From contig JAFLBQ010000001.1 of NCBI GenBank assembly GCA_017303805.1, positions 124,001 to 188,000 of the forward strand: DNA of 64,000 bases, written 5' to 3'. Origin of the DNA: Cytophagales bacterium. Lineage in GTDB: Bacteria > Bacteroidota > Bacteroidia > Cytophagales > Cyclobacteriaceae. The first letter of the stretch is position 1. Every line of letters starts with the position of its first letter. Below are positions 1-64,000 of the stretch, piece after piece. The translations under genes were made by a program, and so were the position numbers. The notes under the pieces are model-generated. The model saw only the letters and a list, made by a program, of their open reading frames with translations. It was not told the origin of the DNA and searched no databases.

Positions 1-1
1 G

Positions 2-532
2 ACTCCCGGAGTGCCGCTGGTGCGTATGGTTAACCCGAACGATATGTACGTGAAAGCCGATGTATCGGAGAATTTTATTGGCACTTTAAAGACAGGCGAT
101 AAAGTGGAGGTGTTCTTTCCGGCATTCAATAAGAAAGTGGCCAGCACCATTCTATCGGTTGGTCAGGTAATTAATCCCGAGAACCGGACTTTTAGAGTAG
201 AGTGCAGGCTTGTTACCGAAGTGGGTGCTAAACCCAATCAGGTAGTGGTTGTTTCCATTCGCGATTATGTAAACCCGAACGTGTTTACAGTACCTACAAA
301 AATTATTCAACGCGATACACAGGGCACGTTTGTATTTATAAGCGAAACAAAAGGTGAAGGCCTGGTGGCAAGAAAAGTTTATATAAAACCGGGCTTGTCG
401 TATGGCAACGAAACAGAAGTTTTAGAGGGCCTTGCAGGAACGGAGACAGTTGTATTTGAAGGCTACCGGGAAGTAACGGAAGGGGCCGAGTTAAAAGCAG
501 CCGAGGCTCACCAAAAAGTAGCCAGTAATTAA
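2..532 (+). CDS. RND efflux periplasmic adaptor subunit (HlyD/MFP family), 3' part
   Basis: C-terminal part of a membrane-fusion adaptor; the 5' end lies outside the window, and the open frame runs in from base 2, so the GTG at 11 is an internal valine. The visible part resembles the beta-barrel and membrane-proximal domains of MFP proteins: a segment containing VRMVNPNDMYVKADVSE, then the typical GDKVEVFFPAF stretch and a later VFEGYREVTEGAEL end. In the family the protein bridges the inner-membrane RND pump and the outer-membrane TolC-like channel. It ends 21 bases before the RND permease, so the two are surely cotranscribed. The substrate cannot be told from this fragment. Confidence 0.9.
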   Translation, partial: TPGVPLVRMVNPNDMYVKADVSENFIGTLKTGDKVEVFFPAFNKKVASTILSVGQVINPENRTFRVECRLVTEVGAKPNQVVVVSIRDYVNPNVFTVPTKIIQRDTQGTFVFISETKGEGLVARKVYIKPGLSYGNETEVLEGLAGTETVVFEGYREVTEGAELKAAEAHQKVASN

Positions 533-553
533 ACTCTTTAACCGTATCTCATT

Positions 554-3500
554 ATGAGCGATACTAACAAAAATTTAAAAGTCGATAAAGAATTTAAGCT
601 TACCAGCTTTTCGCTGCGTAACGGCACTATGGTAATGTTTTTGGCCGTTATGTTTGTGGGCTTTGGAATTCTTACCTACAACTCCTTACCTAAGGATAGC
701 TACCCCGAAGTAAAGCAACCCACCATTTATATTGGCACGGCCTACCCGGGCAACTCGCCAATCGATATGGAAAACCTGATAACACGGCCCATCGAGAAGG
801 AGGTTAACTCAATTTCGGAAGTGGATAAAATCCAATCTACTTCCGTACAGGATTACTCAACTATTATTATAGAGTTTGATCCTGAAATCTCGGTAGAAGA
901 CGCACTTACGAAAGTGAAAGATGCCGTTGACAAAGCCAAGCCGGAGTTGCCAACCGATTTACCACAAGATCCGAACATCTTCGAAATTAATTTTTCAGAA
1001 TTCCCGATCATGAATATTAACCTTTCGGGGAATTATGAATTGGAGCAACTGAAGAAATTTGCCGAATACCTGGAAGATGAAATAGAAAAGCTTTCTGAGA
1101 TTTCCAGAGCCGACATTCGTGGGATTGATGACAAGGAAGTAAAAATTAAAGTTGACCCCTACGAACTTGAATCGCGCCTGCTCAATTTTTCAGACATAGA
1201 AAATGCCGTGTCAGCCGAGAACGTAACCATGTCGGGCGGCAATGTGCTGGATGCCGGGGTGCGCAGAACGATACGCGTAGTGGGCGAGTTTGAATCGCCT
1301 GCCGACCTGGAGGACATCGTAATTAAACACGAGAAAGGTAACATTGTGTACTTGCGCGATGTAGCTACCGTAGAGTTTGATTATGTTGAAAAGCAAAGTT
1401 ATGCCCGCTTGCGCAAGGAGCCGGTAGTAATGGTGGACGTGGTAAAACGCAGTGGTGAAAATCTTCTCATTGCTACCGATAAAATCCGCGCCATCATCGA
1501 TAAGGCAAAAGCCGATGTTTTCCCTAAAGATTTAAAAGTTTCCATCACCAACGATCAGTCTTCCGTAACCAAGGAAATGGTAAGCAGCCTGGAGAACAAC
1601 ATTATCTCGGGCGTAATTGTGGTGGTAATAATTTTGTTGTTGTTTATCGGTACCCGCAATGCCCTCTTTGTAGGGATGGCTATTCCGCTATCCATGTTCA
1701 TTACCTTCATTGCACTTAGCGCGTTAGGCTACAACATCAACATGATGGTGTTGTTTGGTTTAATTATGGCCCTGGGTATGTTGGTGGATAATGGAATTGT
1801 GGTGGTTGAAAATATTTACCGGCTGCGCTCCGAAGGTTTTAGCATGTGGGATAGCACCCGCCTGGGTGTGGGCGAAGTGGCGGTGCCAATCATTTCATCT
1901 ACGGCAACCACATTAGCCGCATTTATACCGCTTATGTTGTGGCCGGGCATCATGGGGCAGTTTATGAAATACCTGCCTATTACGCTCATCATTTCGCTAA
2001 GCGCTTCGCTCTTTGTGGCCTTGGTAATCAATCCGGTCTTCATCCTCCGGTTTATGAAGTTAGATAGTGAAATTGTTGTAAACCACCGGGCCATTTGGCG
2101 CAATGTGATCATTGCTGTAGTAATAGGTGTGTTGTTCATAGCAGGTAAGGTTTATTGGCTGGGCAACATTTTAATTGCATTCGGGTTTCTTACGGTTGCA
2201 AACGTGTATGTGTTGGTACCGTTGTCTAAGCGTTTTCAAACCGGTTTACTTCCTAAAGTGGAAGAGTTATATGCGCGCACCATCACATTTGCCTTAAAAG
2301 GCAAACGGCCGGCTTTTATTTTTTCGGGTACATTTTTGCTCTTGATTTTCACCTTTATGTTGATGGGTGTGTTTCCACCCCGGGTTTTATTTTTTCCCGA
2401 AAACACCCCGGCTTATATAAATGTATTTATCGAATTTCCGGTAGGTGGAGATATTGAAGATACGAATCAGTTTACCCGCCAAATTGAAAACAAGGTTTTT
2501 GAAATTATTGAGCCGTATGAGCGGGCTGTTGAGTCGGTTATTGCCAACGTAGGAGCCGGCACGGGCGATCCGAACGATATGTCGAGCATCGGCCAGGCCG
2601 AGTCGCCCAACAAAGCCCGCATTACTGTAAACTTTGTTGACTTTAAATACCGCGAGGGAGTTAATACCAACGAAGTGTTGGACAAACTGCGTGCGGGCAT
2701 TACCGGCTTTCCGGGTGTTGCCGTAACGGTAGATAAAAATGCCGATGGCCCCCCGGCAGGAAAACCGATTAGTATTGAAGTAACTGGCGATGACCTTGAA
2801 AAACTAATTGCGCTTTCTGAGAAGATGAAAGTGTTTATTAATGATTCGGGCATTAAGGGTATTGAAAAACTGAAATTGGATATTGAAACCGGTAAACCTG
2901 AGTTATTGGTAAACATCGATCGGGAAAAAGCACGCAGGTTTGGCCTTTCAACTTTCTCGGTTGCAAATGAAGTACGCACGTCTTTGTTTGGGAAGGAGAT
3001 TAGCAAGTATAAACAAGGCGAAGACGATTATAAAGTGCAACTACGCCTGGATGATAAGTACCGGTATAATATAGATGCGCTCATGAACAAGAGCATCACG
3101 TTCCGCGATCAATCGAGTGGCCGCATTGCACAAGTACCTATTTCGGCTGTAGCCAAAGCAGAGCTTAGCTCTACGTACGGGTCCGTTAGGCGCAAAGACA
3201 TGAAACGTCAGATCACCATCTCATCGAATGTATTGGGAGATTACAATGCCACGCTGGTAAACGATGAAATCAAAAAAGTGCTTTTGGATTTTAATATGCC
3301 GCCCGGTTATTCGTATAAATTTGGTGGCGAGCAAGAAACACAAGCGAAGGAATTAGCCTTTCTTTCGCGCGCATTGTTGTTGGCCGTATTCACCATCTTC
3401 CTCATCATTGTAGCGCAGTTCAATAAACTTACGTCTCCGCTTATTATCATGACATCGGTGTTGTTCAGCACGATTGGCGTTTTTCTTGGCCTGCTTATTT

Positions 3501-3979
3501 TCCGAATGGAGTTTGTGATTATGATGACGATGGTGGGCATTATTTCATTGGCCGGTATTGTGGTTAACAATGCCATTGTACTACTTGATTTTGTTGAGTT
3601 AAAGAAGAAACGCAAGCGCGAGGAGTTAGGGACCGACTTAACAATTGATGAAGTACGCGGAGCTATTATCGAAGCTGGTAAAACTCGTTTACGTCCGGTG
3701 TTGCTTACTGCCATCACAACGGTATTAGGTTTAATTCCGCTGGCGGTGGGTATCAATATCGATTTCCTTAACATGTTTGGCAGCTATAATCCCGATTTTT
3801 ATCTCGGTGGCGATAGCGTAGTATTCTGGGGCCCGCTTTCGTGGACAATTATCTTCGGGTTGGTGTTTGCCACCTTCCTCACGCTGGTGGTAGTACCGGT
3901 AATGTACTTGCTCTCTGAGCGGTTCCTCTTCTGGATTAACCGCAAAACGGGCGTTAACCTGCGCTCGGCAGAAGGATAG
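554..3979 (+). CDS. Efflux RND transporter permease subunit (AcrB-like)
   Basis: Inner-membrane proton-driven efflux pump of 1141 residues, a normal length for the RND family. It shows the twofold RND layout: TM1 near residues 22-42, a large periplasmic loop, a TM block near 350-510, a second loop, and a final TM block near 940-1130. The TM4 motif is GMLVDNGIVVVEN, with Asp412 at the AcrB D407 position and Asn413 at D408. The TM10 motif GIVVNNAIVLLDF has Asn1005 where AcrB has Lys940. So only one of the three classic proton-relay residues is kept, an arrangement compatible with other RND subclasses. It follows the adaptor by 21 bases and is closed by a strong terminator. Substrate unknown. 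Confidence 0.95.
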   Translation: MSDTNKNLKVDKEFKLTSFSLRNGTMVMFLAVMFVGFGILTYNSLPKDSYPEVKQPTIYIGTAYPGNSPIDMENLITRPIEKEVNSISEVDKIQSTSVQDYSTIIIEFDPEISVEDALTKVKDAVDKAKPELPTDLPQDPNIFEINFSEFPIMNINLSGNYELEQLKKFAEYLEDEIEKLSEISRADIRGIDDKEVKIKVDPYELESRLLNFSDIENAVSAENVTMSGGNVLDAGVRRTIRVVGEFESPADLEDIVIKHEKGNIVYLRDVATVEFDYVEKQSYARLRKEPVVMVDVVKRSGENLLIATDKIRAIIDKAKADVFPKDLKVSITNDQSSVTKEMVSSLENNIISGVIVVVIILLLFIGTRNALFVGMAIPLSMFITFIALSALGYNINMMVLFGLIMALGMLVDNGIVVVENIYRLRSEGFSMWDSTRLGVGEVAVPIISSTATTLAAFIPLMLWPGIMGQFMKYLPITLIISLSASLFVALVINPVFILRFMKLDSEIVVNHRAIWRNVIIAVVIGVLFIAGKVYWLGNILIAFGFLTVANVYVLVPLSKRFQTGLLPKVEELYARTITFALKGKRPAFIFSGTFLLLIFTFMLMGVFPPRVLFFPENTPAYINVFIEFPVGGDIEDTNQFTRQIENKVFEIIEPYERAVESVIANVGAGTGDPNDMSSIGQAESPNKARITVNFVDFKYREGVNTNEVLDKLRAGITGFPGVAVTVDKNADGPPAGKPISIEVTGDDLEKLIALSEKMKVFINDSGIKGIEKLKLDIETGKPELLVNIDREKARRFGLSTFSVANEVRTSLFGKEISKYKQGEDDYKVQLRLDDKYRYNIDALMNKSITFRDQSSGRIAQVPISAVAKAELSSTYGSVRRKDMKRQITISSNVLGDYNATLVNDEIKKVLLDFNMPPGYSYKFGGEQETQAKELAFLSRALLLAVFTIFLIIVAQFNKLTSPLIIMTSVLFSTIGVFLGLLIFRMEFVIMMTMVGIISLAGIVVNNAIVLLDFVELKKKRKREELGTDLTIDEVRGAIIEAGKTRLRPVLLTAITTVLGLIPLAVGINIDFLNMFGSYNPDFYLGGDSVVFWGPLSWTIIFGLVFATFLTLVVVPVMYLLSERFLFWINRKTGVNLRSAEG

Positions 3980-3998
3980 ATTAGTAAAATATTTTATG

Positions 3999-4037
3999 GC
4001 AGAAGTCGTCTTACACCCAAGACGACTTCTGCGTTTT
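3999..4037 (+). terminator. Rho-independent terminator of the efflux operon
   Basis: A perfect 14-bp stem (3999-4012 with 4019-4032) around a 6-base loop is followed by GTTTTA. It lies 20 bases after the permease stop. It overlaps the first 14 codons of the longest open frame of the next gene, which argues that this frame really starts at 4038. Confidence 0.85.
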
Positions 4038-5282
4038 ATGATAAATCGATTAATGATGTTGGTACTCGTGTTTGCTGTGTTGCTGTTGGTAGATGTTTAT
4101 TTCTTCCAGGCAGTACTGGCCATCAGTAAAAACTGGACGCCCACGTGGCGGCAAGTGGTTCGTGTTGGATTCTGGGTTCCTACGGCAGCAAGTTTTGCAG
4201 CTCTGCTGTGGTGGCAATTGGCCGATCCTTACGCTATCAATGCCAATGTGCGCAACTGGATTATTACCGGGGTATTTGCCACTTACTTTTCAAAACTAAT
4301 CGGCATTATTTTTTTATTGATCGATGATATTCAACGACTGGTGCGGTGGGTGGCAGCCTTGTTTCAAAAGAAAGCAGCCTTGCCGGGTACACCTATTACC
4401 CGATCGCAATTTTTAACCCAGGCTGCCGTAGTTGCCAGCGCGGTGCCGTTTGGCGCTATGGTTTATGGTATTGTTAGCGGGGCCCACGATTATCGCGTTC
4501 GGAAAGTAACGGTTAAGTTGCCCACCTTACCACATGCATTTGATGGCATCCGGCTCGCACAATTATCCGACATTCACAGCGGTAGTTTTTTCAATAAGAC
4601 AGCCGTAAAAGGTGGCGTAGAAATGGTGTTGAAAGAAAAACCGGATTTGATCTTTTTTACAGGTGATTTGGTGAACAACGAATCGGCCGAGGTAAAGGAA
4701 TACATAAGCGTATTTGACAAGTTGCGCGCACCGCTCGGTGTGTTTTCTGTTACCGGCAATCATGATTATGGCGATTATAAGAGTTGGAGTTCGCAAGCTG
4801 CCAAGCAGCAAAACTTTAAAGACCTGATGGAGGCGCATCGCTTGCTCGGCTTTGACCTGTTGATGAATGAACATCGGTTTATTACGCAAGGAGGCTCGAA
4901 GCTGGCAATTATCGGAATTGAAAACTGGGGTGCGGGCCGCTTTTCTAAATATGGAAATTTGGAGCAAGCCTATGCTGGCACAAATGAAGCAGCCGTAAAA
5001 CTTTTATTAAGCCACGACCCAAGCCATTGGGATGCACAGGTTATGCCCACCTACAAGGATATAGATGTGGCCTTTGCCGGCCATACCCACGGCTTTCAGT
5101 TTGGCGTAGAGGTGGGCAATTTTAAATGGAGCCCATCACAATATGCCTATAAGCAGTGGGCGGGTTTATACACTGAAGGCAAACAGCATTTGTATGTGAA
5201 CCGCGGCTTTGGTTATTTGGGTTATCCGGGCCGTGTGGGCATGCCACCGGAAATAACTATTATGGAGTTAAAGCGCGCATAG
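4038..5282 (+). CDS. Membrane-anchored metallophosphoesterase (YkuE/YaeI type)
   Basis: Calcineurin-like phosphoesterase of 414 residues with an N-terminal membrane part of about three helices, a linker and a further hydrophobic segment, then a catalytic domain facing outward. All dimetal motifs are visible in order: LSDIHSG, FFTGDLVNN, VTGNHDYGD, LLLSHDP and FAGHTHGFQ. YaeI/YkuE relatives act on phospholipid-type or other phosphoester substrates; the substrate here is unknown. The open frame extends upstream to an ATG at 3996, but those 14 codons are the hairpin of the preceding terminator, so the ATG at 4038 is chosen. It probably has its own promoter. Confidence 0.88.
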   Translation: MINRLMMLVLVFAVLLLVDVYFFQAVLAISKNWTPTWRQVVRVGFWVPTAASFAALLWWQLADPYAINANVRNWIITGVFATYFSKLIGIIFLLIDDIQRLVRWVAALFQKKAALPGTPITRSQFLTQAAVVASAVPFGAMVYGIVSGAHDYRVRKVTVKLPTLPHAFDGIRLAQLSDIHSGSFFNKTAVKGGVEMVLKEKPDLIFFTGDLVNNESAEVKEYISVFDKLRAPLGVFSVTGNHDYGDYKSWSSQAAKQQNFKDLMEAHRLLGFDLLMNEHRFITQGGSKLAIIGIENWGAGRFSKYGNLEQAYAGTNEAAVKLLLSHDPSHWDAQVMPTYKDIDVAFAGHTHGFQFGVEVGNFKWSPSQYAYKQWAGLYTEGKQHLYVNRGFGYLGYPGRVGMPPEITIMELKRA

Positions 5283-5305
5283 TTTATAATGATTCGCGCA
5301 TTCAA

Positions 5306-5776
5306 ATGAATTTAATTGCTATGTCAAATTCTGCATCAGATCCCAGCTGTGAAATTGTAACCGTTCGAGACTTCAATTTTTCGCGGAAGCAGGTTTACGA
5401 GGCGTGGTCAAACCCGACTCTATTAAAAGTGTGGTGGGGCCCAATGGGTTTTACAAACACGTTTCATGTTTTTGAGTTCAAAGCTGGCGGTAAGTGGAGC
5501 TTTATAATGCATGCTCCGGACAAAGGGAATTTCAAAAATGAATGCACCTTTACCCGAATTGTAGAGCCGGAGCTTATTGAATGGAACAGACAGTCGCAAC
5601 CACTTTTCCGGGTGCAGGTACGTTTTGATGAAGTAAGCGCTAATCAAACCCGGGTAACCTTTAAGCAGATTTTTGAGACAGCCGAAGCATGCGAAAAAAT
5701 TGCGAAGTATACCGTTGGAAAAAATGATGAGAATATGGACCGGTTACAGGCTGTGCTTCAAAAAAGGCAAGACTAA
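5306..5776 (+). CDS. SRPBCC / AHSA1-type domain protein
   Basis: Small cytosolic protein of 156 residues with the Aha1-like START/SRPBCC fold. Signatures are FSRKQVYEAWSNPTLLKVWWGP near the N-terminus, FEFKAGGKWSFIMH in the middle and VRFDEVSANQTRVTF near residue 110. Such domains form a hydrophobic pocket; many members are uncharacterised and some are encoded with ArsR regulators, which is not the case here. An alternative start is the ATG at 5321. It follows the phosphoesterase by 23 bases, so may be cotranscribed, and converges on the DUF3999 gene. Confidence 0.85.
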   Translation: MNLIAMSNSASDPSCEIVTVRDFNFSRKQVYEAWSNPTLLKVWWGPMGFTNTFHVFEFKAGGKWSFIMHAPDKGNFKNECTFTRIVEPELIEWNRQSQPLFRVQVRFDEVSANQTRVTFKQIFETAEACEKIAKYTVGKNDENMDRLQAVLQKRQD

Positions 5777-5789
5777 AGAACTTGCTTTT
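5762..5789. terminator. Candidate bidirectional terminator between convergent genes
   Basis: AAAA-G-GCAAG pairs with CTTGC-TTTT with one bulged G and a 9-base loop. It sits at the junction of the SRPBCC and DUF3999 genes and overlaps the stop of the former. The stem is short, so confidence is moderate. Confidence 0.4.
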
Positions 5790-5791
5790 GA

Positions 5792-6991
5792 TTATGGTTC
5801 GCGTAACATCCGCATCGTAAAAAATCCTAATACGAGGATGATTGCCACCAACGCTGCCCAAATCCAAACTTTACTTTTAAACCACGGATGTGATTCCGTT
5901 ACAACTTCCTGGGTTGGCTTCAATTCGCTGCTAAGTTCCAGCCGCGCAAGCGAATCGGGTATTTCGTTGTTGAAATGGGCGAGGTCGTATCTTGGTAAAG
6001 TTGCGTAGGCCTGGCCATACTGTAAGCGGTACGAGCCGGGTTGTAGATGTGTAATAAGTTCTACCCGGGGCGACCAGCACCGGATGTTTGTAACCTGTAC
6101 GGGTGGATTGTCTTGATTGTGTAGCGTTACGCGGAGTTGTTGCACTACCTGCGGAGAAAATTTTAGTGTGTCTTGTTGAAACGAACTTACCGCACCGGTG
6201 TACAAGTTGCGATAGGAATAGTAGGTGCCTTTGTCTGTTCGGGTGCTATCGGCAAGCCAATCGATAGAAATGGTGCGGTAAAAAAGTTGATGTGGAGCCG
6301 CCTCCATGCTTAGCTGCGAGATCAACACCGGATGTTCAAAGTTCAGGAAAAACTCAGTCTTTTTGTCCACCGTTTTGGCTGTGAGTGTGCCATCTACCAA
6401 CGAAAAGTTTCCGCTTTTAATTTTGCTTTGATAGAAACTTGCTCTTTTTAAAGTGAGGGCCGTTTTGTTGTTTACAGCAAACCGGATGTAGTTATACCGC
6501 GAGCCGCTAAAGTTTACCTGATTGTAAGTATAAGCCACCGGATCGGTAAGTGAAAGAATGCGGCTGCTGTGGATGGTAAACCATTCTTTTTCATCGTTAC
6601 TACCTTCAACAGTAACCTCGGCATCGTAAGTTGCTTGCTCAAATTCCAAAAAGACCTGATTTAGTTTTAGTTTTTGGTTGGGTTTAATTGTAAAAAAAAG
6701 TACGGTGCCTTGGCGGGAAATATTGTAAGGTTCCAGTACAACCGGTTGGCGTAGCTGCGCATCGGCTGCTATGCGGATGAAGTAAGGAATTTCAGTAGAG
6801 TCATTGTCGGATTTGAAAATCCGTACATCCGAAAAATCAGGCTTAACACGTTGGTGTAACTGAATTGGTAACTCAATACTGTACCAGTTTGTAGCGGTTA
6901 CTTCCGAAATTTTTCTTTCAAATTTAAATTGCGCCTGCAGCGTGCCTGCTGTAAGTAGTAAAGCCGCAAGTAGGTTAAGGTTCAATTTCAT
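5792..6991 (-). CDS. DUF3999-type exported protein
   Basis: A 399-residue protein with a signal peptide (start chosen at the ATG at 6991, where KLNLNLLAALLLTAGTLQAQ forms a clean signal peptide; upstream codons look non-coding). The body is beta-rich with discoidin-like or interaction-domain features, and the C-terminus has one TM helix (about residues 373-392) followed by RMLREP. That layout, and its position directly after a DUF2339 gene, matches DUF3999 proteins. Its start overlaps the DUF2339 stop by 17 bases, so the two are translated together. Function is unknown; the pair probably forms an envelope complex. Confidence 0.75.
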   Translation of the reverse strand: MKLNLNLLAALLLTAGTLQAQFKFERKISEVTATNWYSIELPIQLHQRVKPDFSDVRIFKSDNDSTEIPYFIRIAADAQLRQPVVLEPYNISRQGTVLFFTIKPNQKLKLNQVFLEFEQATYDAEVTVEGSNDEKEWFTIHSSRILSLTDPVAYTYNQVNFSGSRYNYIRFAVNNKTALTLKRASFYQSKIKSGNFSLVDGTLTAKTVDKKTEFFLNFEHPVLISQLSMEAAPHQLFYRTISIDWLADSTRTDKGTYYSYRNLYTGAVSSFQQDTLKFSPQVVQQLRVTLHNQDNPPVQVTNIRCWSPRVELITHLQPGSYRLQYGQAYATLPRYDLAHFNNEIPDSLARLELSSELKPTQEVVTESHPWFKSKVWIWAALVAIILVLGFFTMRMLREP

Positions 6992-9266
6992 CTGTTGAAG
7001 GCTGGTTTTTCTTTCTTTTGTTGTAGATAAATGAGGCAATGAGGAGCAATGCACCCAACACCATCAGCACAATGGTTTTTCCAATTGTACTCATGCCGCT
7101 CAGGTCGTAGAGGAATAATTTTACCAACGTAATGCCAAACAGCACAATACCGGCAATGCGCATAAAACTGTAGTTTTTAGAAAAGCCCCACACAATCAGG
7201 TACAGCGCATACAAACCCCACAAAATGCTGAGCGCCAACTTCGACCCATTGTGGATGGAACCTAATGCCAGCCAGTTTAGAAGTTCTGAGCTGAGCACCG
7301 TTAGTAAGGTGAAGTGGAAGAAAAGCCGCTCAACTTTTACTATTCGCTCAGGTTGCGCTGCGGCTGTTCGGTAGAGTACCGCCAGCAGGCCACCAACAAA
7401 AACATAACTCACATACCGAATGGCCAGGTTCCAGATACCATGATTAAAAAAAGCATCGGCTTGCAAGTAAGAGTTTCTTAGTTGCTCCAGTGCAGAGAGC
7501 CCGGCAACCAGGTATAGTAAAATAGTTAACAGGCTAAAGCCGGCTGCAACTTTTGGTAGCAATTCGTTTTTAAAATTTTTTTTATTGAGTAGCCACAATG
7601 CCAGAATAAATGCCATCGCATAGTGTTGCAACCAAATAGTTTTAAATGCTAGCCAATCGTAATTGTAGTTGGTGCCCTCATCTTTAATTACCGCAGTAAG
7701 GTAATATTGCTGGTTAAAGTATAAGCCAATCTCTTTGTAGAATGTTGTAAAGAGTATTAAAAGTAGCGTTGCAGGGAGTGCGAAATGCGCCACCGGAACA
7801 ATTAGCGATACCCAGCGGTTTGTTAGCTCTGGGGATTTTTTTTTCGAAAGCCAGTACACCGATGCTAACATGGTGCTTACCAGCAGGCCTGTTAAGAAGA
7901 AGACATTGATAAATGGTACAAGGGTTATTTCGCTTGCTGAATAATAGTAATAATCTATGTAAAGAGAATTCACTTCGGACCAATCGTGCAGAAGACTTAC
8001 CACGGCCAATGCAAGCAAGGGATAGGAGAGAACTTCATAAACCGGAAATTTTTTGACCCGCCCAATCCAGAAAAGCAGTACGGCTTCCAGTGCCCAAATA
8101 GCCGTAACCCAGTTTCCTTCCAATTGCACCGGCACGGCCAATGTAAGAAAGGTAAGTACCATGCCGGCCACAAAATAAAATACATCGCGCGACTGGCGCA
8201 GGCGATAATAAAGTACCAGGCACACGGCAAAGTGAACCAATGCGTTAAGGGCGGTGAATAAGCCCAGAAAAAATTCACCTTCGGGGTGGTCGCTGATGGC
8301 GGCATAGCCGAGGCCATAAAAAATAAAACTGTTGCTGATGATGAGCGCCACATCGCCAACGCCTAATTTTTGATTGGTTGTGAGTTTAGAAATGATAAAG
8401 GCCAGGTAGAACTGAATGAAGTAGAGTAGCGAGAATGAGAGGGCAATCCATAAATGCTGCTCGTAACGGTAACCGGTGGCCTGCCAGGCAAACACCATAA
8501 GCCAGGTAAGCACGAATGCAAACCTGAATAAACCCCGCCAATCTTGCTTAAATGAAATGAAGAGGATGCCCATGTTAATAATGGCTACGTAAGAAAGCAA
8601 TACCACCACCCGGCCTGAGCCATCGCTTAATAAAAATGGTACTGCGTAGGCACCCACCAGGCCAATAACCGCAATAACCTGTAGCTTGTAGTGAAGGGCA
8701 GCAAAAACGGTAAAGGCAGTAAATACAACCATTAAACCGAAGGCTACGGCTTGCGGTAGTAGCTGGTAGAAATCGTACGCAGCAAACGTAATGAAATATA
8801 AACTGGCCATGCCACCACTTAATAACACTGCACTGAAGGCTGCATAGTGTTTCTTTAAGCGAAGTGCAATTACCAACAAGGCGGCACCGGCAACATATCC
8901 CAATAGTATCCGCGTAAGCGGATTGAGCATTTGATGATCGATGGCATATTTAACGCCAAAACTTATACCGATTACCAGCACGGCAATCCCTACTTTGTTA
9001 AGCAGGTTGGTTCCGATAAAATCTTCCCACGCGGCTTTTGATTTTTTTGGCTTTGGAGCTGGGGCTACAACCGGAGCGGGCACCAGTGGTTCTACTACCG
9101 AAGGTGTAACCGGGGCCTCGTGTTTTTCTATACTTGGTTCTTCTTCGGCTTGCAAGCTTTGTACTTGCTTTCGTAATTCCTTTATGTCGAACGCCAATTG
9201 CTGTTGGCGCATTTCTGCGGCCTGCAACTTTTGGAGGAGATCGGAGAGTTGGTGTGGATGGGGCAT
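6975..9266 (-). CDS. DUF2339 multi-spanning membrane protein
   Basis: A 763-residue protein with an N-terminal coiled coil (about residues 5-45, rich in Q, L and E), a Pro/Ala/Val-rich linker (about 50-75), then the conserved WEDFIGTNLLNKVGIAVLVIG entry and roughly 20 or more TM helices. This is the typical DUF2339 layout. Function is not established; some relatives are discussed as envelope or polysaccharide-related proteins. It is translated just before, and overlapping, the DUF3999 gene. A 16-bp palindrome lies about 50 bases upstream of the start. Confidence 0.85.
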   Translation of the reverse strand: MPHPHQLSDLLQKLQAAEMRQQQLAFDIKELRKQVQSLQAEEEPSIEKHEAPVTPSVVEPLVPAPVVAPAPKPKKSKAAWEDFIGTNLLNKVGIAVLVIGISFGVKYAIDHQMLNPLTRILLGYVAGAALLVIALRLKKHYAAFSAVLLSGGMASLYFITFAAYDFYQLLPQAVAFGLMVVFTAFTVFAALHYKLQVIAVIGLVGAYAVPFLLSDGSGRVVVLLSYVAIINMGILFISFKQDWRGLFRFAFVLTWLMVFAWQATGYRYEQHLWIALSFSLLYFIQFYLAFIISKLTTNQKLGVGDVALIISNSFIFYGLGYAAISDHPEGEFFLGLFTALNALVHFAVCLVLYYRLRQSRDVFYFVAGMVLTFLTLAVPVQLEGNWVTAIWALEAVLLFWIGRVKKFPVYEVLSYPLLALAVVSLLHDWSEVNSLYIDYYYYSASEITLVPFINVFFLTGLLVSTMLASVYWLSKKKSPELTNRWVSLIVPVAHFALPATLLLILFTTFYKEIGLYFNQQYYLTAVIKDEGTNYNYDWLAFKTIWLQHYAMAFILALWLLNKKNFKNELLPKVAAGFSLLTILLYLVAGLSALEQLRNSYLQADAFFNHGIWNLAIRYVSYVFVGGLLAVLYRTAAAQPERIVKVERLFFHFTLLTVLSSELLNWLALGSIHNGSKLALSILWGLYALYLIVWGFSKNYSFMRIAGIVLFGITLVKLFLYDLSGMSTIGKTIVLMVLGALLLIASFIYNKRKKNQPSTDEIEP

Positions 9267-9316
9267 AAACTAAAACTATTGGTGTGCACAAGGTAAGCGG
9301 CATCCACTCACCTTTG

Positions 9317-9332
9317 TTTGACAAATGTCAAA
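9317..9332. promoter_or_regulatory. 16-bp palindrome upstream of the DUF2339 gene
   Basis: TTTGACA-AA-TGTCAAA is a perfect inverted repeat with a 2-base spacer, the size of a dimeric repressor operator. It lies between the end of the AraC gene and the start of the DUF2339 gene, about 50 bases upstream of the latter. No factor can be named from the sequence. Confidence 0.35.
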
Positions 9333-9359
9333 AAAACGCTGCCTTTTTCACAACTGTTT

Positions 9360-10274
9360 TTAACCGGTAGTATGGGGCAGTAGTTGCTGAAGATATTTTG
9401 AAGGCGTTTTGCCGGTAACTCTTTTAAATTGTCGGTTAAAATGCGATAGATTCTGAAAGCCTACCTGGTAGCAAACTGACTGAATATTGGGCTCGCCTTC
9501 AATCAGAAGCCTGCATGCATTGCTTACGCGCAACTCATTTAAAAAATTGGTGTAGGTCTTGCGCGTGCGGATTTTAAAATACCTGCAAAATGCTTCGCTG
9601 GAGAGGCTCGCTACGGAGGCCACTTCGCTTATTTTAATCTTGCGATTGCTTTGCCTGAATGTGAATTGGAGCACATCGTTCATGCGTTTGTCTTCTTCCA
9701 GTTGTGAGCTTTGCAGGGGAGCCACCGAAAGCCGTTTCAGGTTTTTCGATTGTGCCAACACGTGCAACAATTGCAAAAAAAGGATGAGCCTATTTGTTTT
9801 TTGTGCTTGCGTAATTTGATGCAGAAGAGAAGTTACTTCCGGCAGCGTTGTTCCTTCCACACGCAGTATGCCCGCTTTACTTAAAAACTGTCGAATATCT
9901 TTCAACTCGTGGAGTTGCCAGAAATTTTCCCCTGCATAGCGCTCATCAAAGTAAAGTGCTGTGGACTGCACATTCTTTTTGTTTCTGGAATTGTAATAAC
10001 TTTCATCGCAACGAAAAACATGCGGCTGCCCACTACCAATAAGATACACTGCGCCTGCATTAAACCGCCCTACATAGTCTCCCGCAATCAGCGTTCCTTC
10101 ACCTTTTTCTATCAACATGATTTGCGTTTCGGAATGGTGGTGCAACCGATCGTAAAAATAGGGTAGCACCTCTTGCTGCAAGCGAAAGGCCTCTTGCCCG
10201 GTTTTAGGTACCTGAAAAGGAATTACTTTCACGTAGGTGTAATTTTGACTGAACAAAGCGTTCCGGGAGGCCAA
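9360..10274 (-). CDS. AraC-family regulator of hydroxyproline catabolism (predicted)
   Basis: A 304-residue transcription factor. Residues about 40-90 look like a cupin sensor (HHHSETQIMLIEKGEG and a later GSGQPHVF). Residues about 195-300 hold the double helix-turn-helix of AraC proteins, ending with the typical VGFQNLSHFNRQFKRVTGKTPSKY. The start is TTG at 10274; there is no in-frame ATG before residue 53 and an in-frame stop lies just upstream. It is transcribed divergently from the hydroxyproline genes, with a 97-base gap, and is their most likely regulator, probably responding to hydroxyproline or an intermediate. Confidence 0.88.
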   Translation of the reverse strand: MASRNALFSQNYTYVKVIPFQVPKTGQEAFRLQQEVLPYFYDRLHHHSETQIMLIEKGEGTLIAGDYVGRFNAGAVYLIGSGQPHVFRCDESYYNSRNKKNVQSTALYFDERYAGENFWQLHELKDIRQFLSKAGILRVEGTTLPEVTSLLHQITQAQKTNRLILFLQLLHVLAQSKNLKRLSVAPLQSSQLEEDKRMNDVLQFTFRQSNRKIKISEVASVASLSSEAFCRYFKIRTRKTYTNFLNELRVSNACRLLIEGEPNIQSVCYQVGFQNLSHFNRQFKRVTGKTPSKYLQQLLPHTTG

Positions 10275-10316
10275 TATTAGTCAAAATAGTATCAGAATAG
10301 GGTATTCACGATCAAA

Positions 10317-10344
10317 TTGTTTTGAAGGTGATCGCCTACTTTTG
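10317..10344 (+). promoter_or_regulatory. Bacteroidota-type promoter of the hydroxyproline genes
   Basis: TTG (10317-10319) is followed after 17 bases by TACTTTTG (10337-10344), an exact match to the Bacteroidota -7 element TAnnTTTG. The predicted start of transcription is near 10351, about 20 bases before the ATG of the deaminase gene. It is in the divergent gap shared with the AraC-type regulator. Confidence 0.6.
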
Positions 10345-10371
10345 AGGTATCAATAAGAAAATCTGATCCCT

Positions 10372-11268
10372 ATGAAAGTTGCATGGCAAGGAATTTACCC
10401 GGCACTAACCACCAAATTTACTCCTGACGATAAGTTGGATTTCCCACTGTTCGAAAAAAACCTGAAGGCCCAATTGGATGCCGGGGTAGAGGGCGTGATT
10501 CTGGGCGGTACCCTGGGGGAGGCTAGTGTGTTAAGCAACGAAGAAAAATTTGAGCTGGTGCGATTTACGGTGGAGAAAGTAGCCGGCAAAGTGCCCGTGG
10601 TAATGAACATAGCCGAAGGAAGTACCCGCGAAGCCTTGAAGCAAGCGGCAGAAGCAGAGAAGAACGGAGCCTCGGGTTTAATGATGTTGCCCCCCATGCG
10701 CTATAAATCAGATCACCGCGAAACCGTAACCTATTTTAAAACCGTAGCCCAGGCAACCGGGTTACCCATTATGATTTATAATAACCCCGTTGATTATAAA
10801 ATAGAAGTTACGTTGGACATGTTTGCCGAGTTGGCAGAAGTAAACAACATTCAGGCGGTTAAAGAATCAACCCGCGATGTAAGCAACGTTACCCGCATGC
10901 TTAACCGATTTGGTGATCGGTTTAAAATTCTTTGCGGAGTAGATACCATTACCATGGAAGAGTTGATGCTAGGGGCGTGTGGGGTGGTAGCCGGATTGGT
11001 ATGTGCATTCCCGAAAGAGACGGTGGCCATTTATAAATTAACGAAGGCAGGCAAAATAGAAGAGGCGTTAAAAATTTACCGCTGGTTTTTGCCATTGCTT
11101 GAACTGGACATTCACCCGAAACTTGTTCAATACATTAAACTGGCCGAGCAGGAAGTTGGCCTTGGCTCTGAGATTGTGCGAGCGCCTCGATTAACTTTGG
11201 TTGGCGAAGAGCGCGAACGGATTTTGAAAGTAATACGCACCGGAATTGCTAACAGACCGAAACTATAA
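10372..11268 (+). CDS. 1-pyrroline-4-hydroxy-2-carboxylate deaminase (DapA family)
   Basis: A 298-residue class I aldolase-fold enzyme of the dihydrodipicolinate synthase family. Lys164 in QAVKEST is the Schiff-base lysine and Tyr136 in MIYNNP the conserved tyrosine; GGTLGEAS is the family's phosphate/carboxylate loop. DapA itself would sit in lysine synthesis, but here the neighbours are a hydroxyproline epimerase, a D-amino-acid oxidase and a semialdehyde dehydrogenase. The assigned reaction is therefore deamination of cis-4-hydroxy-1-pyrroline-2-carboxylate to 2-oxoglutarate semialdehyde. It is the first gene after the promoter. The function is inferred mainly from context. Confidence 0.88.
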   Translation: MKVAWQGIYPALTTKFTPDDKLDFPLFEKNLKAQLDAGVEGVILGGTLGEASVLSNEEKFELVRFTVEKVAGKVPVVMNIAEGSTREALKQAAEAEKNGASGLMMLPPMRYKSDHRETVTYFKTVAQATGLPIMIYNNPVDYKIEVTLDMFAELAEVNNIQAVKESTRDVSNVTRMLNRFGDRFKILCGVDTITMEELMLGACGVVAGLVCAFPKETVAIYKLTKAGKIEEALKIYRWFLPLLELDIHPKLVQYIKLAEQEVGLGSEIVRAPRLTLVGEERERILKVIRTGIANRPKL

Positions 11269-11276
11269 ATTTGCTT

Positions 11277-11340
11277 CTGGTTACTCGTTGCTTGTTGTTG
11301 GTTAGATTTTATCAGTGACGAGAAACCAGCAACCGGTAAC
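11277..11340. repeat. 64-bp imperfect palindromic element A
   Basis: The left arm begins CTGGTTACTCGTTGCT and the right arm ends AACCAGCAACCGGTAAC. The arms are imperfectly complementary and would fold into a hairpin in the mRNA between the deaminase and dehydrogenase genes. The left arm matches the reverse complement of the right arm of element C (14358-14387) at 25 of 30 positions, with the first 16 bases identical. Confidence 0.7.
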
Positions 11341-11363
11341 ATTAGAAAATTTAACTTGAAATT

Positions 11364-12821
11364 ATGGAGATCGTTGATGAAGCATTGAACAAAGCGCAGG
11401 TTGCTTTTCTTTCCTACAAGAATTTTTCCGGAAAGAAGAAGGCAACATTTCTTAGGGCTATTGCCGATGAAATTGAAGCTTCGGGAAAGGAATTGGTAGC
11501 CACTGCCATGCGCGAAACCAACTTACCCGAAGCGCGCATCATCAACGAGCGCGGTCGCACCACCGGGCATTGCCGGATGTTTGCCGACTTAGTAGAAGAA
11601 GGTTCGTGGGTAGATGCCCGTGTTGATACTGCATTACCTGATCGGCTGCCGGCACCCAAACCGGATCTGCGAAAGAAGCTGGTGCCTGTTGGTCCTGTGG
11701 TTGTATTTGGTGCGGCAAACTTTCCGTTGGCCTATTCAACTGCGGGTGGAGATACTGTCTCGGCATTAGCAGCTGGTTGTCCGGTAATTGTTAAGGCTCA
11801 TCCTGCTCATTTGGAAACTTCAACACTGGTAGCGGCTGCTATTAAGAAAGCTGTTACTAAAACCGGCATGCCACAAGATGTATTTCAACATGTACAGGGC
11901 GAAGGTTTTCAAATCGGACAAGCATTGGTTAAACATCCGTTTACCAAAGCTGTAGGATTCACCGGTTCACTGTCTGGAGGTAAAGCCTTATTCGATCTGG
12001 CCAATCAGCGACCAGAACCTATTCCTGTATTTGCCGAGATGAGTAGCATTAACCCGGTAATCTTGCTACCCGAAACGCTTGCGCGGGATGCACCAAAAAC
12101 AGCGATCATGCTGGCGGGATCAATTACCTTGGGTGTGGGTCAGTTTTGTACTAACCCGGGATTGATTATTGCAATCGACAATGAAGGCTTAAAGAGTTTT
12201 ATCTCAGCACTCGCCAATGAAATTCAAAAAGTGGTTCCGGGTGCAATGTTGCATCAGGGTATTGCCGAAAATTATGCAAGACGCCTTACCCTCACACTTG
12301 CGCAGAAGGGAGTAAAAGTTGAGGCACAATCGGCAACACAAGGAAATTCAACTCAGGGAACTGCGCTGATTGCTTCGGTAGCGGCCGAGACATTCATTCA
12401 GAACCCTGCTTTAGCCGAAGAAGTATTTGGTCCGTTCTCGTTGATTGTAAAATGCAAGGATATTAATGAACTGCATGCGGTTGTGGTTAAGGGACACGGG
12501 CAACTTACCAGTACTGTTGTGGGCGATGAGGCGGAGATTGCCAGCTATAAAGCATTGTTGAATGTGCTGATAGAAAAGGCGGGTCGGTTGATTATAAATG
12601 GAGTGCCTACCGGTGTAGAAGTTTGTCCCTCGCAAATGCATGGTGGGCCGTTTCCTTCCACTACCGACTCGCGCTTTACGGCCGTTGGTGCCGATGCCAT
12701 CAAGCGCTTTGCGCGACCGGTAGCCTTTCAGAATTTTCCAGAGTCACTCTTGCCTGATGAATTGAAAACTGAAAACCCGTTGGGGATTTGGAGGATGGTT
12801 AATGGAGAGCTTAAAAAATAG
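11364..12821 (+). CDS. 2,5-dioxovalerate (2-oxoglutarate semialdehyde) dehydrogenase
   Basis: NAD(P)-dependent aldehyde dehydrogenase of 485 residues. Catalytic Cys262 lies in GVGQFCTNPG and Glu225 in VFAEMSS. The N-terminal region and the FGAANFPLAYSTAGGD motif are like those of the KGSADH group linked to hydroxyproline use. It oxidises 2-oxoglutarate semialdehyde to 2-oxoglutarate, the last step of the pathway, feeding the TCA cycle. It follows the deaminase by 95 bases, a gap filled mostly by palindromic element A. Cytosolic. Confidence 0.92.
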   Translation: MEIVDEALNKAQVAFLSYKNFSGKKKATFLRAIADEIEASGKELVATAMRETNLPEARIINERGRTTGHCRMFADLVEEGSWVDARVDTALPDRLPAPKPDLRKKLVPVGPVVVFGAANFPLAYSTAGGDTVSALAAGCPVIVKAHPAHLETSTLVAAAIKKAVTKTGMPQDVFQHVQGEGFQIGQALVKHPFTKAVGFTGSLSGGKALFDLANQRPEPIPVFAEMSSINPVILLPETLARDAPKTAIMLAGSITLGVGQFCTNPGLIIAIDNEGLKSFISALANEIQKVVPGAMLHQGIAENYARRLTLTLAQKGVKVEAQSATQGNSTQGTALIASVAAETFIQNPALAEEVFGPFSLIVKCKDINELHAVVVKGHGQLTSTVVGDEAEIASYKALLNVLIEKAGRLIINGVPTGVEVCPSQMHGGPFPSTTDSRFTAVGADAIKRFARPVAFQNFPESLLPDELKTENPLGIWRMVNGELKK

Positions 12822-12824
12822 TAA

Positions 12825-12888
12825 CTGGTCACTAGTCGTTGGTTACTGGTAACAAGAATCCAGAGACAAGCAACCAGTAACCAATAAC
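12825..12888. repeat. 64-bp palindromic element B
   Basis: It has the same length as element A and also begins CTGGT and ends TAAC. It contains a perfect 12-bp inverted repeat, TTGGTTACTGGT (12839-12850) with ACCAGTAACCAA (12873-12884), around a 22-base loop. It lies between the dehydrogenase and epimerase genes. Confidence 0.7.
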
Positions 12889-12914
12889 ATTTAGTAAAGA
12901 AATTGTTTTAAATC

Positions 12915-13928
12915 ATGACCAACAATAAAGTAAGTACCTTCAAATGCATCGATGCTCACACGTGCGGCAATCCGGTTCGGGTTGTGGCAGAAGGCGGCCC
13001 TGAGTTGATAGGTAACAACATGAGCGAAAAGCGACAACACTTTTTACGCGACTACGATTGGATTCGGAAGGGTTTGATGTTTGAACCACGCGGGCACGAT
13101 ATGATGAGTGGTAGTATTTTGTATCCGCCATCCGATCCGGCCAACGATGTGGGCGTGCTGTTTATTGAAACCAGCGGTTGTCTGCCCATGTGCGGGCATG
13201 GTACCATTGGCACAGTAACAATTGCAATTGAAGCAGGTTTGGTAAAACCAAAAACACCGGGCATTCTTAACCTGGAAGTTCCCGCAGGGCTTGTGCGCAT
13301 CGAATACAAACAAGAGGGCAGCAAAGTAAAGTCTGTAAAAATCCGCAATGTAAAAGCGTACCTCGCAGCCGAGAATCTTACAGTTGATTGTCCGGATCTT
13401 GGTGAACTTACGCTTGATGTTTCGTATGGAGGAAATTTTTATGCGATAGTAGATGTACAGAAAAATTTTCCGGGGTTAGAAAACTATACGGCTGACCAGC
13501 TAATCAGTTGGAGCAGAACGTTACGTAAAAATATCAATGCGAAGTACACGTTTGTTCATCCGGATAACGCAACCATAAATGGCTGTAGTCATATTTTATG
13601 GACTGGCAAAGTTATCGATCCAACCTCTACCGCGCGCAATGCCGTGTTCTATGGCGATAAAGCGATCGATCGCTCCCCGTGCGGAACCGGTACCTCGGCC
13701 CGTTTAGCACAGTGGTATGCCAAGGGTAAATTGCGAAAAGGCGAAGATTTTATTCATGAAAGTATAATCGGTTCAAAGTTTATCGGGCGCATAGAAGAAG
13801 AAACAGAATTGCATGGCAAGCCGGCCATTATCCCCAGTGTGGAAGGTTGGGCTAAAATTTACGGACATAATACAATTACGATCGATCCCGAAGACGATCC
13901 GTATGCATATGGGTTTCAGGTGATCTAG
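12915..13928 (+). CDS. 4-hydroxyproline 2-epimerase (proline racemase family)
   Basis: A 337-residue cofactor-independent epimerase. It has both catalytic cysteines, Cys93 in LPMCGHGT and Cys256 in DRSPCGTGTS. Proteins of this superfamily with two cysteines are proline racemases or hydroxyproline 2-epimerases, while a Thr in place of the second marks the dehydratases. It converts trans-4-hydroxy-L-proline to cis-4-hydroxy-D-proline, the entry step of the pathway. The surrounding oxidase, deaminase and semialdehyde dehydrogenase favour the hydroxyproline assignment over proline racemase. Elements B and C flank the gene. Confidence 0.92.
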   Translation: MTNNKVSTFKCIDAHTCGNPVRVVAEGGPELIGNNMSEKRQHFLRDYDWIRKGLMFEPRGHDMMSGSILYPPSDPANDVGVLFIETSGCLPMCGHGTIGTVTIAIEAGLVKPKTPGILNLEVPAGLVRIEYKQEGSKVKSVKIRNVKAYLAAENLTVDCPDLGELTLDVSYGGNFYAIVDVQKNFPGLENYTADQLISWSRTLRKNINAKYTFVHPDNATINGCSHILWTGKVIDPTSTARNAVFYGDKAIDRSPCGTGTSARLAQWYAKGKLRKGEDFIHESIIGSKFIGRIEEETELHGKPAIIPSVEGWAKIYGHNTITIDPEDDPYAYGFQVI

Positions 13929-13934
13929 TAGTTA

Positions 13935-14387
13935 CTGGTTACTGGTTTCTGATTACTTGTTAATTTGATAGTCAAAATTATTGAATGAGCTACAAAAATC
14001 TTGAGATATGGCTTGAGGCGAAGGAGCTAACGATTCTTATTCATGATATAAGTTTAAAGTTACCTCGTTTTGAACAGTTTGAAGAGGCTCAGCAGATAAG
14101 AAGATCGATAAAATCTGTAAGGTCAAATATTGTTGAAGGCTATGGAAGGCGGAAATATGTGGCTGAGTATATACGGTTTTTGATTATTGCTCAGGCTTCC
14201 AACGATGAAACCATTGATCATTGGGAGACTTTTGTTTGAGACGAAATCTCTTACAGATCAAATGGTTTATAATGACATTCATGAGAGATTACAACGACTT
14301 GGTCGAAAACTAAATAATTTTATAAAGGCAGTCGAAAAAGGATAGTTATTAAATGTAGTTAACCAGCGACCAGCAACGAGTAACCAG
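13935..14387. mobile_element. Palindrome-flanked element C carrying a four-helix-bundle gene
   Basis: The left arm (13935-13964) and the reverse complement of the right arm (14358-14387) match at 23 of 30 positions without gaps. The arms are of the same kind as those of elements A and B. Between them lies a complete but frameshifted gene of the 23S rRNA intervening-sequence family. Known rRNA intervening sequences have the same plan: complementary ends that fold into a stem, with this gene in the loop. Whether the unit is mobile is inference; no target-site duplication was found by eye. Confidence 0.5.
13985..14345 (+). pseudogene. Four-helix-bundle protein (23S rRNA-IVS / TIGR02436 family), frameshifted
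   Basis: The start [20 protein letters not shown], the central [20 protein letters not shown] and the later [14 protein letters not shown] are family hallmarks. The zero frame stops at 14239 after 84 codons. Reading on in the shifted frame from about 14232 gives the normal family ending ([11 protein letters not shown], then a KLNNFIKAVEKG end) to a stop at 14345, for the usual length of about 120 residues. The cause is one extra T in the run at 14230-14233. It may be a real mutation, a programmed slip or a sequencing error. The molecular role of the family is unknown. It sits between palindromic arms in the hydroxyproline cluster and has no metabolic link to it. Confidence 0.8.
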
Positions 14388-14390
14388 ACC

Positions 14391-15635
14391 ATGAAAGTAA
14401 CAATAATAGGAGGTGGCATTGTGGGCCTAAGTTCTGCATACTACCTCAACCGAGCCGCACATGAGGTGACAATTATCGAGAAAGGAGATTTATCGGATGG
14501 CTGTTCGCACGGTAATGCAGGTATGATTGTTCCCAGCCACATTATACCCTTGGCGGCTCCGGGTATGATCGCCAAAGGTATTCGATGGATGTTCAATTCC
14601 ACGAGCCCTTTTTATGTTAAGCCCCGGTTAAGCCTGGAGCTTCTTCGCTGGGGATATCAATTTTATAAACATGCCAACGAACGGCACGTAGAGCAGGCGA
14701 TACCCGCCTTAAAAGAATTAAGCCTCTACAGCAAGTCACTCTATCAGCAACTCGCTGCCGAATTACCTTTTGATTTTGGTTATGCTGAACGCGGTTTACT
14801 CATGTTGTATCAAACGGCTGAGACTGAAAAAGAAGAAGCCGAAACGGCAGCTATCGCCAACGCGCATGGGGTTAAAGCTCAAATTCTTTCAAAGGAAGAA
14901 GTGCAAGCACTCGAACCTGCTGTTCGGGTAACTGCAAGAGGCGGAGTTTACTTTCCGGGCGATGCGCACCTCACGCCACATAACCTGATGCGGCAGTTAA
15001 TTCCGTACCTCAAAAATCGGGGCGTAACTTTTCTTACCAACACCGTGGCAGAAGATTTTGAAAAGGCGAATAGAAAAATAGTTGGTGTAAAAACATCCGC
15101 AGGTGCCTACGTGTGCGATGAAGTGGTACTTGCTGCAGGCTCGTGGTCAGGTGCGGTTGCGAAACACCTAAACATTACCTTGCCCATGCAAGGGGGTAAA
15201 GGGTATAGTTTTTTGCTAAAGGGAGTTGAAAGCAACATCCGCATTCCATCTATTTTTTTGGAAGCGCGCGTGGCTGTAACGCCAATGGGTAACGACCTCC
15301 GGTTTGGTGGTACCATGGAGATAGCCGGCACCGATCAGCGCATTAGTATGAATCGGGTAAAGGGAATTGTTGATGCCATACCAAGGTATTATCCTGATCT
15401 GAAAGTAGAGTTACCCGATGCGAAACAAGTGTGGCACGGACTGCGGCCTTGTTCTCCTGATGGCTTGCCTTATATCGGTCGAGCGAAAGGAATCAATAAC
15501 TTAATCATCGCAACCGGTCATGCCATGATGGGCTTAAGTCTTGGCCCCGGCACGGGGAAGCTTGTTTCGGATTTGATTTCTGGTAAGCAACCGGAAATAG
15601 TTATAGATCAATTTGAGGTAGGGCGTTATACCTAA
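14391..15635 (+). CDS. D-hydroxyproline oxidase/dehydrogenase (DadA-like FAD enzyme)
   Basis: A 414-residue FAD-dependent oxidoreductase of the DAO/DadA family. The dinucleotide-binding motif IIGGGIVGLSSAYYL is at the N-terminus, with an acidic end of strand 2 at IIEKG, and the C-terminus has the typical GHAMMGLSLGPGTGKLVSDLI. In this cluster it should oxidise cis-4-hydroxy-D-proline to cis-4-hydroxy-1-pyrroline-2-carboxylate, the substrate of the deaminase encoded upstream. Electron acceptor (oxygen or quinone) cannot be told. It starts 3 bases after the right arm of element C and overlaps the convergent symporter gene by 4 bases. Confidence 0.88.
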   Translation: MKVTIIGGGIVGLSSAYYLNRAAHEVTIIEKGDLSDGCSHGNAGMIVPSHIIPLAAPGMIAKGIRWMFNSTSPFYVKPRLSLELLRWGYQFYKHANERHVEQAIPALKELSLYSKSLYQQLAAELPFDFGYAERGLLMLYQTAETEKEEAETAAIANAHGVKAQILSKEEVQALEPAVRVTARGGVYFPGDAHLTPHNLMRQLIPYLKNRGVTFLTNTVAEDFEKANRKIVGVKTSAGAYVCDEVVLAAGSWSGAVAKHLNITLPMQGGKGYSFLLKGVESNIRIPSIFLEARVAVTPMGNDLRFGGTMEIAGTDQRISMNRVKGIVDAIPRYYPDLKVELPDAKQVWHGLRPCSPDGLPYIGRAKGINNLIIATGHAMMGLSLGPGTGKLVSDLISGKQPEIVIDQFEVGRYT

Positions 15636-16591
15636 GGCTGCTTGCCGTGTGCCAATCTTGAGGCAAGTATGCTTACAATTAAAATCTGAACGGCATGGAA
15701 AACCATTATCGGTAAAAGAATAATTCCGATAGCGGCAGAATTTTCGAAAAGGATTTTAGAGAATACAGTACCGTGTACCAGCGATTTTTTAGTTCCGCAG
15801 AATTGAAGCGTTATGCGGTCTTCATCGCTGAACTTTAAAATTTCAGCTACATACCCCGTGATAGCGTACACTAACAAGAAGAGCCCGGTAACGGCCCCGG
15901 CAATTACCAACAGGTCGGTAAGGCTTACACTTTTAAACACATTGCCTTCAAACGATTCGGCAAAACTTCTGAAAATAATTAGCAGGATTATCGACCTGTC
16001 AAAAACGGAAAGCTGTTTGGAATAGCGCAAGGCTATGTGCCCCATAAATCGCTGTAGCAAAATACCCATTGTTACCGGCAGCAATATCTGCACAATGAGA
16101 TTTAAATATATACTTGATAAATCGGGTGTGTGGGTGGTGGCCGGTATAAAAGCAGTCATCCATAAAGGTGTAATAACCACGCCCAGTAAACCCGAAATGC
16201 TCGCATTAAATATGGCAGCCGGCACATTCCCTTTTGCTAAAGCTACCATAACTACCGATGAGGAAACGGTAGATGGCAGGGCTGCCAGAAAGAGAAAGGC
16301 TACCCATAGATTGGTTTGTTGCTCCGTTTGCAGCAGCGGATAAAATAAAAGTACGAGTACCGGAAATACTAAAAATGTAGAAACCTGTACCAGCAGGTGC
16401 AACTTCCAGTTTTTGAGCCCGGCCTTTAATTTTTCGGGGCTGAGTTTTAGTCCGTAGAAAAAGAAAATAAAAAATACACCCGTTTTGCCAATTGTTGCCA
16501 AGGGGAGTACCCAATGGAGTTGCGGAAATAAGTAGGCGGCCCCAATGGCAGCTGCTATGGCAAGTACAAATCCATCAATTTTAATTTTCAT
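15632..16591 (-). CDS. Bile acid:Na+ symporter-family transporter (SBF-like)
   Basis: A 319-residue membrane protein with about nine or ten TM helices and the SBF-like fold (FFFYGLKLSPEKLKAGLKNWKL early; LAALPSTVSSSVVMVALAKGN in the middle). The start is set at the ATG at 16591 (MKIKIDGF); the longer frame from 16660 lacks a sensible N-terminus. Family members move organic anions with sodium. It is convergent with the oxidase gene, with a 4-base overlap of stops. It could be the missing uptake system of the cluster, but orientation and family do not show this. Confidence 0.8.
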   Translation of the reverse strand: MKIKIDGFVLAIAAAIGAAYLFPQLHWVLPLATIGKTGVFFIFFFYGLKLSPEKLKAGLKNWKLHLLVQVSTFLVFPVLVLLFYPLLQTEQQTNLWVAFLFLAALPSTVSSSVVMVALAKGNVPAAIFNASISGLLGVVITPLWMTAFIPATTHTPDLSSIYLNLIVQILLPVTMGILLQRFMGHIALRYSKQLSVFDRSIILLIIFRSFAESFEGNVFKSVSLTDLLVIAGAVTGLFLLVYAITGYVAEILKFSDEDRITLQFCGTKKSLVHGTVFSKILFENSAAIGIILLPIMVFHAVQILIVSILASRLAHGKQP

Positions 16592-16731
16592 CAAAATTTC
16601 CTTTTCAACAGAGCCGTAAATTACCTTTTTTAAAGAATGCTCCGGCAATACCAGGTTCAAAATAAAACTTTAGAACTTTGGTAACCATCTCACGTTATGG
16701 CAAGTATATTAAGATACCCAACAACAGCCCT

Positions 16732-19173
16732 ATGTTTACCAACAACTTAAAAGTAGCCCTTCGCAATTTGCTGCGGCAAAAGGTTTATTCATTAATAAAT
16801 ATTGCCGGGCTTGCCGTAGGCGTGGCCAGTTGCCTGTTAATCGTGTTGTATGTGCAACATGAATTTTCGTACGATCGGTTTATTAAAGATCACGACCGGA
16901 TTTATAGGATGGTGTTGGAGCGGAAGTACCCCAACCACTCTACCTTTTACGCGATTATTCCTCATTCTTACGAGGGTATTGTAAAACGCGATTTTCCCGA
17001 AGTAGAACAGTCCACTAATTTATTTTCATTTAACAACTTTACGCTTTCATATAAAAACGAGCGCGATGAGGTGAGCCAGTTTGATGAAGAAGTGGTATTG
17101 GCTGGCGATACAAGTTTTTTAAAGGTGTTCAGCTTTGAGTTGGTGAAAGGAAACCGCGCAACAGCACTCGCGCAAGCCAACGAAATACTGCTCACCGAAA
17201 CTTCTGTAGCCCGTTTTTTTGGGTCTGCTGATCCGCTTGGTAAAATATTAACTGCTGGTCAACAGGAGTACAAGGTGGTAGGTGTATTGAAGGATATACC
17301 CGAAAATTCTCACTTTAAGTTCAGTGCGGTGCTGGCTGCAACCACTTTCCCGTTTACCAAGCGCGAAAATTTTACAGGATTTTCTGCATTTACTTTTTTT
17401 AAACTTCGCCCTGGCGTAAACCCTTCCGAAGTGGAGGCTAAGATGCCCACCATTGTCAATACCTATGCGGCAGCACAAATTGAGCGCAACCTTGGTAAGT
17501 CGTGGACAGATTATATGAAAGAAGGAAACGGCTACCGCTATTTCTTGCAGCCACTTGCAGCTATCCACCTCGACCCAACACACCTCGAGGCGCAGATGAA
17601 ACCTTCTGGAAATCGAACCTCTGTTTTTATTATGATTGCAGTAGCCATACTCGTTCTGGTTATAGCGTGCATCAATTTTATGAACCTGGCTACTGCCAGA
17701 TCAGCCGAGCGGGCACGCGAAGTGGGCGTACGAAAAGTAATGGGCTCATTCCGTCAGCATTTAATCTTTCAGTTTTTAACAGAATCGTTTGTGTTAAGTT
17801 TTGTTGGGGTGTTACTGGCAGTGGGGTTCATTTATTTTTCGCTTCCGATATTCAACTCGCTAACCGGCAAACAGCTTGTGCTACCCATTTCCATTTCATC
17901 GGCCGGTGTGTTGGTAGCGCTGGCCTTTTTGGTTGGGTTGCTGGCAGGAAGCTACCCTTCTTTCGTGTTATCCTCGTTTAACCCGGTAGTAGTATTGAAA
18001 GGAAAATTTACCGGCAGCCAGAAGGGTAAATGGATTCGCAACGGGTTGGTAATTTTTCAATTCTGGATTTCGATTATCCTTATGATCGGCACGTTGGTTA
18101 TTCAACAGCAGATGCAATTCATGTCAGAAAAATCGTTGGGCTTCGACCGCGAGCAGGTGCTGATAGTGGAGCGCGGTTTTGGGCTGGGCCAGGTTTCGCG
18201 TACAATGGTGGAAGAATTTAAACGTTTACCTGAAGTGGCCGGGGCTGCGGGTTCGTTTGCCATGCCTGGCGATGAGGGTAATTTCTTCGGCATTCAATTT
18301 CAACCGGAAGGTTCCTCAGAAATCCTGACAACCAAATCGATGGTGGTGTCCGATGGACTGCCAGAGGTACTGAATATGCAATTGCTGGATGGGCGGTGGT
18401 TCGCACAAGAAACAAACGATTCACTACACCTGATTCTTAACGAAGCGGCAGTTAAAGTATTGGGAATTGAAAACCCCATTGGCCGCACGTTAATGGAAGT
18501 AAGACAAACCGAAGCGGGCAACGTATCATTACCAATGAAGATTATTGGCGTGGTGCGCGATTTTAATTTCATGTCGTTGCGCGATCAGGTTACGCCTTTG
18601 GTTTTGCAAAGCAATGAATCGTATGGCGGTGCCAATCAATTTATAGCCGTACGCGTTAAGTCAGGACAAGTGCCGCAGGCCATTAAGTCTATCGAAGCTA
18701 AGTGGAAAGAGCTGGCGCCAGAGCAAGGCTTTAAATTTTCCTTCCTCGATCAAAACCTGGATGCCCAATATAAAAGCGAACAGCAATCGGGTAATTTGTT
18801 TGCGGTGTTTGCCGGGCTGGCCATCTTTGTTTCGTGTATCGGGTTGTTTGCATTGTCGGCATACATTACCAGTTTGCGCACCAAAGAAATTGGGGTGCGC
18901 AAAGTGTTAGGCTCCTCGGTAACAGGTGTAGTGTTGTTGCTATCCAAAGATTTTACCCGCATGATTTTAATTGCCTTTGCGCTTGCCGTTCCGATTGCAT
19001 GGTATGTGATTGAAAGTTGGTGGCTGCAAAACTTTGCTTACCGGATTGGTATTAGCGTGTGGGTATTTTTAGCGGCTGGTGGTGCGGCCCTGATTATTGC
19101 CTGGATTACGGTAAGCTATCAGTCTATCCGGGCTGCAGCTAAAAATCCAATTAGTGCCTTGCGGAGCGAGTAG
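16732..19173 (+). CDS. ABC transporter permease (MacB/FtsX type, YknZ-like)
   Basis: An 813-residue inner-membrane protein with two MacB-type halves: TM1 near residue 20 (SLINIAGLAVGVASCLLIVLY), a periplasmic MacB_PCD domain, three TM helices with the RAREVGVRKVMGS motif, then a second periplasmic domain and a final FtsX block with RTKEIGVRKVLGSS. No ATPase is encoded nearby. Such stand-alone duplicated permeases are very common in Bacteroidota and are thought to act in mechanotransmission, export or lipoprotein handling. The ATG at 16732 is chosen because MFTNNLKVALRNLLRQK is the standard N-terminus; the frame opens earlier at 16678. Confidence 0.9.
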   Translation: MFTNNLKVALRNLLRQKVYSLINIAGLAVGVASCLLIVLYVQHEFSYDRFIKDHDRIYRMVLERKYPNHSTFYAIIPHSYEGIVKRDFPEVEQSTNLFSFNNFTLSYKNERDEVSQFDEEVVLAGDTSFLKVFSFELVKGNRATALAQANEILLTETSVARFFGSADPLGKILTAGQQEYKVVGVLKDIPENSHFKFSAVLAATTFPFTKRENFTGFSAFTFFKLRPGVNPSEVEAKMPTIVNTYAAAQIERNLGKSWTDYMKEGNGYRYFLQPLAAIHLDPTHLEAQMKPSGNRTSVFIMIAVAILVLVIACINFMNLATARSAERAREVGVRKVMGSFRQHLIFQFLTESFVLSFVGVLLAVGFIYFSLPIFNSLTGKQLVLPISISSAGVLVALAFLVGLLAGSYPSFVLSSFNPVVVLKGKFTGSQKGKWIRNGLVIFQFWISIILMIGTLVIQQQMQFMSEKSLGFDREQVLIVERGFGLGQVSRTMVEEFKRLPEVAGAAGSFAMPGDEGNFFGIQFQPEGSSEILTTKSMVVSDGLPEVLNMQLLDGRWFAQETNDSLHLILNEAAVKVLGIENPIGRTLMEVRQTEAGNVSLPMKIIGVVRDFNFMSLRDQVTPLVLQSNESYGGANQFIAVRVKSGQVPQAIKSIEAKWKELAPEQGFKFSFLDQNLDAQYKSEQQSGNLFAVFAGLAIFVSCIGLFALSAYITSLRTKEIGVRKVLGSSVTGVVLLLSKDFTRMILIAFALAVPIAWYVIESWWLQNFAYRIGISVWVFLAAGGAALIIAWITVSYQSIRAAAKNPISALRSE

Positions 19174-19208
19174 CACGGTTAATGCACCTTAAATAAATAT
19201 ATTTTTTG

Positions 19209-19244
19209 CAGGGGCAGCGGTACGCTTGCTCCTGTTTAATTTTT
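19209..19244 (+). terminator. Probable terminator after the ABC permease
   Basis: A GC-rich hairpin (CAGGGGCA with TTGCTCCTG, inner GCG/CGC, one bulge) is followed by TTTAATTTTT. It lies 35 bases past the permease stop and before the glycosidase start. Confidence 0.55.
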
Positions 19245-19272
19245 CAACAGGTTGAAACAAAACACTATCTTC

Positions 19273-21657
19273 ATGGCTATGAAGCTAGCTGCCGCCTTTT
19301 TTTTGTTGGTCTTATTTTCGTGTTCTGTTCCTGAACCATCACCCTATAATGTTTTGCTTTCTGGCCAACCTTCCATTGCAGGCGAACCGCAATACCTGCA
19401 ATCGCCTTTTGTAACAGCCGGAGATCGGGTATATCTGGTTGGTCACCAGGACGGTTCGTTTCCAGATCTTGGCTGGCATGTGCTAGGCGAGATGGGTGGC
19501 ATCTGGAATCATCCAATCAAATTAATGGATGGATTTTCGGCATCGCTGACGGCCACGCGATCCGGCAATTCTTTTTGTTTGAACCAGGCCGATGGCTTTA
19601 TCAATTATCCGGTGGGTAATCAGCATCACTTTACGTGGAATGAAGAGGGTATTGAAGTGCAACGCTTTCAGTTCGTGCCCGATGGGTGGGAAGGGATGAT
19701 TGTAGAGTATACGATTGCCAATACTAGTTCCGTTACCAAACAGCTTGATTTTGCTTTTACAGGGTTGGTTGACTTGCGCCCAACCTGGTTGGGAGAACGC
19801 ACCAATATGCTTGATGCCGAAGACGAAATTTCATTTGACAAGAAAGTTTCGGCTGTAGTGGCAAAGGATAAAAACAATCCCTGGTATGTGCTGTTTGGAT
19901 CAGCTTTGAAAGCTAACGACTTCTCGTCAAACGCAGTTTGTGAAACTGAACGAAAAGGGTTGGGAAAGAATGGAACGTTAACCTATGAGCTTTCCCTTCA
20001 GCCTGGTTCCATGAAAGTAATTCAATTCTTTATTGCTGGCTCTTACAAATCAGAAGCCGCAGCCCGCGAAACGTTTTCGTTCTTGAAAAATATGGGCGCA
20101 ATTGAACTTGATCAGAAAATAGATCACTACAAGCAAATCAAAGCAACTGCAAACCTTATTATTCCCGATAAAGAAGTTGAACAGATGTACGAGTGGCTGA
20201 AGTACAACACCGAGTGGTTGGTTCGTACCGTGCCCGAACAAGGCAGCGCGGTTTCGGCTGGGTTGCCCGATTACCCGTGGTGGTTCGGGGCCGATATGAC
20301 TTACGCGTTACAGGGAGTGCTGGCTACGGGTAATCATGAATTAGCAAAGCAATCTATCGAATTACTCAGCAAAATCTCGCAGCTCACCAATGGCAATGGT
20401 GGCATCATTCACGAGGTTTCTACCAACGGAGCTGTGTTTAATGCCGGCAACGTAAATGAAACTGCGCAGTACATTACCATGCTTAAGCTCTATGCGGATT
20501 GGGCTGGCGACAAAGAATTGATCATTCAACTTTTTCCTGAAGTTAAAAAGGGTATTGCGTGGTTAACCAAAACGATGGACCCCGATGGGAACGGATACCC
20601 CAACGGAAATGGCATGATGGAAATTCATGGGCTGGATACCGAGATGATTGATGTGGTGGCCTATACTCAGCAGGCACTGGCAAGTGCGGCTGTGTTAGCC
20701 GGTTGGGTGGGCGAGCCCCAACTGGCAATGGAGTATCAACAACAAGCGGATGAATTGAAACGGAAAATCAATGCGGAATGGTGGAATGATCAGGAAAAAT
20801 CGTTTGGTGATTTTAGAGGCATCGTAGCAGAAGCAAAGCCGATTGTTGCCGCTGCGTTGGTGCGTGCGGATACCTTAGGCAAGCCATGGGCAGTTAAGGA
20901 GTTGAAATCTACTGAACAAAAAATGAAGACCTATGCTTCTGGAAAGCACTTTCCGTTTGTAGTGTATCATAATTGGGTGGTAAACACTCCGATGGAAACA
21001 GGAGTGGCCGACCAGGTAAAAGCGAAGGCTGCATTGCAAACTGCAAAAAAATATGAAAATCCATTTGGCGTGTATGTTACCGGTATTGATCGCAGCGATG
21101 AGCCGGATAGTGTGGTACTGAAATCTCGAAAGAAGACATTCTCTTATACCGGTGCGGTAATGACGTTGCCCACAGGGGTACAGGCGGTAGCTGCTGCTAC
21201 CTATGGAGCCACCAACGAAGCCTTAGGTTATATTAAAAAGCTGCAACAATCTTTTAGTTATGCGTTGCCGGGTTCGATGTACGAAGTCTCGCCCGACTTT
21301 GGAATGGTGGTGCAAGCATGGAATATTTATGGCGTGGCCGTTCCCATTATCCGTTCATTTTTTGGGATAGAGCCACGTGCTATGGAAGAACAAATTCTCT
21401 TATCGCCCCATCTGCCTGATGCATGGCCGGAAGCAGCTATCGACCAGGTAAAAGTGGGTGCCAATTCTATAAGCATAAAAATTTTTAAAAACCCCGAGTA
21501 TATTGAGTACCAACTTCAACAATCAAAACCGGATTGGAAATGGCTGATTGATGTGCAGGGTTTCAAAAAAATTGTGGTGAATGAAGCAGAAGAAAGTGTT
21601 TCATCAACTCGTTTAACCCGAAGCGGAGCATCGCTTGTAGTAAGACTCTACAAATAA
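19273..21657 (+). CDS. Secreted six-hairpin glycosidase lipoprotein (glycogen-debranching-enzyme-like)
   Basis: A 794-residue lipoprotein; the signal MKLAAAFFLLVLFSC gives a lipobox cysteine. The N-terminal about 290 residues form a beta-sandwich and the remainder an (alpha/alpha)6 barrel with DYPWWFGADMTYALQG, GNVNETAQYITMLKLYADW and DPDGNGYPNGNGMME, motifs of amylo-alpha-1,6-glucosidase/GH63/GH133-like enzymes. It probably trims an alpha-linked glycan at the cell surface or in the periplasm. The open frame begins with TTG at 19252, but the ATG codons at 19273 or 19279 suit the signal peptide better. The exact GH family is uncertain. Confidence 0.78.
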   Translation: MAMKLAAAFFLLVLFSCSVPEPSPYNVLLSGQPSIAGEPQYLQSPFVTAGDRVYLVGHQDGSFPDLGWHVLGEMGGIWNHPIKLMDGFSASLTATRSGNSFCLNQADGFINYPVGNQHHFTWNEEGIEVQRFQFVPDGWEGMIVEYTIANTSSVTKQLDFAFTGLVDLRPTWLGERTNMLDAEDEISFDKKVSAVVAKDKNNPWYVLFGSALKANDFSSNAVCETERKGLGKNGTLTYELSLQPGSMKVIQFFIAGSYKSEAAARETFSFLKNMGAIELDQKIDHYKQIKATANLIIPDKEVEQMYEWLKYNTEWLVRTVPEQGSAVSAGLPDYPWWFGADMTYALQGVLATGNHELAKQSIELLSKISQLTNGNGGIIHEVSTNGAVFNAGNVNETAQYITMLKLYADWAGDKELIIQLFPEVKKGIAWLTKTMDPDGNGYPNGNGMMEIHGLDTEMIDVVAYTQQALASAAVLAGWVGEPQLAMEYQQQADELKRKINAEWWNDQEKSFGDFRGIVAEAKPIVAAALVRADTLGKPWAVKELKSTEQKMKTYASGKHFPFVVYHNWVVNTPMETGVADQVKAKAALQTAKKYENPFGVYVTGIDRSDEPDSVVLKSRKKTFSYTGAVMTLPTGVQAVAAATYGATNEALGYIKKLQQSFSYALPGSMYEVSPDFGMVVQAWNIYGVAVPIIRSFFGIEPRAMEEQILLSPHLPDAWPEAAIDQVKVGANSISIKIFKNPEYIEYQLQQSKPDWKWLIDVQGFKKIVVNEAEESVSSTRLTRSGASLVVRLYK

Positions 21658-21697
21658 GATATGCGGGTTAATTCTTACAGCTAACCAAAAAGGCTAT

Positions 21698-23185
21698 CTA
21701 AAACTGAAAGTAAATGAAGGGCTGAATGCCGGCCGATTTGGTTTGAACAACCAACAGAATAGTTAAGAATATAAGGGCAGCCTTCCCGGCCAACGGCAAA
21801 CCGGTTACCCAGCTTTCTGCCTTATGTTCTGTTGTGGAAGGAATAAAGTGCAGCACATAGCCCACCAGCATCAGGAAGAGAACCGCCTTGTAACCCCAGA
21901 TGAAATCCAACAGAATGCCCGGAGTAAAGTGTGTTGTAATTCGGGTAAATACCTGCCACGCAGTTTCCATATCGGGCGCGCGAAAGAAAATCCAGCAGAA
22001 ACAAACAAAATGAAATGTTAGTAAGATGCCAACCAGGTTTGTGAATTTATTGAACCGCGTACTTGAAAGTTGCGCAGCCACGCGGGTTTCCTGCACGGCT
22101 TTATGAACAGCCAGCGCAAAGCCATGCAGGGCGCCCCAAAGTATAAACCGAAATGCTGCTCCGTGCCACAATCCACCCAGTAACATGGTTACAAGCAAGT
22201 TGATATAGGTTCTGAATTTTCCTCTACGATTTCCGCCCAAGGAGATGTAAAGATAGTCGCGCAGCCAACTGGAAAGCGACATGTGCCACCGTCTCCAAAA
22301 CTCTGTAATGTTTTTTGATTGGTAGGGCGAGTCGAAGTTGAGATTGAAGTGAAACCCCAGGAGCAGCGCAATACCAATGGCCATATCCGAATAACCGGAA
22401 AAGTCGCAATAGATTTGAAGTGCATAGCCATAAACTCCAAACAGGTTTTCCAGGCCCGTATAAAGTGTGGGCGCATCAAAAATCCGATCTACAAAGTTTA
22501 GGCTGATGTAGTTGGAGATCACTGCCTTTTTGAAGAGACCGGTGCAGATCAAAAATATTCCGCGGCCCAGCATGGCAGGCGTTACCACCGTGGGTTTATA
22601 AATCTGCGGTAAAAAATCGGCAGCCCGCACAATCGGCCCGGCTACTAATTGCGGGAAAAATGAAATGTAAAAGGCATAATCCAGCAGATGATTAACCGGT
22701 TTGATTTTTTTCCGGTACACATCTATGGTGTAGCTCAACGATTGAAAGGTGAAGAAAGAAATTCCAACCGGTAGAAAAATTTCGAAAGGTTGATAGGCAA
22801 TGCCGGCTGCATGGCTAAAAATTTCATGGATGAAATTTGTGTACTTAAAATATCCCAGCAAGCCCAGGTTTGCAACAAGGCTTAGCGTAAGCAACAAACT
22901 GCGTTTCCAGGGCAGTGTCTGTTGCCACAGCCAGCGCGCCAGCATAAAATCGATGCAAGTAGTACTTAGTAGAAGGATAAAATAGATGCCGCTGGACTTA
23001 TAATAAAAGTAAAGTGAAAAGAGTGTTACAAATAACAGCTTGGGTCGGTGTGTTTTATGTAGAAAAATATAGACACCCAAAAATGCTGTGAACAGAAACA
23101 AGAAGAGGCCGCTGTTGAAGATGAGTGGCGCCTGCGGATCGTAAACAAATTGTTGCGCCAGCTTATGGATATCGATAGCGAACAT
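21698..23185 (-). CDS. MBOAT-family membrane O-acyltransferase (AlgI/DltB-like)
   Basis: A 495-residue polytopic membrane protein with the AlgI/PatA signature: FQSLSYTIDVYRKKIKP, the FFPQLVAGPIVRAADFLPQI motif, YCDFSGYSDMAIG, and catalytic His341 in GLWHGAAFRFILWG. Such proteins take an acyl group, usually acetyl, across the inner membrane and, with an SGNH partner, place it on an exported glycan. Its start overlaps the preceding SGNH gene by 23 bases, showing a functional link. It is the last gene of a five-gene minus-strand operon. The acceptor is unknown. Confidence 0.9.
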   Translation of the reverse strand: MFAIDIHKLAQQFVYDPQAPLIFNSGLFLFLFTAFLGVYIFLHKTHRPKLLFVTLFSLYFYYKSSGIYFILLLSTTCIDFMLARWLWQQTLPWKRSLLLTLSLVANLGLLGYFKYTNFIHEIFSHAAGIAYQPFEIFLPVGISFFTFQSLSYTIDVYRKKIKPVNHLLDYAFYISFFPQLVAGPIVRAADFLPQIYKPTVVTPAMLGRGIFLICTGLFKKAVISNYISLNFVDRIFDAPTLYTGLENLFGVYGYALQIYCDFSGYSDMAIGIALLLGFHFNLNFDSPYQSKNITEFWRRWHMSLSSWLRDYLYISLGGNRRGKFRTYINLLVTMLLGGLWHGAAFRFILWGALHGFALAVHKAVQETRVAAQLSSTRFNKFTNLVGILLTFHFVCFCWIFFRAPDMETAWQVFTRITTHFTPGILLDFIWGYKAVLFLMLVGYVLHFIPSTTEHKAESWVTGLPLAGKAALIFLTILLVVQTKSAGIQPFIYFQF

Positions 23186-24395
23186 ATTCGTTGTAACCTT
23201 TAATCAAGGCTTGATACAACAGGGCACCCTGTAGTTCGTAGCCGTTTTTGGTAAAGTGAACCCCATCTGCTTGTAGCAGTCCGTTGTTTTTCCAGGTATC
23301 CGCAGCATGTTTTCCTCCGGCTGCGGTGTATAAATCCCAATAGGCAATTCCGTGTGCTTCGGCATACTCAACCAGTTTGCTGCGCAGCAACTCCACACCT
23401 GGGTTTCTGCGCGTTTTCTTTTTGTAAAAATCCATGGGTACTGTAAGCAGGATTTTAGCTAACGGATTAGCCACTTTTAGTTGGTGAATAAAGGTGTCAA
23501 CCTGTTCGGTAAACAGGGGGTCGATGTACGGATGCTCAATGGCTTCGTTTGTGCCCAACGAAATAATGATGAGCGTGGGCTCCAGTTCGCTGGTTTGTTC
23601 GGCAAATAGTTTCGACTCGTTGTAGTGCTTAAACTTGGCTCCGTTGCCTCCGGTGCTGTGGTAAAGCACGCCTGGCTTTCCGTTTTCGAGCGATAAGCCA
23701 TAAAGCGTAAATTGTTTTTGCAAGTTGGTGGATTGTATGGTTTGAAACTCCACCATACGCACCGGGTAAGGTAACAACACCCGCGATACATTGGGTGCTT
23801 CGAAGGTAAACGGCCCTACATAAGCAATGGCTTGCCCGGTAGTGTCTTTTACGGCCAGGTTAAAACTCGAAAGGTTTTTTTCGTAGAGCAAGGTTAGTTT
23901 GTTAAAGGCATAGTCCGAATCTTGTGGATTAACCTTTAAGGAAAGCGTAGCACCTACCTGAAGAGTTTGAATAGTCATGGCACCAACACCAATGGGTAGT
24001 GGTTGGTTGGTATATACAATCCGTTTGGCATCCCAGATGCCTGTTGCACCGGTGTAGATAGAGGGCGGTTCGTTGGTGCGGCCCACGCGCCCCGGAAAAA
24101 CTAGGCCCCGGCCGGCATTGCCAAATTCCTGTTGCATTAATTTTCGCACCGTACCACTCCAAAAATCGGCTTGAATGTGCGAGTCGCCAATCTGTAGAAT
24201 ACTTACCGGGTTCTTTTTTAATTTTTTTAGTTGATACAGCTTTTCGTAAAAATCGCTCAGCGCCACGGAGTTTTGAATCACGTTTGCATCATCCTGCAAA
24301 AACGGATACGATTTGAACGTAAAGGCAATTGTATCTTGTGCAACAGTGGGTATGCTGGTGCACAGCAATAAACTAAGGGTTAGCGTTTTTATCAT
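23163..24395 (-). CDS. Periplasmic SGNH-hydrolase-fold protein (acyl transfer partner)
   Basis: A 410-residue protein with signal peptide (IKTLTLSLLLCTSIPTVAQ). Block I is LQIGDSHIQADFW with Ser72 as the nucleophile; the C-terminal DGVHFTKNGYELQG holds the Asp-x-x-His pair. The ATG at 24395 is chosen, giving a clean signal peptide and a 23-base overlap with the preceding gene. SGNH partners of MBOAT proteins (compare AlgJ/AlgX, PatB) act as O-acetyltransferases or esterases on exported polysaccharide. It overlaps the MBOAT gene downstream. Confidence 0.82.
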   Translation of the reverse strand: MIKTLTLSLLLCTSIPTVAQDTIAFTFKSYPFLQDDANVIQNSVALSDFYEKLYQLKKLKKNPVSILQIGDSHIQADFWSGTVRKLMQQEFGNAGRGLVFPGRVGRTNEPPSIYTGATGIWDAKRIVYTNQPLPIGVGAMTIQTLQVGATLSLKVNPQDSDYAFNKLTLLYEKNLSSFNLAVKDTTGQAIAYVGPFTFEAPNVSRVLLPYPVRMVEFQTIQSTNLQKQFTLYGLSLENGKPGVLYHSTGGNGAKFKHYNESKLFAEQTSELEPTLIIISLGTNEAIEHPYIDPLFTEQVDTFIHQLKVANPLAKILLTVPMDFYKKKTRRNPGVELLRSKLVEYAEAHGIAYWDLYTAAGGKHAADTWKNNGLLQADGVHFTKNGYELQGALLYQALIKGYNEYVRYRYP

Positions 24396-25749
24396 ACCGG
24401 GTTTGTTCAAACAATAGCGCATCAGTTAGTTTTTTGGCCAACCTGCGACCACCCAAAAAAGTTAAATGTGTATAATCTTTAGCCGCCAAAGCGGGTTTAG
24501 CTTCTGCAAATGTAACGATACTATTTTCTCCGCCCATAGCTTCAAATAAATCCCAATACGCAATTTGAGTACGTTGAGCTATCTGGCGCTGGGCACTGCG
24601 CATGCGGGCTATGGCCGGCAATGTTTGAATTTTGCCATTCAGGTTTGCCGCGCGGTCGCTAATGCCTAGTAAAATTATACCCGTGCCCGGAAAAAGCGCC
24701 TTTAGCCGATTGACAACCTTTATCATGCGCGCTTTGTACCAGCTGTAGTCGGTGGAGTCGGTTTCGGTAACTACGTTTAGTCCATATTGAAGAAAAATAA
24801 GTTTGTAGTTAAGGTAATGGTTGAATTGTTGCACACACGTGGTATCCAGCTCGGCCAAGCCAATACCCGAGTTACCGCGCATTGCAAAATTATCTACGTA
24901 CACCCCGTTCTTGTTATCGAAGTTAATCCCATATACAACCAGGCTATCGGTATTCTCGAAAGAGATTTTTAAAGATGCAGCATGGGTGAGTGGCAGGGAT
25001 AAATACTGCACCGAATCGGAGGGAGCCAGAACGGAGCTGAAGGCGAGGGTGTCGTTAACGCGATAGTGAATTTTGTTTTCGGTACGCGACTTAAAAAAAA
25101 TTCCTGTTTGGTGAAACCGGCTGTTGGCTGGTCTGCGGGCTGGTTTAAACTCCACCTCATTGGCAGGCAACGGAACAAATGCATGCCCCGAAATACCTAA
25201 CTCAATAGCTTCGCTTTTTTTTCCAACCAGCGAATACGCTTCCCAATTGGTGTAGGTGTGTTGAACTGAAACCCGGTATTGGGCAACTTCGGATGCTATC
25301 GGTACAAAGCCCACACCGGTGCCACCGTATAAAAGTTGCAACGTATCGCGAAAGCTGCCACAAAGTACATCGCCCTCAATAAACGAATCGCCATAAAATG
25401 CAATGCGAACCGGGCTGTGTTTGGCTTGCCGCAACGCTCTAAAAAAACCTTTTAACGTGGATTTGTCCTTGCTGAAATCTTCGATGCAAACTTTGCCGGG
25501 CGGGCACGGATAAAGCGGCTTTTCGGTTGGCTGTACTTCTGTAACCACCGAATCCAGCACGAGCGTAGCCGTGTCTTGAAGTTCTGTTAGTTGCTCCGGT
25601 ATAATTTCCTGCCGGAGATCGGATAGTAGCGAAACCGGTTTATACTGCCAACCTAATAACTCGAATACCGGAACGAACGAACTTGCCGACAAAGCTGCAA
25701 GTACCAACAGCAGGAGCCACCATGTTTTTTTAATCTGGTTGGGTTGCAT
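24373..25749 (-). CDS. Membrane-anchored SGNH-hydrolase-fold protein
   Basis: A 458-residue protein with one N-terminal TM anchor (about residues 10-27) and a periplasmic SGNH domain: IAFYGDSFIEGDVL with Ser122, and KDYTHLTFLGGRRLA near the end. It resembles the other SGNH protein of this operon in plan, so the two may be ancient duplicates that now act in series on the same glycan, one transferring and one modifying or removing acyl groups. The 43-base gap to the YdcF-like gene and the overlap with the next SGNH gene place it in one transcription unit. Confidence 0.8.
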   Translation of the reverse strand: MQPNQIKKTWWLLLLVLAALSASSFVPVFELLGWQYKPVSLLSDLRQEIIPEQLTELQDTATLVLDSVVTEVQPTEKPLYPCPPGKVCIEDFSKDKSTLKGFFRALRQAKHSPVRIAFYGDSFIEGDVLCGSFRDTLQLLYGGTGVGFVPIASEVAQYRVSVQHTYTNWEAYSLVGKKSEAIELGISGHAFVPLPANEVEFKPARRPANSRFHQTGIFFKSRTENKIHYRVNDTLAFSSVLAPSDSVQYLSLPLTHAASLKISFENTDSLVVYGINFDNKNGVYVDNFAMRGNSGIGLAELDTTCVQQFNHYLNYKLIFLQYGLNVVTETDSTDYSWYKARMIKVVNRLKALFPGTGIILLGISDRAANLNGKIQTLPAIARMRSAQRQIAQRTQIAYWDLFEAMGGENSIVTFAEAKPALAAKDYTHLTFLGGRRLAKKLTDALLFEQTRYDKNANP

Positions 25750-25792
25750 AAGGTTTCGAAGTAGCAGGTAATTTGGTTAATGAAATGGTAAA

Positions 25793-26560
25793 TCAAATGT
25801 AACCCGAAAGTTTATAGGCTACCATGCCGGCCCACTCCCGCATCAGGGTAGTCCAGATAACAACCGATTCGGCATGCGGAATAAAAAGTGCATCGGGGGT
25901 GTACTTGCGCTCGTGGGCAAGAAAATCGCACGCAAACGTATCGCAGGGCCAGCCGGCTTTTTTATAACACGCTATAGAGCGCGGCATGTGGTATGCCGAA
26001 GTAATCAAGATGCATTCGCTTGGGCGATAGGTAGTTTGCAACAGCGAAGTTACGGCCACAGCCGACTCGTACGTGTTGCGGGTTTTATTTTCGATAATAA
26101 GATCCTCCGGGGGTACACCCATTAACATCAGGGCCTCAGCAATTTCATCTGCTTCGGGCCGGCTCCGTTCGGTTAGCATTCCACTGCCTCCGCTAATCAA
26201 TATTTTTTCAATTATTCCTTTTTTATAGAGTTGCAAAGCATGTACAATCCTATCGGCCCCGCGCTGAAAATAAACCCGGTCTGCCGGTTCTTTATTTCCT
26301 TTGGTAACACCGGTAAGCAAAATGCCGAGTTTATAGGTCTTGGTTAATTGGTTATAGGCAATGGCCGGAGGCTCCCACAGGCGTGCCACTTCGTTGGTAA
26401 TAAAATCGTTGGTAAGTACATAGAGCACCACAACACCCGTTACGAGCAATCGCCTTTTCCATTTCTTGTTTCGGATAAACCGCGCAACAATCCAACACAA
26501 AAAAATCAACACCAAAGGCATGGCCAGGAAGTTGATGGTTTTGGAGAGAATAAAAAACAT
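25793..26560 (-). CDS. YdcF/SanA-like DUF218 membrane protein
   Basis: A 255-residue protein with two N-terminal TM helices (about residues 8-26 and 38-50) and a DUF218 domain with the typical GILLTGVTKGN, RVYFQRGADRIVHALQLYKKG, ILISGGSG and ENKTRNTYESA motifs. Family members (ElyC, SanA, YdcF) are linked to envelope integrity and polyprenyl-carrier metabolism in enterobacteria. It begins 2 bases after the ABC transporter gene and precedes the SGNH pair, which supports a role in envelope glycan assembly. Confidence 0.85.
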   Translation of the reverse strand: MFFILSKTINFLAMPLVLIFLCWIVARFIRNKKWKRRLLVTGVVVLYVLTNDFITNEVARLWEPPAIAYNQLTKTYKLGILLTGVTKGNKEPADRVYFQRGADRIVHALQLYKKGIIEKILISGGSGMLTERSRPEADEIAEALMLMGVPPEDLIIENKTRNTYESAVAVTSLLQTTYRPSECILITSAYHMPRSIACYKKAGWPCDTFACDFLAHERKYTPDALFIPHAESVVIWTTLMREWAGMVAYKLSGYI

Positions 26561-26562
26561 AC

Positions 26563-29500
26563 TTACATCCGTTTAGGCAGCGGATTGGAAATAGAACCAA
26601 GCCCTTCTACAATTTTGCGCAGCACTTCAAAGTACAGCGTAATCATTAATAAAATGGTCATTGACCAGATTACGCCCAGGTTAAAATAGAACGTGTCAAT
26701 ATTCCGGTTAAGAAAATGCTTGGCGGGCATGTAAAACTGTGCATTGAAGTCAACCCAATGGTCGGGGTCGGGGTCTTTGTAGATCGGAAATATTTTTTGC
26801 ACCAGTTTACCATCTTTTTCAATGATGCGATTCGACTCAACCGTATTTTTTACCAGTTCGGCTATGGATTCGTTTTGGTATTGATTGCGGTCCGCTTCAA
26901 ATTTTTTCTCCAGTTCGGGTGTTCGGGTAAGTTCGCTTATCTTCTTGTCTTTGTCTGCATCGGCTTTGTTGTAGCGCAAAATATAAAAGCGTTTCAGTGC
27001 ATTAAGGAAACTCTGGGTTTCATCGTAGGTGGTACTGTCAAATTTTGCAGCGGTAAGTTTATCCAGACTCTTAAAGTCTGTTTTTCCAACAAAGGCCAGT
27101 TCATCAATAATCTCTTTCCGTACTACGGCCAGGTTGTTTTCTACTTCGGTTTTCAGCACGGAGTCAGGCTTCAGGTAGTTTTGGCGCGCAAAATCGAGGC
27201 GAGTTTCCATGGCAGGGATAAAATAGATTTTTTTGTAGTCGGCATCGGCCATAATCTTATCATGGGCATAGAAAATTTTTTCGAACTTATTGTCTTTGTA
27301 TTGGGCTACCATGCTTGCTTCAAAAGCCCAGCGCGAGGCCATCAGGTCGCCTACCAACGGCACGGTTGAGGTGTTGCCGATTACAGGATTCAGTTTGTCG
27401 AATTTTACCACCACACCACTAAGGATAAGTTGCGGAATAAGCAACACGGGAATGAGAATATAAATGGTAACAGCCGAATTAAAAGCTGATGAAATGTTTA
27501 ACCCTAACAGGTTAGCAAAGCACGAAGTGGTAAATAAGATACCCCAATAGATAAAAAACATACCCTTAATTTCCAGCAAGCTATTACCCACCATAACAAA
27601 CAACGCGGTTTGGATGGCCGAGATAAGAAACAAAATTGTGATTTTGGAAATCAGGTAGCTGCTGCGATTGAGGTGCAGAAATTTTTCGCGCTTTAAAATT
27701 TTACGATCCCGGATAATTTCCTCGGCACTCACGGTTAGCCCCATGAACAAAGCCACAATTACACTCATAAACAAGTATGCCGGCATGTTTAAGTTCTTAC
27801 TGAAGATGTAACCGGTTAGGGCATCGTCATCGGTATTGTAGTACCTTACAATAAAGGCCAGTATAAATGCAAGCAGGGGTGCTTCTAAAAGATTAATTAC
27901 CAGGTATTGGGTGTTGCTAAGTTTGGATAGCATATCCCGGCTTCCAAAAATATTTATTTGTTGCAACCACGAGGGTATGCGCAGGGTAGAGTGTGGCTCT
28001 TCATCTGAAGGTTTTACAGGTTGTACATGAAGCTGTTCTTTGAATTTAGCATTCCAATGTTCGGCAGTAAACTTTCGCTCATCCGTAAAATTTCCGAATT
28101 CGTTAATTACTTTGGTTTCAATAATATTAAAGATTTGCTCAGGGTTTACGTTGCCGCAGGCCACGCATTCGCCTTCCTGGCTGTTTACCAGGTTAATGTT
28201 ACGCTTAAAATGCGTAATGGCATCTACCGGGTTGCCATAGTAGATCTGGTACCCGCCTGTATCGAGTATTACCAGTTTATCGAACATTTTAAAAATATCA
28301 GACGAAGGCTGATGTATTACAGCAAATACAAGTTTGCCTTTAAGGGAAAGTTCTTTTAATAAGTCAATGATGTTTTCAGAATCGCGCGATGACAACCCAG
28401 ATGTTGGTTCATCCACAAACAGTACGGCTGGCTCGCGCAGTAATTCCAGCCCGATGTTCAATCGCTTGCGTTGGCCGCCACTAATAGTCTTGCGCAACGG
28501 AGATCCTACACGCAGGTCTTTGGTTTCGGATAAACCCAGGTCGGCCAGTGTGTTGATAACCAGTTGGTCAAGCGCGGTTTCTGTTAAATGGCTAAAACAG
28601 AGTTTAGCGGCAAAGTAAAGGTTTTGATAAACAGTTAGCTCTTCAATCAGCAGGTCGTCTTGTGGCACAAAACCAATTACACCTTCAATGCGTTTGGGGT
28701 GTTCGTAAATATCGATGCCATTAATCAACACCTGCCCGGCCGAAGGTTTTTCTGTTCCGTTTAGCACATGCAACAACGTAGATTTACCGGCCCCGCTGGC
28801 ACCCATCAGTGCCACCAGGTTGCCCGATTCTTCCTGTAAGTTTATTTCGCGCAAGCCCAACTTGCCGTTTTTAAACTTGTACGAAATATTGTTGGCTACA
28901 AAACTGGTGCGTGTGGTTGTAGTGTGCTTCTTAAAGAGATTTAAAATTTCGCCATAATAAATGGCATCGGCAGCCTCCCAGCGAATGGTACTTCCGATTG
29001 CCAACACGTTAATGTTGCCGGGCTTTTGAGGTACACCATTCAGGTACACATCGGTATGGCCAATGTATTTAAAGAAAAACGTGTCGGTACTGCGCATGTA
29101 CAAAATAGCAATAAACCCGTCTAACCCACTGCGCACTATGTGCCGCGCAGGTGCGGGCACTTCAGGCAGCGAATCAATCACTAACATTTCTTCGTGGCGC
29201 AGTTCATGCCGGTTTTTGCTTAGCACGTACTGGTTGATAATCTCCAGATCAGCCGGAGCAATAAACAATGCTTCGCTGATTATTTTTGCCAGGTCGGCTT
29301 CGCGGGTAGAAATGTGTCCATCGGCCATTATCACACTCATCAGTTCAAGCATGATTACCACTTTTTGTTTTTGAGCTACTTCGCGGTTAATCGATTTGCA
29401 GATTTCCAAAATGGTGTCTTTCTCCTGACTGGCCGAAAGTTTATTTGAAATTTCGATAGCAAACTCATCGAACAACCGCATGTGATCTTCGGTAGCTTTC

Positions 29501-29619
29501 TGGCTCAGGTGGTCGGCCAAAAACACCTGAATGTATTCCCGCTCTTGTTGGGTGATATGATCTTCTTTTGCCAACAAGGCAAATAAGCGCATAATGGCAT
29601 TCAGTACAGGTTCGCTCAT
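26563..29619 (-). CDS. TerB-domain/ABCG-type ABC transporter fusion
   Basis: A 1018-residue protein. Residues about 1-140 are helical and TerB-like (repeats of KEDHITQQEREYI and MADGHISTREADL type). About 170-230 is a beta segment with VYLNGVPQKPGNINVLAIGS that resembles a degenerate FHA domain. The ATPase follows, with Walker A GASGAGKST near 273-281, signature ISGGQRKR near 378-385 and Walker B VLFVDEPTSG. The rest is an ABC2-type membrane domain of about six helices with a large soluble insert of about 200 residues before the last helix. The domain order matches half-size ABCG-type exporters. It opens a minus-strand operon that continues to the MBOAT gene. Confidence 0.88.
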   Translation of the reverse strand: MSEPVLNAIMRLFALLAKEDHITQQEREYIQVFLADHLSQKATEDHMRLFDEFAIEISNKLSASQEKDTILEICKSINREVAQKQKVVIMLELMSVIMADGHISTREADLAKIISEALFIAPADLEIINQYVLSKNRHELRHEEMLVIDSLPEVPAPARHIVRSGLDGFIAILYMRSTDTFFFKYIGHTDVYLNGVPQKPGNINVLAIGSTIRWEAADAIYYGEILNLFKKHTTTTRTSFVANNISYKFKNGKLGLREINLQEESGNLVALMGASGAGKSTLLHVLNGTEKPSAGQVLINGIDIYEHPKRIEGVIGFVPQDDLLIEELTVYQNLYFAAKLCFSHLTETALDQLVINTLADLGLSETKDLRVGSPLRKTISGGQRKRLNIGLELLREPAVLFVDEPTSGLSSRDSENIIDLLKELSLKGKLVFAVIHQPSSDIFKMFDKLVILDTGGYQIYYGNPVDAITHFKRNINLVNSQEGECVACGNVNPEQIFNIIETKVINEFGNFTDERKFTAEHWNAKFKEQLHVQPVKPSDEEPHSTLRIPSWLQQINIFGSRDMLSKLSNTQYLVINLLEAPLLAFILAFIVRYYNTDDDALTGYIFSKNLNMPAYLFMSVIVALFMGLTVSAEEIIRDRKILKREKFLHLNRSSYLISKITILFLISAIQTALFVMVGNSLLEIKGMFFIYWGILFTTSCFANLLGLNISSAFNSAVTIYILIPVLLIPQLILSGVVVKFDKLNPVIGNTSTVPLVGDLMASRWAFEASMVAQYKDNKFEKIFYAHDKIMADADYKKIYFIPAMETRLDFARQNYLKPDSVLKTEVENNLAVVRKEIIDELAFVGKTDFKSLDKLTAAKFDSTTYDETQSFLNALKRFYILRYNKADADKDKKISELTRTPELEKKFEADRNQYQNESIAELVKNTVESNRIIEKDGKLVQKIFPIYKDPDPDHWVDFNAQFYMPAKHFLNRNIDTFYFNLGVIWSMTILLMITLYFEVLRKIVEGLGSISNPLPKRM

Positions 29620-29674
29620 AGCTGTGCAGGTTGCAGAAGGTTAAAGATAGGAAACCACCGCCTAATGGTATAAC

Positions 29675-29707
29675 AAAAAAGGGATCGGTACGTAACCAAT
29701 CCCTTTT
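29675..29707 (-). terminator. Rho-independent terminator of the lipoprotein gene
   Basis: AAAAGGGAT pairs with ATCCCTTTT, with a further GGT/ACC inner stem. On the minus strand the stem runs into six T residues. It lies 20 bases past the stop of the lipoprotein gene ending at 29728. Confidence 0.7.
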
Positions 29708-29727
29708 CGTGTAAGATTTCTGTGCGC

Positions 29728-30615
29728 TTAATCCACAATTGATTTGCGCATCTTCTCTACAATATTCGTAATCTCAATCAGGTTCTTATCGCTCAACACC
29801 ATATTAGCGCGGTTGTTGCGAATTTGTTCTTCAATGTTTAGCGCTTTGTAGCTGGCTTGCAGTGCTTTCAAATCAGCAACCAACGATCCCACAGGCTCGG
29901 CCTGATCTACCGTTGAAAGCATAGACGTTAATTCGTCAACCGATTTTTCTTGTTGTAAAATTACACGCATGAGCGGTGTAAGTACCAGGTTGCGCGAGTC
30001 TTCCGGCAACAGGTTTTTGGGGTAGGTTTTTATTAACCCGGTCGAAATGTACAAGCCCTCGATAAAGCTGCCGCTCAGCAAAAGGGCCGCCAGCTTATTA
30101 CGGCTGTCATCCTTCAGGTACTTTTCGCTGCTTTGTACAGCGGTGTTCAGAATGCTGGCCAGGGAATCTTTATTGGCAATGTTGCTCTCAAAACGCTTAA
30201 GTACATCTACATCAAAGGTTCCGATTACCCCCAGGTTATCGGCTAGTTTTTTGGCCGAGCTCAGGTAATCAATTGCTTCCTGGGTTTTGTCGTACGAACT
30301 AAGGTAGCCAATATCAGCAGTGTAAACACCCAGATTTAGGGCGGCTTTGTCGGTACGGCTTATATATTGGTCAACTTTACTGCGGCTGTTTATCAGGCTC
30401 TGGTTGTAATCGGCACCGGTTTGCTGCAGCAAATAGGGAATTTCGGTGGGAGATGGAAGGTTGTAAACAACTTCTTTAATCTGGTCCTTTAGCGATTGTT
30501 CGGCCTCGTTAAAATCGTTGGCATTGTTTTCTTTTTTCGAACCGCCTCCGCAGCTCCACAGCCCGGCCAAAGCTGCTACTGCTACAAAAGGCATTAAGAG
30601 TCGAGATAATTTCAT
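29728..30615 (-). CDS. Hypothetical lipoprotein
   Basis: A 295-residue protein not recognised as a named family. It has a lipoprotein signal (lipobox LWSC, followed by a Gly/Ser/Lys-rich tether) and a largely alpha-helical body with many Leu/Ser/Asp-rich amphipathic stretches, for example NLGVYTADIGYLSSYDKTQEAIDY. It lies alone between its own terminator and the divergent response regulator gene, so it is probably monocistronic. A periplasmic or outer-membrane location is expected. Confidence 0.8.
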   Translation of the reverse strand: MKLSRLLMPFVAVAALAGLWSCGGGSKKENNANDFNEAEQSLKDQIKEVVYNLPSPTEIPYLLQQTGADYNQSLINSRSKVDQYISRTDKAALNLGVYTADIGYLSSYDKTQEAIDYLSSAKKLADNLGVIGTFDVDVLKRFESNIANKDSLASILNTAVQSSEKYLKDDSRNKLAALLLSGSFIEGLYISTGLIKTYPKNLLPEDSRNLVLTPLMRVILQQEKSVDELTSMLSTVDQAEPVGSLVADLKALQASYKALNIEEQIRNNRANMVLSDKNLIEITNIVEKMRKSIVD

Positions 30616-30753
30616 GGTTTTTGGTTTAGACCTTCAATTTTAGCACATTTTTCCAAACGGGTAAAACCGTTTAGCCAATATTTTGCCCGGAAAAATCTGT
30701 AAAAGGTAGTAGCAGAGCAAACATTATTATTGTAATTTAAGTTTATAAGCAAC

Positions 30754-31155
30754 ATGGTGGCAGCACTTTCCTTAGAAACAGTTTACCTGGTGGACGATAA
30801 TGAGGTGGATCTCTTTGTCCAGAGGCGGTTTATTGAAATGCGAAAATTTGCCCGCAATATTGTCACCTTTTCCAGCCCTTCAAGAGCGCTGGAGGCCATT
30901 GTGGCCAACCCGAACCAGGTACCCGACATTCTGTTTTTGGATTTAAACATGCCCATGATCAACGGATTCGAATTTTTGGAACGGCTAAGAGAGGCTTCGC
31001 AGCAACTATCTGAGCGCTTGCGGGTGGTGGTACTTACCAGTTCCGATAGCCAGCGCGACCGCGAACGAGCGTTGGCTTTTGGCAACGTAGTAAATTTTGT
31101 GCCCAAACCGCTTACCATTCAAAGCCTGGACGAACTTCTGGCTTCACTTCATTAG
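30754..31155 (+). CDS. Single-domain CheY-like response regulator
   Basis: A 133-residue receiver domain with no output domain. The acidic pair is Asp14/Asp15 in YLVDDNEVDL, the phosphorylation site Asp63 in LFLDLNMPMING, the switch Thr in VVVLTSS and the Lys in FVPKPL. The sequence resembles the short Rcp1-like receivers common in Bacteroidota. No histidine kinase is encoded nearby, so it is an orphan here. Its stop overlaps by 3 bases the stop of the convergent PhnZ-like gene. Confidence 0.92.
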   Translation: MVAALSLETVYLVDDNEVDLFVQRRFIEMRKFARNIVTFSSPSRALEAIVANPNQVPDILFLDLNMPMINGFEFLERLREASQQLSERLRVVVLTSSDSQRDRERALAFGNVVNFVPKPLTIQSLDELLASLH

Positions 31156-31712
31156 CGGGTTAAAACCTTGATGCACATAGCCTTTAGCTTATCCAAATCG
31201 GTAATTGGCACCTGAATTTCTTTAGCGGCTTCGTCCCACCTGCGCAGCAGCACGCTGGGCTTAAAAAGCGGATCTTTCTCAAACGCCTCAATCTCCTCCG
31301 CAGTCATTAAACCACCCTGAAATTGCAATGTCTGTTTGCTCGCTTCCGATAGCTGGTTGTAATAGTCGGGGTCTTTGGCTGTAAGGTATCTTTTGGCTTT
31401 CACATGATTTTCAACCAACTGAGCCAGCCGATCGGAAAAACCGCGCGATCGCAAAAAGCCGGCACCAATCTCTTCATGACTCTTTATTCCAAACGATTCC
31501 ATCTTCAGCGTGGCATCGTTCTGCACGCAAATGTGCCCAATGTCATGGAAGAAGGCCGCTAGCACTACTTCGTCATCAGCCCCGGCTTGAATGGCCAGGT
31601 CTGCGGCTTGCGACATGTGTTCGATTTGCGATACAGGCTCGCCAATGTAATCGGCACGGCCGTACTTTTCATACAACTCAAAAATTTCGGTAGTTACCGC
31701 TTCTGCACTCAT
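31152..31712 (-). CDS. phnZ: PhnZ-like HD-domain mixed-valent diiron oxygenase
   Basis: A 186-residue HD-fold protein. Residues line up with those of PhnZ at a constant offset of about two: Tyr22 and Glu25 (switch and amine binding), ligands His32, His56-Asp57, His79, His103 and Asp160, and Lys105/Lys107 and the SKQTLQFQGG loop near 125-134 for substrate. PhnZ cleaves (R)-2-amino-1-hydroxyethylphosphonate with O2 to glycine and phosphate. The same fold includes myo-inositol oxygenase and TmpB, but keeping the Tyr/Glu pair favours an amino-phosphonate substrate. The usual partner hydroxylase PhnY is not in the window. It lies 145 bases from the divergent phosphonatase-like gene. Confidence 0.75.
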   Translation of the reverse strand: MSAEAVTTEIFELYEKYGRADYIGEPVSQIEHMSQAADLAIQAGADDEVVLAAFFHDIGHICVQNDATLKMESFGIKSHEEIGAGFLRSRGFSDRLAQLVENHVKAKRYLTAKDPDYYNQLSEASKQTLQFQGGLMTAEEIEAFEKDPLFKPSVLLRRWDEAAKEIQVPITDLDKLKAMCIKVLTR

Positions 31713-31819
31713 GATAATTAAAATTTTAAGGCAGCAATTTTCAAAGTATAAGAGTTGCTTGCACTGCGGGCACTATTATTAAATGATTAATATTTTTTTC
31801 ACACTTTTTTTCTGCCGCA

Positions 31820-31838
31820 GGTAATCTCTATCATTACC
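31820..31838. repeat. Short inverted repeat upstream of the phosphonatase-like gene
   Basis: GGTAAT-7-ATTACC lies 20 bases before the start of the HAD gene, in the divergent gap with the PhnZ-like gene. It could be an operator. The pairing is seen directly; any function is a guess. Confidence 0.25.
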
Positions 31839-31857
31839 CCGAAAATGCACGGAAGAA

Positions 31858-32547
31858 ATGATGAAAATTAAATTGGTAGTTTTTGATCTGGCTGGCACCA
31901 CGGTAAAGGATAATTTTGATGTACCCCGGGTATTGCAAAAGGCACTTTACGATAAGGGCGGTGTAGAGGTGCCACTGCAACAGGCTACCGATTTAATGGG
32001 TATTCCTAAACCTATCGCCATAAAAAAGTTATTGCAAGATGGTGGCCTTACTTCCTTTACAGAAGATTTTGTGGAAGTAATTCACCGCTACTTTGTGGAT
32101 AGTATGATTGATTTTTACCGGTTTGATCTTTCGGTGGGCGAAAAGCCAGGGGTAAGCAAAGCCTTTGCGGCCCTCAGGCAGGCGGGTATTAAAGTAGCTG
32201 TAGATACTGGGTTTGATAGAGAAATTACCGATGTGCTGTTGGAACGGCTGGGCTGGATAGAGAACGGACTGATTGATGCCAGCATTACCAGCGATGAAGT
32301 TGAAAACGGCCGCCCCCACCCGGATATGATTTTCGAAGCGATGAGGCGCACAGCGGTTACGGATATTCATGCAGTGGCTAAAGTAGGCGATACAGCAAGC
32401 GATATGCAGGAGGGAACGAGTGCGGGTTGCTTATATGTAATTGGAATTACAACCGGAGCCTATACGGTAGAGCAACTGCTGGCAGAACCACACACGCACC
32501 TGGCTGCAACCATGGAAGAAGTGCTGGCTATACTGGGCATCAGGTAA
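31858..32547 (+). CDS. Phosphonatase-like HAD hydrolase (TIGR03351 type)
   Basis: A 229-residue HAD-superfamily enzyme closest in motif to phosphonoacetaldehyde hydrolase PhnX. The nucleophile loop is FDLAGTT (Asp10, Ala12), the PhnX-type variant of the HAD motif. Lys51 in MGIPK is 41 residues after Asp10, the same spacing as the Schiff-base lysine to the nucleophile in PhnX. The later NGRPHPDM and KVGDTASDM motifs complete the HAD site. The expected substrate is phosphonoacetaldehyde or its hydroxy form. The TIGR03351 group is typically found with TIGR03364 FAD oxidases, not with PhnW, and this is the case here. The start may be either ATG at 31858 or 31861. Its end overlaps the convergent transporter gene by 8 bases. 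Confidence 0.85.
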   Translation: MMKIKLVVFDLAGTTVKDNFDVPRVLQKALYDKGGVEVPLQQATDLMGIPKPIAIKKLLQDGGLTSFTEDFVEVIHRYFVDSMIDFYRFDLSVGEKPGVSKAFAALRQAGIKVAVDTGFDREITDVLLERLGWIENGLIDASITSDEVENGRPHPDMIFEAMRRTAVTDIHAVAKVGDTASDMQEGTSAGCLYVIGITTGAYTVEQLLAEPHTHLAATMEEVLAILGIR

Positions 32548-33835
32548 TCTGACTGCGCTTCCATTGCCGGTGTTTGTAATGGAAGTAAAGCATGGAACCT
32601 AAAATAAGCAGCGTGCCGCCAACAGACATTACATACCCGCCCGTAATAAAGAAGGAGAGCCAGCTAAGGCCCTTTTGAAAAAAGTTTTTGTAAAACACTA
32701 CCGCTACACTACCCAGGTAGCCAAACGAATCGGCCACGTACATAATAAAGCCAACTGTACTTACATATTTAAATGTGGCAATTAACCGATCGAAGAAAAT
32801 ACTGTTGAAGGGAATATAGCCGAGGTACAACCCTATGCCTACCAGGGTCATCCACAACACAGGGTTAATCAAATGGGCCTCGTACAGTAAGTTGGCAACT
32901 CCAATTAAAACCAGACCCAACGCAATAATTACATGATTTACCATCAGCGCTGTTTTATTGTTTTTAATAAGCATCAGGCTGCCCATACAAATTAAAACAA
33001 TAAGCGAAACCGGAGTCTCCGTGCGTGTATAAATGGAAGGATCATTTCCCAGATTCAGCGATTTCCAGATGTCAGACGAAAAGTTGTCGCGAAAATCGCG
33101 AAAGGCAGTAAGCATTACATAACAAAGCGTAAACAGCACGATACCGGGCAAAAAACTTTTTGTAAAATTCTTCCGCTCTTCGCGGTTCATTGGCAGGCGC
33201 CTGGTTCGCAGGGCTTCGTCCTGGGTGGTGGGGGGCGGTAGTTTATCCAGCAAAAACTGAAACAAAAGTAATGGCAAAATAAAAAGGCAACAGGCCACAA
33301 ATGGCATCCAGAATTCTGATACACCCCAGTACTGAATAATGTATGCACCTACCGAGCGACACAGGCCGGCAGAGTAAATGAAACTAACCGCCAGCGAAGC
33401 GCCCAGCACTTCAGTCATGCGTCTGCCCTCCAGGTAGCCAAACACCATACCCCATACCATGCCAAGCGGCAACCCGTTGGTAAACAGAAACACAATATTA
33501 TAAGGAGCGGGCACCAAGGCAAAAAGCAGCCAGGAAACTCCGGCAATGGTTACCATTAACAAAATGCCAAAGGCCCGCGCGTTGGCCTTGAGTTCTGAAA
33601 TTACTTTAATGCCGATAAACTTTGCCAGCGCATAGCCTATTACCTGAAACGTTACCAACCACACTTTATATTCAAATCCGGCAAACGAAAGACCACTGAA
33701 AGTTGCTACAGGAAATGTTTTACGAAAAGCATACACGCACGTATAAAGTGCAAAGGCGCAAAACGAAGCATACAAGGTAAACCATACCGAGTGCGTTCGT
33801 GTAAGCCAAAGGGTAATAGGATGAGGTTGTTTCAT
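32540..33835 (-). CDS. MFS-like DUF5690 transporter
   Basis: A 431-residue protein with about 12 TM helices and an MFS-like layout (LYTCVYAFRKTFPVATFSG at TM1; GMVWGMVFGYLEGRRMTEVLG at TM4-5; central cytosolic loop near residues 205-225). I assign it to DUF5690 from memory of that family; the substrate is not established. It starts with ATG at 33835, sharing one base with the stop of the PHP gene (TGATG), so the two are translationally coupled. In this operon it is the best candidate for inner-membrane uptake of a phosphonate or related compound. Confidence 0.75.
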   Translation of the reverse strand: MKQPHPITLWLTRTHSVWFTLYASFCAFALYTCVYAFRKTFPVATFSGLSFAGFEYKVWLVTFQVIGYALAKFIGIKVISELKANARAFGILLMVTIAGVSWLLFALVPAPYNIVFLFTNGLPLGMVWGMVFGYLEGRRMTEVLGASLAVSFIYSAGLCRSVGAYIIQYWGVSEFWMPFVACCLFILPLLLFQFLLDKLPPPTTQDEALRTRRLPMNREERKNFTKSFLPGIVLFTLCYVMLTAFRDFRDNFSSDIWKSLNLGNDPSIYTRTETPVSLIVLICMGSLMLIKNNKTALMVNHVIIALGLVLIGVANLLYEAHLINPVLWMTLVGIGLYLGYIPFNSIFFDRLIATFKYVSTVGFIMYVADSFGYLGSVAVVFYKNFFQKGLSWLSFFITGGYVMSVGGTLLILGSMLYFHYKHRQWKRSQIT

Positions 33836-34665
33836 CAATCCAGTATTCCGGTTTGGTTAAAGGTAACTTCTTTCCAAACACCTTCTCTTAAGATGGTAAT
33901 TTTTTTGTAGCCGGCTTGCAACAACACGGTAGCGGCCAATTCAAATTCGTTGCACACATCTTTGGGGTGGTGCGCATCCGAACTTATCGTAACCCTAATG
34001 TTGCGTTCTTTTAGTAAGGCAACAATCCAGGGCGATGGGTAGGTGGTTTCTGATTTTTGCTGGTAGATGCCGCGTGTATTTATTTCGATAATAGTCTCGC
34101 TTTGTTGAACTGCATCCAGCAGTTTTTTTAGTTCTTGCCGGTACCAGGGCTCGGCTTCATTAAAATACCGGTTGCCACTATTTTGAATTTTCATTTTGTC
34201 GAGGTGGCCCAAGACAGAAGGCGCTTCGTGCAACAAGGCTTTGGTAAGTTCAAAGTAGCGCATCCAGGCATGGCGGTAATTGTTATGGAAAATTTTTTCC
34301 AGGCCTTGAGCAAATACGGTGTGCTGTCCGTCAATTTCCCACGGGGTACCATCGGCAAACTGATCTATAAAATGAATGGAGCCGATGGTGTAATCGAAAT
34401 TCGTAAACCGGGCCGGGCTTATTAGCCCCGGTATATAATCAACTTCCAGGCCGCTGTAAATTTCAATTGCAGCAGTTTTCTTTAAAGCCGATATTTCCGT
34501 TACGTATGCCGGCAATTTTTCTGCGGGCATACACCACTTGCAATCAAATGGCAGGGGTGCATGCGATGAAAAGCCCAGCGCCAACAACTGCGGCTGGTGC
34601 ACATAACTTGCCAGGGTTTCCTTGCCATCGCAATACGAACTATGAGTATGGTAATTCGTCCACAT
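33835..34665 (-). CDS. PHP-domain phosphoesterase (HisJ-like)
   Basis: A 276-residue PHP protein. The first metal motif is YHTHSSYCDG (His6, His8), followed by GFSSHAPLPF, EIYSGLEVDYIPG, IGSIHFID, LGHLDKMKI, EINTRGIYQ and a final ISSDAHHPKDV, the full set of histidinol-phosphatase-like metal ligands. No other histidine genes are nearby, and the gene sits between the FAD oxidase and the DUF5690 transporter in one operon. A role as phosphomonoesterase or cyclic phosphodiesterase on an organophosphorus intermediate is more likely than histidine synthesis. Confidence 0.82.
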   Translation of the reverse strand: MWTNYHTHSSYCDGKETLASYVHQPQLLALGFSSHAPLPFDCKWCMPAEKLPAYVTEISALKKTAAIEIYSGLEVDYIPGLISPARFTNFDYTIGSIHFIDQFADGTPWEIDGQHTVFAQGLEKIFHNNYRHAWMRYFELTKALLHEAPSVLGHLDKMKIQNSGNRYFNEAEPWYRQELKKLLDAVQQSETIIEINTRGIYQQKSETTYPSPWIVALLKERNIRVTISSDAHHPKDVCNEFELAATVLLQAGYKKITILREGVWKEVTFNQTGILD

Positions 34666-34685
34666 GGAGGTAAGATCGAAAAGTT

Positions 34686-35843
34686 TTAAAGCCCCAGCAA
34701 GGTGTGAATACTTTTTTGGGCATAGCCGGCCGAGGAGGTCATCCCCTTGCCGCCAATGGCTGTGCGGATGTGAATTTTATCTTCGATGTCGATTGCCAGA
34801 ATGTCTTTTTCTGCATGTTGCGAATAGTAACCGGCCCATGCAGCTTGTACCTTCCAGGTGCGCATGTCCACAATTCGCGCTGCTTCCTGCCACATAAGGT
34901 GGTTGATGTGTTCACTCAGTTCATAGCCCGGCTCTTCGCTGCCGATTGTAAAATACTCGTGCGAGTCGCCCACTATTACCGACCCATCGAGCGCTTTTTT
35001 AAATAGAATGTGAATCCCCCAGCGTTTCAATTCCACCAAATGATCGGGTGTTTTAATCTTGCTAAACGAGGCACATTCTTCAAACGACTCGTACCTGCGG
35101 GTGGTAAGCCCGGTAAGAATGTTGCCTTCCAGGGGCAAGCCTGGCATTGGCGTGGTGCGCAACATCTGTAACTTGCTGATCACGATACCACTTTTCGCAA
35201 ACAGATCGGCAAACAGAATTTTAAATTCACTGCCGGTGCACACAATTACTTTTTCTGCTGTAACCCGTTCGCCATGGCTGTAACAAACCTGTACGGTGCC
35301 ATGCGTTACCTCGCAGGCAACAATAGCTGCATAGTTCTTATAGGTTAGGTTGGTGAACTTGTTAATGCAGTAATGCAGCAAGCGATGTATTAACAAATCA
35401 GGTTCGGCACTTACTTCTTGCGGAAAGTATAACCCTTCTTTACAGTATGAAGATTTTAACGCGGGCCATTTTTGCTGACACTGCTGTGCAGTTAACAGGT
35501 GGGCTTCGTAGCCGCGCGCATCCATGCGTTGTTTTAATTCGTGCAGTAACTGTTGTTCGTCCTGGTCGGAGGCGAGGTACACGCTACCATTTTGCCGGAT
35601 GCCGAGGTCGAATTCGGCCTGAATGGTTTTATACAACTGCGTGGCATACACTCCGTAGTCAAACCAGGCTTTACTCATGCCAGAAGGTACCACCTGGCCA
35701 AAGTTGCGCACAGTAGCCTGCATGGGCTGCTTGTCTTTTTCTACCAACAAAACTTTTTTACCCGCTGCGGCTGCGTGGTAGGCATGAAAGGTACCCAGCA
35801 CTCCGGCACCAATTACAATAACATCGTAATGGGATGTATTCAT
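34686..35843 (-). CDS. FAD-dependent amine oxidoreductase (TIGR03364 type)
   Basis: A 385-residue DAO-family flavoenzyme. The FAD motif VIVIGAGVLGTFHAYHA lies at the N-terminus, followed by the characteristic VRNFGQVVPSG; the C-terminus has AIGGKGMTSSAGYAQ. This signature matches the TIGR03364 group, which occurs with phosphonatase-like HAD proteins and is thought to deaminate aminoethylphosphonate or N-methyl or hydroxy derivatives to the aldehyde. The ATG at 35843 is preferred; the frame opens further upstream but without a dinucleotide-fold N-terminus. It lies 58 bases after the regulator gene and 20 before the PHP gene. Confidence 0.85.
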   Translation of the reverse strand: MNTSHYDVIVIGAGVLGTFHAYHAAAAGKKVLLVEKDKQPMQATVRNFGQVVPSGMSKAWFDYGVYATQLYKTIQAEFDLGIRQNGSVYLASDQDEQQLLHELKQRMDARGYEAHLLTAQQCQQKWPALKSSYCKEGLYFPQEVSAEPDLLIHRLLHYCINKFTNLTYKNYAAIVACEVTHGTVQVCYSHGERVTAEKVIVCTGSEFKILFADLFAKSGIVISKLQMLRTTPMPGLPLEGNILTGLTTRRYESFEECASFSKIKTPDHLVELKRWGIHILFKKALDGSVIVGDSHEYFTIGSEEPGYELSEHINHLMWQEAARIVDMRTWKVQAAWAGYYSQHAEKDILAIDIEDKIHIRTAIGGKGMTSSAGYAQKSIHTLLGL

Positions 35844-35901
35844 ACTAACTTTAATAAAATGCAAGGTGCTCAAATTCGAGTTGCCAATCCAATCTGGCAT
35901 T

Positions 35902-36474
35902 TTATTTAGATGTTAAAAAGTAAAACACCAGCATCGTAACTTTTTTACGAAACGGATTGATAGGATGGTGCGGGCGGGAGGCATCAAAGTAGAGAGAGTC
36001 ACCTTCCTGCAATAGAAGTTCTTCGTCTTCAATGCGGTAGAGGCAGCGCCCACTGATAATATGTTTAAATTCAAAACCATCGGTAGTTGTGGCCTGGCTT
36101 TGCGTGCGTGGTTCTATGCTCAAGAGCACTACATCCATGGTGTTGGGTTGCAGATGTTGCGTTAGCACCGACTGGTAAAAGAACCCAGGTCGTTCTTCTT
36201 TTTGCACCGGCTGGTAATCGGATTTACGAATCAATAAATAACTTTTGCCCTGAACGAGTTTCAGATCTTCGAAAAAATCCTGCGTGGTTACCTCTAGGCT
36301 GCGCACCACTTGCAGGAAAACCGGCAGCGAAGGTATGGTTCTTGAGTTCTCGATTTTGGAAAGCAACCCTTTGGTAATGCGCGCCCGCTCGCTCAATGCC
36401 TGCAACGTAAGGCCGCGCACTTTGCGTAAGGCTTTGATTCTTTTACCAATACGCCCAATCAGCTCATCCTGCAT
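35902..36474 (-). CDS. XRE-cupin transcriptional regulator
   Basis: A 190-residue regulator with an N-terminal HTH_3 domain (about residues 4-62: IGKRIKALRKVRGLTLQALS, then KGLLSKIENSRTIPSL) and a C-terminal cupin (about 110-187: GFEFKHIISGRCLYRIEDEELLLQEGDSLYF and ASRPHHPINP). This is the small-molecule-sensing SutR/PuuR-like plan. The ATG at 36474 is chosen; the 41 codons upstream do not resemble the family. It heads the minus-strand operon with the FAD oxidase and is divergent from SusC, so it may control both uptake and catabolism. Confidence 0.88.
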   Translation of the reverse strand: MQDELIGRIGKRIKALRKVRGLTLQALSERARITKGLLSKIENSRTIPSLPVFLQVVRSLEVTTQDFFEDLKLVQGKSYLLIRKSDYQPVQKEERPGFFYQSVLTQHLQPNTMDVVLLSIEPRTQSQATTTDGFEFKHIISGRCLYRIEDEELLLQEGDSLYFDASRPHHPINPFRKKVTMLVFYFLTSK

Positions 36475-36484
36475 ATTCTTTTTG

Positions 36485-36499
36485 TTTCCTATTTGGAAA
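36485..36499. promoter_or_regulatory. Candidate operator at the regulator's own start
   Basis: TTTCC-TATTT-GGAAA is a 5-bp inverted repeat about 10 bases upstream of the XRE-cupin start, with a further TTTCGGAA just beyond. The size and place would suit autoregulation. No experimental motif is known to me for this regulator. Confidence 0.3.
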
Positions 36500-36573
36500 C
36501 TTTTTCGGAACCAGTAAAGGTCCACATGATTTATTAATCGAATGTTAACACAAAAACGCGCGCAGGTGGTAAG

Positions 36574-36593
36574 CCAATAAAGTTTACTATTGG
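36574..36593. promoter_or_regulatory. Inverted repeat in the regulator-SusC gap
   Basis: CCAATA-8-TATTGG is a perfect 6-bp inverted repeat in the middle of the 250-base divergent region between the XRE-cupin gene and the SusC gene. It is a second candidate site for coordinated control. Confidence 0.3.
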
Positions 36594-36724
36594 TCAATTT
36601 ACTGCAACATTATCAAAGTTCGGATTGTTGCCGGTGTAATTAACGATTGAATAATTTGTAACTAAATTCTGGATGAAGTGGAATGTGAAGTTTTGAGCCA
36701 TCATTCAAAACCAACCAATCCACT

Positions 36725-39700
36725 ATGCCAAAATTTCTACACCTCAATCGGGTAATGCTGCAACTGCTATGGGTAGTTGCCGGATTCCTTGCTGCCACTT
36801 CCGCTGCTGCACAAAGCTCAGTAGCGGGGCGGGTTACTGCCGTTGAAGATGGCAGCCCGCTACCGGGAGTAAATATAATTGTGAAAGGTACCAGCAACGG
36901 TACAATTACTGATGCCACCGGTTCTTACTCTATCAATGCTACGGGTACCGATGTACTCGTGTTTTCTTTTGTTGGATTTAAATCACAAGAAGTAGCCATT
37001 AACGGCAGAACTACCGTAGATATAAACCTTGCGGTAGATGCTACCGAGCTTTCTGAAATTGTAGTTACTGCGCTCGGAATTGAGAAAGATAAAAAGGCAT
37101 TGGGCTATTCGTTACAGAGTGTAAGCTCCGAAAACCTGACTACAGCGCGCGAAACAAACGTAGTAAATCAACTGGCCGGTAAGGTTGCCGGTGTTACGGT
37201 AATTGGAAGCCCTTCTGGTATCGGAGGGTCGGCTCGTGTTTCTATTCGGGGCGAACGTTCCGTTGATCTCAATAAGAATCAACCCTTGTACGTTATTGAT
37301 GGGGTGCCTATCAGCAACGGTATTACCGGAGCTTCAGGCCGCAACAACCTCGAAGTTGACTTTGGCAATGGTGCAAGTTTTGTAAATGCCGATGACATTG
37401 AATCGATGACGGTGTTGAAGGGTGCAGCCGCTGCCGCATTGTACGGCTCGAGGGCAGCTAACGGAGTTATTGTTATCAAAACAAAATCGGGTCGCGGCTC
37501 TAAAGGGTTAGGCGTAGAGATTAACTCCAATACAACTTTCGAGTCGGCCCTGCGCTTGCCTGAGTATCAAAATAAATATGGCCAGGGCAATGGCAATGGT
37601 GGCGATTTTTCTTTTGTGAATGGAGCCGGTGCCGGTATGACCGATGGCGTGGACGAAAGTTGGGGCCCGGCTTTTACCGGTCAGTCTTATCCACAATTTA
37701 ATTCGCCCCGCACACTCAATGGCCAACCCATTGCTTTTAGAGGTGGCGATTTGAATGCACCAGCCGGAAGTGTAATTACCGCCACACCGTGGGTGGCCGA
37801 CCCGGACGGAATTAAGAACTTCTTTAAAACCGGAAGAACCCTTACCAACAATGTAGCCTTGGTGGGCGCTAACGATAAAGGCGACTTCCGCTTGTCGTAC
37901 ACCAACCTCGATCAAACCGGCATTGTTCCGAATACCGACTTGCGCAGAAATACCATCTCATTTGGCGGTGGCTATCACCTTAGTCCCAAGTTTACGGCCC
38001 GCGCTTTTGTTAGTTATATCAAAAGCGAAAGTGATAATCGCCCATCCATCAGCTACGGTACCGAAAACATTATGTACCTGTTTAACTGTTGGCTGCCCCG
38101 CAGTGTTAAGGTTAGCGATTTACAAAACTACTGGATGCCCGGTCTGGAAGGAAGAAGACAATACAACTTCAATTACAACTACCACGATAACCCGTACTTT
38201 ACGATGTATGAAAACACCAACGGCCAATATGTAGATCGGATGATTGGCAATGTAGCGTTGAAATATGATTTCACCAGTTGGTTGAGCCTGCAAGTACGTA
38301 CCGCACAAGATTACGGCAACGAGCGTAGGCAATACCGCAGAGCCTTCAGCACACAACGGTTTCCGTTTGGCCAATACCGCGAAGCTAAAATTGTAACGGA
38401 AGAACGGAATTCTGATTTCCTCCTTGCTTTTAATAAAGAGCTTGTACCATCTACCTTTACATTACTTGCTACTGCGGGTGGCAATCAGCTACGCCAAAAA
38501 TCAGAATTTCTGGAAGTAAACGCACCGCAACTAAATCTGCCGGGTATTTATAACCTTACCAACTTCCGGGCGCCACTGCAAACAACGCAAACCGATGTAC
38601 AAAAGCGCATCAACAGTTTGTATGCTTCGGCACAGTTAGGTTATAAGAATATTCTGTTTCTGGATTTAACAGCCCGCAACGATTGGTCGAGTGCACTTAC
38701 CTTGCCGCAAGCGCTTAAAGATGCTGGCATTGGTTCTGAAGATAATTCTTACTTCTATTCTTCGGCTGCTCTTAGTGCGGTAATTTCTGATATGGTTACG
38801 CTGCCCGAGTTTTTCTCGTTCGCCAAAGTGCGGGCCAGCATAGCCCAGGTAGGAAACGATACCGATGCATTTACATTTACCCAATCCTACAATCCGGGCG
38901 ATCCGTTCGGTTCGGCCCAGGTATATGGCGAAACCGATCGGTTAGCTAATTTTAGTTTGAAACCGGAGATCAGTACTTCGTACGAAACCGGTTTGGATCT
39001 GAAATTTTTTGGTGGCCGCCTCGGGTTGGATGTAACCTACTATCAAACCTTAACGCGCAACCAAATCTTAAACATACCCCTAAGCATTACCAGCGGGTAT
39101 AACAGCCGCGCCATCAATGCCGGAGAAATTAAAAACTACGGGGTAGAAGTAATGTTAAATACCATTCCGGTAAAAGCAGGAGCATTTCAATGGAATTTGG
39201 ATGTGAACTTTTCGAGCAACCGCAGCCAGGTTGTTTCCTTGTCGGATGGGTTAACCAACTTTGTAATGGCCAGCCGCAGGGTAAGTATTGAAGCCCGCGT
39301 GGGCGAGCGCATGGGCGATATGTATGGAATCGGGTTTGCGCGGGTTCAAAATACTGATTCGAACAAGCCGTACTATAGTGCCAACGGTCAGTTCGTGGGT
39401 GAAATGGTTTTTGATTCGCAGGGCCGTCCTATCCGCACCACCGACAGAATTAAGTTGGGTAACTATAACCCGGATTGGCTGGCAGGTATTAACAACACCT
39501 TTACCTACAAGCGCTTAAAACTGGGTGTGTTGTTCGACATACGCCACGGAGGCCAGGTTTATTCCGAAACACAAACCGTAGGGCGCGAAGGCGGCATTAT
39601 CAGCGAAACGCTGCAAGGCCGCGAAAACGGATACTATCCGCAAGCAAGTGTAGCTACCGACCCGTTATTATTGAATGCACCGGCTGGTACGTATGTAGTT

Positions 39701-40069
39701 GGTGAAGGCGTGGTTGATAATGGCGATGGAACCTTTAGCGTAAATACCCGCAGGGTATTGCCACGCCAATGGCACACCGCATGGACGGGCGGCCGCAATA
39801 TTGCGGAGGGCGCCATGTACGATGCTTCGTTTGTAAAACTGCGCGAATTACAAATTGGCTACACACTGCCGGATAAGTTTTTCAGCAAAACTCCTTTCCG
39901 TAGCGTAAGCATTGCATTTGTGGGCCGCAACCTGGCCTTATGGACCGATGTGCCGCACATCGATCCGGAAGTAATGTCGTACACCGGAGGCACTGCCTTG
40001 CCGGGTATCGAATACATGTCCATCCCTTCGTCCAGAAGTTATGGGGTTAACATCGGTTTGAAATTTTAA
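36725..40069 (+). CDS. SusC/RagA-family TonB-dependent outer-membrane transporter
   Basis: A 1114-residue protein. It has a signal peptide, a carboxypeptidase-D-regulatory-like domain (about residues 33-110, SVAGRVTAVEDGSPLPGVNI onward), a TonB-dependent plug with VRVSIRGE-type and PLYVIDGVPISNG motifs, and a long 22-strand barrel ending SYGVNIGLKF. With the SusD lipoprotein it forms a lidded pore that imports oligomers across the outer membrane. It is divergent from the XRE-cupin/FAD oxidase operon and followed 13 bases later by SusD. Context suggests an organophosphorus ligand; the sequence alone does not give it. Confidence 0.95.
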   Translation: MPKFLHLNRVMLQLLWVVAGFLAATSAAAQSSVAGRVTAVEDGSPLPGVNIIVKGTSNGTITDATGSYSINATGTDVLVFSFVGFKSQEVAINGRTTVDINLAVDATELSEIVVTALGIEKDKKALGYSLQSVSSENLTTARETNVVNQLAGKVAGVTVIGSPSGIGGSARVSIRGERSVDLNKNQPLYVIDGVPISNGITGASGRNNLEVDFGNGASFVNADDIESMTVLKGAAAAALYGSRAANGVIVIKTKSGRGSKGLGVEINSNTTFESALRLPEYQNKYGQGNGNGGDFSFVNGAGAGMTDGVDESWGPAFTGQSYPQFNSPRTLNGQPIAFRGGDLNAPAGSVITATPWVADPDGIKNFFKTGRTLTNNVALVGANDKGDFRLSYTNLDQTGIVPNTDLRRNTISFGGGYHLSPKFTARAFVSYIKSESDNRPSISYGTENIMYLFNCWLPRSVKVSDLQNYWMPGLEGRRQYNFNYNYHDNPYFTMYENTNGQYVDRMIGNVALKYDFTSWLSLQVRTAQDYGNERRQYRRAFSTQRFPFGQYREAKIVTEERNSDFLLAFNKELVPSTFTLLATAGGNQLRQKSEFLEVNAPQLNLPGIYNLTNFRAPLQTTQTDVQKRINSLYASAQLGYKNILFLDLTARNDWSSALTLPQALKDAGIGSEDNSYFYSSAALSAVISDMVTLPEFFSFAKVRASIAQVGNDTDAFTFTQSYNPGDPFGSAQVYGETDRLANFSLKPEISTSYETGLDLKFFGGRLGLDVTYYQTLTRNQILNIPLSITSGYNSRAINAGEIKNYGVEVMLNTIPVKAGAFQWNLDVNFSSNRSQVVSLSDGLTNFVMASRRVSIEARVGERMGDMYGIGFARVQNTDSNKPYYSANGQFVGEMVFDSQGRPIRTTDRIKLGNYNPDWLAGINNTFTYKRLKLGVLFDIRHGGQVYSETQTVGREGGIISETLQGRENGYYPQASVATDPLLLNAPAGTYVVGEGVVDNGDGTFSVNTRRVLPRQWHTAWTGGRNIAEGAMYDASFVKLRELQIGYTLPDKFFSKTPFRSVSIAFVGRNLALWTDVPHIDPEVMSYTGGTALPGIEYMSIPSSRSYGVNIGLKF

Positions 40070-40082
40070 TTGACAGGAAACT

Positions 40083-41621
40083 ATGAAAACATATTTTAGG
40101 AAAGTGCTTTTGAGTATGGCTGCCTTGCTGGTAGTATGCTCATGCGATTCGGACTTTGAAGACATCAACACCAATAACAACGTGCCCACTTCGGTTACGC
40201 CCGATTTGTTGCTCTCTGGAGTAATCCGCAACACGCTCAACAATCAGGTAGGCGAGGCCTGGGGCATTGGCAACATTGTAGTACAGCATACGGCAAAAAT
40301 TCAGTTTGTAAATGAAGACCGCTACCTGTGGGGCGAGCAGAACGGAATCTGGAACACGGTGTATGGTAATATGCGCAATGTTCAAAATATTATTTCTGCT
40401 GCCGAAACGGCTACGCCTTCGCAAAACAATTATCTCGGCATTGCACTCATTCTTAAGTCGTGGATGTTCTCGCTCGCTACCGATGCGTATGGCGATGTTC
40501 CGTACAGCGAAGCCATTAAAGGAAAATCTTCCGCTATTTATTTGCCTAAGTACGATACACAGGAATCTATTTACGATGGCATTCTTGCCGATCTGGAAAG
40601 AGCCAATCAGATTTTAGGAACCAGTTCCGAAAACATTTCGGGTGATATTTTATATGGTGGTGGTGCTGCATCTATTTTAAAGTGGCGCAAGCTGGCAAAC
40701 TCGCTGCGGTTGCGTTATCTGATGCGCATTTCCAACAAGCGCAATGTGGCGGCAGCTATGCAAGCCATCGTTAGCAACCCTACCGATTTTCCAATCTTTA
40801 CCGGCAATGCCGATAACGCAGCACTCACTTACCTGAGCTCAGCACCCAATCAATGGCCGTTGTACACTTCGCGTGTGGGTTCGTTCGATGAGTTTCGGTT
40901 AAGCAAAACCATGGACGATTTTCTAACCGGAATCAACGATCCGCGCCTTGCAGTATTTGCACGCCCAACCCAAAATTCAGTAACCGCGGGCACGCCTGAA
41001 ATTGTAGGGATACCCAATGGCCTGGAGGATACACAAGCTTTAAGTTACAATGGCGGGCCGCAAAACATTTCGCGCGTAGGGTATCCGTTTGCATGTTTGG
41101 TTTGCAACGATGCCAACCAAACGGCTCCGCAGGCAAACGTGGCAAAGGCGCCCCTTATGATGTATGCCGAACTGCAATTTATTCTGGCCGAAGCCCGCGA
41201 AAAAAATCTTATCACTACTGGAACGGCCGAGACCTATTACCTAAATGGCATCAACGCCAATTTAGATTATTACCGGTCTATTGTTCCGGCAGAATACAAC
41301 ATTAACCTTACTTTGCCAGCAACTTACTTTACACAAGCCGGAGTAGTTTATACCGGAACTAGCGCTGAAAAGCTTGCAAAAATTGCTACCCAAAAATGGG
41401 TGGCGCTTTTCTTCAATGGATTAGAGGCGTGGTTTGATTGGCGCAGAACGGGCCTGCCAGTGCTGGCACCCGGATCGAGCAACTTAAACGATAACAAAAT
41501 ACCGGTTCGGTATATCTATCCGCAATCGGAGCAATCGTTAAATGCAACCAATCGCGCGGCTGCCGTTGCACGCCAGGGAGCGGATAATATTAACACCACC
41601 GTTTGGTGGGACAGCAATTGA
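40083..41621 (+). CDS. SusD/RagB-family nutrient-binding lipoprotein
   Basis: A 512-residue outer-membrane lipoprotein; the lipobox is VVCSC near residue 20. It has SusD-like TPR helices and a C-terminal RagB-type region (KIATQKWVALFFNGLEAWFDWRRTGLP, NDNKIPVRYIYP), the SusD-like_2 plan. It caps the SusC barrel and captures ligand. Only 13 bases separate it from SusC. A strong terminator 28 bases downstream ends the SusCD unit, so the phosphatase genes that follow have a separate promoter or depend on readthrough. Confidence 0.93.
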   Translation: MKTYFRKVLLSMAALLVVCSCDSDFEDINTNNNVPTSVTPDLLLSGVIRNTLNNQVGEAWGIGNIVVQHTAKIQFVNEDRYLWGEQNGIWNTVYGNMRNVQNIISAAETATPSQNNYLGIALILKSWMFSLATDAYGDVPYSEAIKGKSSAIYLPKYDTQESIYDGILADLERANQILGTSSENISGDILYGGGAASILKWRKLANSLRLRYLMRISNKRNVAAAMQAIVSNPTDFPIFTGNADNAALTYLSSAPNQWPLYTSRVGSFDEFRLSKTMDDFLTGINDPRLAVFARPTQNSVTAGTPEIVGIPNGLEDTQALSYNGGPQNISRVGYPFACLVCNDANQTAPQANVAKAPLMMYAELQFILAEAREKNLITTGTAETYYLNGINANLDYYRSIVPAEYNINLTLPATYFTQAGVVYTGTSAEKLAKIATQKWVALFFNGLEAWFDWRRTGLPVLAPGSSNLNDNKIPVRYIYPQSEQSLNATNRAAAVARQGADNINTTVWWDSN

Positions 41622-41648
41622 CACGGGGTTTAATTAGTGTTTTAGTGG

Positions 41649-41681
41649 CAGTCAGGAGAATTTTCTCCTGGCTGTTTTTTT
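41649..41681 (+). terminator. Rho-independent terminator of the SusCD pair
   Basis: CAGTCAGGAGAA pairs with TTCTCCTGGCTG (one G-T wobble), followed by seven T residues at 41675-41681. Confidence 0.85.
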
Positions 41682-41735
41682 AATTCTTTACCTTCACAAC
41701 AACCAATAGCCACAGAAAATTTTAGTTGATCATCT

Positions 41736-42818
41736 ATGAAAAAAATTATTTACCTGTTTTTACCAATACTCTTTTTGGCTGCCGCCTGGAGGGCAAATGC
41801 CCAGGCCGAAAATATAATTTTGATTACCCTGGATGGCATGCGCTGGCAGGAAGTATTTACCGGTGCGGACTCGGGCCTGGTGAAAAACAAAAAATACGTA
41901 GAAGATGCCGCGGAGTTGCACAAGCGGTTCTGGCACGAACAACCTGAAGCACGCAGGGAAAAACTTATGCCTTTTTTCTGGAGCACGCTGGCCAAAGAAG
42001 GTGTGCTATACGGAAACCGGGCTTTTGGAAATAATGTAAACTGTTCCAACTACATGTGGTTTTCTTACCCGGGCTACAACGAAATTCTTTCGGGCTTTGC
42101 CGATGACGAGCACATTAAGAGCAACGATAAAATAAATAACCCCAACACCACGGTATTGGAATATTTAAACCAACAACCGAGGTTCAAAGGTAAGGTGGCC
42201 GCATTTGGTTCGTGGGATGTATTTCCATCGATCATCAACAGAGAACGGTCGGGCATTCCGGTAAATGCCGGCTTTGAATCGGCTACTCAAAAACCACTTT
42301 CGGCCCGCGAAGTTTTCTTGAATGAATTACAGGTTCAAATCCCTAGTCCATGGGGCGGGGTGCGGTTAGATGCTTTTACCCATCACTACGCCATTGAATA
42401 CCTGAAAAAGTATAAACCCAAAGTAGTTTATATTGCCTATGGCGAAACGGATGACTTTGCGCACAATGGGAAGTACGATGCCTACCTGAAGTCAGCGTAT
42501 CAAACAGATCAGTTTATCAAAGCAATTTGGGAGTGGGTTCAATCTGAGCCGCAGTATAAAAACAAAACCGCCATTGTAATTACTACCGATCATGGCCGGG
42601 GTACAATTCCTTTAGATGAATGGCGCAGCCATGGTACAAAAATTAAAGGGGCAGATCAGATTTGGATTGCGGCCATAGGCGCTGGTATAAAACCCAGAGG
42701 CGAATTGAAAGAAGCCGGGCAATATTATCAAAACCAGGTAGCCGCTACAGTGGCCGGCTTGTTAGGAGTGTCTTTTACGCAGAGTGGCCGGGCCGGTAAA
42801 TCGTTAGAATTAAAGTAG
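41736..42818 (+). CDS. Secreted alkaline-phosphatase-superfamily phosphoesterase
   Basis: A 360-residue exported protein (signal MKKIIYLFLPILFLAAAWRA). Metal and active-site residues of the alkaline phosphatase fold can be placed: Asp33 in LITLDGMRW, Ser110 in FSYPGYNEILSG as the nucleophile where nucleotide pyrophosphatase-like enzymes usually have Thr, Glu237/Asp239/His243, Asp285-His286 in TTDHGRGT and His299. Members include phosphodiesterases, phosphomonoesterases and phosphonoacetate hydrolase. It follows the SusCD terminator and leads a run of three secreted phosphatases, the next starting 2 bases downstream. Confidence 0.85.
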   Translation: MKKIIYLFLPILFLAAAWRANAQAENIILITLDGMRWQEVFTGADSGLVKNKKYVEDAAELHKRFWHEQPEARREKLMPFFWSTLAKEGVLYGNRAFGNNVNCSNYMWFSYPGYNEILSGFADDEHIKSNDKINNPNTTVLEYLNQQPRFKGKVAAFGSWDVFPSIINRERSGIPVNAGFESATQKPLSAREVFLNELQVQIPSPWGGVRLDAFTHHYAIEYLKKYKPKVVYIAYGETDDFAHNGKYDAYLKSAYQTDQFIKAIWEWVQSEPQYKNKTAIVITTDHGRGTIPLDEWRSHGTKIKGADQIWIAAIGAGIKPRGELKEAGQYYQNQVAATVAGLLGVSFTQSGRAGKSLELK

Positions 42819-42820
42819 AA

Positions 42821-44401
42821 GTGAACCGGTTTTGGTTGGGGGCGTGCATGCTGGTAGCAGCTTGCCAGGGTAAGTATGCTACCCAATTACCCTACACCAC
42901 GCTGTGGCAACAAGGCACTGCTACTGTAAATCATAGATCCGACAAGGCGGATACAGTCTTTACCAGTGGCTGGAAGTTTACACGTGGCTTGCGCGAAGGA
43001 GTACATGCCAATCGACTGCTGCAACCGGATAGCCTGGTAGAATTGCCGCACCGGGTGGTACTTCCCAATACCGATTTGTGGTATCTGAAAACAATAAGTT
43101 TTGCGCAAGCTGGTGTTTTGCGTGTGCGTGCCGATGATGGCGCACAACTTTGGGTAAATGGAAAACCAGCGCAACGATTGAATGGCGATAGTTTTAAAGT
43201 GGAGGCTTCATTGGAAGCAACCATACTCATTCTGGTGTTAAACAATGCAATGGCAGGGGGACTACTCGAAGTAAGTTATTATACACATTCGCATGCAGTG
43301 CAACAGGAACAAGCACACCAGCGGAGTCTTCAAAGAAATAAGCTTGAGCAAAAAAGAATCTTGCTTGGCGACACAACGTTACCGCTGTTGATTGGCCCGT
43401 GGCTCACGCAATCGGATTCAGTTTATAAAATTCGATTGGTGGCCGATGCCGGTGTAACGATGTATTGGGGTGCCACACCATCAGTAAAGAATGCACAAAC
43501 GGCCCGGGCAAGCTTTGTGCAATTTGAAGTTCCGGCACCGGCATCCGAGTGGTATTACAAAGTATGCAGTGGCACTGTGTGCTCACCAACCTATCGGGTG
43601 GCGGGTACACAAACCAATTTTCAGTTTACAGTTTGGGGCGATAGCCAATCCGGGTGGAAACAATTTGCCACTCACTTGCAAAATCTTCAGGCAAGCACCG
43701 ATGCATTTACCATTGGGGTTGGCGACTTGGTAGGCAACGGAAGTAACGAAGCAGCATGGCAAACCCTGGGCGGGCTGCTTTCAACCTATGCTGCCGAAAG
43801 ACCAGCCTACCTGGTTGCAGGCAACCACGACTATGATGGGTATTATACCGATCTGCAACCGCGTTTGTACCAACAGTATGCAGCACCTTCGGCCAAGCCG
43901 TGGTTTGCGTGGCGCTATTCCAATTGCGCTTTTATTGCCATCGACCCCAATGCACAATTTCCCATTGGCTTTGCGGGTGAGCAACAACAGTGGTTGCAGG
44001 CTCAGCTAAAATCTCCTTTGTGGCAACAAGCCGAATGGCGCTTCATCGTGCTCCATCAACCACTGTTCTCGCAAGGATGGCCAGGGTATCAAGGCGATGC
44101 CGTGGTGCGCGAACTGCTGGAGCCTTTATTGGAAACTGCCCGGATTGATTTTGTTATTGCCGGCCATACACACGATTATGAGCGCCTGGTAAAAGTGAAC
44201 GGGCGGCAGCAAACGAATTTTATAATTACCGGTGGGGGCGGAGGTTCACTGGAGCCCGATCAATCATCGCCCACACCCAGAATGGATACGGTAATTAAAA
44301 CGCATCACTACCTGCGCTTTAAAATAGCATCCAATAAATTGGAGTGGACCGCCTACGATTTGAATAACCGGATTATTGACTATCAAAAGAGAGAAAAATG
44401 A
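42821..44401 (+). CDS. Secreted metallophosphatase lipoprotein
   Basis: A 526-residue protein with a GTG start at 42821 and a lipobox LVAAC near residue 15. The N-terminal third is beta-rich with a possible PA14/galactose-binding-like domain (LWVNGKPAQRL), then a short Fn3-like part. The calcineurin-like domain spans about 270-510: VWGDSQSG, GVGDLVGNG, VAGNHDYDG, IVLHQPLFS and AGHTHDYERL. This is the purple-acid-phosphatase-like plan common in Bacteroidota. It lies 2 bases after the alkaline-phosphatase-like gene and overlaps the next phosphatase by 4 bases (ATGA), so the three form one operon. Confidence 0.87.
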   Translation: MNRFWLGACMLVAACQGKYATQLPYTTLWQQGTATVNHRSDKADTVFTSGWKFTRGLREGVHANRLLQPDSLVELPHRVVLPNTDLWYLKTISFAQAGVLRVRADDGAQLWVNGKPAQRLNGDSFKVEASLEATILILVLNNAMAGGLLEVSYYTHSHAVQQEQAHQRSLQRNKLEQKRILLGDTTLPLLIGPWLTQSDSVYKIRLVADAGVTMYWGATPSVKNAQTARASFVQFEVPAPASEWYYKVCSGTVCSPTYRVAGTQTNFQFTVWGDSQSGWKQFATHLQNLQASTDAFTIGVGDLVGNGSNEAAWQTLGGLLSTYAAERPAYLVAGNHDYDGYYTDLQPRLYQQYAAPSAKPWFAWRYSNCAFIAIDPNAQFPIGFAGEQQQWLQAQLKSPLWQQAEWRFIVLHQPLFSQGWPGYQGDAVVRELLEPLLETARIDFVIAGHTHDYERLVKVNGRQQTNFIITGGGGGSLEPDQSSPTPRMDTVIKTHHYLRFKIASNKLEWTAYDLNNRIIDYQKREK

Positions 44402-46248
44402 GAACGCTGTTTTTTTTCTTCCTGACTTTGCTGGCTACTTCTGTTAGTGGGCAGGAGTTTTGGTTTTGGCCTGATTATACGCTGAATGATAAAGCCCGGA
44501 ATCTGCCGGGGAACCGGCTTCTGGTTACAACTCCAGTGATACCGGTTGTGGCTACCGAACCACTACCGCTTATATTTTTTGGTGAGGAACCCACCGAGCG
44601 TAAGCGTGGATTGGTGGCCGCAAATCAATTACCAACGGAGTCATTCACCATCGAATTGTGGATTTCGAATCATGTTAATAAACCGGTGGGCGCGCTGGTA
44701 GCATTAAAGTCAAAGTTTCTCGCCAACGAACCTGAATGGCTGCTGGGTTACTTCAATAACAAATTAGTGTACAGTTTAAAAACTCAGCAATCAGTTTACG
44801 CATCGGTAATTGATTTTCAAATCAAAAGCCGTGGCTTTAAGAAATATTGGTCGCACGTAGTGGCTACGTATCATAATCAGAAAATGAGTTTGTATTTAAA
44901 TGGTGTGTGGGTAGGCGAAAAAGAAAGCGGAAGTCGTGTTGCTGTGGATGCTTCCACCATGGAAATGGAGCTAGCGGCTTATATGCATAACGAACCCTAC
45001 ATGCAATTCGGTAACCTGGTGCGCATGGTAAAAATTTCTGATCACGCATTGAATGCAAAACAAGTGGCCAGCCGGTATGCAGCGCTGAGTGCATTGGTAA
45101 CAAAAGGAATTTTATTTCCCGATCTCTTTCATTTTACTGCAGGGCCATACTTAACTTATGCAACAGCTACGGGTATTGATATTGTTTGGGAAACAGACCG
45201 GCCGGCCGACTTTGAAGTGGAATACGGTACCCGGTTGCCGCTCTCGAAAAAAGTAGAAGTGAAAGATCTGAGTGTGGAAACCGAACAGGGCGAAAAAGCT
45301 TTTATATATAAGGTATCGCTGGCTGGCTTAACCGAAGAGACTCCTTATTTCTATAACATCAAAGCCAAAGACCGGAAGGGAAATACCATGGAGTCGGGGG
45401 TACTCACCTTTTCAACAGCCGTGCAGGCGAATCACTCTTACATGTTTTCAATTGTTGGCGATACGGAAGCGCGGCCACACGTGTCGGACAGAATTTCTAA
45501 AATGATTTGGGGCGAGCGACCCAATTTTTTGTTATTGGTGGGCGACCTTACCGATGGCGGATTTAAAGACCAGAAGTTTGAATGGAACTATGAGTACTTT
45601 GCCGGTATTACACAACTGGCCAGCCGCGTGCCCGTGTTTCCGGTAGCCGGCAATGGCGAGGCTGATTTGTTTTGGTATAATCAGTATCATCCTTCGCTGC
45701 CTAAAGATGGGTATTATAAATTTTCGTACGGCAATGCCGATTTTTTTATGTTGAACAGCAACCGCGAGAATGATTTTGCCCCGGGCGGAGCCCAATATGT
45801 TTGGCTGGAGCAAGAGTTAAAAAAATCACAGGCAAAATGGAAGTTTGTAGCACACCATCATGCTCCGTACTCGGCCGATGAAGATGACTATGGCAATGCG
45901 TGGACCGGCACTTCCACCCTGGGCGATCCGGCTATTCGAAAGATTGTTCCATTGTACGAGCAGTATGGAGTAGATATGGTTTTCTTTGGGCACCTGCATA
46001 CCTACCAACGCACTTTATCTATAACCGAAAATCAGGTAAGCACTCGGAAAGGTGTAATTTACATTCAAACTGGTGGTAGTGGCGGTAACCTGGAAGACTT
46101 TGCGCCTTCGCGTGCATGGTTCAGTGCCAAAACCTATCGCGGCCATCATTACTGTACGGTAACGGTCAATCATACCAATCTTGAATTCAGGATGTACGAT
46201 GCGGAGGGCCGTCTAAAAGATTTTTTCAATCTGAGTAAAGCAGACTAA
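44398..46248 (+). CDS. Secreted LamG-metallophosphatase with altered GNH motif
   Basis: A 616-residue exported protein. After a signal peptide (ending VSGQ) it has a concanavalin/LamG-type domain (about residues 80-225, SFTIELWISNH, LYLNGVWVGE), an Fn3/purple-acid-phosphatase N-domain (about 240-340) and a calcineurin-like domain (about 345-600) with IVGDTEARPH, LVGDLTDGG, VAGNGEAD, AHHHAPYS and FGHLHTYQRT. The usual GNH(D/E) motif reads GNGE, so the conserved catalytic His is missing while metal ligands remain. It may be less active, or have another proton donor. It overlaps the preceding phosphatase gene by 4 bases. Confidence 0.87.
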   Translation: MRTLFFFFLTLLATSVSGQEFWFWPDYTLNDKARNLPGNRLLVTTPVIPVVATEPLPLIFFGEEPTERKRGLVAANQLPTESFTIELWISNHVNKPVGALVALKSKFLANEPEWLLGYFNNKLVYSLKTQQSVYASVIDFQIKSRGFKKYWSHVVATYHNQKMSLYLNGVWVGEKESGSRVAVDASTMEMELAAYMHNEPYMQFGNLVRMVKISDHALNAKQVASRYAALSALVTKGILFPDLFHFTAGPYLTYATATGIDIVWETDRPADFEVEYGTRLPLSKKVEVKDLSVETEQGEKAFIYKVSLAGLTEETPYFYNIKAKDRKGNTMESGVLTFSTAVQANHSYMFSIVGDTEARPHVSDRISKMIWGERPNFLLLVGDLTDGGFKDQKFEWNYEYFAGITQLASRVPVFPVAGNGEADLFWYNQYHPSLPKDGYYKFSYGNADFFMLNSNRENDFAPGGAQYVWLEQELKKSQAKWKFVAHHHAPYSADEDDYGNAWTGTSTLGDPAIRKIVPLYEQYGVDMVFFGHLHTYQRTLSITENQVSTRKGVIYIQTGGSGGNLEDFAPSRAWFSAKTYRGHHYCTVTVNHTNLEFRMYDAEGRLKDFFNLSKAD

Positions 46249-46264
46249 CCATCCATCCCACAAC

Positions 46265-46298
46265 TTGTTGTACAGCGCCTTGAGGGCCGATAGTTTCG
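46265..46298 (+). promoter_or_regulatory. Possible promoter of the metalloprotease gene
   Basis: TTGTTG (46265-46270) is followed after 20 bases by TAGTTTCG (46291-46298), one mismatch from TAnnTTTG. The metalloprotease ATG is at 46323. Confidence 0.35.
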
Positions 46299-46322
46299 AA
46301 CCTCAAACTTAGTACAAAAAAG

Positions 46323-48878
46323 ATGCGATCATTAACCTACCTGGCCACCGTGGTGGCATGTGTGCTGCTGGCTGTGCCGGCATCCGCGCAAAGCAAAAAG
46401 AAAGACAAGAAACCTGCGGTGGCGGTGCCGGCAAAAACCGATACAGCCAAAGCAAAAGCACCGGCCCCTCCCGGGCCTAAGCCGTACAAGCAGGTAATTA
46501 CCGCCAAAGCCAAAACTCAGCGCGGATTATTTACCGTTCATAAAATCAATGACGATTATTTTTTTGAAGTGCCCGATAGTATTGTAGGCCGCGAGTTTAT
46601 GGCAGTAACGCGCATGGCGAAAGCGCCCACCGGTGCGGGTTACGGGGGCGAAGAAGAAAACCGACAAGTGTTGCGGTGGGAGCGTGGCCCCAATAATAAA
46701 TTGTTTTTGCGTGCCGTGCTCACTATTAATACCAGCCCCGATGCTGATAAACCCATCACGCAAGCGGTACGCAATAGTAATGTAGAACCTATTGCAGCTT
46801 CATTTGATATTAAGTCCATTCGCAAAGACACCTCGTATGTAATTCAGGTAACTGATTTTTTTAAAGGCGACAATCAATTGATCTCGCTGGACCCACGCAC
46901 CAAGCGCTCGTTTAGCTTAACTGCCTTGCAAGCAGATCGTTCTTTTATTCAAAGCATTAAATCATTCCCGATTAATACGGAAGTGCGCATGGTAAAGACC
47001 TTTACTTCGGTGCTGCCACCACCCACAGCCGGTGCCGGCCCCGTGCAAGTGCGTGAGTTGCCGGCAGGCGCCAACACAGGGGTAGTTACTGTAGAGCTTA
47101 ACACGTCCATGATTTTGCTACCGAAGGTGCCGGCCCGCAAAAGGTTGTTCGATGCCCGCGTTGGGTATTTTGCAAATGGCTACACTGTATATGGCGAAGA
47201 ATCTCAGAAATCGGAAACTGAAGTGTTTGCTGTGCGCTGGCGCCTGGAGCCCAAACCGGAAGACGTTGAAAAGATGAAGCGTGGAGAGTTGGTGGAACCT
47301 AAAAAGCCAATTGTATATTACATAGACCCTGCAACCCCGGTTAAGTGGCGCAAGCACCTTATGTTGGGGGTACAGGATTGGCAAAAGGCTTTTGAACAAG
47401 CCGGCTTTAAAAACGCCATTCTTGCCAAAGAAGTAGCCCCGGGCGATTCCACCATCAGCACGGAAGATGCGCGCTACTCGTTTATACGCTATTTCGCATC
47501 CGATATTCAAAACGCCTATGGCCCGAATGTGCACGATCCGCGCTCGGGCGAGATTATTGAAAGTCATATTGGTTGGTACCACAATGTGATGAGTTTGCTT
47601 AATAGTTGGTACACCATTCAAACTGCAGCAGTTGACCCACGCTCGCGCAAGCGCAAGTTCGATGACGACCTGATGGGCGATTTAATTCGGTTTGTAGCAG
47701 CCCATGAGGTTGGCCATACGCTCGGGCTACGCCACAACTTTGGCAGCAGCTTTAGCACCCCGGTAGAAAAACTCCGCGATAAAGAATACCAGGCAAAGCA
47801 CGGGCACACACCTTCTATTATGGATTACGCGCGGTTTAATTATGTGGCGCAGCCCGAAGATGGAGTAACCAATTTGTTTCCGGGTGTGGGCGCTTACGAT
47901 AAATGGGCAATTGAGTGGGGCTACAAACCGGTATTCAATACTAGCAGTGCCGAAGAGGATAAAAAGATTTTGAACAAGTGGGTATTGGCTCATCGCGATC
48001 CGATTTTTTGGTTTGGTTCAGAAATAAATCCATACGATCCGCGCTCGCAAAGCGAAGACCTCGGTAACAACGCCATGCTTGCCAGCGAGTACGGTATAAA
48101 AAATCTGAAACGCATTTTGCCTAACCTGAAAGAATGGTATCAGGATGAAGCCGAGAATTATAAGAAGCTCGATGAAATGTACAACCAGGTGGTGGGGCAA
48201 TACCGCAGGTACATGGGGCACGTTACCAAATACGTAGGCGGTATTTATGAAACCCCTAAAACCTACGAGGAGGCCGGTGTAGTGTATGAACCGACACCAA
48301 AAAATCTGCAGCGCGATGCCGTTGCATTTTTAAATCGCCAGTTGTTTGAAACACCCGCGTGGATCATCGACTCGAAAGTGCTGGCGCTTACCCGCCCCGG
48401 TGCCGGAGTAGAGCAAGTACGCCAAATGCAAGAGGCCACGTTGAATGCACTTTATGATTATGGCCGCATGCAGCGTTTAATTGAAAGCAGCGCGGTTAAT
48501 AGCAATGCCTACAGTTTGGATGATTTGTTTACCGATTTGCGCAAAGGCATTTGGGCTGAATTGAGCACCGGAAAAACTACCGATAACTTCAGACGCAATT
48601 TGCAGAAGGCACATGTAGAAAAAATGATTTCGCTTTTGAACCCATCTGGCACACCGCCAACTGGCGGGTTTGGGTTTTCCAGCCCCTTCTTTCCAGCTTC
48701 GCCTGCATCGCCAGTAGCCGATCCGAAAAAGAGTGATATAATTTCGGTTTCGCGCGCACACCTGGTAGCGTTACGTGGCGAAGTTACGGCCGCAATACCG
48801 CGCACCACCGATAAACTGAGTAAATACCATTTACAAGATGTGCTGGTAAGAATTAACCAGGCGTTAGATCCTAAATAG
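46323..48878 (+). CDS. Secreted zinc metalloprotease (DUF5117/DUF5118 family)
   Basis: An 851-residue protein with signal peptide (ending AVPASAQ), a Lys/Pro/Ala-rich linker (about residues 24-60) and the DUF5118, DUF5117 and C-terminal catalytic regions typical of the Bacteroidota zinc-dependent metalloprotease group. The metzincin site is AAHEVGHTLGLRHNFGSS, His461-His465-His471, followed by a met-turn candidate at PSIMDYARFN. Substrate is unknown. It is probably monocistronic: a possible promoter lies upstream and a strong terminator downstream. Confidence 0.88.
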   Translation: MRSLTYLATVVACVLLAVPASAQSKKKDKKPAVAVPAKTDTAKAKAPAPPGPKPYKQVITAKAKTQRGLFTVHKINDDYFFEVPDSIVGREFMAVTRMAKAPTGAGYGGEEENRQVLRWERGPNNKLFLRAVLTINTSPDADKPITQAVRNSNVEPIAASFDIKSIRKDTSYVIQVTDFFKGDNQLISLDPRTKRSFSLTALQADRSFIQSIKSFPINTEVRMVKTFTSVLPPPTAGAGPVQVRELPAGANTGVVTVELNTSMILLPKVPARKRLFDARVGYFANGYTVYGEESQKSETEVFAVRWRLEPKPEDVEKMKRGELVEPKKPIVYYIDPATPVKWRKHLMLGVQDWQKAFEQAGFKNAILAKEVAPGDSTISTEDARYSFIRYFASDIQNAYGPNVHDPRSGEIIESHIGWYHNVMSLLNSWYTIQTAAVDPRSRKRKFDDDLMGDLIRFVAAHEVGHTLGLRHNFGSSFSTPVEKLRDKEYQAKHGHTPSIMDYARFNYVAQPEDGVTNLFPGVGAYDKWAIEWGYKPVFNTSSAEEDKKILNKWVLAHRDPIFWFGSEINPYDPRSQSEDLGNNAMLASEYGIKNLKRILPNLKEWYQDEAENYKKLDEMYNQVVGQYRRYMGHVTKYVGGIYETPKTYEEAGVVYEPTPKNLQRDAVAFLNRQLFETPAWIIDSKVLALTRPGAGVEQVRQMQEATLNALYDYGRMQRLIESSAVNSNAYSLDDLFTDLRKGIWAELSTGKTTDNFRRNLQKAHVEKMISLLNPSGTPPTGGFGFSSPFFPASPASPVADPKKSDIISVSRAHLVALRGEVTAAIPRTTDKLSKYHLQDVLVRINQALDPK

Positions 48879-48942
48879 TGCGAGAACTAACCGCATTCAA
48901 ACCTAATGGCCGAGAGTTGAGTTGAATTTTTTTTGGCAGCCG

Positions 48943-48954
48943 GTAACTAGTTAC
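48943..48954. repeat. 12-bp perfect palindrome related to the GGTTACT elements
   Basis: GTAACTAGTTAC is its own reverse complement and sits in GGTAACTAGTTACTAAC just before the terminator. Its words (GGTAAC, GTTACT) are those of elements A-C in the hydroxyproline cluster, so it may be a remnant of the same repeat family. Confidence 0.4.
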
Positions 48955-48957
48955 TAA

Positions 48958-48994
48958 CAAGACTACCTGAAACGGGTAGTCTTGTTTTTTTTTT
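48958..48994 (+). terminator. Rho-independent terminator of the metalloprotease gene
   Basis: A perfect 10-bp stem, CAAGACTACC with GGTAGTCTTG, around a 7-base loop is followed by ten T residues. Confidence 0.9.
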
Positions 48995-49115
48995 GAAGCA
49001 CAGTAACCCGATATGAATAAAACTATCGGCATACTAAGTATCTTTTTATATTTGTTGAGCGTAAGTACAATCGATACCCGTGGGCACAATAGTAAGCAGC
49101 ATTAAGGAGTTGGAT

Positions 49116-50786
49116 ATGCATGGTTTAGATTTGAGATGGCGGAGGTTCGTGCGCAGCAAGCTGGTGCCATGGAGTAGCGCTATGGTTTTTACGGTATTTA
49201 CTTTTTCGGTAACGGCTCAAACCTTTCTTTCTTCTAACCTGCCGGTGATCGTAATTAATACCAATAACCAGTCCATTTTAGACGAACCGAAAATTACAGC
49301 CGACATGGGGATTATTGATAATGGCCCCGGCCAACGTAACTATGTATCCGATCCGTTCAACAACTACGCGGGCAAAATCGGAATTGAAATCCGCGGGTCG
49401 TCTTCGCAAATGTTTCCGAAGAAGCAATATGGAATTGAATTACGCGATGCCACAGGCAACGGAATAAGCATGCCCTTGTTAGGCATGCCGGCAGAAGAAG
49501 ACTGGGTATTGTTTGCACCCTACAACGATAAAAGTCTGATGCGCGATGTACTGGCTTACAAATTAGGGCGCGACCTGGGCCGCTATGCCCCGCGCACCCG
49601 CTACTGCGAGTTGGTACTCAACGGCCAATACCAGGGTGTGTATGTGCTGATTGAAAAAATAAAACGCGACAAGAATAGAGTAGATGTTAAAAAACTGGAG
49701 CCAACCGACAATTCCGGTAACAGTGTAACGGGCGGCTACATAATAAAGATTGATAAGGAATCGGGTAGTGGCAATGGAGGCTGGATAAGCAACTACGCGC
49801 CACCGGGCCGTAGTGGCGACCAACGCATCTACTATCAATACGACTACCCTAAAGCAGCCAACATTACCGCGCAACAACGCACGTACATTCAGCAATATAT
49901 GAGTACGTTCGAGGCCACGCTGATAGGAACCGATTTTGCAAATCCCGTAGTCGGGTACACACGCTTTGTAGATGTTGATTCTTTTATTGACTTCTTTATC
50001 GTAAACGAAGTATCAAAGAATGTAGATGGATACCGCCTCAGTACTTATCTTCACAAACAACGCGACTCCGATGGCGGCAAGTTACTGATGGGGCCTGTGT
50101 GGGATTTTAATCTCGGCTTTGGTAATTGCGATTATTGCACCACGGGTACGCCTACCGGATGGGTAACCAGTTTCAATTCGGTTTGCCCGCAAGACTATTG
50201 GCTCATACCTTTTTGGTGGAACCGCCTATACCAGGACAGCAACTATCGAAATAGACTGGCTGTACGGTGGGCTGAGTTGCGTGCCGATAAATTTTCAACG
50301 CCCCGGATTCATGCGTACATCGATTCGGTTTATACTGTATTGAATAGCGAGTCGGCCATTCGTAACTTTCAAAAGTGGCCGGTGCTGGGGCAGTATGTGT
50401 GGCCCAATTTTTATGTAGGCAGTACTTTTCAAAGCGAAGTTGTCTGGTTAAAAGATTGGGTAACCAACCGCATGAACTGGTTGGACTTAAACATGCCAAA
50501 AATTGTAACAGGGGTGGAAGTAAAGGAATTTAAGGTTTCAGTTTTTCCAAATCCGTTTCACCAAGAATTGCAAGTGGAGTATGAGTTGGAACAAGGTGGC
50601 GATTTTACATTTGAAGTGTGTACACCGCTTGGCCAATCTGTTGTTAAGCACTATCAAACCCAGGCACAAGCGGGCACATATCGATTCAGCGTTCAAGCCG
50701 AAACTCCCCTTTTACCGGGCGTATATTTTTATAAAGCGAAACGAGCCGGAGTGGAAGTTACCGGGCGAATTGTTAAGCTGGATTAG
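49116..50786 (+). CDS. CotH-kinase-like protein with T9SS sorting domain
   Basis: A 556-residue exported protein. After an N-terminal hydrophobic signal it has a CotH-like domain with GIEIRGSSSQMFPKKQYGIE, LFAPYNDKSLMRDVLAY, YQGVYVLIEKIKRDKNRVD and the PVWDFNLGFGN active-site region. CotH proteins are atypical kinases of spore coats and many bacterial envelopes. The last about 75 residues (from VSVFPNPF to the end) form a type A T9SS C-terminal domain. The ATG at 49116 is chosen over an upstream in-frame GTG because AAGGAG lies 6 bases before it. It has no close operon partner. Confidence 0.87.
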   Translation: MHGLDLRWRRFVRSKLVPWSSAMVFTVFTFSVTAQTFLSSNLPVIVINTNNQSILDEPKITADMGIIDNGPGQRNYVSDPFNNYAGKIGIEIRGSSSQMFPKKQYGIELRDATGNGISMPLLGMPAEEDWVLFAPYNDKSLMRDVLAYKLGRDLGRYAPRTRYCELVLNGQYQGVYVLIEKIKRDKNRVDVKKLEPTDNSGNSVTGGYIIKIDKESGSGNGGWISNYAPPGRSGDQRIYYQYDYPKAANITAQQRTYIQQYMSTFEATLIGTDFANPVVGYTRFVDVDSFIDFFIVNEVSKNVDGYRLSTYLHKQRDSDGGKLLMGPVWDFNLGFGNCDYCTTGTPTGWVTSFNSVCPQDYWLIPFWWNRLYQDSNYRNRLAVRWAELRADKFSTPRIHAYIDSVYTVLNSESAIRNFQKWPVLGQYVWPNFYVGSTFQSEVVWLKDWVTNRMNWLDLNMPKIVTGVEVKEFKVSVFPNPFHQELQVEYELEQGGDFTFEVCTPLGQSVVKHYQTQAQAGTYRFSVQAETPLLPGVYFYKAKRAGVEVTGRIVKLD

Positions 50787-50898
50787 AGCACGCTAATCTG
50801 GCCAGCCGCAACCTTGAGTTAAATCAGCAACCACTCATCCTAACCATCAGCGCTGTGTTTATTCTTTCTATGATTATTCAATTATTGTAAGCAACTTA

Positions 50899-50919
50899 GG
50901 CAACTTTAATTTAGTTGCC
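50899..50919 (+). promoter_or_regulatory. Hairpin ending at the start codon of the Gfo/Idh gene
   Basis: GGCAACT pairs perfectly with AGTTGCC around the 7-base loop TTAATTT; the right arm ends one base before the ATG at 50920. As DNA it could be an operator, as RNA it would mask the initiation region. Confidence 0.35.
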
Positions 50920-52245
50920 ATGCAAACCCTTAACCGCAGAACTTTTATTCGCCAATCGGCATTAGCCGGGGCGGGCTTATTGTTGTATGCTCCTACCATT
51001 GGGCGTACTTCCATAGCCGATAAATTAGTAGTAGGAGTAATGGGCACCAACAGCCGGGGCCATTACCTGGCCCGTATGTATGCGCAACTTCCCAATGTAG
51101 AGGTTGGCTATATCTGCGATGTGGACGAAACTGTAGTGCAACGTACCGTGGCCGATATTGAAAAGCTAACCGGAAAAAAGCCGCGTGCTTTCAAAGATGT
51201 GCGCAAGCTGTTGGAAGAAAAAGGCCTCGATGCACTGGTTATTGCCGCACCCGATCATTGGCATGCACCAGCTGCGTTGCTTGCTTTAAAAGCCGGTAAG
51301 CATGTGTACATTGAAAAGCCGTGCTCACATAACCCTGCTGAGGGCGAAATACTTTCTGCGGCAGCCGAAAAGTACAACCGCGTTGTGCAAATGGGCAATC
51401 AGCGCAGGTCGTTTCCGAAAGTGATGGAGGCCATGCAGCAACTACATGCCGGTAGTATTGGGAAAGTTTATTTTGCAAAAGGCTGGTATGCCAACGCCCG
51501 TAAATCAATCGGCACCGGAAAATTAACAGGTGTACCAACAACCCTCGATTATGATTTATGGCAAGGGCCAGCACCCCGAAGGCCCTATCGGCATAATTTG
51601 ATTCATTACAACTGGCATTGGTTCTGGCATTGGGGCACAGGCGAAGCACTGAACAACGGAACACACGAGATTGATGTGATGCGCTGGGGTTTAGGTGTTG
51701 AATATCCAACCAAAGTAGTTTCTGCCGGTGGCCGGTATGTGTTTGCCGATGATTGGGAAACACCCGATACCCAAACTATTACCTTCGAGTTTCCCAACGG
51801 CAAAGCCATGTTGTGGGAAGGCAGAAGCTGCAACGACTACGATGAATTTAAAAGTGGGCGTGGCGTTGTGTTTTATGGTGAGAAAGGAACGATGGTTGTG
51901 CCCGGTGGCGATGATTATAAAATTTATGAATTAGGCGGCAAGCTGATTCACGATGTGAAAACTGAAATTCAGCAAGCCGATGCAACTAACACCATGGGCA
52001 TGGGCGAAAAACTGGATAGCCTGCACTTGCAAAACTTTGCAGACGCAGTGCGTGGAAAAGTAAAGCACACCTCACCCATAGCCGAAGGGCACAAGTCAAC
52101 GGTACTGCCCCAATTGGGCAATATCGCCTGGCGCACCGGCCAAACACTTTACTGCAATCCCAACAACGGCCATGTACTCAATAACAAAGCCGCTACAAAA
52201 TTGTGGAGCCGTGAGTATGAGAAAGGCTGGGAGATGAAACTTTAG
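50920..52245 (+). CDS. Tat-exported Gfo/Idh/MocA-family oxidoreductase
   Basis: A 441-residue NAD(P)-dependent oxidoreductase with a twin-arginine signal (NRRTFIRQSALAGAGLLLYA). The Rossmann motif VVGVMGTNSRGHYLARMY follows, then VYIEKPCSHNPAEGEIL with the catalytic-type Glu-Lys-Pro, and a C-terminal GFO_IDH_MocA alpha/beta domain with HWFWHWGTGEALNNGTHEID. Such exported, cofactor-retaining enzymes oxidise sugars or glycosides. It lies 50 bases before a DUF1080 gene and a second, cytosolic Gfo/Idh gene, suggesting a 3-keto-glycoside pathway. Confidence 0.9.
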   Translation: MQTLNRRTFIRQSALAGAGLLLYAPTIGRTSIADKLVVGVMGTNSRGHYLARMYAQLPNVEVGYICDVDETVVQRTVADIEKLTGKKPRAFKDVRKLLEEKGLDALVIAAPDHWHAPAALLALKAGKHVYIEKPCSHNPAEGEILSAAAEKYNRVVQMGNQRRSFPKVMEAMQQLHAGSIGKVYFAKGWYANARKSIGTGKLTGVPTTLDYDLWQGPAPRRPYRHNLIHYNWHWFWHWGTGEALNNGTHEIDVMRWGLGVEYPTKVVSAGGRYVFADDWETPDTQTITFEFPNGKAMLWEGRSCNDYDEFKSGRGVVFYGEKGTMVVPGGDDYKIYELGGKLIHDVKTEIQQADATNTMGMGEKLDSLHLQNFADAVRGKVKHTSPIAEGHKSTVLPQLGNIAWRTGQTLYCNPNNGHVLNNKAATKLWSREYEKGWEMKL

Positions 52246-52264
52246 TTGAGCAAACATTTGATTC

Positions 52265-52286
52265 CGTAATTCACAACTCGTAATTC
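52265..52286. repeat. Pair of CGTAATTC direct repeats
   Basis: CGTAATTC occurs at 52265-52272 and 52279-52286, separated by ACAACT, in the short gap before the DUF1080 gene. It may be a degenerate intergenic repeat. Confidence 0.3.
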
Positions 52287-52295
52287 TTAACTTGT

Positions 52296-53639
52296 ATGAA
52301 CCGATACTTACTGCCGCTGGCGTTGCTTGCTTTTCTTAATACCGCAGCCGCGCAATCCAAACCCAGGTGGATAAATCTTTTTAATGGAAAAGACCTTGCC
52401 GGATGGAAGCAGGTGAACGGAACGGCTACCTACGAAGTGCGGGATGGAATGATTGTAGGAACGTGTGTAAAAGATTCGCCCAACTCTTTTCTTGCAACAG
52501 ATAAAATGTATGGTGATTTTATTTTGGAAGTACAGGTAAAAATAGATGCGGGAATAAACTCCGGTATTCAGTTTCGCAGCTTGCAACGCGAAAGCGATGG
52601 GCGCGTGTTGGGTTACCAGATGGAAGTAGATCATCGGCCGGAGCGGGCCTGGTCGGGTGGAATTTATGACGAAGCCCGCAGAGGTTGGTTGTATCCGGTA
52701 GAACTGAATCCATCGGCAAAGACAGCCTATAAGTGGGGCGAGTGGAACACCTACCGCATTGAGTGTATTGGCAACACCATCCGCACCTGGGTAAATGAAG
52801 TGCCCGTGGCGTATGTGGTTGACGATGCTACGCGGAAAGGGTTGATTGGTTTGCAGGTGCATGCGGTGTACGATGAGGCTGGTGTAGGAAAGAAGACGTA
52901 TTGGAAAAATATCCGCATTCAAACTGAAAACCTGGTGCCTCGTCCGTTAACCGATCTCCCGGTGGTGAATTTAATACCCAACACCTTAACCGAACTGGAA
53001 AAGCAACAAGGGTTTGCTTTGTTGTGGGATGGTGCAACAACTGCCGGTTGGCGTGGAGCGCACAAACAAACTTTTCCGGATAAAGGTTGGGAGATAAAAG
53101 ACGGGGTACTTTCTGTTGTGCCATCGGGTGGGGCCGAGGCTGCAAACGGAGGAGATATAATTACCAACGAAAAGTACGGAGCCTTTGAACTTACCTTCGA
53201 TTTTAAATTTGCGGAGGGCGCTAATAGCGGGGTTAAATATTTTGTAGATGAAAAGTATCTTTCATCCGGCTCGGCAATCGGGTTAGAGTATCAGATCTTA
53301 GACGATGCCCGCCACCCCGATGCCAAAGAAGGCGTGGTGGGAAATCGCACGCTGGGCTCGTTGTACGATTTAATTCCTTCACTAAAAATTCAGGACTTGC
53401 CGCGTGTGTGGAACGAGGGCCGGATAAAAGTTTATCCAGATGGACGCATTGAGCACTGGCTCAACGGCAGAAAGATTGTGGCGTATGAACGCGGCACACC
53501 TATTTTTTATGCGCTGGTTGCGCGCAGCAAGTACAAGGAGTGGGCAGGGTTTGGTATGGCTGCCACCGGGCATATCTTATTACAAGATCATGGCGATGCG
53601 GTATCCTTCCGAAGCATCAAAATAAGAACGTTGAAATGA
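52296..53639 (+). CDS. Secreted tandem DUF1080 (3-keto-glycoside-active) protein
   Basis: A 447-residue exported protein (signal ending NTAAAQS) with two DUF1080 domains: about residues 24-210 (INLFNGKDLAGWKQVN, GINSGIQFRS) and about 240-445 (FALLWDGATTAGWRG, GANSGVKYFVDE). DUF1080 folds as a concanavalin-like sandwich; members are now known as 3-keto-disaccharide hydrolases or lyases. Placed between two Gfo/Idh oxidoreductases, it probably cleaves a 3-keto-glycoside made by the exported partner. Its stop overlaps the start of the next gene by 4 bases (ATGA). Confidence 0.87.
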   Translation: MNRYLLPLALLAFLNTAAAQSKPRWINLFNGKDLAGWKQVNGTATYEVRDGMIVGTCVKDSPNSFLATDKMYGDFILEVQVKIDAGINSGIQFRSLQRESDGRVLGYQMEVDHRPERAWSGGIYDEARRGWLYPVELNPSAKTAYKWGEWNTYRIECIGNTIRTWVNEVPVAYVVDDATRKGLIGLQVHAVYDEAGVGKKTYWKNIRIQTENLVPRPLTDLPVVNLIPNTLTELEKQQGFALLWDGATTAGWRGAHKQTFPDKGWEIKDGVLSVVPSGGAEAANGGDIITNEKYGAFELTFDFKFAEGANSGVKYFVDEKYLSSGSAIGLEYQILDDARHPDAKEGVVGNRTLGSLYDLIPSLKIQDLPRVWNEGRIKVYPDGRIEHWLNGRKIVAYERGTPIFYALVARSKYKEWAGFGMAATGHILLQDHGDAVSFRSIKIRTLK

Positions 53640-54682
53640 GACCAATCCCTACTGCACTGCTTTCTTATGGCATGTCGGGCGAAGTTTTTCATGCCCCCTT
53701 GCTGCACGCCCATGCGGGCTTTGAAATTACCAGCGTGGTGCAGCGCACCAAAAGCACCGCTAACCAGCACTATCCAACCTGTAAAGTGGTTCGCACCGTT
53801 GATGAAGTGCTGGCCGACCCGGCCATTGAGTTGGTAATCGTAAACACACCTAACGAATTACATTTCAACCAAGCCTCGCGTGCGCTGTTGGCCGGCAAGC
53901 ACGTAGTTGTGGAAAAACCTTTTACGGTTTCCACGCACGAAGCCGATCAACTTATCGAATTAGCCACTGAGAAAAACCGGGTGCTCACCGTATTTCAAAA
54001 CCGCAGGTGGGATGGTGACTTTCTTACATTGAAGCATGTAATCGACAGCGGTTGGGTAGGCCGAGTAGTGGAGCTTGAAGCGCACTACGATCGTTTCCGA
54101 AACCACATTGAACCAGACACCTGGAAAGAGGAGGCTGGCAGCGGAAAAGGTATTTTATACAACCTCGGCTCACACATGCTGGATCAGGCTGTTGTACTGT
54201 TGGGAATGCCCGAGTATGTAGATGCCCGCATTGGAATTCAACGCACCGGAGGCAAAGTAGATGACTTTTACGATTTGCGCTTAACCTATGCCGGTGTAAA
54301 TGTGATTGTAAAATCAAGTTACCTGGTTCGCCAGCCCGGGCCACGCTATCAACTGCACGGAACGGAAGGCTCTTTTGTAACGGCAAGTAATGTCGATCCG
54401 CAAGAGCAGGCCTTAAAAGAAAAAAAGATTCCTGGCAGCCCGGGCTGGGGTTCTATGCCCGAAGAGACCTGGGGTTTGTTGAATACTACTTTAAAAGGCG
54501 AGCATGTGCACAAGAAGATTGAAACTGTGGCGGGTAACTACTCAGGTTTTTACGATAACGTGTATGCGGCCATCAGGCAAAACAAACCGTTGCAGGTTAA
54601 GCCCGAGCAAGCCCGCGATGTGATCCGGCTCATCGAGGCATCTTATGAAAGTAATCGCGAGAAGCGCGCGGTGAAGCTGTGA
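53636..54682 (+). CDS. Cytosolic Gfo/Idh/MocA-family oxidoreductase
   Basis: A 348-residue oxidoreductase without signal peptide. The N-terminal Rossmann fold has LLSYGMSGEVFHAPLL, then VVEKPFTVSTHEADQL with the Lys-Pro of the family, and the substrate domain has ILYNLGSHMLDQAVVLLG. It resembles YdgJ-type members. The open frame extends upstream to 53540 within the DUF1080 gene, but the ATG at 53636, overlapping the DUF1080 stop, gives the proper N-terminus. It likely reduces or isomerises the keto-sugar released by the upstream enzymes. Confidence 0.9.
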   Translation: MRPIPTALLSYGMSGEVFHAPLLHAHAGFEITSVVQRTKSTANQHYPTCKVVRTVDEVLADPAIELVIVNTPNELHFNQASRALLAGKHVVVEKPFTVSTHEADQLIELATEKNRVLTVFQNRRWDGDFLTLKHVIDSGWVGRVVELEAHYDRFRNHIEPDTWKEEAGSGKGILYNLGSHMLDQAVVLLGMPEYVDARIGIQRTGGKVDDFYDLRLTYAGVNVIVKSSYLVRQPGPRYQLHGTEGSFVTASNVDPQEQALKEKKIPGSPGWGSMPEETWGLLNTTLKGEHVHKKIETVAGNYSGFYDNVYAAIRQNKPLQVKPEQARDVIRLIEASYESNREKRAVKL

Positions 54683-54823
54683 TTTGGAGTTCGGGAAGCT
54701 TTTTCTGAACGGTATTTACGAATTTGTCTTAAAATTATCACCGTTTGCCGCCATGCTTCCCAATTAAGCTTTTATATCCAGCGGCCATTGAGTACATTTA
54801 TCTAAACCAAAAATTTGTGTTGT

Positions 54824-55903
54824 ATGAAGATTAATTACCTGGTGGGAGCGATGAGCCTTTTGGCCTTGTTAGGTGTAAGTGCTTGCGGAGATGATGATCC
54901 ACCGCCAAAGACCGGAATTTCGTTTGAAGTTGAATCATTTGCAACGTTGGAATCGGACGGCACCCTTACTTCCTTTCATCCTGATTTGATTACAGGCGGA
55001 GTAGGTCGCGATTTTACAGTTAGGATTGCACTGGACAGACCGCTTAGCGAAACAACCACGGTACAATACAGTGTTTCAGGTACTGCTACCCGAAACAACC
55101 CTGCCGGAAGCGCTGTAAATGATTACACTATTAAAGAGGGTCTCAATACCATAGTAGGTACCGACAAGATTACAATCGAGAAAGGAGCTTCAGAAGCCAA
55201 TTTTATAATCACTGTTTACGAGGATTTTTCGTTTGAGGTAAATGATAACGATAGTCCGCTTGAAACCATAATCATTAAACTTACTTCGATCGTTTCCGGC
55301 AACGCAGTTATTGGCACCACCGATACGCACACGTTTACCATCGAAGAAGACGATGCCATTATTCTATTGCAGTGGTACGTGAATGGCACCAATAGCTTTG
55401 GCGATGTGGATATGGACTTGTTTGTATGGTTGGATGGTGACTTAATCAACAGCTCTACTTACGACAATGCTTCGGGCACCCGCACCAGCCCCTACGAGGG
55501 TTTGTTTATACCGGCCGGTTTTCCGAACGGCACTTATGGGGTGAGCTACAATTATTACTCGGGCACCTCCAACGATGTGGATTTTGTTTCACTCATGTGG
55601 GGAAGATTAAACGGAAATGTGTATCCCTACTTTTCTGTTACCACCGGCCAGGTTTTGGTGTTTGAAGCAAACTACACCCTGGCCAACATAAACAACTATG
55701 TACAATCAGAGATCGACCCCCTTGTTGTTCAAACGATGGTTAAAAACGGAGTGGCCTACACCAATATCTCGCAAATTAATGTACCTGCTTCTGGTAGCCG
55801 TGTGGATGGCTTGGGACACACCATCAATCGCAATGACCTACCAAAACTAAGTGATATGAAACTGAGGATGGTGGAAATTCCAAATTCCCTTCGAAAGAAA
55901 TAG
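54824..55903 (+). CDS. Calx-beta-like lipoprotein 1
   Basis: A 359-residue lipoprotein (lipobox GVSAC, then an Asp/Pro-rich tether). Residues about 30-175 resemble a Calx-beta-type Ig domain (TTVQYSVSGTATRN, ITIEKGASEANFIITVYED, ETIIIKLTS). The second half is a distinct beta-rich domain with DVDMDLFVWLDGDLI, like a bacterial pre-peptidase C-terminal domain. It resembles the Calx-beta lipoprotein of the convergent operon (58827-59612). The frame opens earlier with TTG, but ATG at 54824 suits the signal. Function unknown, probably surface binding. Confidence 0.72.
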   Translation: MKINYLVGAMSLLALLGVSACGDDDPPPKTGISFEVESFATLESDGTLTSFHPDLITGGVGRDFTVRIALDRPLSETTTVQYSVSGTATRNNPAGSAVNDYTIKEGLNTIVGTDKITIEKGASEANFIITVYEDFSFEVNDNDSPLETIIIKLTSIVSGNAVIGTTDTHTFTIEEDDAIILLQWYVNGTNSFGDVDMDLFVWLDGDLINSSTYDNASGTRTSPYEGLFIPAGFPNGTYGVSYNYYSGTSNDVDFVSLMWGRLNGNVYPYFSVTTGQVLVFEANYTLANINNYVQSEIDPLVVQTMVKNGVAYTNISQINVPASGSRVDGLGHTINRNDLPKLSDMKLRMVEIPNSLRKK

Positions 55904-55924
55904 AAACTTCGATACAAACTTTTT

Positions 55925-55970
55925 AAAGGCAACAGTAAGCTTACTCAGCTATCAATGTTGCCTTTACTTT
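55925..55970. terminator. Bidirectional terminator between convergent genes
   Basis: AAAGGCAACA (55925-55934) pairs perfectly with TGTTGCCTTT (55956-55965) around a 21-base loop that itself contains GTAAGCTTAC. T-rich runs follow on both strands. The right arm touches the stop codon of the M43 protease gene. Confidence 0.65.
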
Positions 55971-58339
55971 TTAACCCATTTTATAAAAGCCGTTTTTCCG
56001 TTCTGATTAACCGAGGCAATGTAAATACCGGGTGCCAGCTCTTTCACATCAATGGGTATTTCTACTGTTTCACTTGTTTTGAGTAGCTGAATTTTTTGTT
56101 GTACCGATCCGGTAAGATTACGTACCGTAAAGGTTACCAGGCCGGTATCAGTATTCTGGATTTTTACAGTTAGCTGTTCACCCGGGTTAGGATATAAACT
56201 TACCTGCGCAGCGAGAGGTTCGTCTTCCACACCCACTACGCCATCGCGCACGTAGATGGTGGTTGATGCGGAGTTGTTGCAAAGCTCTAGCCCCGAACCG
56301 GTGGTTACATACGTTGTAGTTTGAAGTGGGTTAACGATCAATTGCGGGCCTGTGAAGTTTATGACGGTGCCGTTACTCGCATTCCAAACGAAAATACTGG
56401 CCCCTTTGCCATTCAGAACCACCTGCTGCCCGGGGTTAACAAGTAACTCCGAACTTGATACCTGTACGGAAGGTTTCATTCCTATAAACGGTTCAATATT
56501 CATCGCAATATTGGCACCCAACTCAATAGTGTAGGGAGTCCAAACACCGGCCTGGGTTTTTAACCACGAGGTTACCCCGGTAGATTGGCCGTTGGCCGAT
56601 GAGTAAATGGCCAAGGTATCGCCTGCATATTGCCATTCAATGCCAACCTGGTAGGGGCGCCCAAATACCGGTGTTTCTCTGTCGAAGTAAATAACTGTAG
56701 GCCGGCCTGCATTTACATCGGCTCTGATTTGCTGAAGCAAAACAGTTTTTCGTTCCACCACAGATCCAGGTGCATTTTGTGCACCGCGCGCATTCCACAC
56801 CACTACATCAACCGTTGCCGCTTCGTTTTGTAACCGGGCTTTACCAAAATGAATAGCTACACCACTTATATAGTAGTAGCCTAACGAATTGCTGAAATAT
56901 TCTGATACTGCCGCAAACCTTCTGCTGTTGTGCCCGGTAAGGTAACCTGCGTAGGAGCCAAAGGAAGAGAGTTTTATAAGCGAAGGAGTATTGCCTGGTT
57001 TGAAATTATTTTCACTGTTACACAATCCTTCTTCTGATACAGTTATATAATTCAATCGCTCCACCGGGGTGGAGGCGCCCAGCGAGTTGGTAGCCACCAG
57101 CCGCACTTTAAATGTGCCCGGTGCATTGTAGCGCACAACCGGATTGCGGGCGGTAGAAGTGCCCGGGTCGCCACCTTCAAAAGTCCAATTCCAACTGGTA
57201 GGAAAGTTGGTAGATAAATCGGTAAAGGTGGCCTCGCCACCTAATAGTACCGTGGTATTGTTTACATCGAAGTTGGCAGTAGGCACATCGGCTACTATGG
57301 GATTGCACAGGTTTCCTTCCACTAACGATTTTCTTCTCGGGCTAACCTGCAGCACAGCCAACATACGTGTCTTTTGGCCTTGTGTAAAAATATTCATGCA
57401 GGCATCGTTGGTGTAGTCCATGTAATTTTCAACCATGTTTACAACCGAACAACTGATTCGCCCTATGGGACAACCCGAGCTTGGACCATCGGCATTGGGT
57501 GTATCGGTTACAAAATCATCTGCATTGCAGCCACCATCGCCCCAAATATGGCGCAGCCCCAGCCAATGGCCGGTTTCGTGGGTAAGCGTGCGCCCTTTAT
57601 TATATGGGGCCACCATTACCGGAAAATTTCCCTTGTCGGTAGAACCAAAAGATTGAAACCGGATAACTACTCCATCGGTAGTGGCCGGGCTGCTGGTTGG
57701 CAAGCCAGCCAAACCGGATTGATCAGGAAATTGTGCATACCCAATCAGAGAAGAATTACTTGCGGCAAAGCGTACCGTCCAGATGTTGAAAAAGAAATTT
57801 GCATTCCAGATTGAACTCGGCTTTAAAATATTTTCGATCTGATCAGTAGTCCAATCGGCCCTACCGCCATTATACCGGTGTATGCCAGGCTCTGCCATTA
57901 CATTGCCGTTGGCATCAACCGGAGATAAGCAAAATTCAACTTCAATGTCGGCCCCTACGGGGTTGGAGTTAAAGCCGGGAGTTCCGGGTTTTCGTCTGAA
58001 ATCTTCGTTGAGTACTTCAAGCTGAGCTTGCACTTGTGCCTGGCTGATGTTAGCTCCGGTACCTACCGACTCTCCGTTGTGCACTACATGCACAATAATT
58101 GGTATGGAGAGCACGGTGTTTTGTGTGCGACCTTGTGCCCGGGCGGTTTCAAGTTCTTTAATTTTTTTTTGAATAACAGTTTCGAAGTCATCCAGCGAAC
58201 CCCGTTGCGGAAAGCGGAGCCGGCTTTTACGATCCTCTTCCATAGTGGCACATGGTTCGGCTACCGGAATTTGCTGCGCCAATGCAAAGTGGCTAATCAA
58301 TACCCATACAATAAGCGGCCATCTTTTTTTCATAGTCAC
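55964..58339 (-). CDS. Secreted M43 (pappalysin-type) metalloprotease with PKD and T9SS domains
   Basis: A 791-residue exported protein with signal peptide (ending FALAQ). The protease domain is about residues 60-335, with the zinc site HETGHWLGLRHIWGD (first His near 254) and VNMVENYMDYTNDACMNIFT as the met-turn region, both typical of M43B. A PKD domain lies about 355-430 (TFTDLSTNFPTSWNWTFEGGDPG), then a beta-rich region and a type A T9SS sorting domain (about 718-791, from VSLYPNPG). It is the last gene of the SusCD operon, next to the 160-residue lipoprotein gene, so peptide release and uptake may be coupled. Confidence 0.9.
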   Translation of the reverse strand: MTMKKRWPLIVWVLISHFALAQQIPVAEPCATMEEDRKSRLRFPQRGSLDDFETVIQKKIKELETARAQGRTQNTVLSIPIIVHVVHNGESVGTGANISQAQVQAQLEVLNEDFRRKPGTPGFNSNPVGADIEVEFCLSPVDANGNVMAEPGIHRYNGGRADWTTDQIENILKPSSIWNANFFFNIWTVRFAASNSSLIGYAQFPDQSGLAGLPTSSPATTDGVVIRFQSFGSTDKGNFPVMVAPYNKGRTLTHETGHWLGLRHIWGDGGCNADDFVTDTPNADGPSSGCPIGRISCSVVNMVENYMDYTNDACMNIFTQGQKTRMLAVLQVSPRRKSLVEGNLCNPIVADVPTANFDVNNTTVLLGGEATFTDLSTNFPTSWNWTFEGGDPGTSTARNPVVRYNAPGTFKVRLVATNSLGASTPVERLNYITVSEEGLCNSENNFKPGNTPSLIKLSSFGSYAGYLTGHNSRRFAAVSEYFSNSLGYYYISGVAIHFGKARLQNEAATVDVVVWNARGAQNAPGSVVERKTVLLQQIRADVNAGRPTVIYFDRETPVFGRPYQVGIEWQYAGDTLAIYSSANGQSTGVTSWLKTQAGVWTPYTIELGANIAMNIEPFIGMKPSVQVSSSELLVNPGQQVVLNGKGASIFVWNASNGTVINFTGPQLIVNPLQTTTYVTTGSGLELCNNSASTTIYVRDGVVGVEDEPLAAQVSLYPNPGEQLTVKIQNTDTGLVTFTVRNLTGSVQQKIQLLKTSETVEIPIDVKELAPGIYIASVNQNGKTAFIKWVKK

Positions 58340-58340
58340 C

Positions 58341-58823
58341 TCAGTTTTCGCTTACAACTTCAAATGCAATCCGATAACTCTGTGTGCCTGCTTCGTTAAT
58401 AAATATTTCGAGCAGCATATTGCTCTTACTTATCTCACGCACAATGTAGGGCAAGGTAAGGTCGCTTAAAAAGGGGATAACAATATACAAGGTAGCCCCG
58501 GCATTGGTAAAAGCCCATGTATCGGAAAGCAGCAGATCGGGCTCGTCTGTTGCGCATTTGGTTGCACCATTGGTTACCTCATACCGCTTTTCTTCATTGG
58601 CAAAGAAAATATAAAGGTCATCGGCAATACAGGCAGTTAATGTATAACTAACCGCTTGCTTGTCTTGTTCCCAAAGTACAATGCTTTTGTATTTCCAGGT
58701 TTTTTGATTTTTGCCCGAAAAATTTTGTGAATAGGTAAACGGCTCCGGCTTTATTTCTTCCGAGCATCCAGCCAGTAGAGCAATAGCTATAACCAGGGTA
58801 AGTATTTTATTCGTGACTTTCAT
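58341..58823 (-). CDS. Small hypothetical lipoprotein
   Basis: A 160-residue protein with a clear lipobox (IALLAGCSEE near residue 20) and a beta-strand-rich body. No family is recognised. It lies 3 bases after the Calx-beta lipoprotein gene and 1 base before the protease start, so it belongs to the SusC-SusD-lipoprotein-protease operon. Surface exposure with SusCD is likely from context only. Confidence 0.75.
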   Translation of the reverse strand: MKVTNKILTLVIAIALLAGCSEEIKPEPFTYSQNFSGKNQKTWKYKSIVLWEQDKQAVSYTLTACIADDLYIFFANEEKRYEVTNGATKCATDEPDLLLSDTWAFTNAGATLYIVIPFLSDLTLPYIVREISKSNMLLEIFINEAGTQSYRIAFEVVSEN

Positions 58824-58826
58824 TGA

Positions 58827-59612
58827 TTAATCGGGAAACAGGTTGATGGTTACGGATGGCTGCCCGCTAAAATCTACTAGTGTGATGGTGAGTGTTATTT
58901 GTCGTGAAACCGGATTGATAATCCCACTACCCCGGATGGTGGCCACAGAGCTTGATAACTCGGGTTGTTCCTGTTCGGGTATGGTAAGTGTGTTATCAAA
59001 ATTATCTACGAAAGTAAGCCCCAGTGGGTCTGAAAATTGAAATACATCAATGTTCCAATTGGACAGGCGGTATGTTTCGCAATCCGAACTGGTAACGGTA
59101 ATATTGCGCACAGGTATTGTAAAGGCATTGCGGGTACCATAATAAAAACCACCCAACACACAATCGTCTAAAATTGTGTAGGTGAAAGTCTTGCCGATGG
59201 CACCTTTGCCTTGCCCCATGGCCAGGTCACTGTCGTTTACAGAAGTGAGCGTAAAAATAATTTCCTGCGATCGGAGAATGTTGTTCGAATTGTTAATCAA
59301 TTGTATTTCAAGATTTCCGAAATATTTCCCTTTAGGAATGGTAATGCTGCCGCGCGTGCCCACTATTCTGTAATCTACGTTTTCGCGGGCCGAACCAGAG
59401 ATGGCATATTGCACAACCACATCCTGCTCGCGGCTGGGCGCAGCCAAATGCACTTCTATTTGGATTGTTTTACTATAACTTTCTTTTTGCGTTTCGGTGG
59501 CGTTGGTAAAGCGCACATGGTAAGGCCCCTTGAATAGAATCGACTCTGTTTCGCAGCTTACCAAAACGCTCGCAAGAATCAGTAACAAATAATATGTGGT
59601 CTGCAATCTCAT
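58827..59612 (-). CDS. Calx-beta-like lipoprotein 2
   Basis: A 261-residue lipoprotein (lipobox ASVLVSC near residue 20). It has a Calx-beta-like Ig domain with VVQYAISGSARENVDYRIVG and a following beta-domain. The ATG at 59612 shares one base with the SusD stop (TGATG), showing translational coupling; the longer frame from 59681 lies within SusD. It resembles the Calx-beta lipoprotein at 54824-55903. In SusCD loci such proteins are often extra surface ligand-binding subunits; the ligand is unknown. Confidence 0.75.
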   Translation of the reverse strand: MRLQTTYYLLLILASVLVSCETESILFKGPYHVRFTNATETQKESYSKTIQIEVHLAAPSREQDVVVQYAISGSARENVDYRIVGTRGSITIPKGKYFGNLEIQLINNSNNILRSQEIIFTLTSVNDSDLAMGQGKGAIGKTFTYTILDDCVLGGFYYGTRNAFTIPVRNITVTSSDCETYRLSNWNIDVFQFSDPLGLTFVDNFDNTLTIPEQEQPELSSSVATIRGSGIINPVSRQITLTITLVDFSGQPSVTINLFPD

Positions 59613-60997
59613 CAGTAACCCGGGTTTTGGTTTCCTGCCAAAGCAGGGTTGGATTGTATCTCGCGTTGGGGTATGGGCCAACGCTCATATGCCTGGCGCC
59701 AGTTGCTGTTAAACGCGGGCATTACCGTGCTGGCGCGGTCGGTTCTTACCAGATCATACCAACGGTGGCCTTCATAGGCTAACTCGTAGATGCGCTCACT
59801 TTCAAGAAGCAATATCATTTGGCTTTGTGAGGGTGAGACAACCGTTGGTGCATGAGCCCGGCTGCGTAATACGTTTAAGTCGGTGGTTGCGCTGTTGGCA
59901 CCCGAAAGGTTGCCTTGCCGGGCGCGTGCTTCTGCGCGTATCAAATACATTTCGGCCAAGCGAAAAACAATTACGTTGTTGTTGTTTGCATCGGCTGTTC
60001 CGTATTTGGCAACCGACCAGCCGTTGTCGGTTCCTTTCAGATTGTTGGCATTAAACGAAATAGTAGCAAACCGGTCGCCCGACTCAGTCGAAGATAACGC
60101 GAGCACAGTTTGATTGGAAGGAATAATTTCTCTGCGCCCCACAAATAAATTATTTAACCCAATGGTAGAATTGCTACCGGGGTCATCGTTTAGAGTGTAC
60201 CCCATTTCAAAAATGGCTTCGCGCGTAAAGTCGGTATTTACAATGGTTGCAAAATTAGTTTCCAACTGGTACAAGCCCGAACTGATAACTGCCGAGGCAA
60301 AACCTTCGGCTAAAGCCCAATTGCTTCGGTACAAATGATATTTTGCCAACGCGGCATTAAGAGCCTGAGCCCCGGCATAGCCTGCATTGATTGGCGAAGC
60401 GGGTAATTTATTCTGAGCGGAGGCAAAATCGCTTTCAATCAATTCAATAATTTCAGCAACAGAAGCGCGTGGAATGTTGCGGTTTTCTTCAATGGAAGTT
60501 CCGGTAACTTTGGGCACACCACCAAAAGTTTGCAGCGCCACAAAGTACGCGTAGCCTCGCAGAAAATATGCCGTGCCCATTACCCGATCGCGATCGGTTG
60601 TGCGTACTCCGGGCACTGCCGGCAGTCGTTCAATTATAAAATTTGCGATGTAAACGGTATTATAGATATAGCCCCACAACGCACTTACCGAAGCATTGGC
60701 CGAAGTAATTTGCTTGGTGCCCAACTCGCGGTACTGAGAAAACGTTCCATTGTGTTGCAACATGTCGGCTGTAAAATCTCCGGCAATTACCATAGAAGGT
60801 ATAATAGGCCTGAAGGCATTGTATAACCCGATTTCAACCAGCGGCACATCGTTGGGTTCGTTCAATACTATTTCGTCAGTAAGCAGATCAATAGGCTCGG
60901 GCTCTAACAAGTTGTTGCACGAGAACAATACCGTGAAGGCAACTATCCAGCCTGCTGTTAAACTCTTTTTATAGGTATGAATAAGGGCGGCTTTCAT
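59612..60997 (-). CDS. SusD/RagB-family lipoprotein
   Basis: A 461-residue SusD protein (lipobox VLFSCNNLLEPEP). It has the N-terminal SusD fold with TPR-type helices (GTAYFLRGYAYFVALQTFGGVP is a hallmark segment) and the C-terminal RagB-like region (FRLAEMYLIRAEARARQGN, LAYEGHRWYDLVRT, WPIPQREIQSNPAL, NQNPGY). Its start overlaps SusC by 4 bases and its stop the next lipoprotein by 1 base. It binds the nutrient at the cell surface, probably a peptide or glycopeptide given the protease in the operon. Confidence 0.95.
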   Translation of the reverse strand: MKAALIHTYKKSLTAGWIVAFTVLFSCNNLLEPEPIDLLTDEIVLNEPNDVPLVEIGLYNAFRPIIPSMVIAGDFTADMLQHNGTFSQYRELGTKQITSANASVSALWGYIYNTVYIANFIIERLPAVPGVRTTDRDRVMGTAYFLRGYAYFVALQTFGGVPKVTGTSIEENRNIPRASVAEIIELIESDFASAQNKLPASPINAGYAGAQALNAALAKYHLYRSNWALAEGFASAVISSGLYQLETNFATIVNTDFTREAIFEMGYTLNDDPGSNSTIGLNNLFVGRREIIPSNQTVLALSSTESGDRFATISFNANNLKGTDNGWSVAKYGTADANNNNVIVFRLAEMYLIRAEARARQGNLSGANSATTDLNVLRSRAHAPTVVSPSQSQMILLLESERIYELAYEGHRWYDLVRTDRASTVMPAFNSNWRQAYERWPIPQREIQSNPALAGNQNPGY

Positions 60998-63900
60998 CGT
61001 AGCGTAAAATTTAAGCCCACAGAAATAGTACGCACCTGAGGTAAGGTAAAAAAGTCAATGCCCTGTGCCGTGGTAGATCCGTCCAGCGTACTCACTTCAG
61101 GGTCCGATCCGGTGTACTGGGTTAACGTCCATAAATTGGTTGCATTTACATAGATCCGCGCCTGCGCGATCATCCATTTTTGAAGAATCCTCGATGGAAT
61201 TGAATATCCAATACTTACATTTTTCAAACGTAAGTACGAAGCATCTTCCAGAAGCCGGTTGCTATGCAGGTTGTTAAGGGTGCTGCTTAGCTCGTAGCGA
61301 GGTACATCGGTTATATCGCCTGGTTTGCGCCATCTGCGCAGCGCCTCCTCCGATTGATTGTTTAGAATATCGCCACCCATATTTACAAGTGTGGCTTTGG
61401 TAAAGTTTAAGACCTTATTACCATACGAAAACTGAAAGAAGATGGAGGCATCAAAGTTTTTATACGTCACCGTGTTGGTAATACCACCAATTAACTTGGG
61501 TTGCGAATTACCAATCACCATGGCATCGGCATTTGTAATCGCGCCATCACCATTTACATCTTCGTAAATAGCATTGCCGGTGGCTGGGTTAACACCTAGA
61601 AAATTCAAGCCCCAAAAACTGCCCAGCGGGCTTCCTTGTTTTACAATGTTAGTAGCATCAACTCCCTCAGCCGTGTAACCCCGGTACAGCGGTATGGAGT
61701 CAGCAAGGCTCAGTACCTTATTTAAGTTTTTGGATAGATTAACGGTGGTGGTCCAGCGCAGCTGGGCCTTGGTTATATTCACAGAAGTAGCACTCCACTC
61801 TATTCCCTTATTTTCCATGTCGCCAATATTGTCGGGTATTCCGCCAAACCCGGTGGTAAAGGGGTAGGGGCGGGTAAGCAATAAATCCGATGTTTTGTTG
61901 TGGTAAACATCAAGTGTGGTTTGCAACCGGCCTTGCCATAACTCTGCATCCACGCCAATATTTATTTCGCGGGTTGATTCCCATTTAATGTTTGGGTTAG
62001 CGGTGTTGTTTGGCGTAACTCCGGAATTGCCGTTGTAAGTGGCTGCACTCCAGGTGCCTAAAAACTGAAAAGCAGCTATGCGTTCGTTGCCGGTATTTCC
62101 TATACTACTCCTAAGCTTTAAGTCAGTAATAGTTTTGGACTTAAAAAAACTTTCATTGGAGATTCGCCATCCGGCAGAGATTGCGGGAAAATAGCCGAAG
62201 CGGTTATTCGGCCCGAAATTGGAAGAGCCATCGGCACGCATACCTAGGGTTACTAAATATTTATCGGCAAAGTCGTACCGGGCCTCCGTAAAAACCGAAA
62301 ACAAACTTCCGGGTGGCGATTTGGTAGATGAACCGGCATCTACAATTCCGGCTGAAGCAATGTAGGTAAAGTCATCGCTTGGAAATAAACGTCCTTGTAC
62401 ATCAGCTCCGTTATAAAACGTGCGGAAAACTTCGGTGCCTACAAAACCACTTACAGTATGTTGGCCAGCTAGTTGTTTGTTATAACTCAACGTAAGGTTA
62501 GAAACCATGTTGGTGCTTGCCTGCGCTATGTACACACCATAACCTCGGCCGCCAACGGATGAAAGATAACCGCCAATGGCTGTTTGTGACGATTCGTACT
62601 GATCTTCCGTAATATCGTTATAGTCCACACTTACCTGGCCTTTCAGCCGCAGGTTAGGTTTAATTTCGTAAGTAAGGTTAAGCCCGCCTATCATTTTGAG
62701 AGTAAGCGTTTCAAAGCGCGGTAACAAAGCCTGGGCAACCGGGTTGAAATTTGGAAAGCCTGGGTACATGGCCGAGTTGGGGCCAATTAATCGCCCGTTT
62801 TCATCGTAGGGTACGTAGTACGGTAAACTTTTTATAGCCCCGGAATAAACGCCATCCAGAAAGTTGTCGCCTTTTACTCTTTTGTTTAAGGAGCGTGATA
62901 ACGTAAGGTTGGTGTTAAGATTTAATTTAGGTGCGAGTTGCTGGCCAAAGTTTAAGGTAGTGCCCATGCGCTCAAAGCCATTGTTTAGCTGCACACCTTC
63001 TTCGTTGCGATAGTGTGCACTTAGGTAGAATGTCGTGTTGTTATCGCCCCCACTGGCAGTTACCTGGTATTGTTCCATAATTCCACGTCTAAGTACTTCA
63101 TCCTGCCAGTTCGTGCTTACGGCATCGGTAATCCCTTTTATCAACCCAAAGGCATCGGGGTTTTGCCCGGCATTGGTAACGGCTTCGCGTTGCAATTCCA
63201 GTAGCTGGGTAGAATTAAGCAGCTTCAAGGTGTTTACTGGATCCACAATACCTCGTTGCACATCGAACGAAATTTTGGTTGGGGAATTTTTACCACCGCG
63301 TTTTGTAGTAATCACTACAACTCCGTTGGAAGCACGCGAGCCGTACATGGCTTTGGCCGAAGCATCTTTCAATACCTGCATAGATTCAATATCAGCCGGG
63401 TTGATAAGCGCCAGCGCATTATCATTTTGGCCACCAAAGCCGCGGGCAGAAAGACTGCCGGTTTCAACAGGAATACCATCTACAATAAATAAGGGCCGAT
63501 TGCCTGCGCTAATGGAGGTGGAGCCCCGGATGCGCACAGCAATACCTCCGCCAGGGGTGCCGCTACTCTGTGTAACTTGCACTCCGGCTACCTGTCCTTG
63601 CAGGGCCTGATCAACACCGTTTAATGAAATGCCTTTAAAATTGTCAGGCTTTAACGATGAAATAGAACCGGTTATTTCCCGCTTTGATACCGAAGAGTAA
63701 CCGGTTACAACCACCTCGCCTAATTGTTGCGAGTTTTCCTCTAACATAACTTCTAAATAGGAACTTCCCGAAACCGGTAGTTCTAATGTTTTGTACCCGA
63801 TAAATGAAAAGATGAGTATGGCATTGGGCAACGCACGAATTGAGAATTTGCCATCAACATCGGTGATTGAACCCTGGTCGGTACCTTTTACAAGAATGTT

Positions 63901-64000
63901 TACACCGGGCAAGCCGTTGGGTTCGCTGGTTATTGTTACCTTTCCGGTAACAATAATCTGCCCCTGCACTAAAATCGGAACCAGAAATAGTAAATAGAGT
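60994..64000 (-). CDS. SusC/RagA-family TonB-dependent transporter (5' end off window)
   Basis: At least 1001 residues. The coding frame runs to the window edge: upstream of the first internal GTG (63969) it reads LYLLFLVPILVQGQ, a signal peptide, so only the start codon and a few residues are missing. It has a carboxypeptidase-D-like domain, the plug with EVVVTGYSSVSKREITGSI and PLFIVDGIPVETGS, and a barrel ending RTISVGLNFTLR. Partner of the SusD that overlaps its stop by 4 bases. The barrel and plug types differ from the other SusC in the window, so the ligands probably differ. Confidence 0.95.
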   Translation of the reverse strand, partial: LYLLFLVPILVQGQIIVTGKVTITSEPNGLPGVNILVKGTDQGSITDVDGKFSIRALPNAILIFSFIGYKTLELPVSGSSYLEVMLEENSQQLGEVVVTGYSSVSKREITGSISSLKPDNFKGISLNGVDQALQGQVAGVQVTQSSGTPGGGIAVRIRGSTSISAGNRPLFIVDGIPVETGSLSARGFGGQNDNALALINPADIESMQVLKDASAKAMYGSRASNGVVVITTKRGGKNSPTKISFDVQRGIVDPVNTLKLLNSTQLLELQREAVTNAGQNPDAFGLIKGITDAVSTNWQDEVLRRGIMEQYQVTASGGDNNTTFYLSAHYRNEEGVQLNNGFERMGTTLNFGQQLAPKLNLNTNLTLSRSLNKRVKGDNFLDGVYSGAIKSLPYYVPYDENGRLIGPNSAMYPGFPNFNPVAQALLPRFETLTLKMIGGLNLTYEIKPNLRLKGQVSVDYNDITEDQYESSQTAIGGYLSSVGGRGYGVYIAQASTNMVSNLTLSYNKQLAGQHTVSGFVGTEVFRTFYNGADVQGRLFPSDDFTYIASAGIVDAGSSTKSPPGSLFSVFTEARYDFADKYLVTLGMRADGSSNFGPNNRFGYFPAISAGWRISNESFFKSKTITDLKLRSSIGNTGNERIAAFQFLGTWSAATYNGNSGVTPNNTANPNIKWESTREINIGVDAELWQGRLQTTLDVYHNKTSDLLLTRPYPFTTGFGGIPDNIGDMENKGIEWSATSVNITKAQLRWTTTVNLSKNLNKVLSLADSIPLYRGYTAEGVDATNIVKQGSPLGSFWGLNFLGVNPATGNAIYEDVNGDGAITNADAMVIGNSQPKLIGGITNTVTYKNFDASIFFQFSYGNKVLNFTKATLVNMGGDILNNQSEEALRRWRKPGDITDVPRYELSSTLNNLHSNRLLEDASYLRLKNVSIGYSIPSRILQKWMIAQARIYVNATNLWTLTQYTGSDPEVSTLDGSTTAQGIDFFTLPQVRTISVGLNFTLR

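Follow-up and report, generated by a model that had tools for sequence, protein, structure and literature searches.

The gene cluster described here quite probably represents the aminophosphonate form of the phosphate-utilisation (PUS) loci of Bacteroidota. It lies in a stretch of 64,000 nucleotides of a Cytophagales bacterium (the window), probably lets the bacterium import natural carbon–phosphorus compounds and obtain phosphate from their breakdown, and recurs across the phylum. The model is based on which genes are present and how they occur together across the phylum, on the conservation of catalytic residues, on the patterns of gene replacement and on predicted folds; every substrate, transport role, cellular location and regulatory step in it is a prediction from sequence and context. 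Bacteroidota have a major part in the recycling of organic phosphorus, and in the literature that we found little is described of how they handle phosphonates.

The minus strand of the locus carries an XRE-cupin regulator, a PbfD-type oxidase, a PHP protein, a DUF5690 membrane protein and a PhnZ-like protein, and the plus strand carries a HAD gene followed by SusC, SusD, an ALP-superfamily phosphodiesterase-like enzyme and two metallophosphoesterases. A preliminary description placed the locus at 31152..41621. Each gene that it listed is an open reading frame at its given position, but the end was set too short: the locus runs on past 41621, SusCD being followed by three phosphoesterases, to 46248 (window positions). 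Those three phosphoesterases and the weight of DUF5690 had been overlooked.

In the mechanism that we propose, ligands that bear phosphorus would cross the outer membrane through SusCD. In the periplasm, esterified groups would be released by the ALP-type phosphodiesterase together with the metallophosphoesterases, and DUF5690 would be the inner-membrane route for the free aminophosphonates. The oxidase would probably convert 2-aminoethylphosphonate (AEP) and/or its N-methyl form, with O2, to phosphonoacetaldehyde, which the HAD would cleave via Lys51 to acetaldehyde and phosphate. By a separate route PhnZ would probably cleave (R)-1-hydroxy-2-aminoethylphosphonate (R-HAEP), imported ready-made, to glycine and phosphate; such an uptake would make a PhnY* dioxygenase unneeded. 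The XRE-cupin protein would control the divergent operons.

For comparison we used 148 genomes of the same family, 48 of which carry DUF5690, together with 63 oxidase-anchored loci (34 from the same family and 29 others) and 80 DUF5690-anchored loci, which make 143 loci in total, 140 of them distinct. The conserved co-occurrence in relatives that the preliminary description had proposed as a check was found.

SusC, a TonB-dependent outer-membrane channel (36725..40069, plus strand), was assigned through relatives, whose clustered SusC proteins match it with up to 2072 bits; in a related plasmid locus the corresponding protein carries a SusC annotation. It is followed on the same strand by SusD, a surface ligand-binding lipoprotein (40083..41621; PF12771, 337.6 bits), and by the ALP-type enzyme (41736..42818; PF01663, 36.3 bits with a cut-off of 23), which has a signal-peptide-like start, judged by eye, and an ALP/sulfatase fold in its AF2 model (pLDDT 92.6). 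Its residues D33, S110, D239, H243, D285, H286 and H299 are invariant in both alignments. Then come a calcineurin-like metallophosphoesterase (42821..44401, plus strand; PF00149, 58.5 bits) and a second metallophosphoesterase, whose N-terminal part has laminin-G-like and purple-acid-phosphatase-like domains (44398..46248, plus strand; PF00149 and PF13385 are over cut-off and PF16656, at 29.4 against 30, falls just short).

The early claim of an aminophosphonate locus accompanied by SusCD has good support. In 21 of the 34 same-family loci the oxidase has a SusC gene within about 9 kb. SusC is absent from the other 13 and from 15 of the 29 loci outside the family, some of which are clipped by contig ends. 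One could read the SusCD–phosphodiesterase operon as an independent, general organic-phosphate scavenger that merely shares the regulator region, with phosphonates entering via porins. The two operons are divergent, AEP is small, oxidase, DUF5690 and HAD occur without SusCD in three loci (L133, L134 and L159), and SusCD occurs with DUF5690 and without known phosphonate enzymes in three more (L109, L112 and L113). We consider this reading doubtful, since 20 of 33 relatives have SusC close to the oxidase, where chance would place it in about 11% of loci, a rate taken from the ~25 SusC-like genes of the window's genome alone with a detection rule that differs from that of the locus count (P 9e-12, kinship ignored). 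Also against it, among the 20 loci of same-family relatives in which SusC is matched, 10 have a SusC that scores >900 bits against that of the window, whereas the window SusC's best paralogue in its own genome reaches 516, and oxidase and SusCD are found joined in several families across the phylum. In two same-genus relatives that have the oxidase, SusC scores 451 and 540, at the level of a paralogue, so that the SusC ligand may vary.

The DUF5690 protein (32540..33838, minus strand), whose gene overlaps the PHP gene by 4 bases, is probably an inner-membrane aminophosphonate carrier, as predicted from its profile match (PF18943, 548.1 bits with a gathering cut-off of 25), its fold and its context. 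The 12-TM transporter named earlier agrees with this match and with the AF2 model (pLDDT 91.9), a 12-helix major-facilitator fold for which glucose-6-phosphate carriers (G6PT/SLC37A4) make up four of the top five PDB folds; no sequence relative was found in the PDB at E 0.01. AepP, a GlpT-like 2AEP permease, is likewise a major-facilitator carrier beside phosphonate-degrading genes, yet it is about 28% identical to GlpT (PMC8316502), whereas DUF5690 compares only weakly with the GlpT profile (hhalign probability 1.2). DUF5690 is not named in the literature that we found.

Among the 148 genomes, DUF5690 is present in 34 of 34 with the oxidase (11.0 expected, P 1e-22), 26 of 26 with PhnZ (8.4 expected, P 4e-16) and 39 of 40 with the HAD. 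The P values are inflated because the genomes are related, and the association with the oxidase and with PhnZ is beyond chance. A third same-genus relative keeps DUF5690 and is missing oxidase, PhnZ and HAD, and in a cyanobacterium a similar oxidase–HAD pair adjoins an AEP ABC transporter in place of DUF5690. PbfD, HAD, PhnW, PhnZ and PbfA are all missing nearby in 23 of the 80 DUF5690-anchored loci (a few clipped by contig ends), and so DUF5690 may carry something else there, or the enzymes lie elsewhere. Such loci, and several that pair DUF5690 with an ALP-type enzyme only (L089, L091, L105 and L106), would fit a protein that moves some product out of the cell or transports a phosphate ester, for instance phosphoethanolamine, its link with phosphonate enzymes being secondary. 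This is unlikely in view of its presence in every oxidase and every PhnZ genome and of a Novosphingobium plasmid on which DUF5690, the oxidase and a true PhnX (344 bits) are consecutive.

The PhnZ-like HD diiron oxygenase (31152..31712, minus strand) scores 213.0 bits with TIGR03276 (Phn-HD / PhnZ), just short of the curated cut-off of 214.6. It had been described as holding all iron ligands, and the H...HD...H...H...D ligands and the YxxE motif are indeed kept in 28 of 28 aligned sequences, with Y22, E25, H32, H56, D57, H79, H103, K107 and D160 invariant. The known PhnY*-PhnZ and TmpA-TmpB pathways also have an HD-domain diiron oxygenase in which every ligand and YxxE are kept, but they include a partner dioxygenase. 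No PhnY*-type partner was recognised in the window's genome, whose single PhyH-type protein has no NCBIfam match at 1e-25. In the same genome PhnW is absent over cut-off, PbfA at the threshold used and PhnJ (C-P lyase) altogether, as had been noted.

PhnZ and PbfA occur together in 0 of 143 loci (140 distinct, three counted twice) and 0 of 148 genomes, an exclusion that is not significant alone over all genomes (P 0.11) and reaches P 1e-4, kinship ignored, inside the 48 genomes with DUF5690. In other loci PbfA takes the place of PhnZ, and this swap, together with those of the HAD and the oxidase described below, suggests that the oxidase–HAD and PhnZ routes are separate and that PhnZ acts on R-HAEP. 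That PhnZ here acts instead on another 1-hydroxyphosphonate (hydroxymethylphosphonate or a trimethylammonium compound) would suit the lack of PhnY* and the existence of PhnZ-family enzymes of differing specificity (NCBIfam models; PhnZ subclades in the accessible part of PMC8316502). It is quite improbable, as the scores with the models for TmpB (143.6) and hydroxymethylphosphonate dioxygenase (134.8) are far below their cut-offs of 300, the top PDB match is PhnZ (4mlm, 142 bits; TmpB 118) and loci holding PbfA, an R-HAEP lyase, are without PhnZ. The YxxE motif of PhnZ-type oxygenases points the same way, though TmpB carries it too (PMC8177086).

The FAD amine oxidase of PbfD type (34686..35900, minus strand, its start perhaps the ATG at 35843) is a probable AEP / N-methyl-AEP oxidase. 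The VRNFG signature reported for it is present, and its TIGR03364 score of 347.2 is above the cut-off of 285.1. By profile, then, the oxidase is over its curated cut-off and PhnZ and HAD fall just below theirs, yet those families are their best matches. In the tree used to look for its PbfD1 or PbfD2 subgroup, which has no PbfD2 reference, the oxidase belongs to clade A and falls outside the larger one of the two clades that oxidases form; a TIGR03364-like protein of A. baumannii falls on its side with a long branch, a warning and support of 83/43.

The HAD (31858..32547, plus strand), predicted to be a probable phosphonoacetaldehyde hydrolase, matches TIGR03351 (PhnX-like) best, as had been proposed, but with 208.2 bits under the curated cut-off of 218.9, which is passed in 12 of the 40 same-family genomes that have a match. 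Its score with canonical PhnX (TIGR01422) is 114.3, below the cut-off of 220, and no canonical PhnX is over cut-off in the 148 genomes. D10, K51, R152, D178 and D182 are invariant in 54 aligned cluster HADs. K51 (54 of 54) confirms the claimed Schiff-base lysine, since it aligns with that of PhnX, which we take to be K53; the roles of D10 as nucleophile and of K51 are presumed from PhnX. The position of His56, presumably a further active-site residue of PhnX, is not conserved and holds Ala in 44 of 54.

The place of the HAD is elsewhere occupied by true PhnX or by PhnY+PhnA, both acting on phosphonoacetaldehyde, and this natural replacement indicates phosphonoacetaldehyde as its likely substrate. 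Exactly one phosphonoacetaldehyde-consuming module is present in 53 of the 63 oxidase-anchored loci (49 HAD, 4 PhnY+PhnA), both in none and neither in 10. PhnW in turn replaces the oxidase in two loci (L075 and L076) that have PhnW over cut-off, HAD and DUF5690; four loci (L065, L066, L067 and L152) hold both, so the two are not strict alternatives. This swapping of genes suggests the oxidase–HAD chemistry. In the available text of PMC10590968, PbfD enzymes, one of them annotated TIGR03364, convert N-methyl-AEP to phosphonoacetaldehyde, and PbfD2 makes it from AEP as well. Of the two biochemical options first offered, separate substrates thus agree with the replacements and with PbfD chemistry, and the other, in which the oxidase deaminates 1-hydroxy-2-aminoethylphosphonate, the HAD cleaves the hydroxylated aldehyde and PhnZ competes for the same compound, is very improbable: it follows the original TIGR03364 proposal (quoted in PMC10590968) and suits the departure from PhnX at His56, but PhnX and PhnY+PhnA stand in for the HAD, many loci have oxidase and HAD without PhnZ, and PbfD enzymes use N-methyl-AEP.

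Several parts of this model are already known, namely PbfD, the exclusion between PbfA and PhnZ, and, in Flavobacterium, SusCD with phosphonate enzymes next to it; the comparisons that follow refer to the accessible portions of the papers. The PbfD2-PhnX pathway (Zangelmi et al. 2023, PMC10590968) likewise combines a PbfD-kind FAD oxidase with a phosphonatase, without PhnW, but it uses PhnX, whereas the window has a TIGR03351-like HAD joined to PhnZ, DUF5690 and SusCD. In phnWX and phnWAY clusters PbfA and PhnZ are mutually exclusive R-HAEP side branches, as here, although there on PhnW pathways (PMC8154272) and in our Bacteroidota mostly on the oxidase pathway. The Flavobacterium PusCD shares SusCD beside phosphodiesterases and inner-membrane organophosphate transporters, and the PusCD arrangement (SusCD beside a phosphodiesterase or phosphomonoesterase plus a carrier) is found in the window locus. 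Low-phosphate induction was shown for PusCD of Flavobacterium. PusCD is also co-localised with phosphonate-degrading enzymes, the enzymes and carrier being unnamed in the portion available (PMC8115612 for all points on PusCD). The earlier statement that no description was known of a Bacteroidota system uniting these parts with SusCD must be narrowed for this reason, and what appears new is the whole combination of parts, the role of DUF5690 and the HAD assignment. DUF5690, a family without assigned function, thereby gains a testable role and the TIGR03351-like HADs a likely reaction, the usefulness of PhnZ without its usual partner dioxygenase is accounted for, and the locus offers a marker set with which soil and marine metagenomes could be searched for aminophosphonate users that depend on oxygen.

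A wider reading, which we put forward tentatively and do not favour at present, is that DUF5690 proteins form a new family that imports aminophosphonates and that these loci are dedicated to digesting phosphonate-bearing lipids or glycans. Extracytoplasmic phospholipase-C-like, NPP-like and other phosphodiesterases would free AEP, N-methyl-AEP and R-HAEP, which would pass through SusCD and DUF5690 to two independent carbon–phosphorus-cleaving routes. Phospholipase-C or NPP/ALP-type genes occur in 40 of the 63 oxidase-anchored loci, a raw count without a background rate, and a phosphocholine-specific phospholipase C in one of them (L013) is over the TIGR03396 cut-off. The phosphonoglycan of Acanthamoeba, a soil amoeba, bears both AEP and R-HAEP (PMC8154272 and its reference 18) and is a candidate source.

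The identities given earlier for PHP, the XRE-cupin protein and SusD are confirmed by profile matches. The HisJ-like PHP phosphoesterase (33835..34665, minus strand; TIGR01856, 124.9 bits, over the cut-off of 90.2) is an optional member, present in 10 of 34 same-family oxidase loci and 0 of 29 others. The regulator (35902..36597, minus strand; HTH_19 and Cupin_2), found in 19 of the 34, likely starts at 36474, which gives the length of about 188-194 aa common in relatives. About 10 bases before this start lies an operator-like inverted repeat, GTTTCC-N5-GGAAAC (36484..36500, by pattern match). The general form GTTTMCN5GKAAAC, picked after viewing relatives, has one match in the window against 0.02 expected, and 16 of 77 XRE genes, that of the window included, have such a repeat close to their start.

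The locus in the window is a real and recurring aminophosphonate locus that is mostly explicable, and what appears new in it is the combination of known enzymes with the DUF5690 carrier family and a TIGR03351-like HAD family. Reading the open frames of the window placed every gene named in the preliminary description where it had been reported: the PhnZ-like HD protein, DUF5690, PHP, oxidase and XRE-cupin genes on the minus strand and the HAD, SusC and SusD genes on the plus strand. The oxidase, as proposed, belongs to TIGR03364 (347.2 against a cut-off of 285.1), while the proposed TIGR03351 assignment of the HAD holds as its best-matching family but with a score slightly below the cut-off (208.2 vs 218.9); identity with canonical PhnX is ruled out by score. 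The HD protein is also slightly below the cut-off of TIGR03276 (213.0 vs 214.6), yet this is its best-matching family. Pfam confirms DUF5690, PHP, XRE-cupin and SusD. DUF5690 converges with the HAD gene, with an overlap of 8 bases, and shares 4 bases with PHP. The SusC-SusD operon extends to 46248 and includes an ALP-superfamily enzyme (41736..42818, plus strand) followed by two metallophosphoesterases, which also share a 4-base overlap.

The catalytic residues of these enzymes are conserved. In the HAD, D10, K51, R152, D178 and D182 are invariant in all 54 aligned proteins (53 of 54 relatives and the window). In the ALP-type enzyme D33, S110, D239, H243, D285, H286 and H299, which by analogy with NPP we take to be the nucleophile and metal ligands, are invariant in two alignments of 23 rows (22 of 26 relatives and the window) and 24 rows. 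A PDB sequence search with this protein alone found nothing, and one with its profile gave weak NPP-type matches only (best E 0.0037); the oxidase found nothing in the PDB at an E limit of 1e-10. In PhnZ, the metal ligands are invariant in 28 of 28 aligned proteins (27 of 30 relatives and the window), as is the YxxE motif, whose role in PhnZ-type enzymes is taken from PMC8177086.

Among 148 genomes of the same family, 34 carry the oxidase (E limit 1e-40), 26 PhnZ (1e-30), 40 the HAD (1e-30), 48 DUF5690 (1e-60) and 11 PbfA (1e-130). Every genome with the oxidase and every one with PhnZ also carries DUF5690; the HAD set used for co-occurrence held 38 of the 40 HAD genomes, with G011 and G084 omitted as weaker, and once these are counted DUF5690 is present in 39 of 40. 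Across the phylum, 33 of 395 genomes (four of the 395 from the same family) carry the oxidase at E <=1e-60. Among the named carriers are Zobellia, Leeuwenhoekiella, Aquimarina, Chitinophagaceae, Mucilaginibacter and Ohtaekwangia, with the culturable species Zobellia uliginosa, Leeuwenhoekiella blandensis and Ohtaekwangia koreensis. Gene neighbourhoods were read for 33 same-family and 29 other oxidase loci, and for 11 selected DUF5690 loci without the oxidase. By profiles made out of those very loci, the 34 same-family oxidase loci (window included) hold DUF5690 in 32, the HAD in 29, a phosphodiesterase or phospholipase C in 24, SusD in 23, SusC in 21, XRE in 19, PhnZ in 15 and PHP in 10; the corresponding counts in the 29 other loci are 20, 20, 16, 13, 14, 13, 11 and 0. 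The co-occurrence in relatives that the preliminary description proposed to look for is seen for the oxidase, HAD, DUF5690 and SusCD, with PHP in 10 of 34 vs 0 of 29. In a same-genus relative (G137) the phnZ match contains a stop codon and ends early, which suggests gene loss there, and in G098 DUF5690 is divided between two open frames.

Some other phosphonate routes were rejected for the genome of the window: the absences of PhnW and C-P lyase, claimed from the window, extend to the whole genome (best PhnW match 43 bits vs 400.8; PhnJ not found), and the PhnY*-PhnZ pathway is ruled out as its partner dioxygenase is not recognised there. It was previously described that PbfD oxidases can supply PhnX in the absence of PhnW (PMC10590968). 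The relatives show gene exchange (REPLACEMENTS) at the place of the HAD: four oxidase loci (L037, L065, L067, L069) have PhnY and PhnA without the HAD, above the TIGR03250 and TIGR02335 cut-offs in the scanned L037 and L065 and assigned by clustering or profile in L067 and L069. A Novosphingobium plasmid carries DUF5690, the oxidase and then a true PhnX (TIGR01422, 344 bits), and 10 of 63 oxidase loci have neither the HAD nor PhnY and PhnA. Two loci (L075, L076) carry PhnW above cut-off with the HAD and DUF5690 and without the oxidase; since four other loci carry both PhnW and the oxidase, this exchange is not strict. Based on the tree and neighbourhoods, the same locus type hosts two oxidase clades. 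PbfA is above its cut-off in nine scanned loci, and PbfA (by profile) and PhnZ are found together in none of 143 loci (140 distinct); their mutual exclusion had been reported before in phnWX and phnWAY clusters (PMC8154272). The simplest reading of these gene contents is that the oxidase would produce and the HAD would use phosphonoacetaldehyde, with PhnZ and PbfA as alternative fates of (R)-1-hydroxy-2-aminoethylphosphonate (R-HAEP), for which Acanthamoeba is described as a source (PMC8154272).

In L065, L067 and L069, all of this phylum, PhnY, PhnA and PbfA are found together, whereas the pbfA-phnY-phnA combination is given as restricted to Proteobacteria in PMC12366243. One of two class-III aminotransferases in each of L066 and L069 is ruled out as PbfA. 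In L008 and L028 such an aminotransferase follows DUF5690 and the HAD is absent; that of L008 is ruled out as PbfA by score (266 bits vs 525), and the two may represent another aminophosphonate enzyme.

Another question is what the DUF5690 protein carries. Its model (pLDDT 91.9) has a major-facilitator fold, and the glucose-6-phosphate carrier G6PT/SLC37A4 accounts for four of its five best PDB fold matches. Major-facilitator folds look alike, and carriers of glucose, choline and sialic acid as well as a drug pump are close behind, so the match is weak as evidence of substrate; a PDB search with the DUF5690 profile found nothing. R39 and K73 are invariant in 61 of 61 aligned rows (the window and 60 of 77 listed proteins, hand-picked to reduce near copies). 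In a very weak hhalign match (probability 1.2) they pair with R45 and K80 of GlpT, which we assume to be functional residues there; this possible correspondence is a lead only. An AEP permease of GlpT-like type is known (PMC8316502), and in Gloeocapsa a similar oxidase and HAD adjoin an AEP ABC transporter instead of DUF5690. DUF5690 may have another substrate, since all five phosphonate enzymes (PbfD, HAD, PhnW, PhnZ, PbfA) are absent from 23 of 80 loci picked by DUF5690. Of the 80, three coincide with loci picked by the oxidase (L096 with L016, L137 with L049, L149 with L046), so that some loci count in both sets.

Of 33 same-family relatives, 20 have SusC near the oxidase, against ~11% expected per locus, a background estimated from ~25 SusC-like genes in the 4.285 Mb genome of the window alone, while relatives may have more. 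In 10 of these 20 loci (some cut at the locus end) SusC scores >900 bits against that of the window, whose best paralogue in its own genome scores 516; in the two same-genus relatives with the oxidase the scores are just 451 and 540. SusCD phosphate systems near phosphonate-degrading enzymes are described in Flavobacterium (PMC8115612), so the view that no described Bacteroidota system joins such parts to SusCD is right only in part. Among the open-licence papers listed on phosphonate or AEP in Bacteroidota or on PusCD, the combination was not found in titles and abstract openings; DUF5690 was not found by name in open-licence literature, nor TIGR03351 in the two papers matching the TIGR family names. 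The functions of the DUF5690 carrier and HAD families are now open to proposal and test.

Regarding regulation, an operator-like inverted repeat (36484-36500) immediately precedes the probable start of the XRE-cupin gene; it was not among the results of a stricter palindrome scan. By a pattern picked after inspection of some relatives, 16 of 77 XRE genes (that of the window counted) carry GTTTMC-N5-GKAAAC near their start, and two further ones (L038, L090) carry GTCAAC-N5-GTTGAC, two of these 18 being one DNA read twice. The remaining XRE genes have neither form, and no operator common to all 77 was found. TGTTTAC-N5-GTAAACA-like repeats occur at similar positions in relatives (e.g., L016, L022, L024).

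In 13 loci, the window not being one of them (L011:11931-12587, L016:15263-15847, L021:6608-7192 and 10 more), a gene near DUF5690 or the HAD encodes a member of a family of proteins of ~195 residues whose start resembles, by eye, a signal peptide; no Pfam or NCBIfam model matches the L011 member, the sole one scanned, at 1e-5. Apart from the phosphonate locus, the window holds dihydrodipicolinate-synthase-like, aldehyde dehydrogenase, proline-racemase-like and FAD oxidase frames (10372-15635), which by eye look like a hydroxyproline catabolism cluster.
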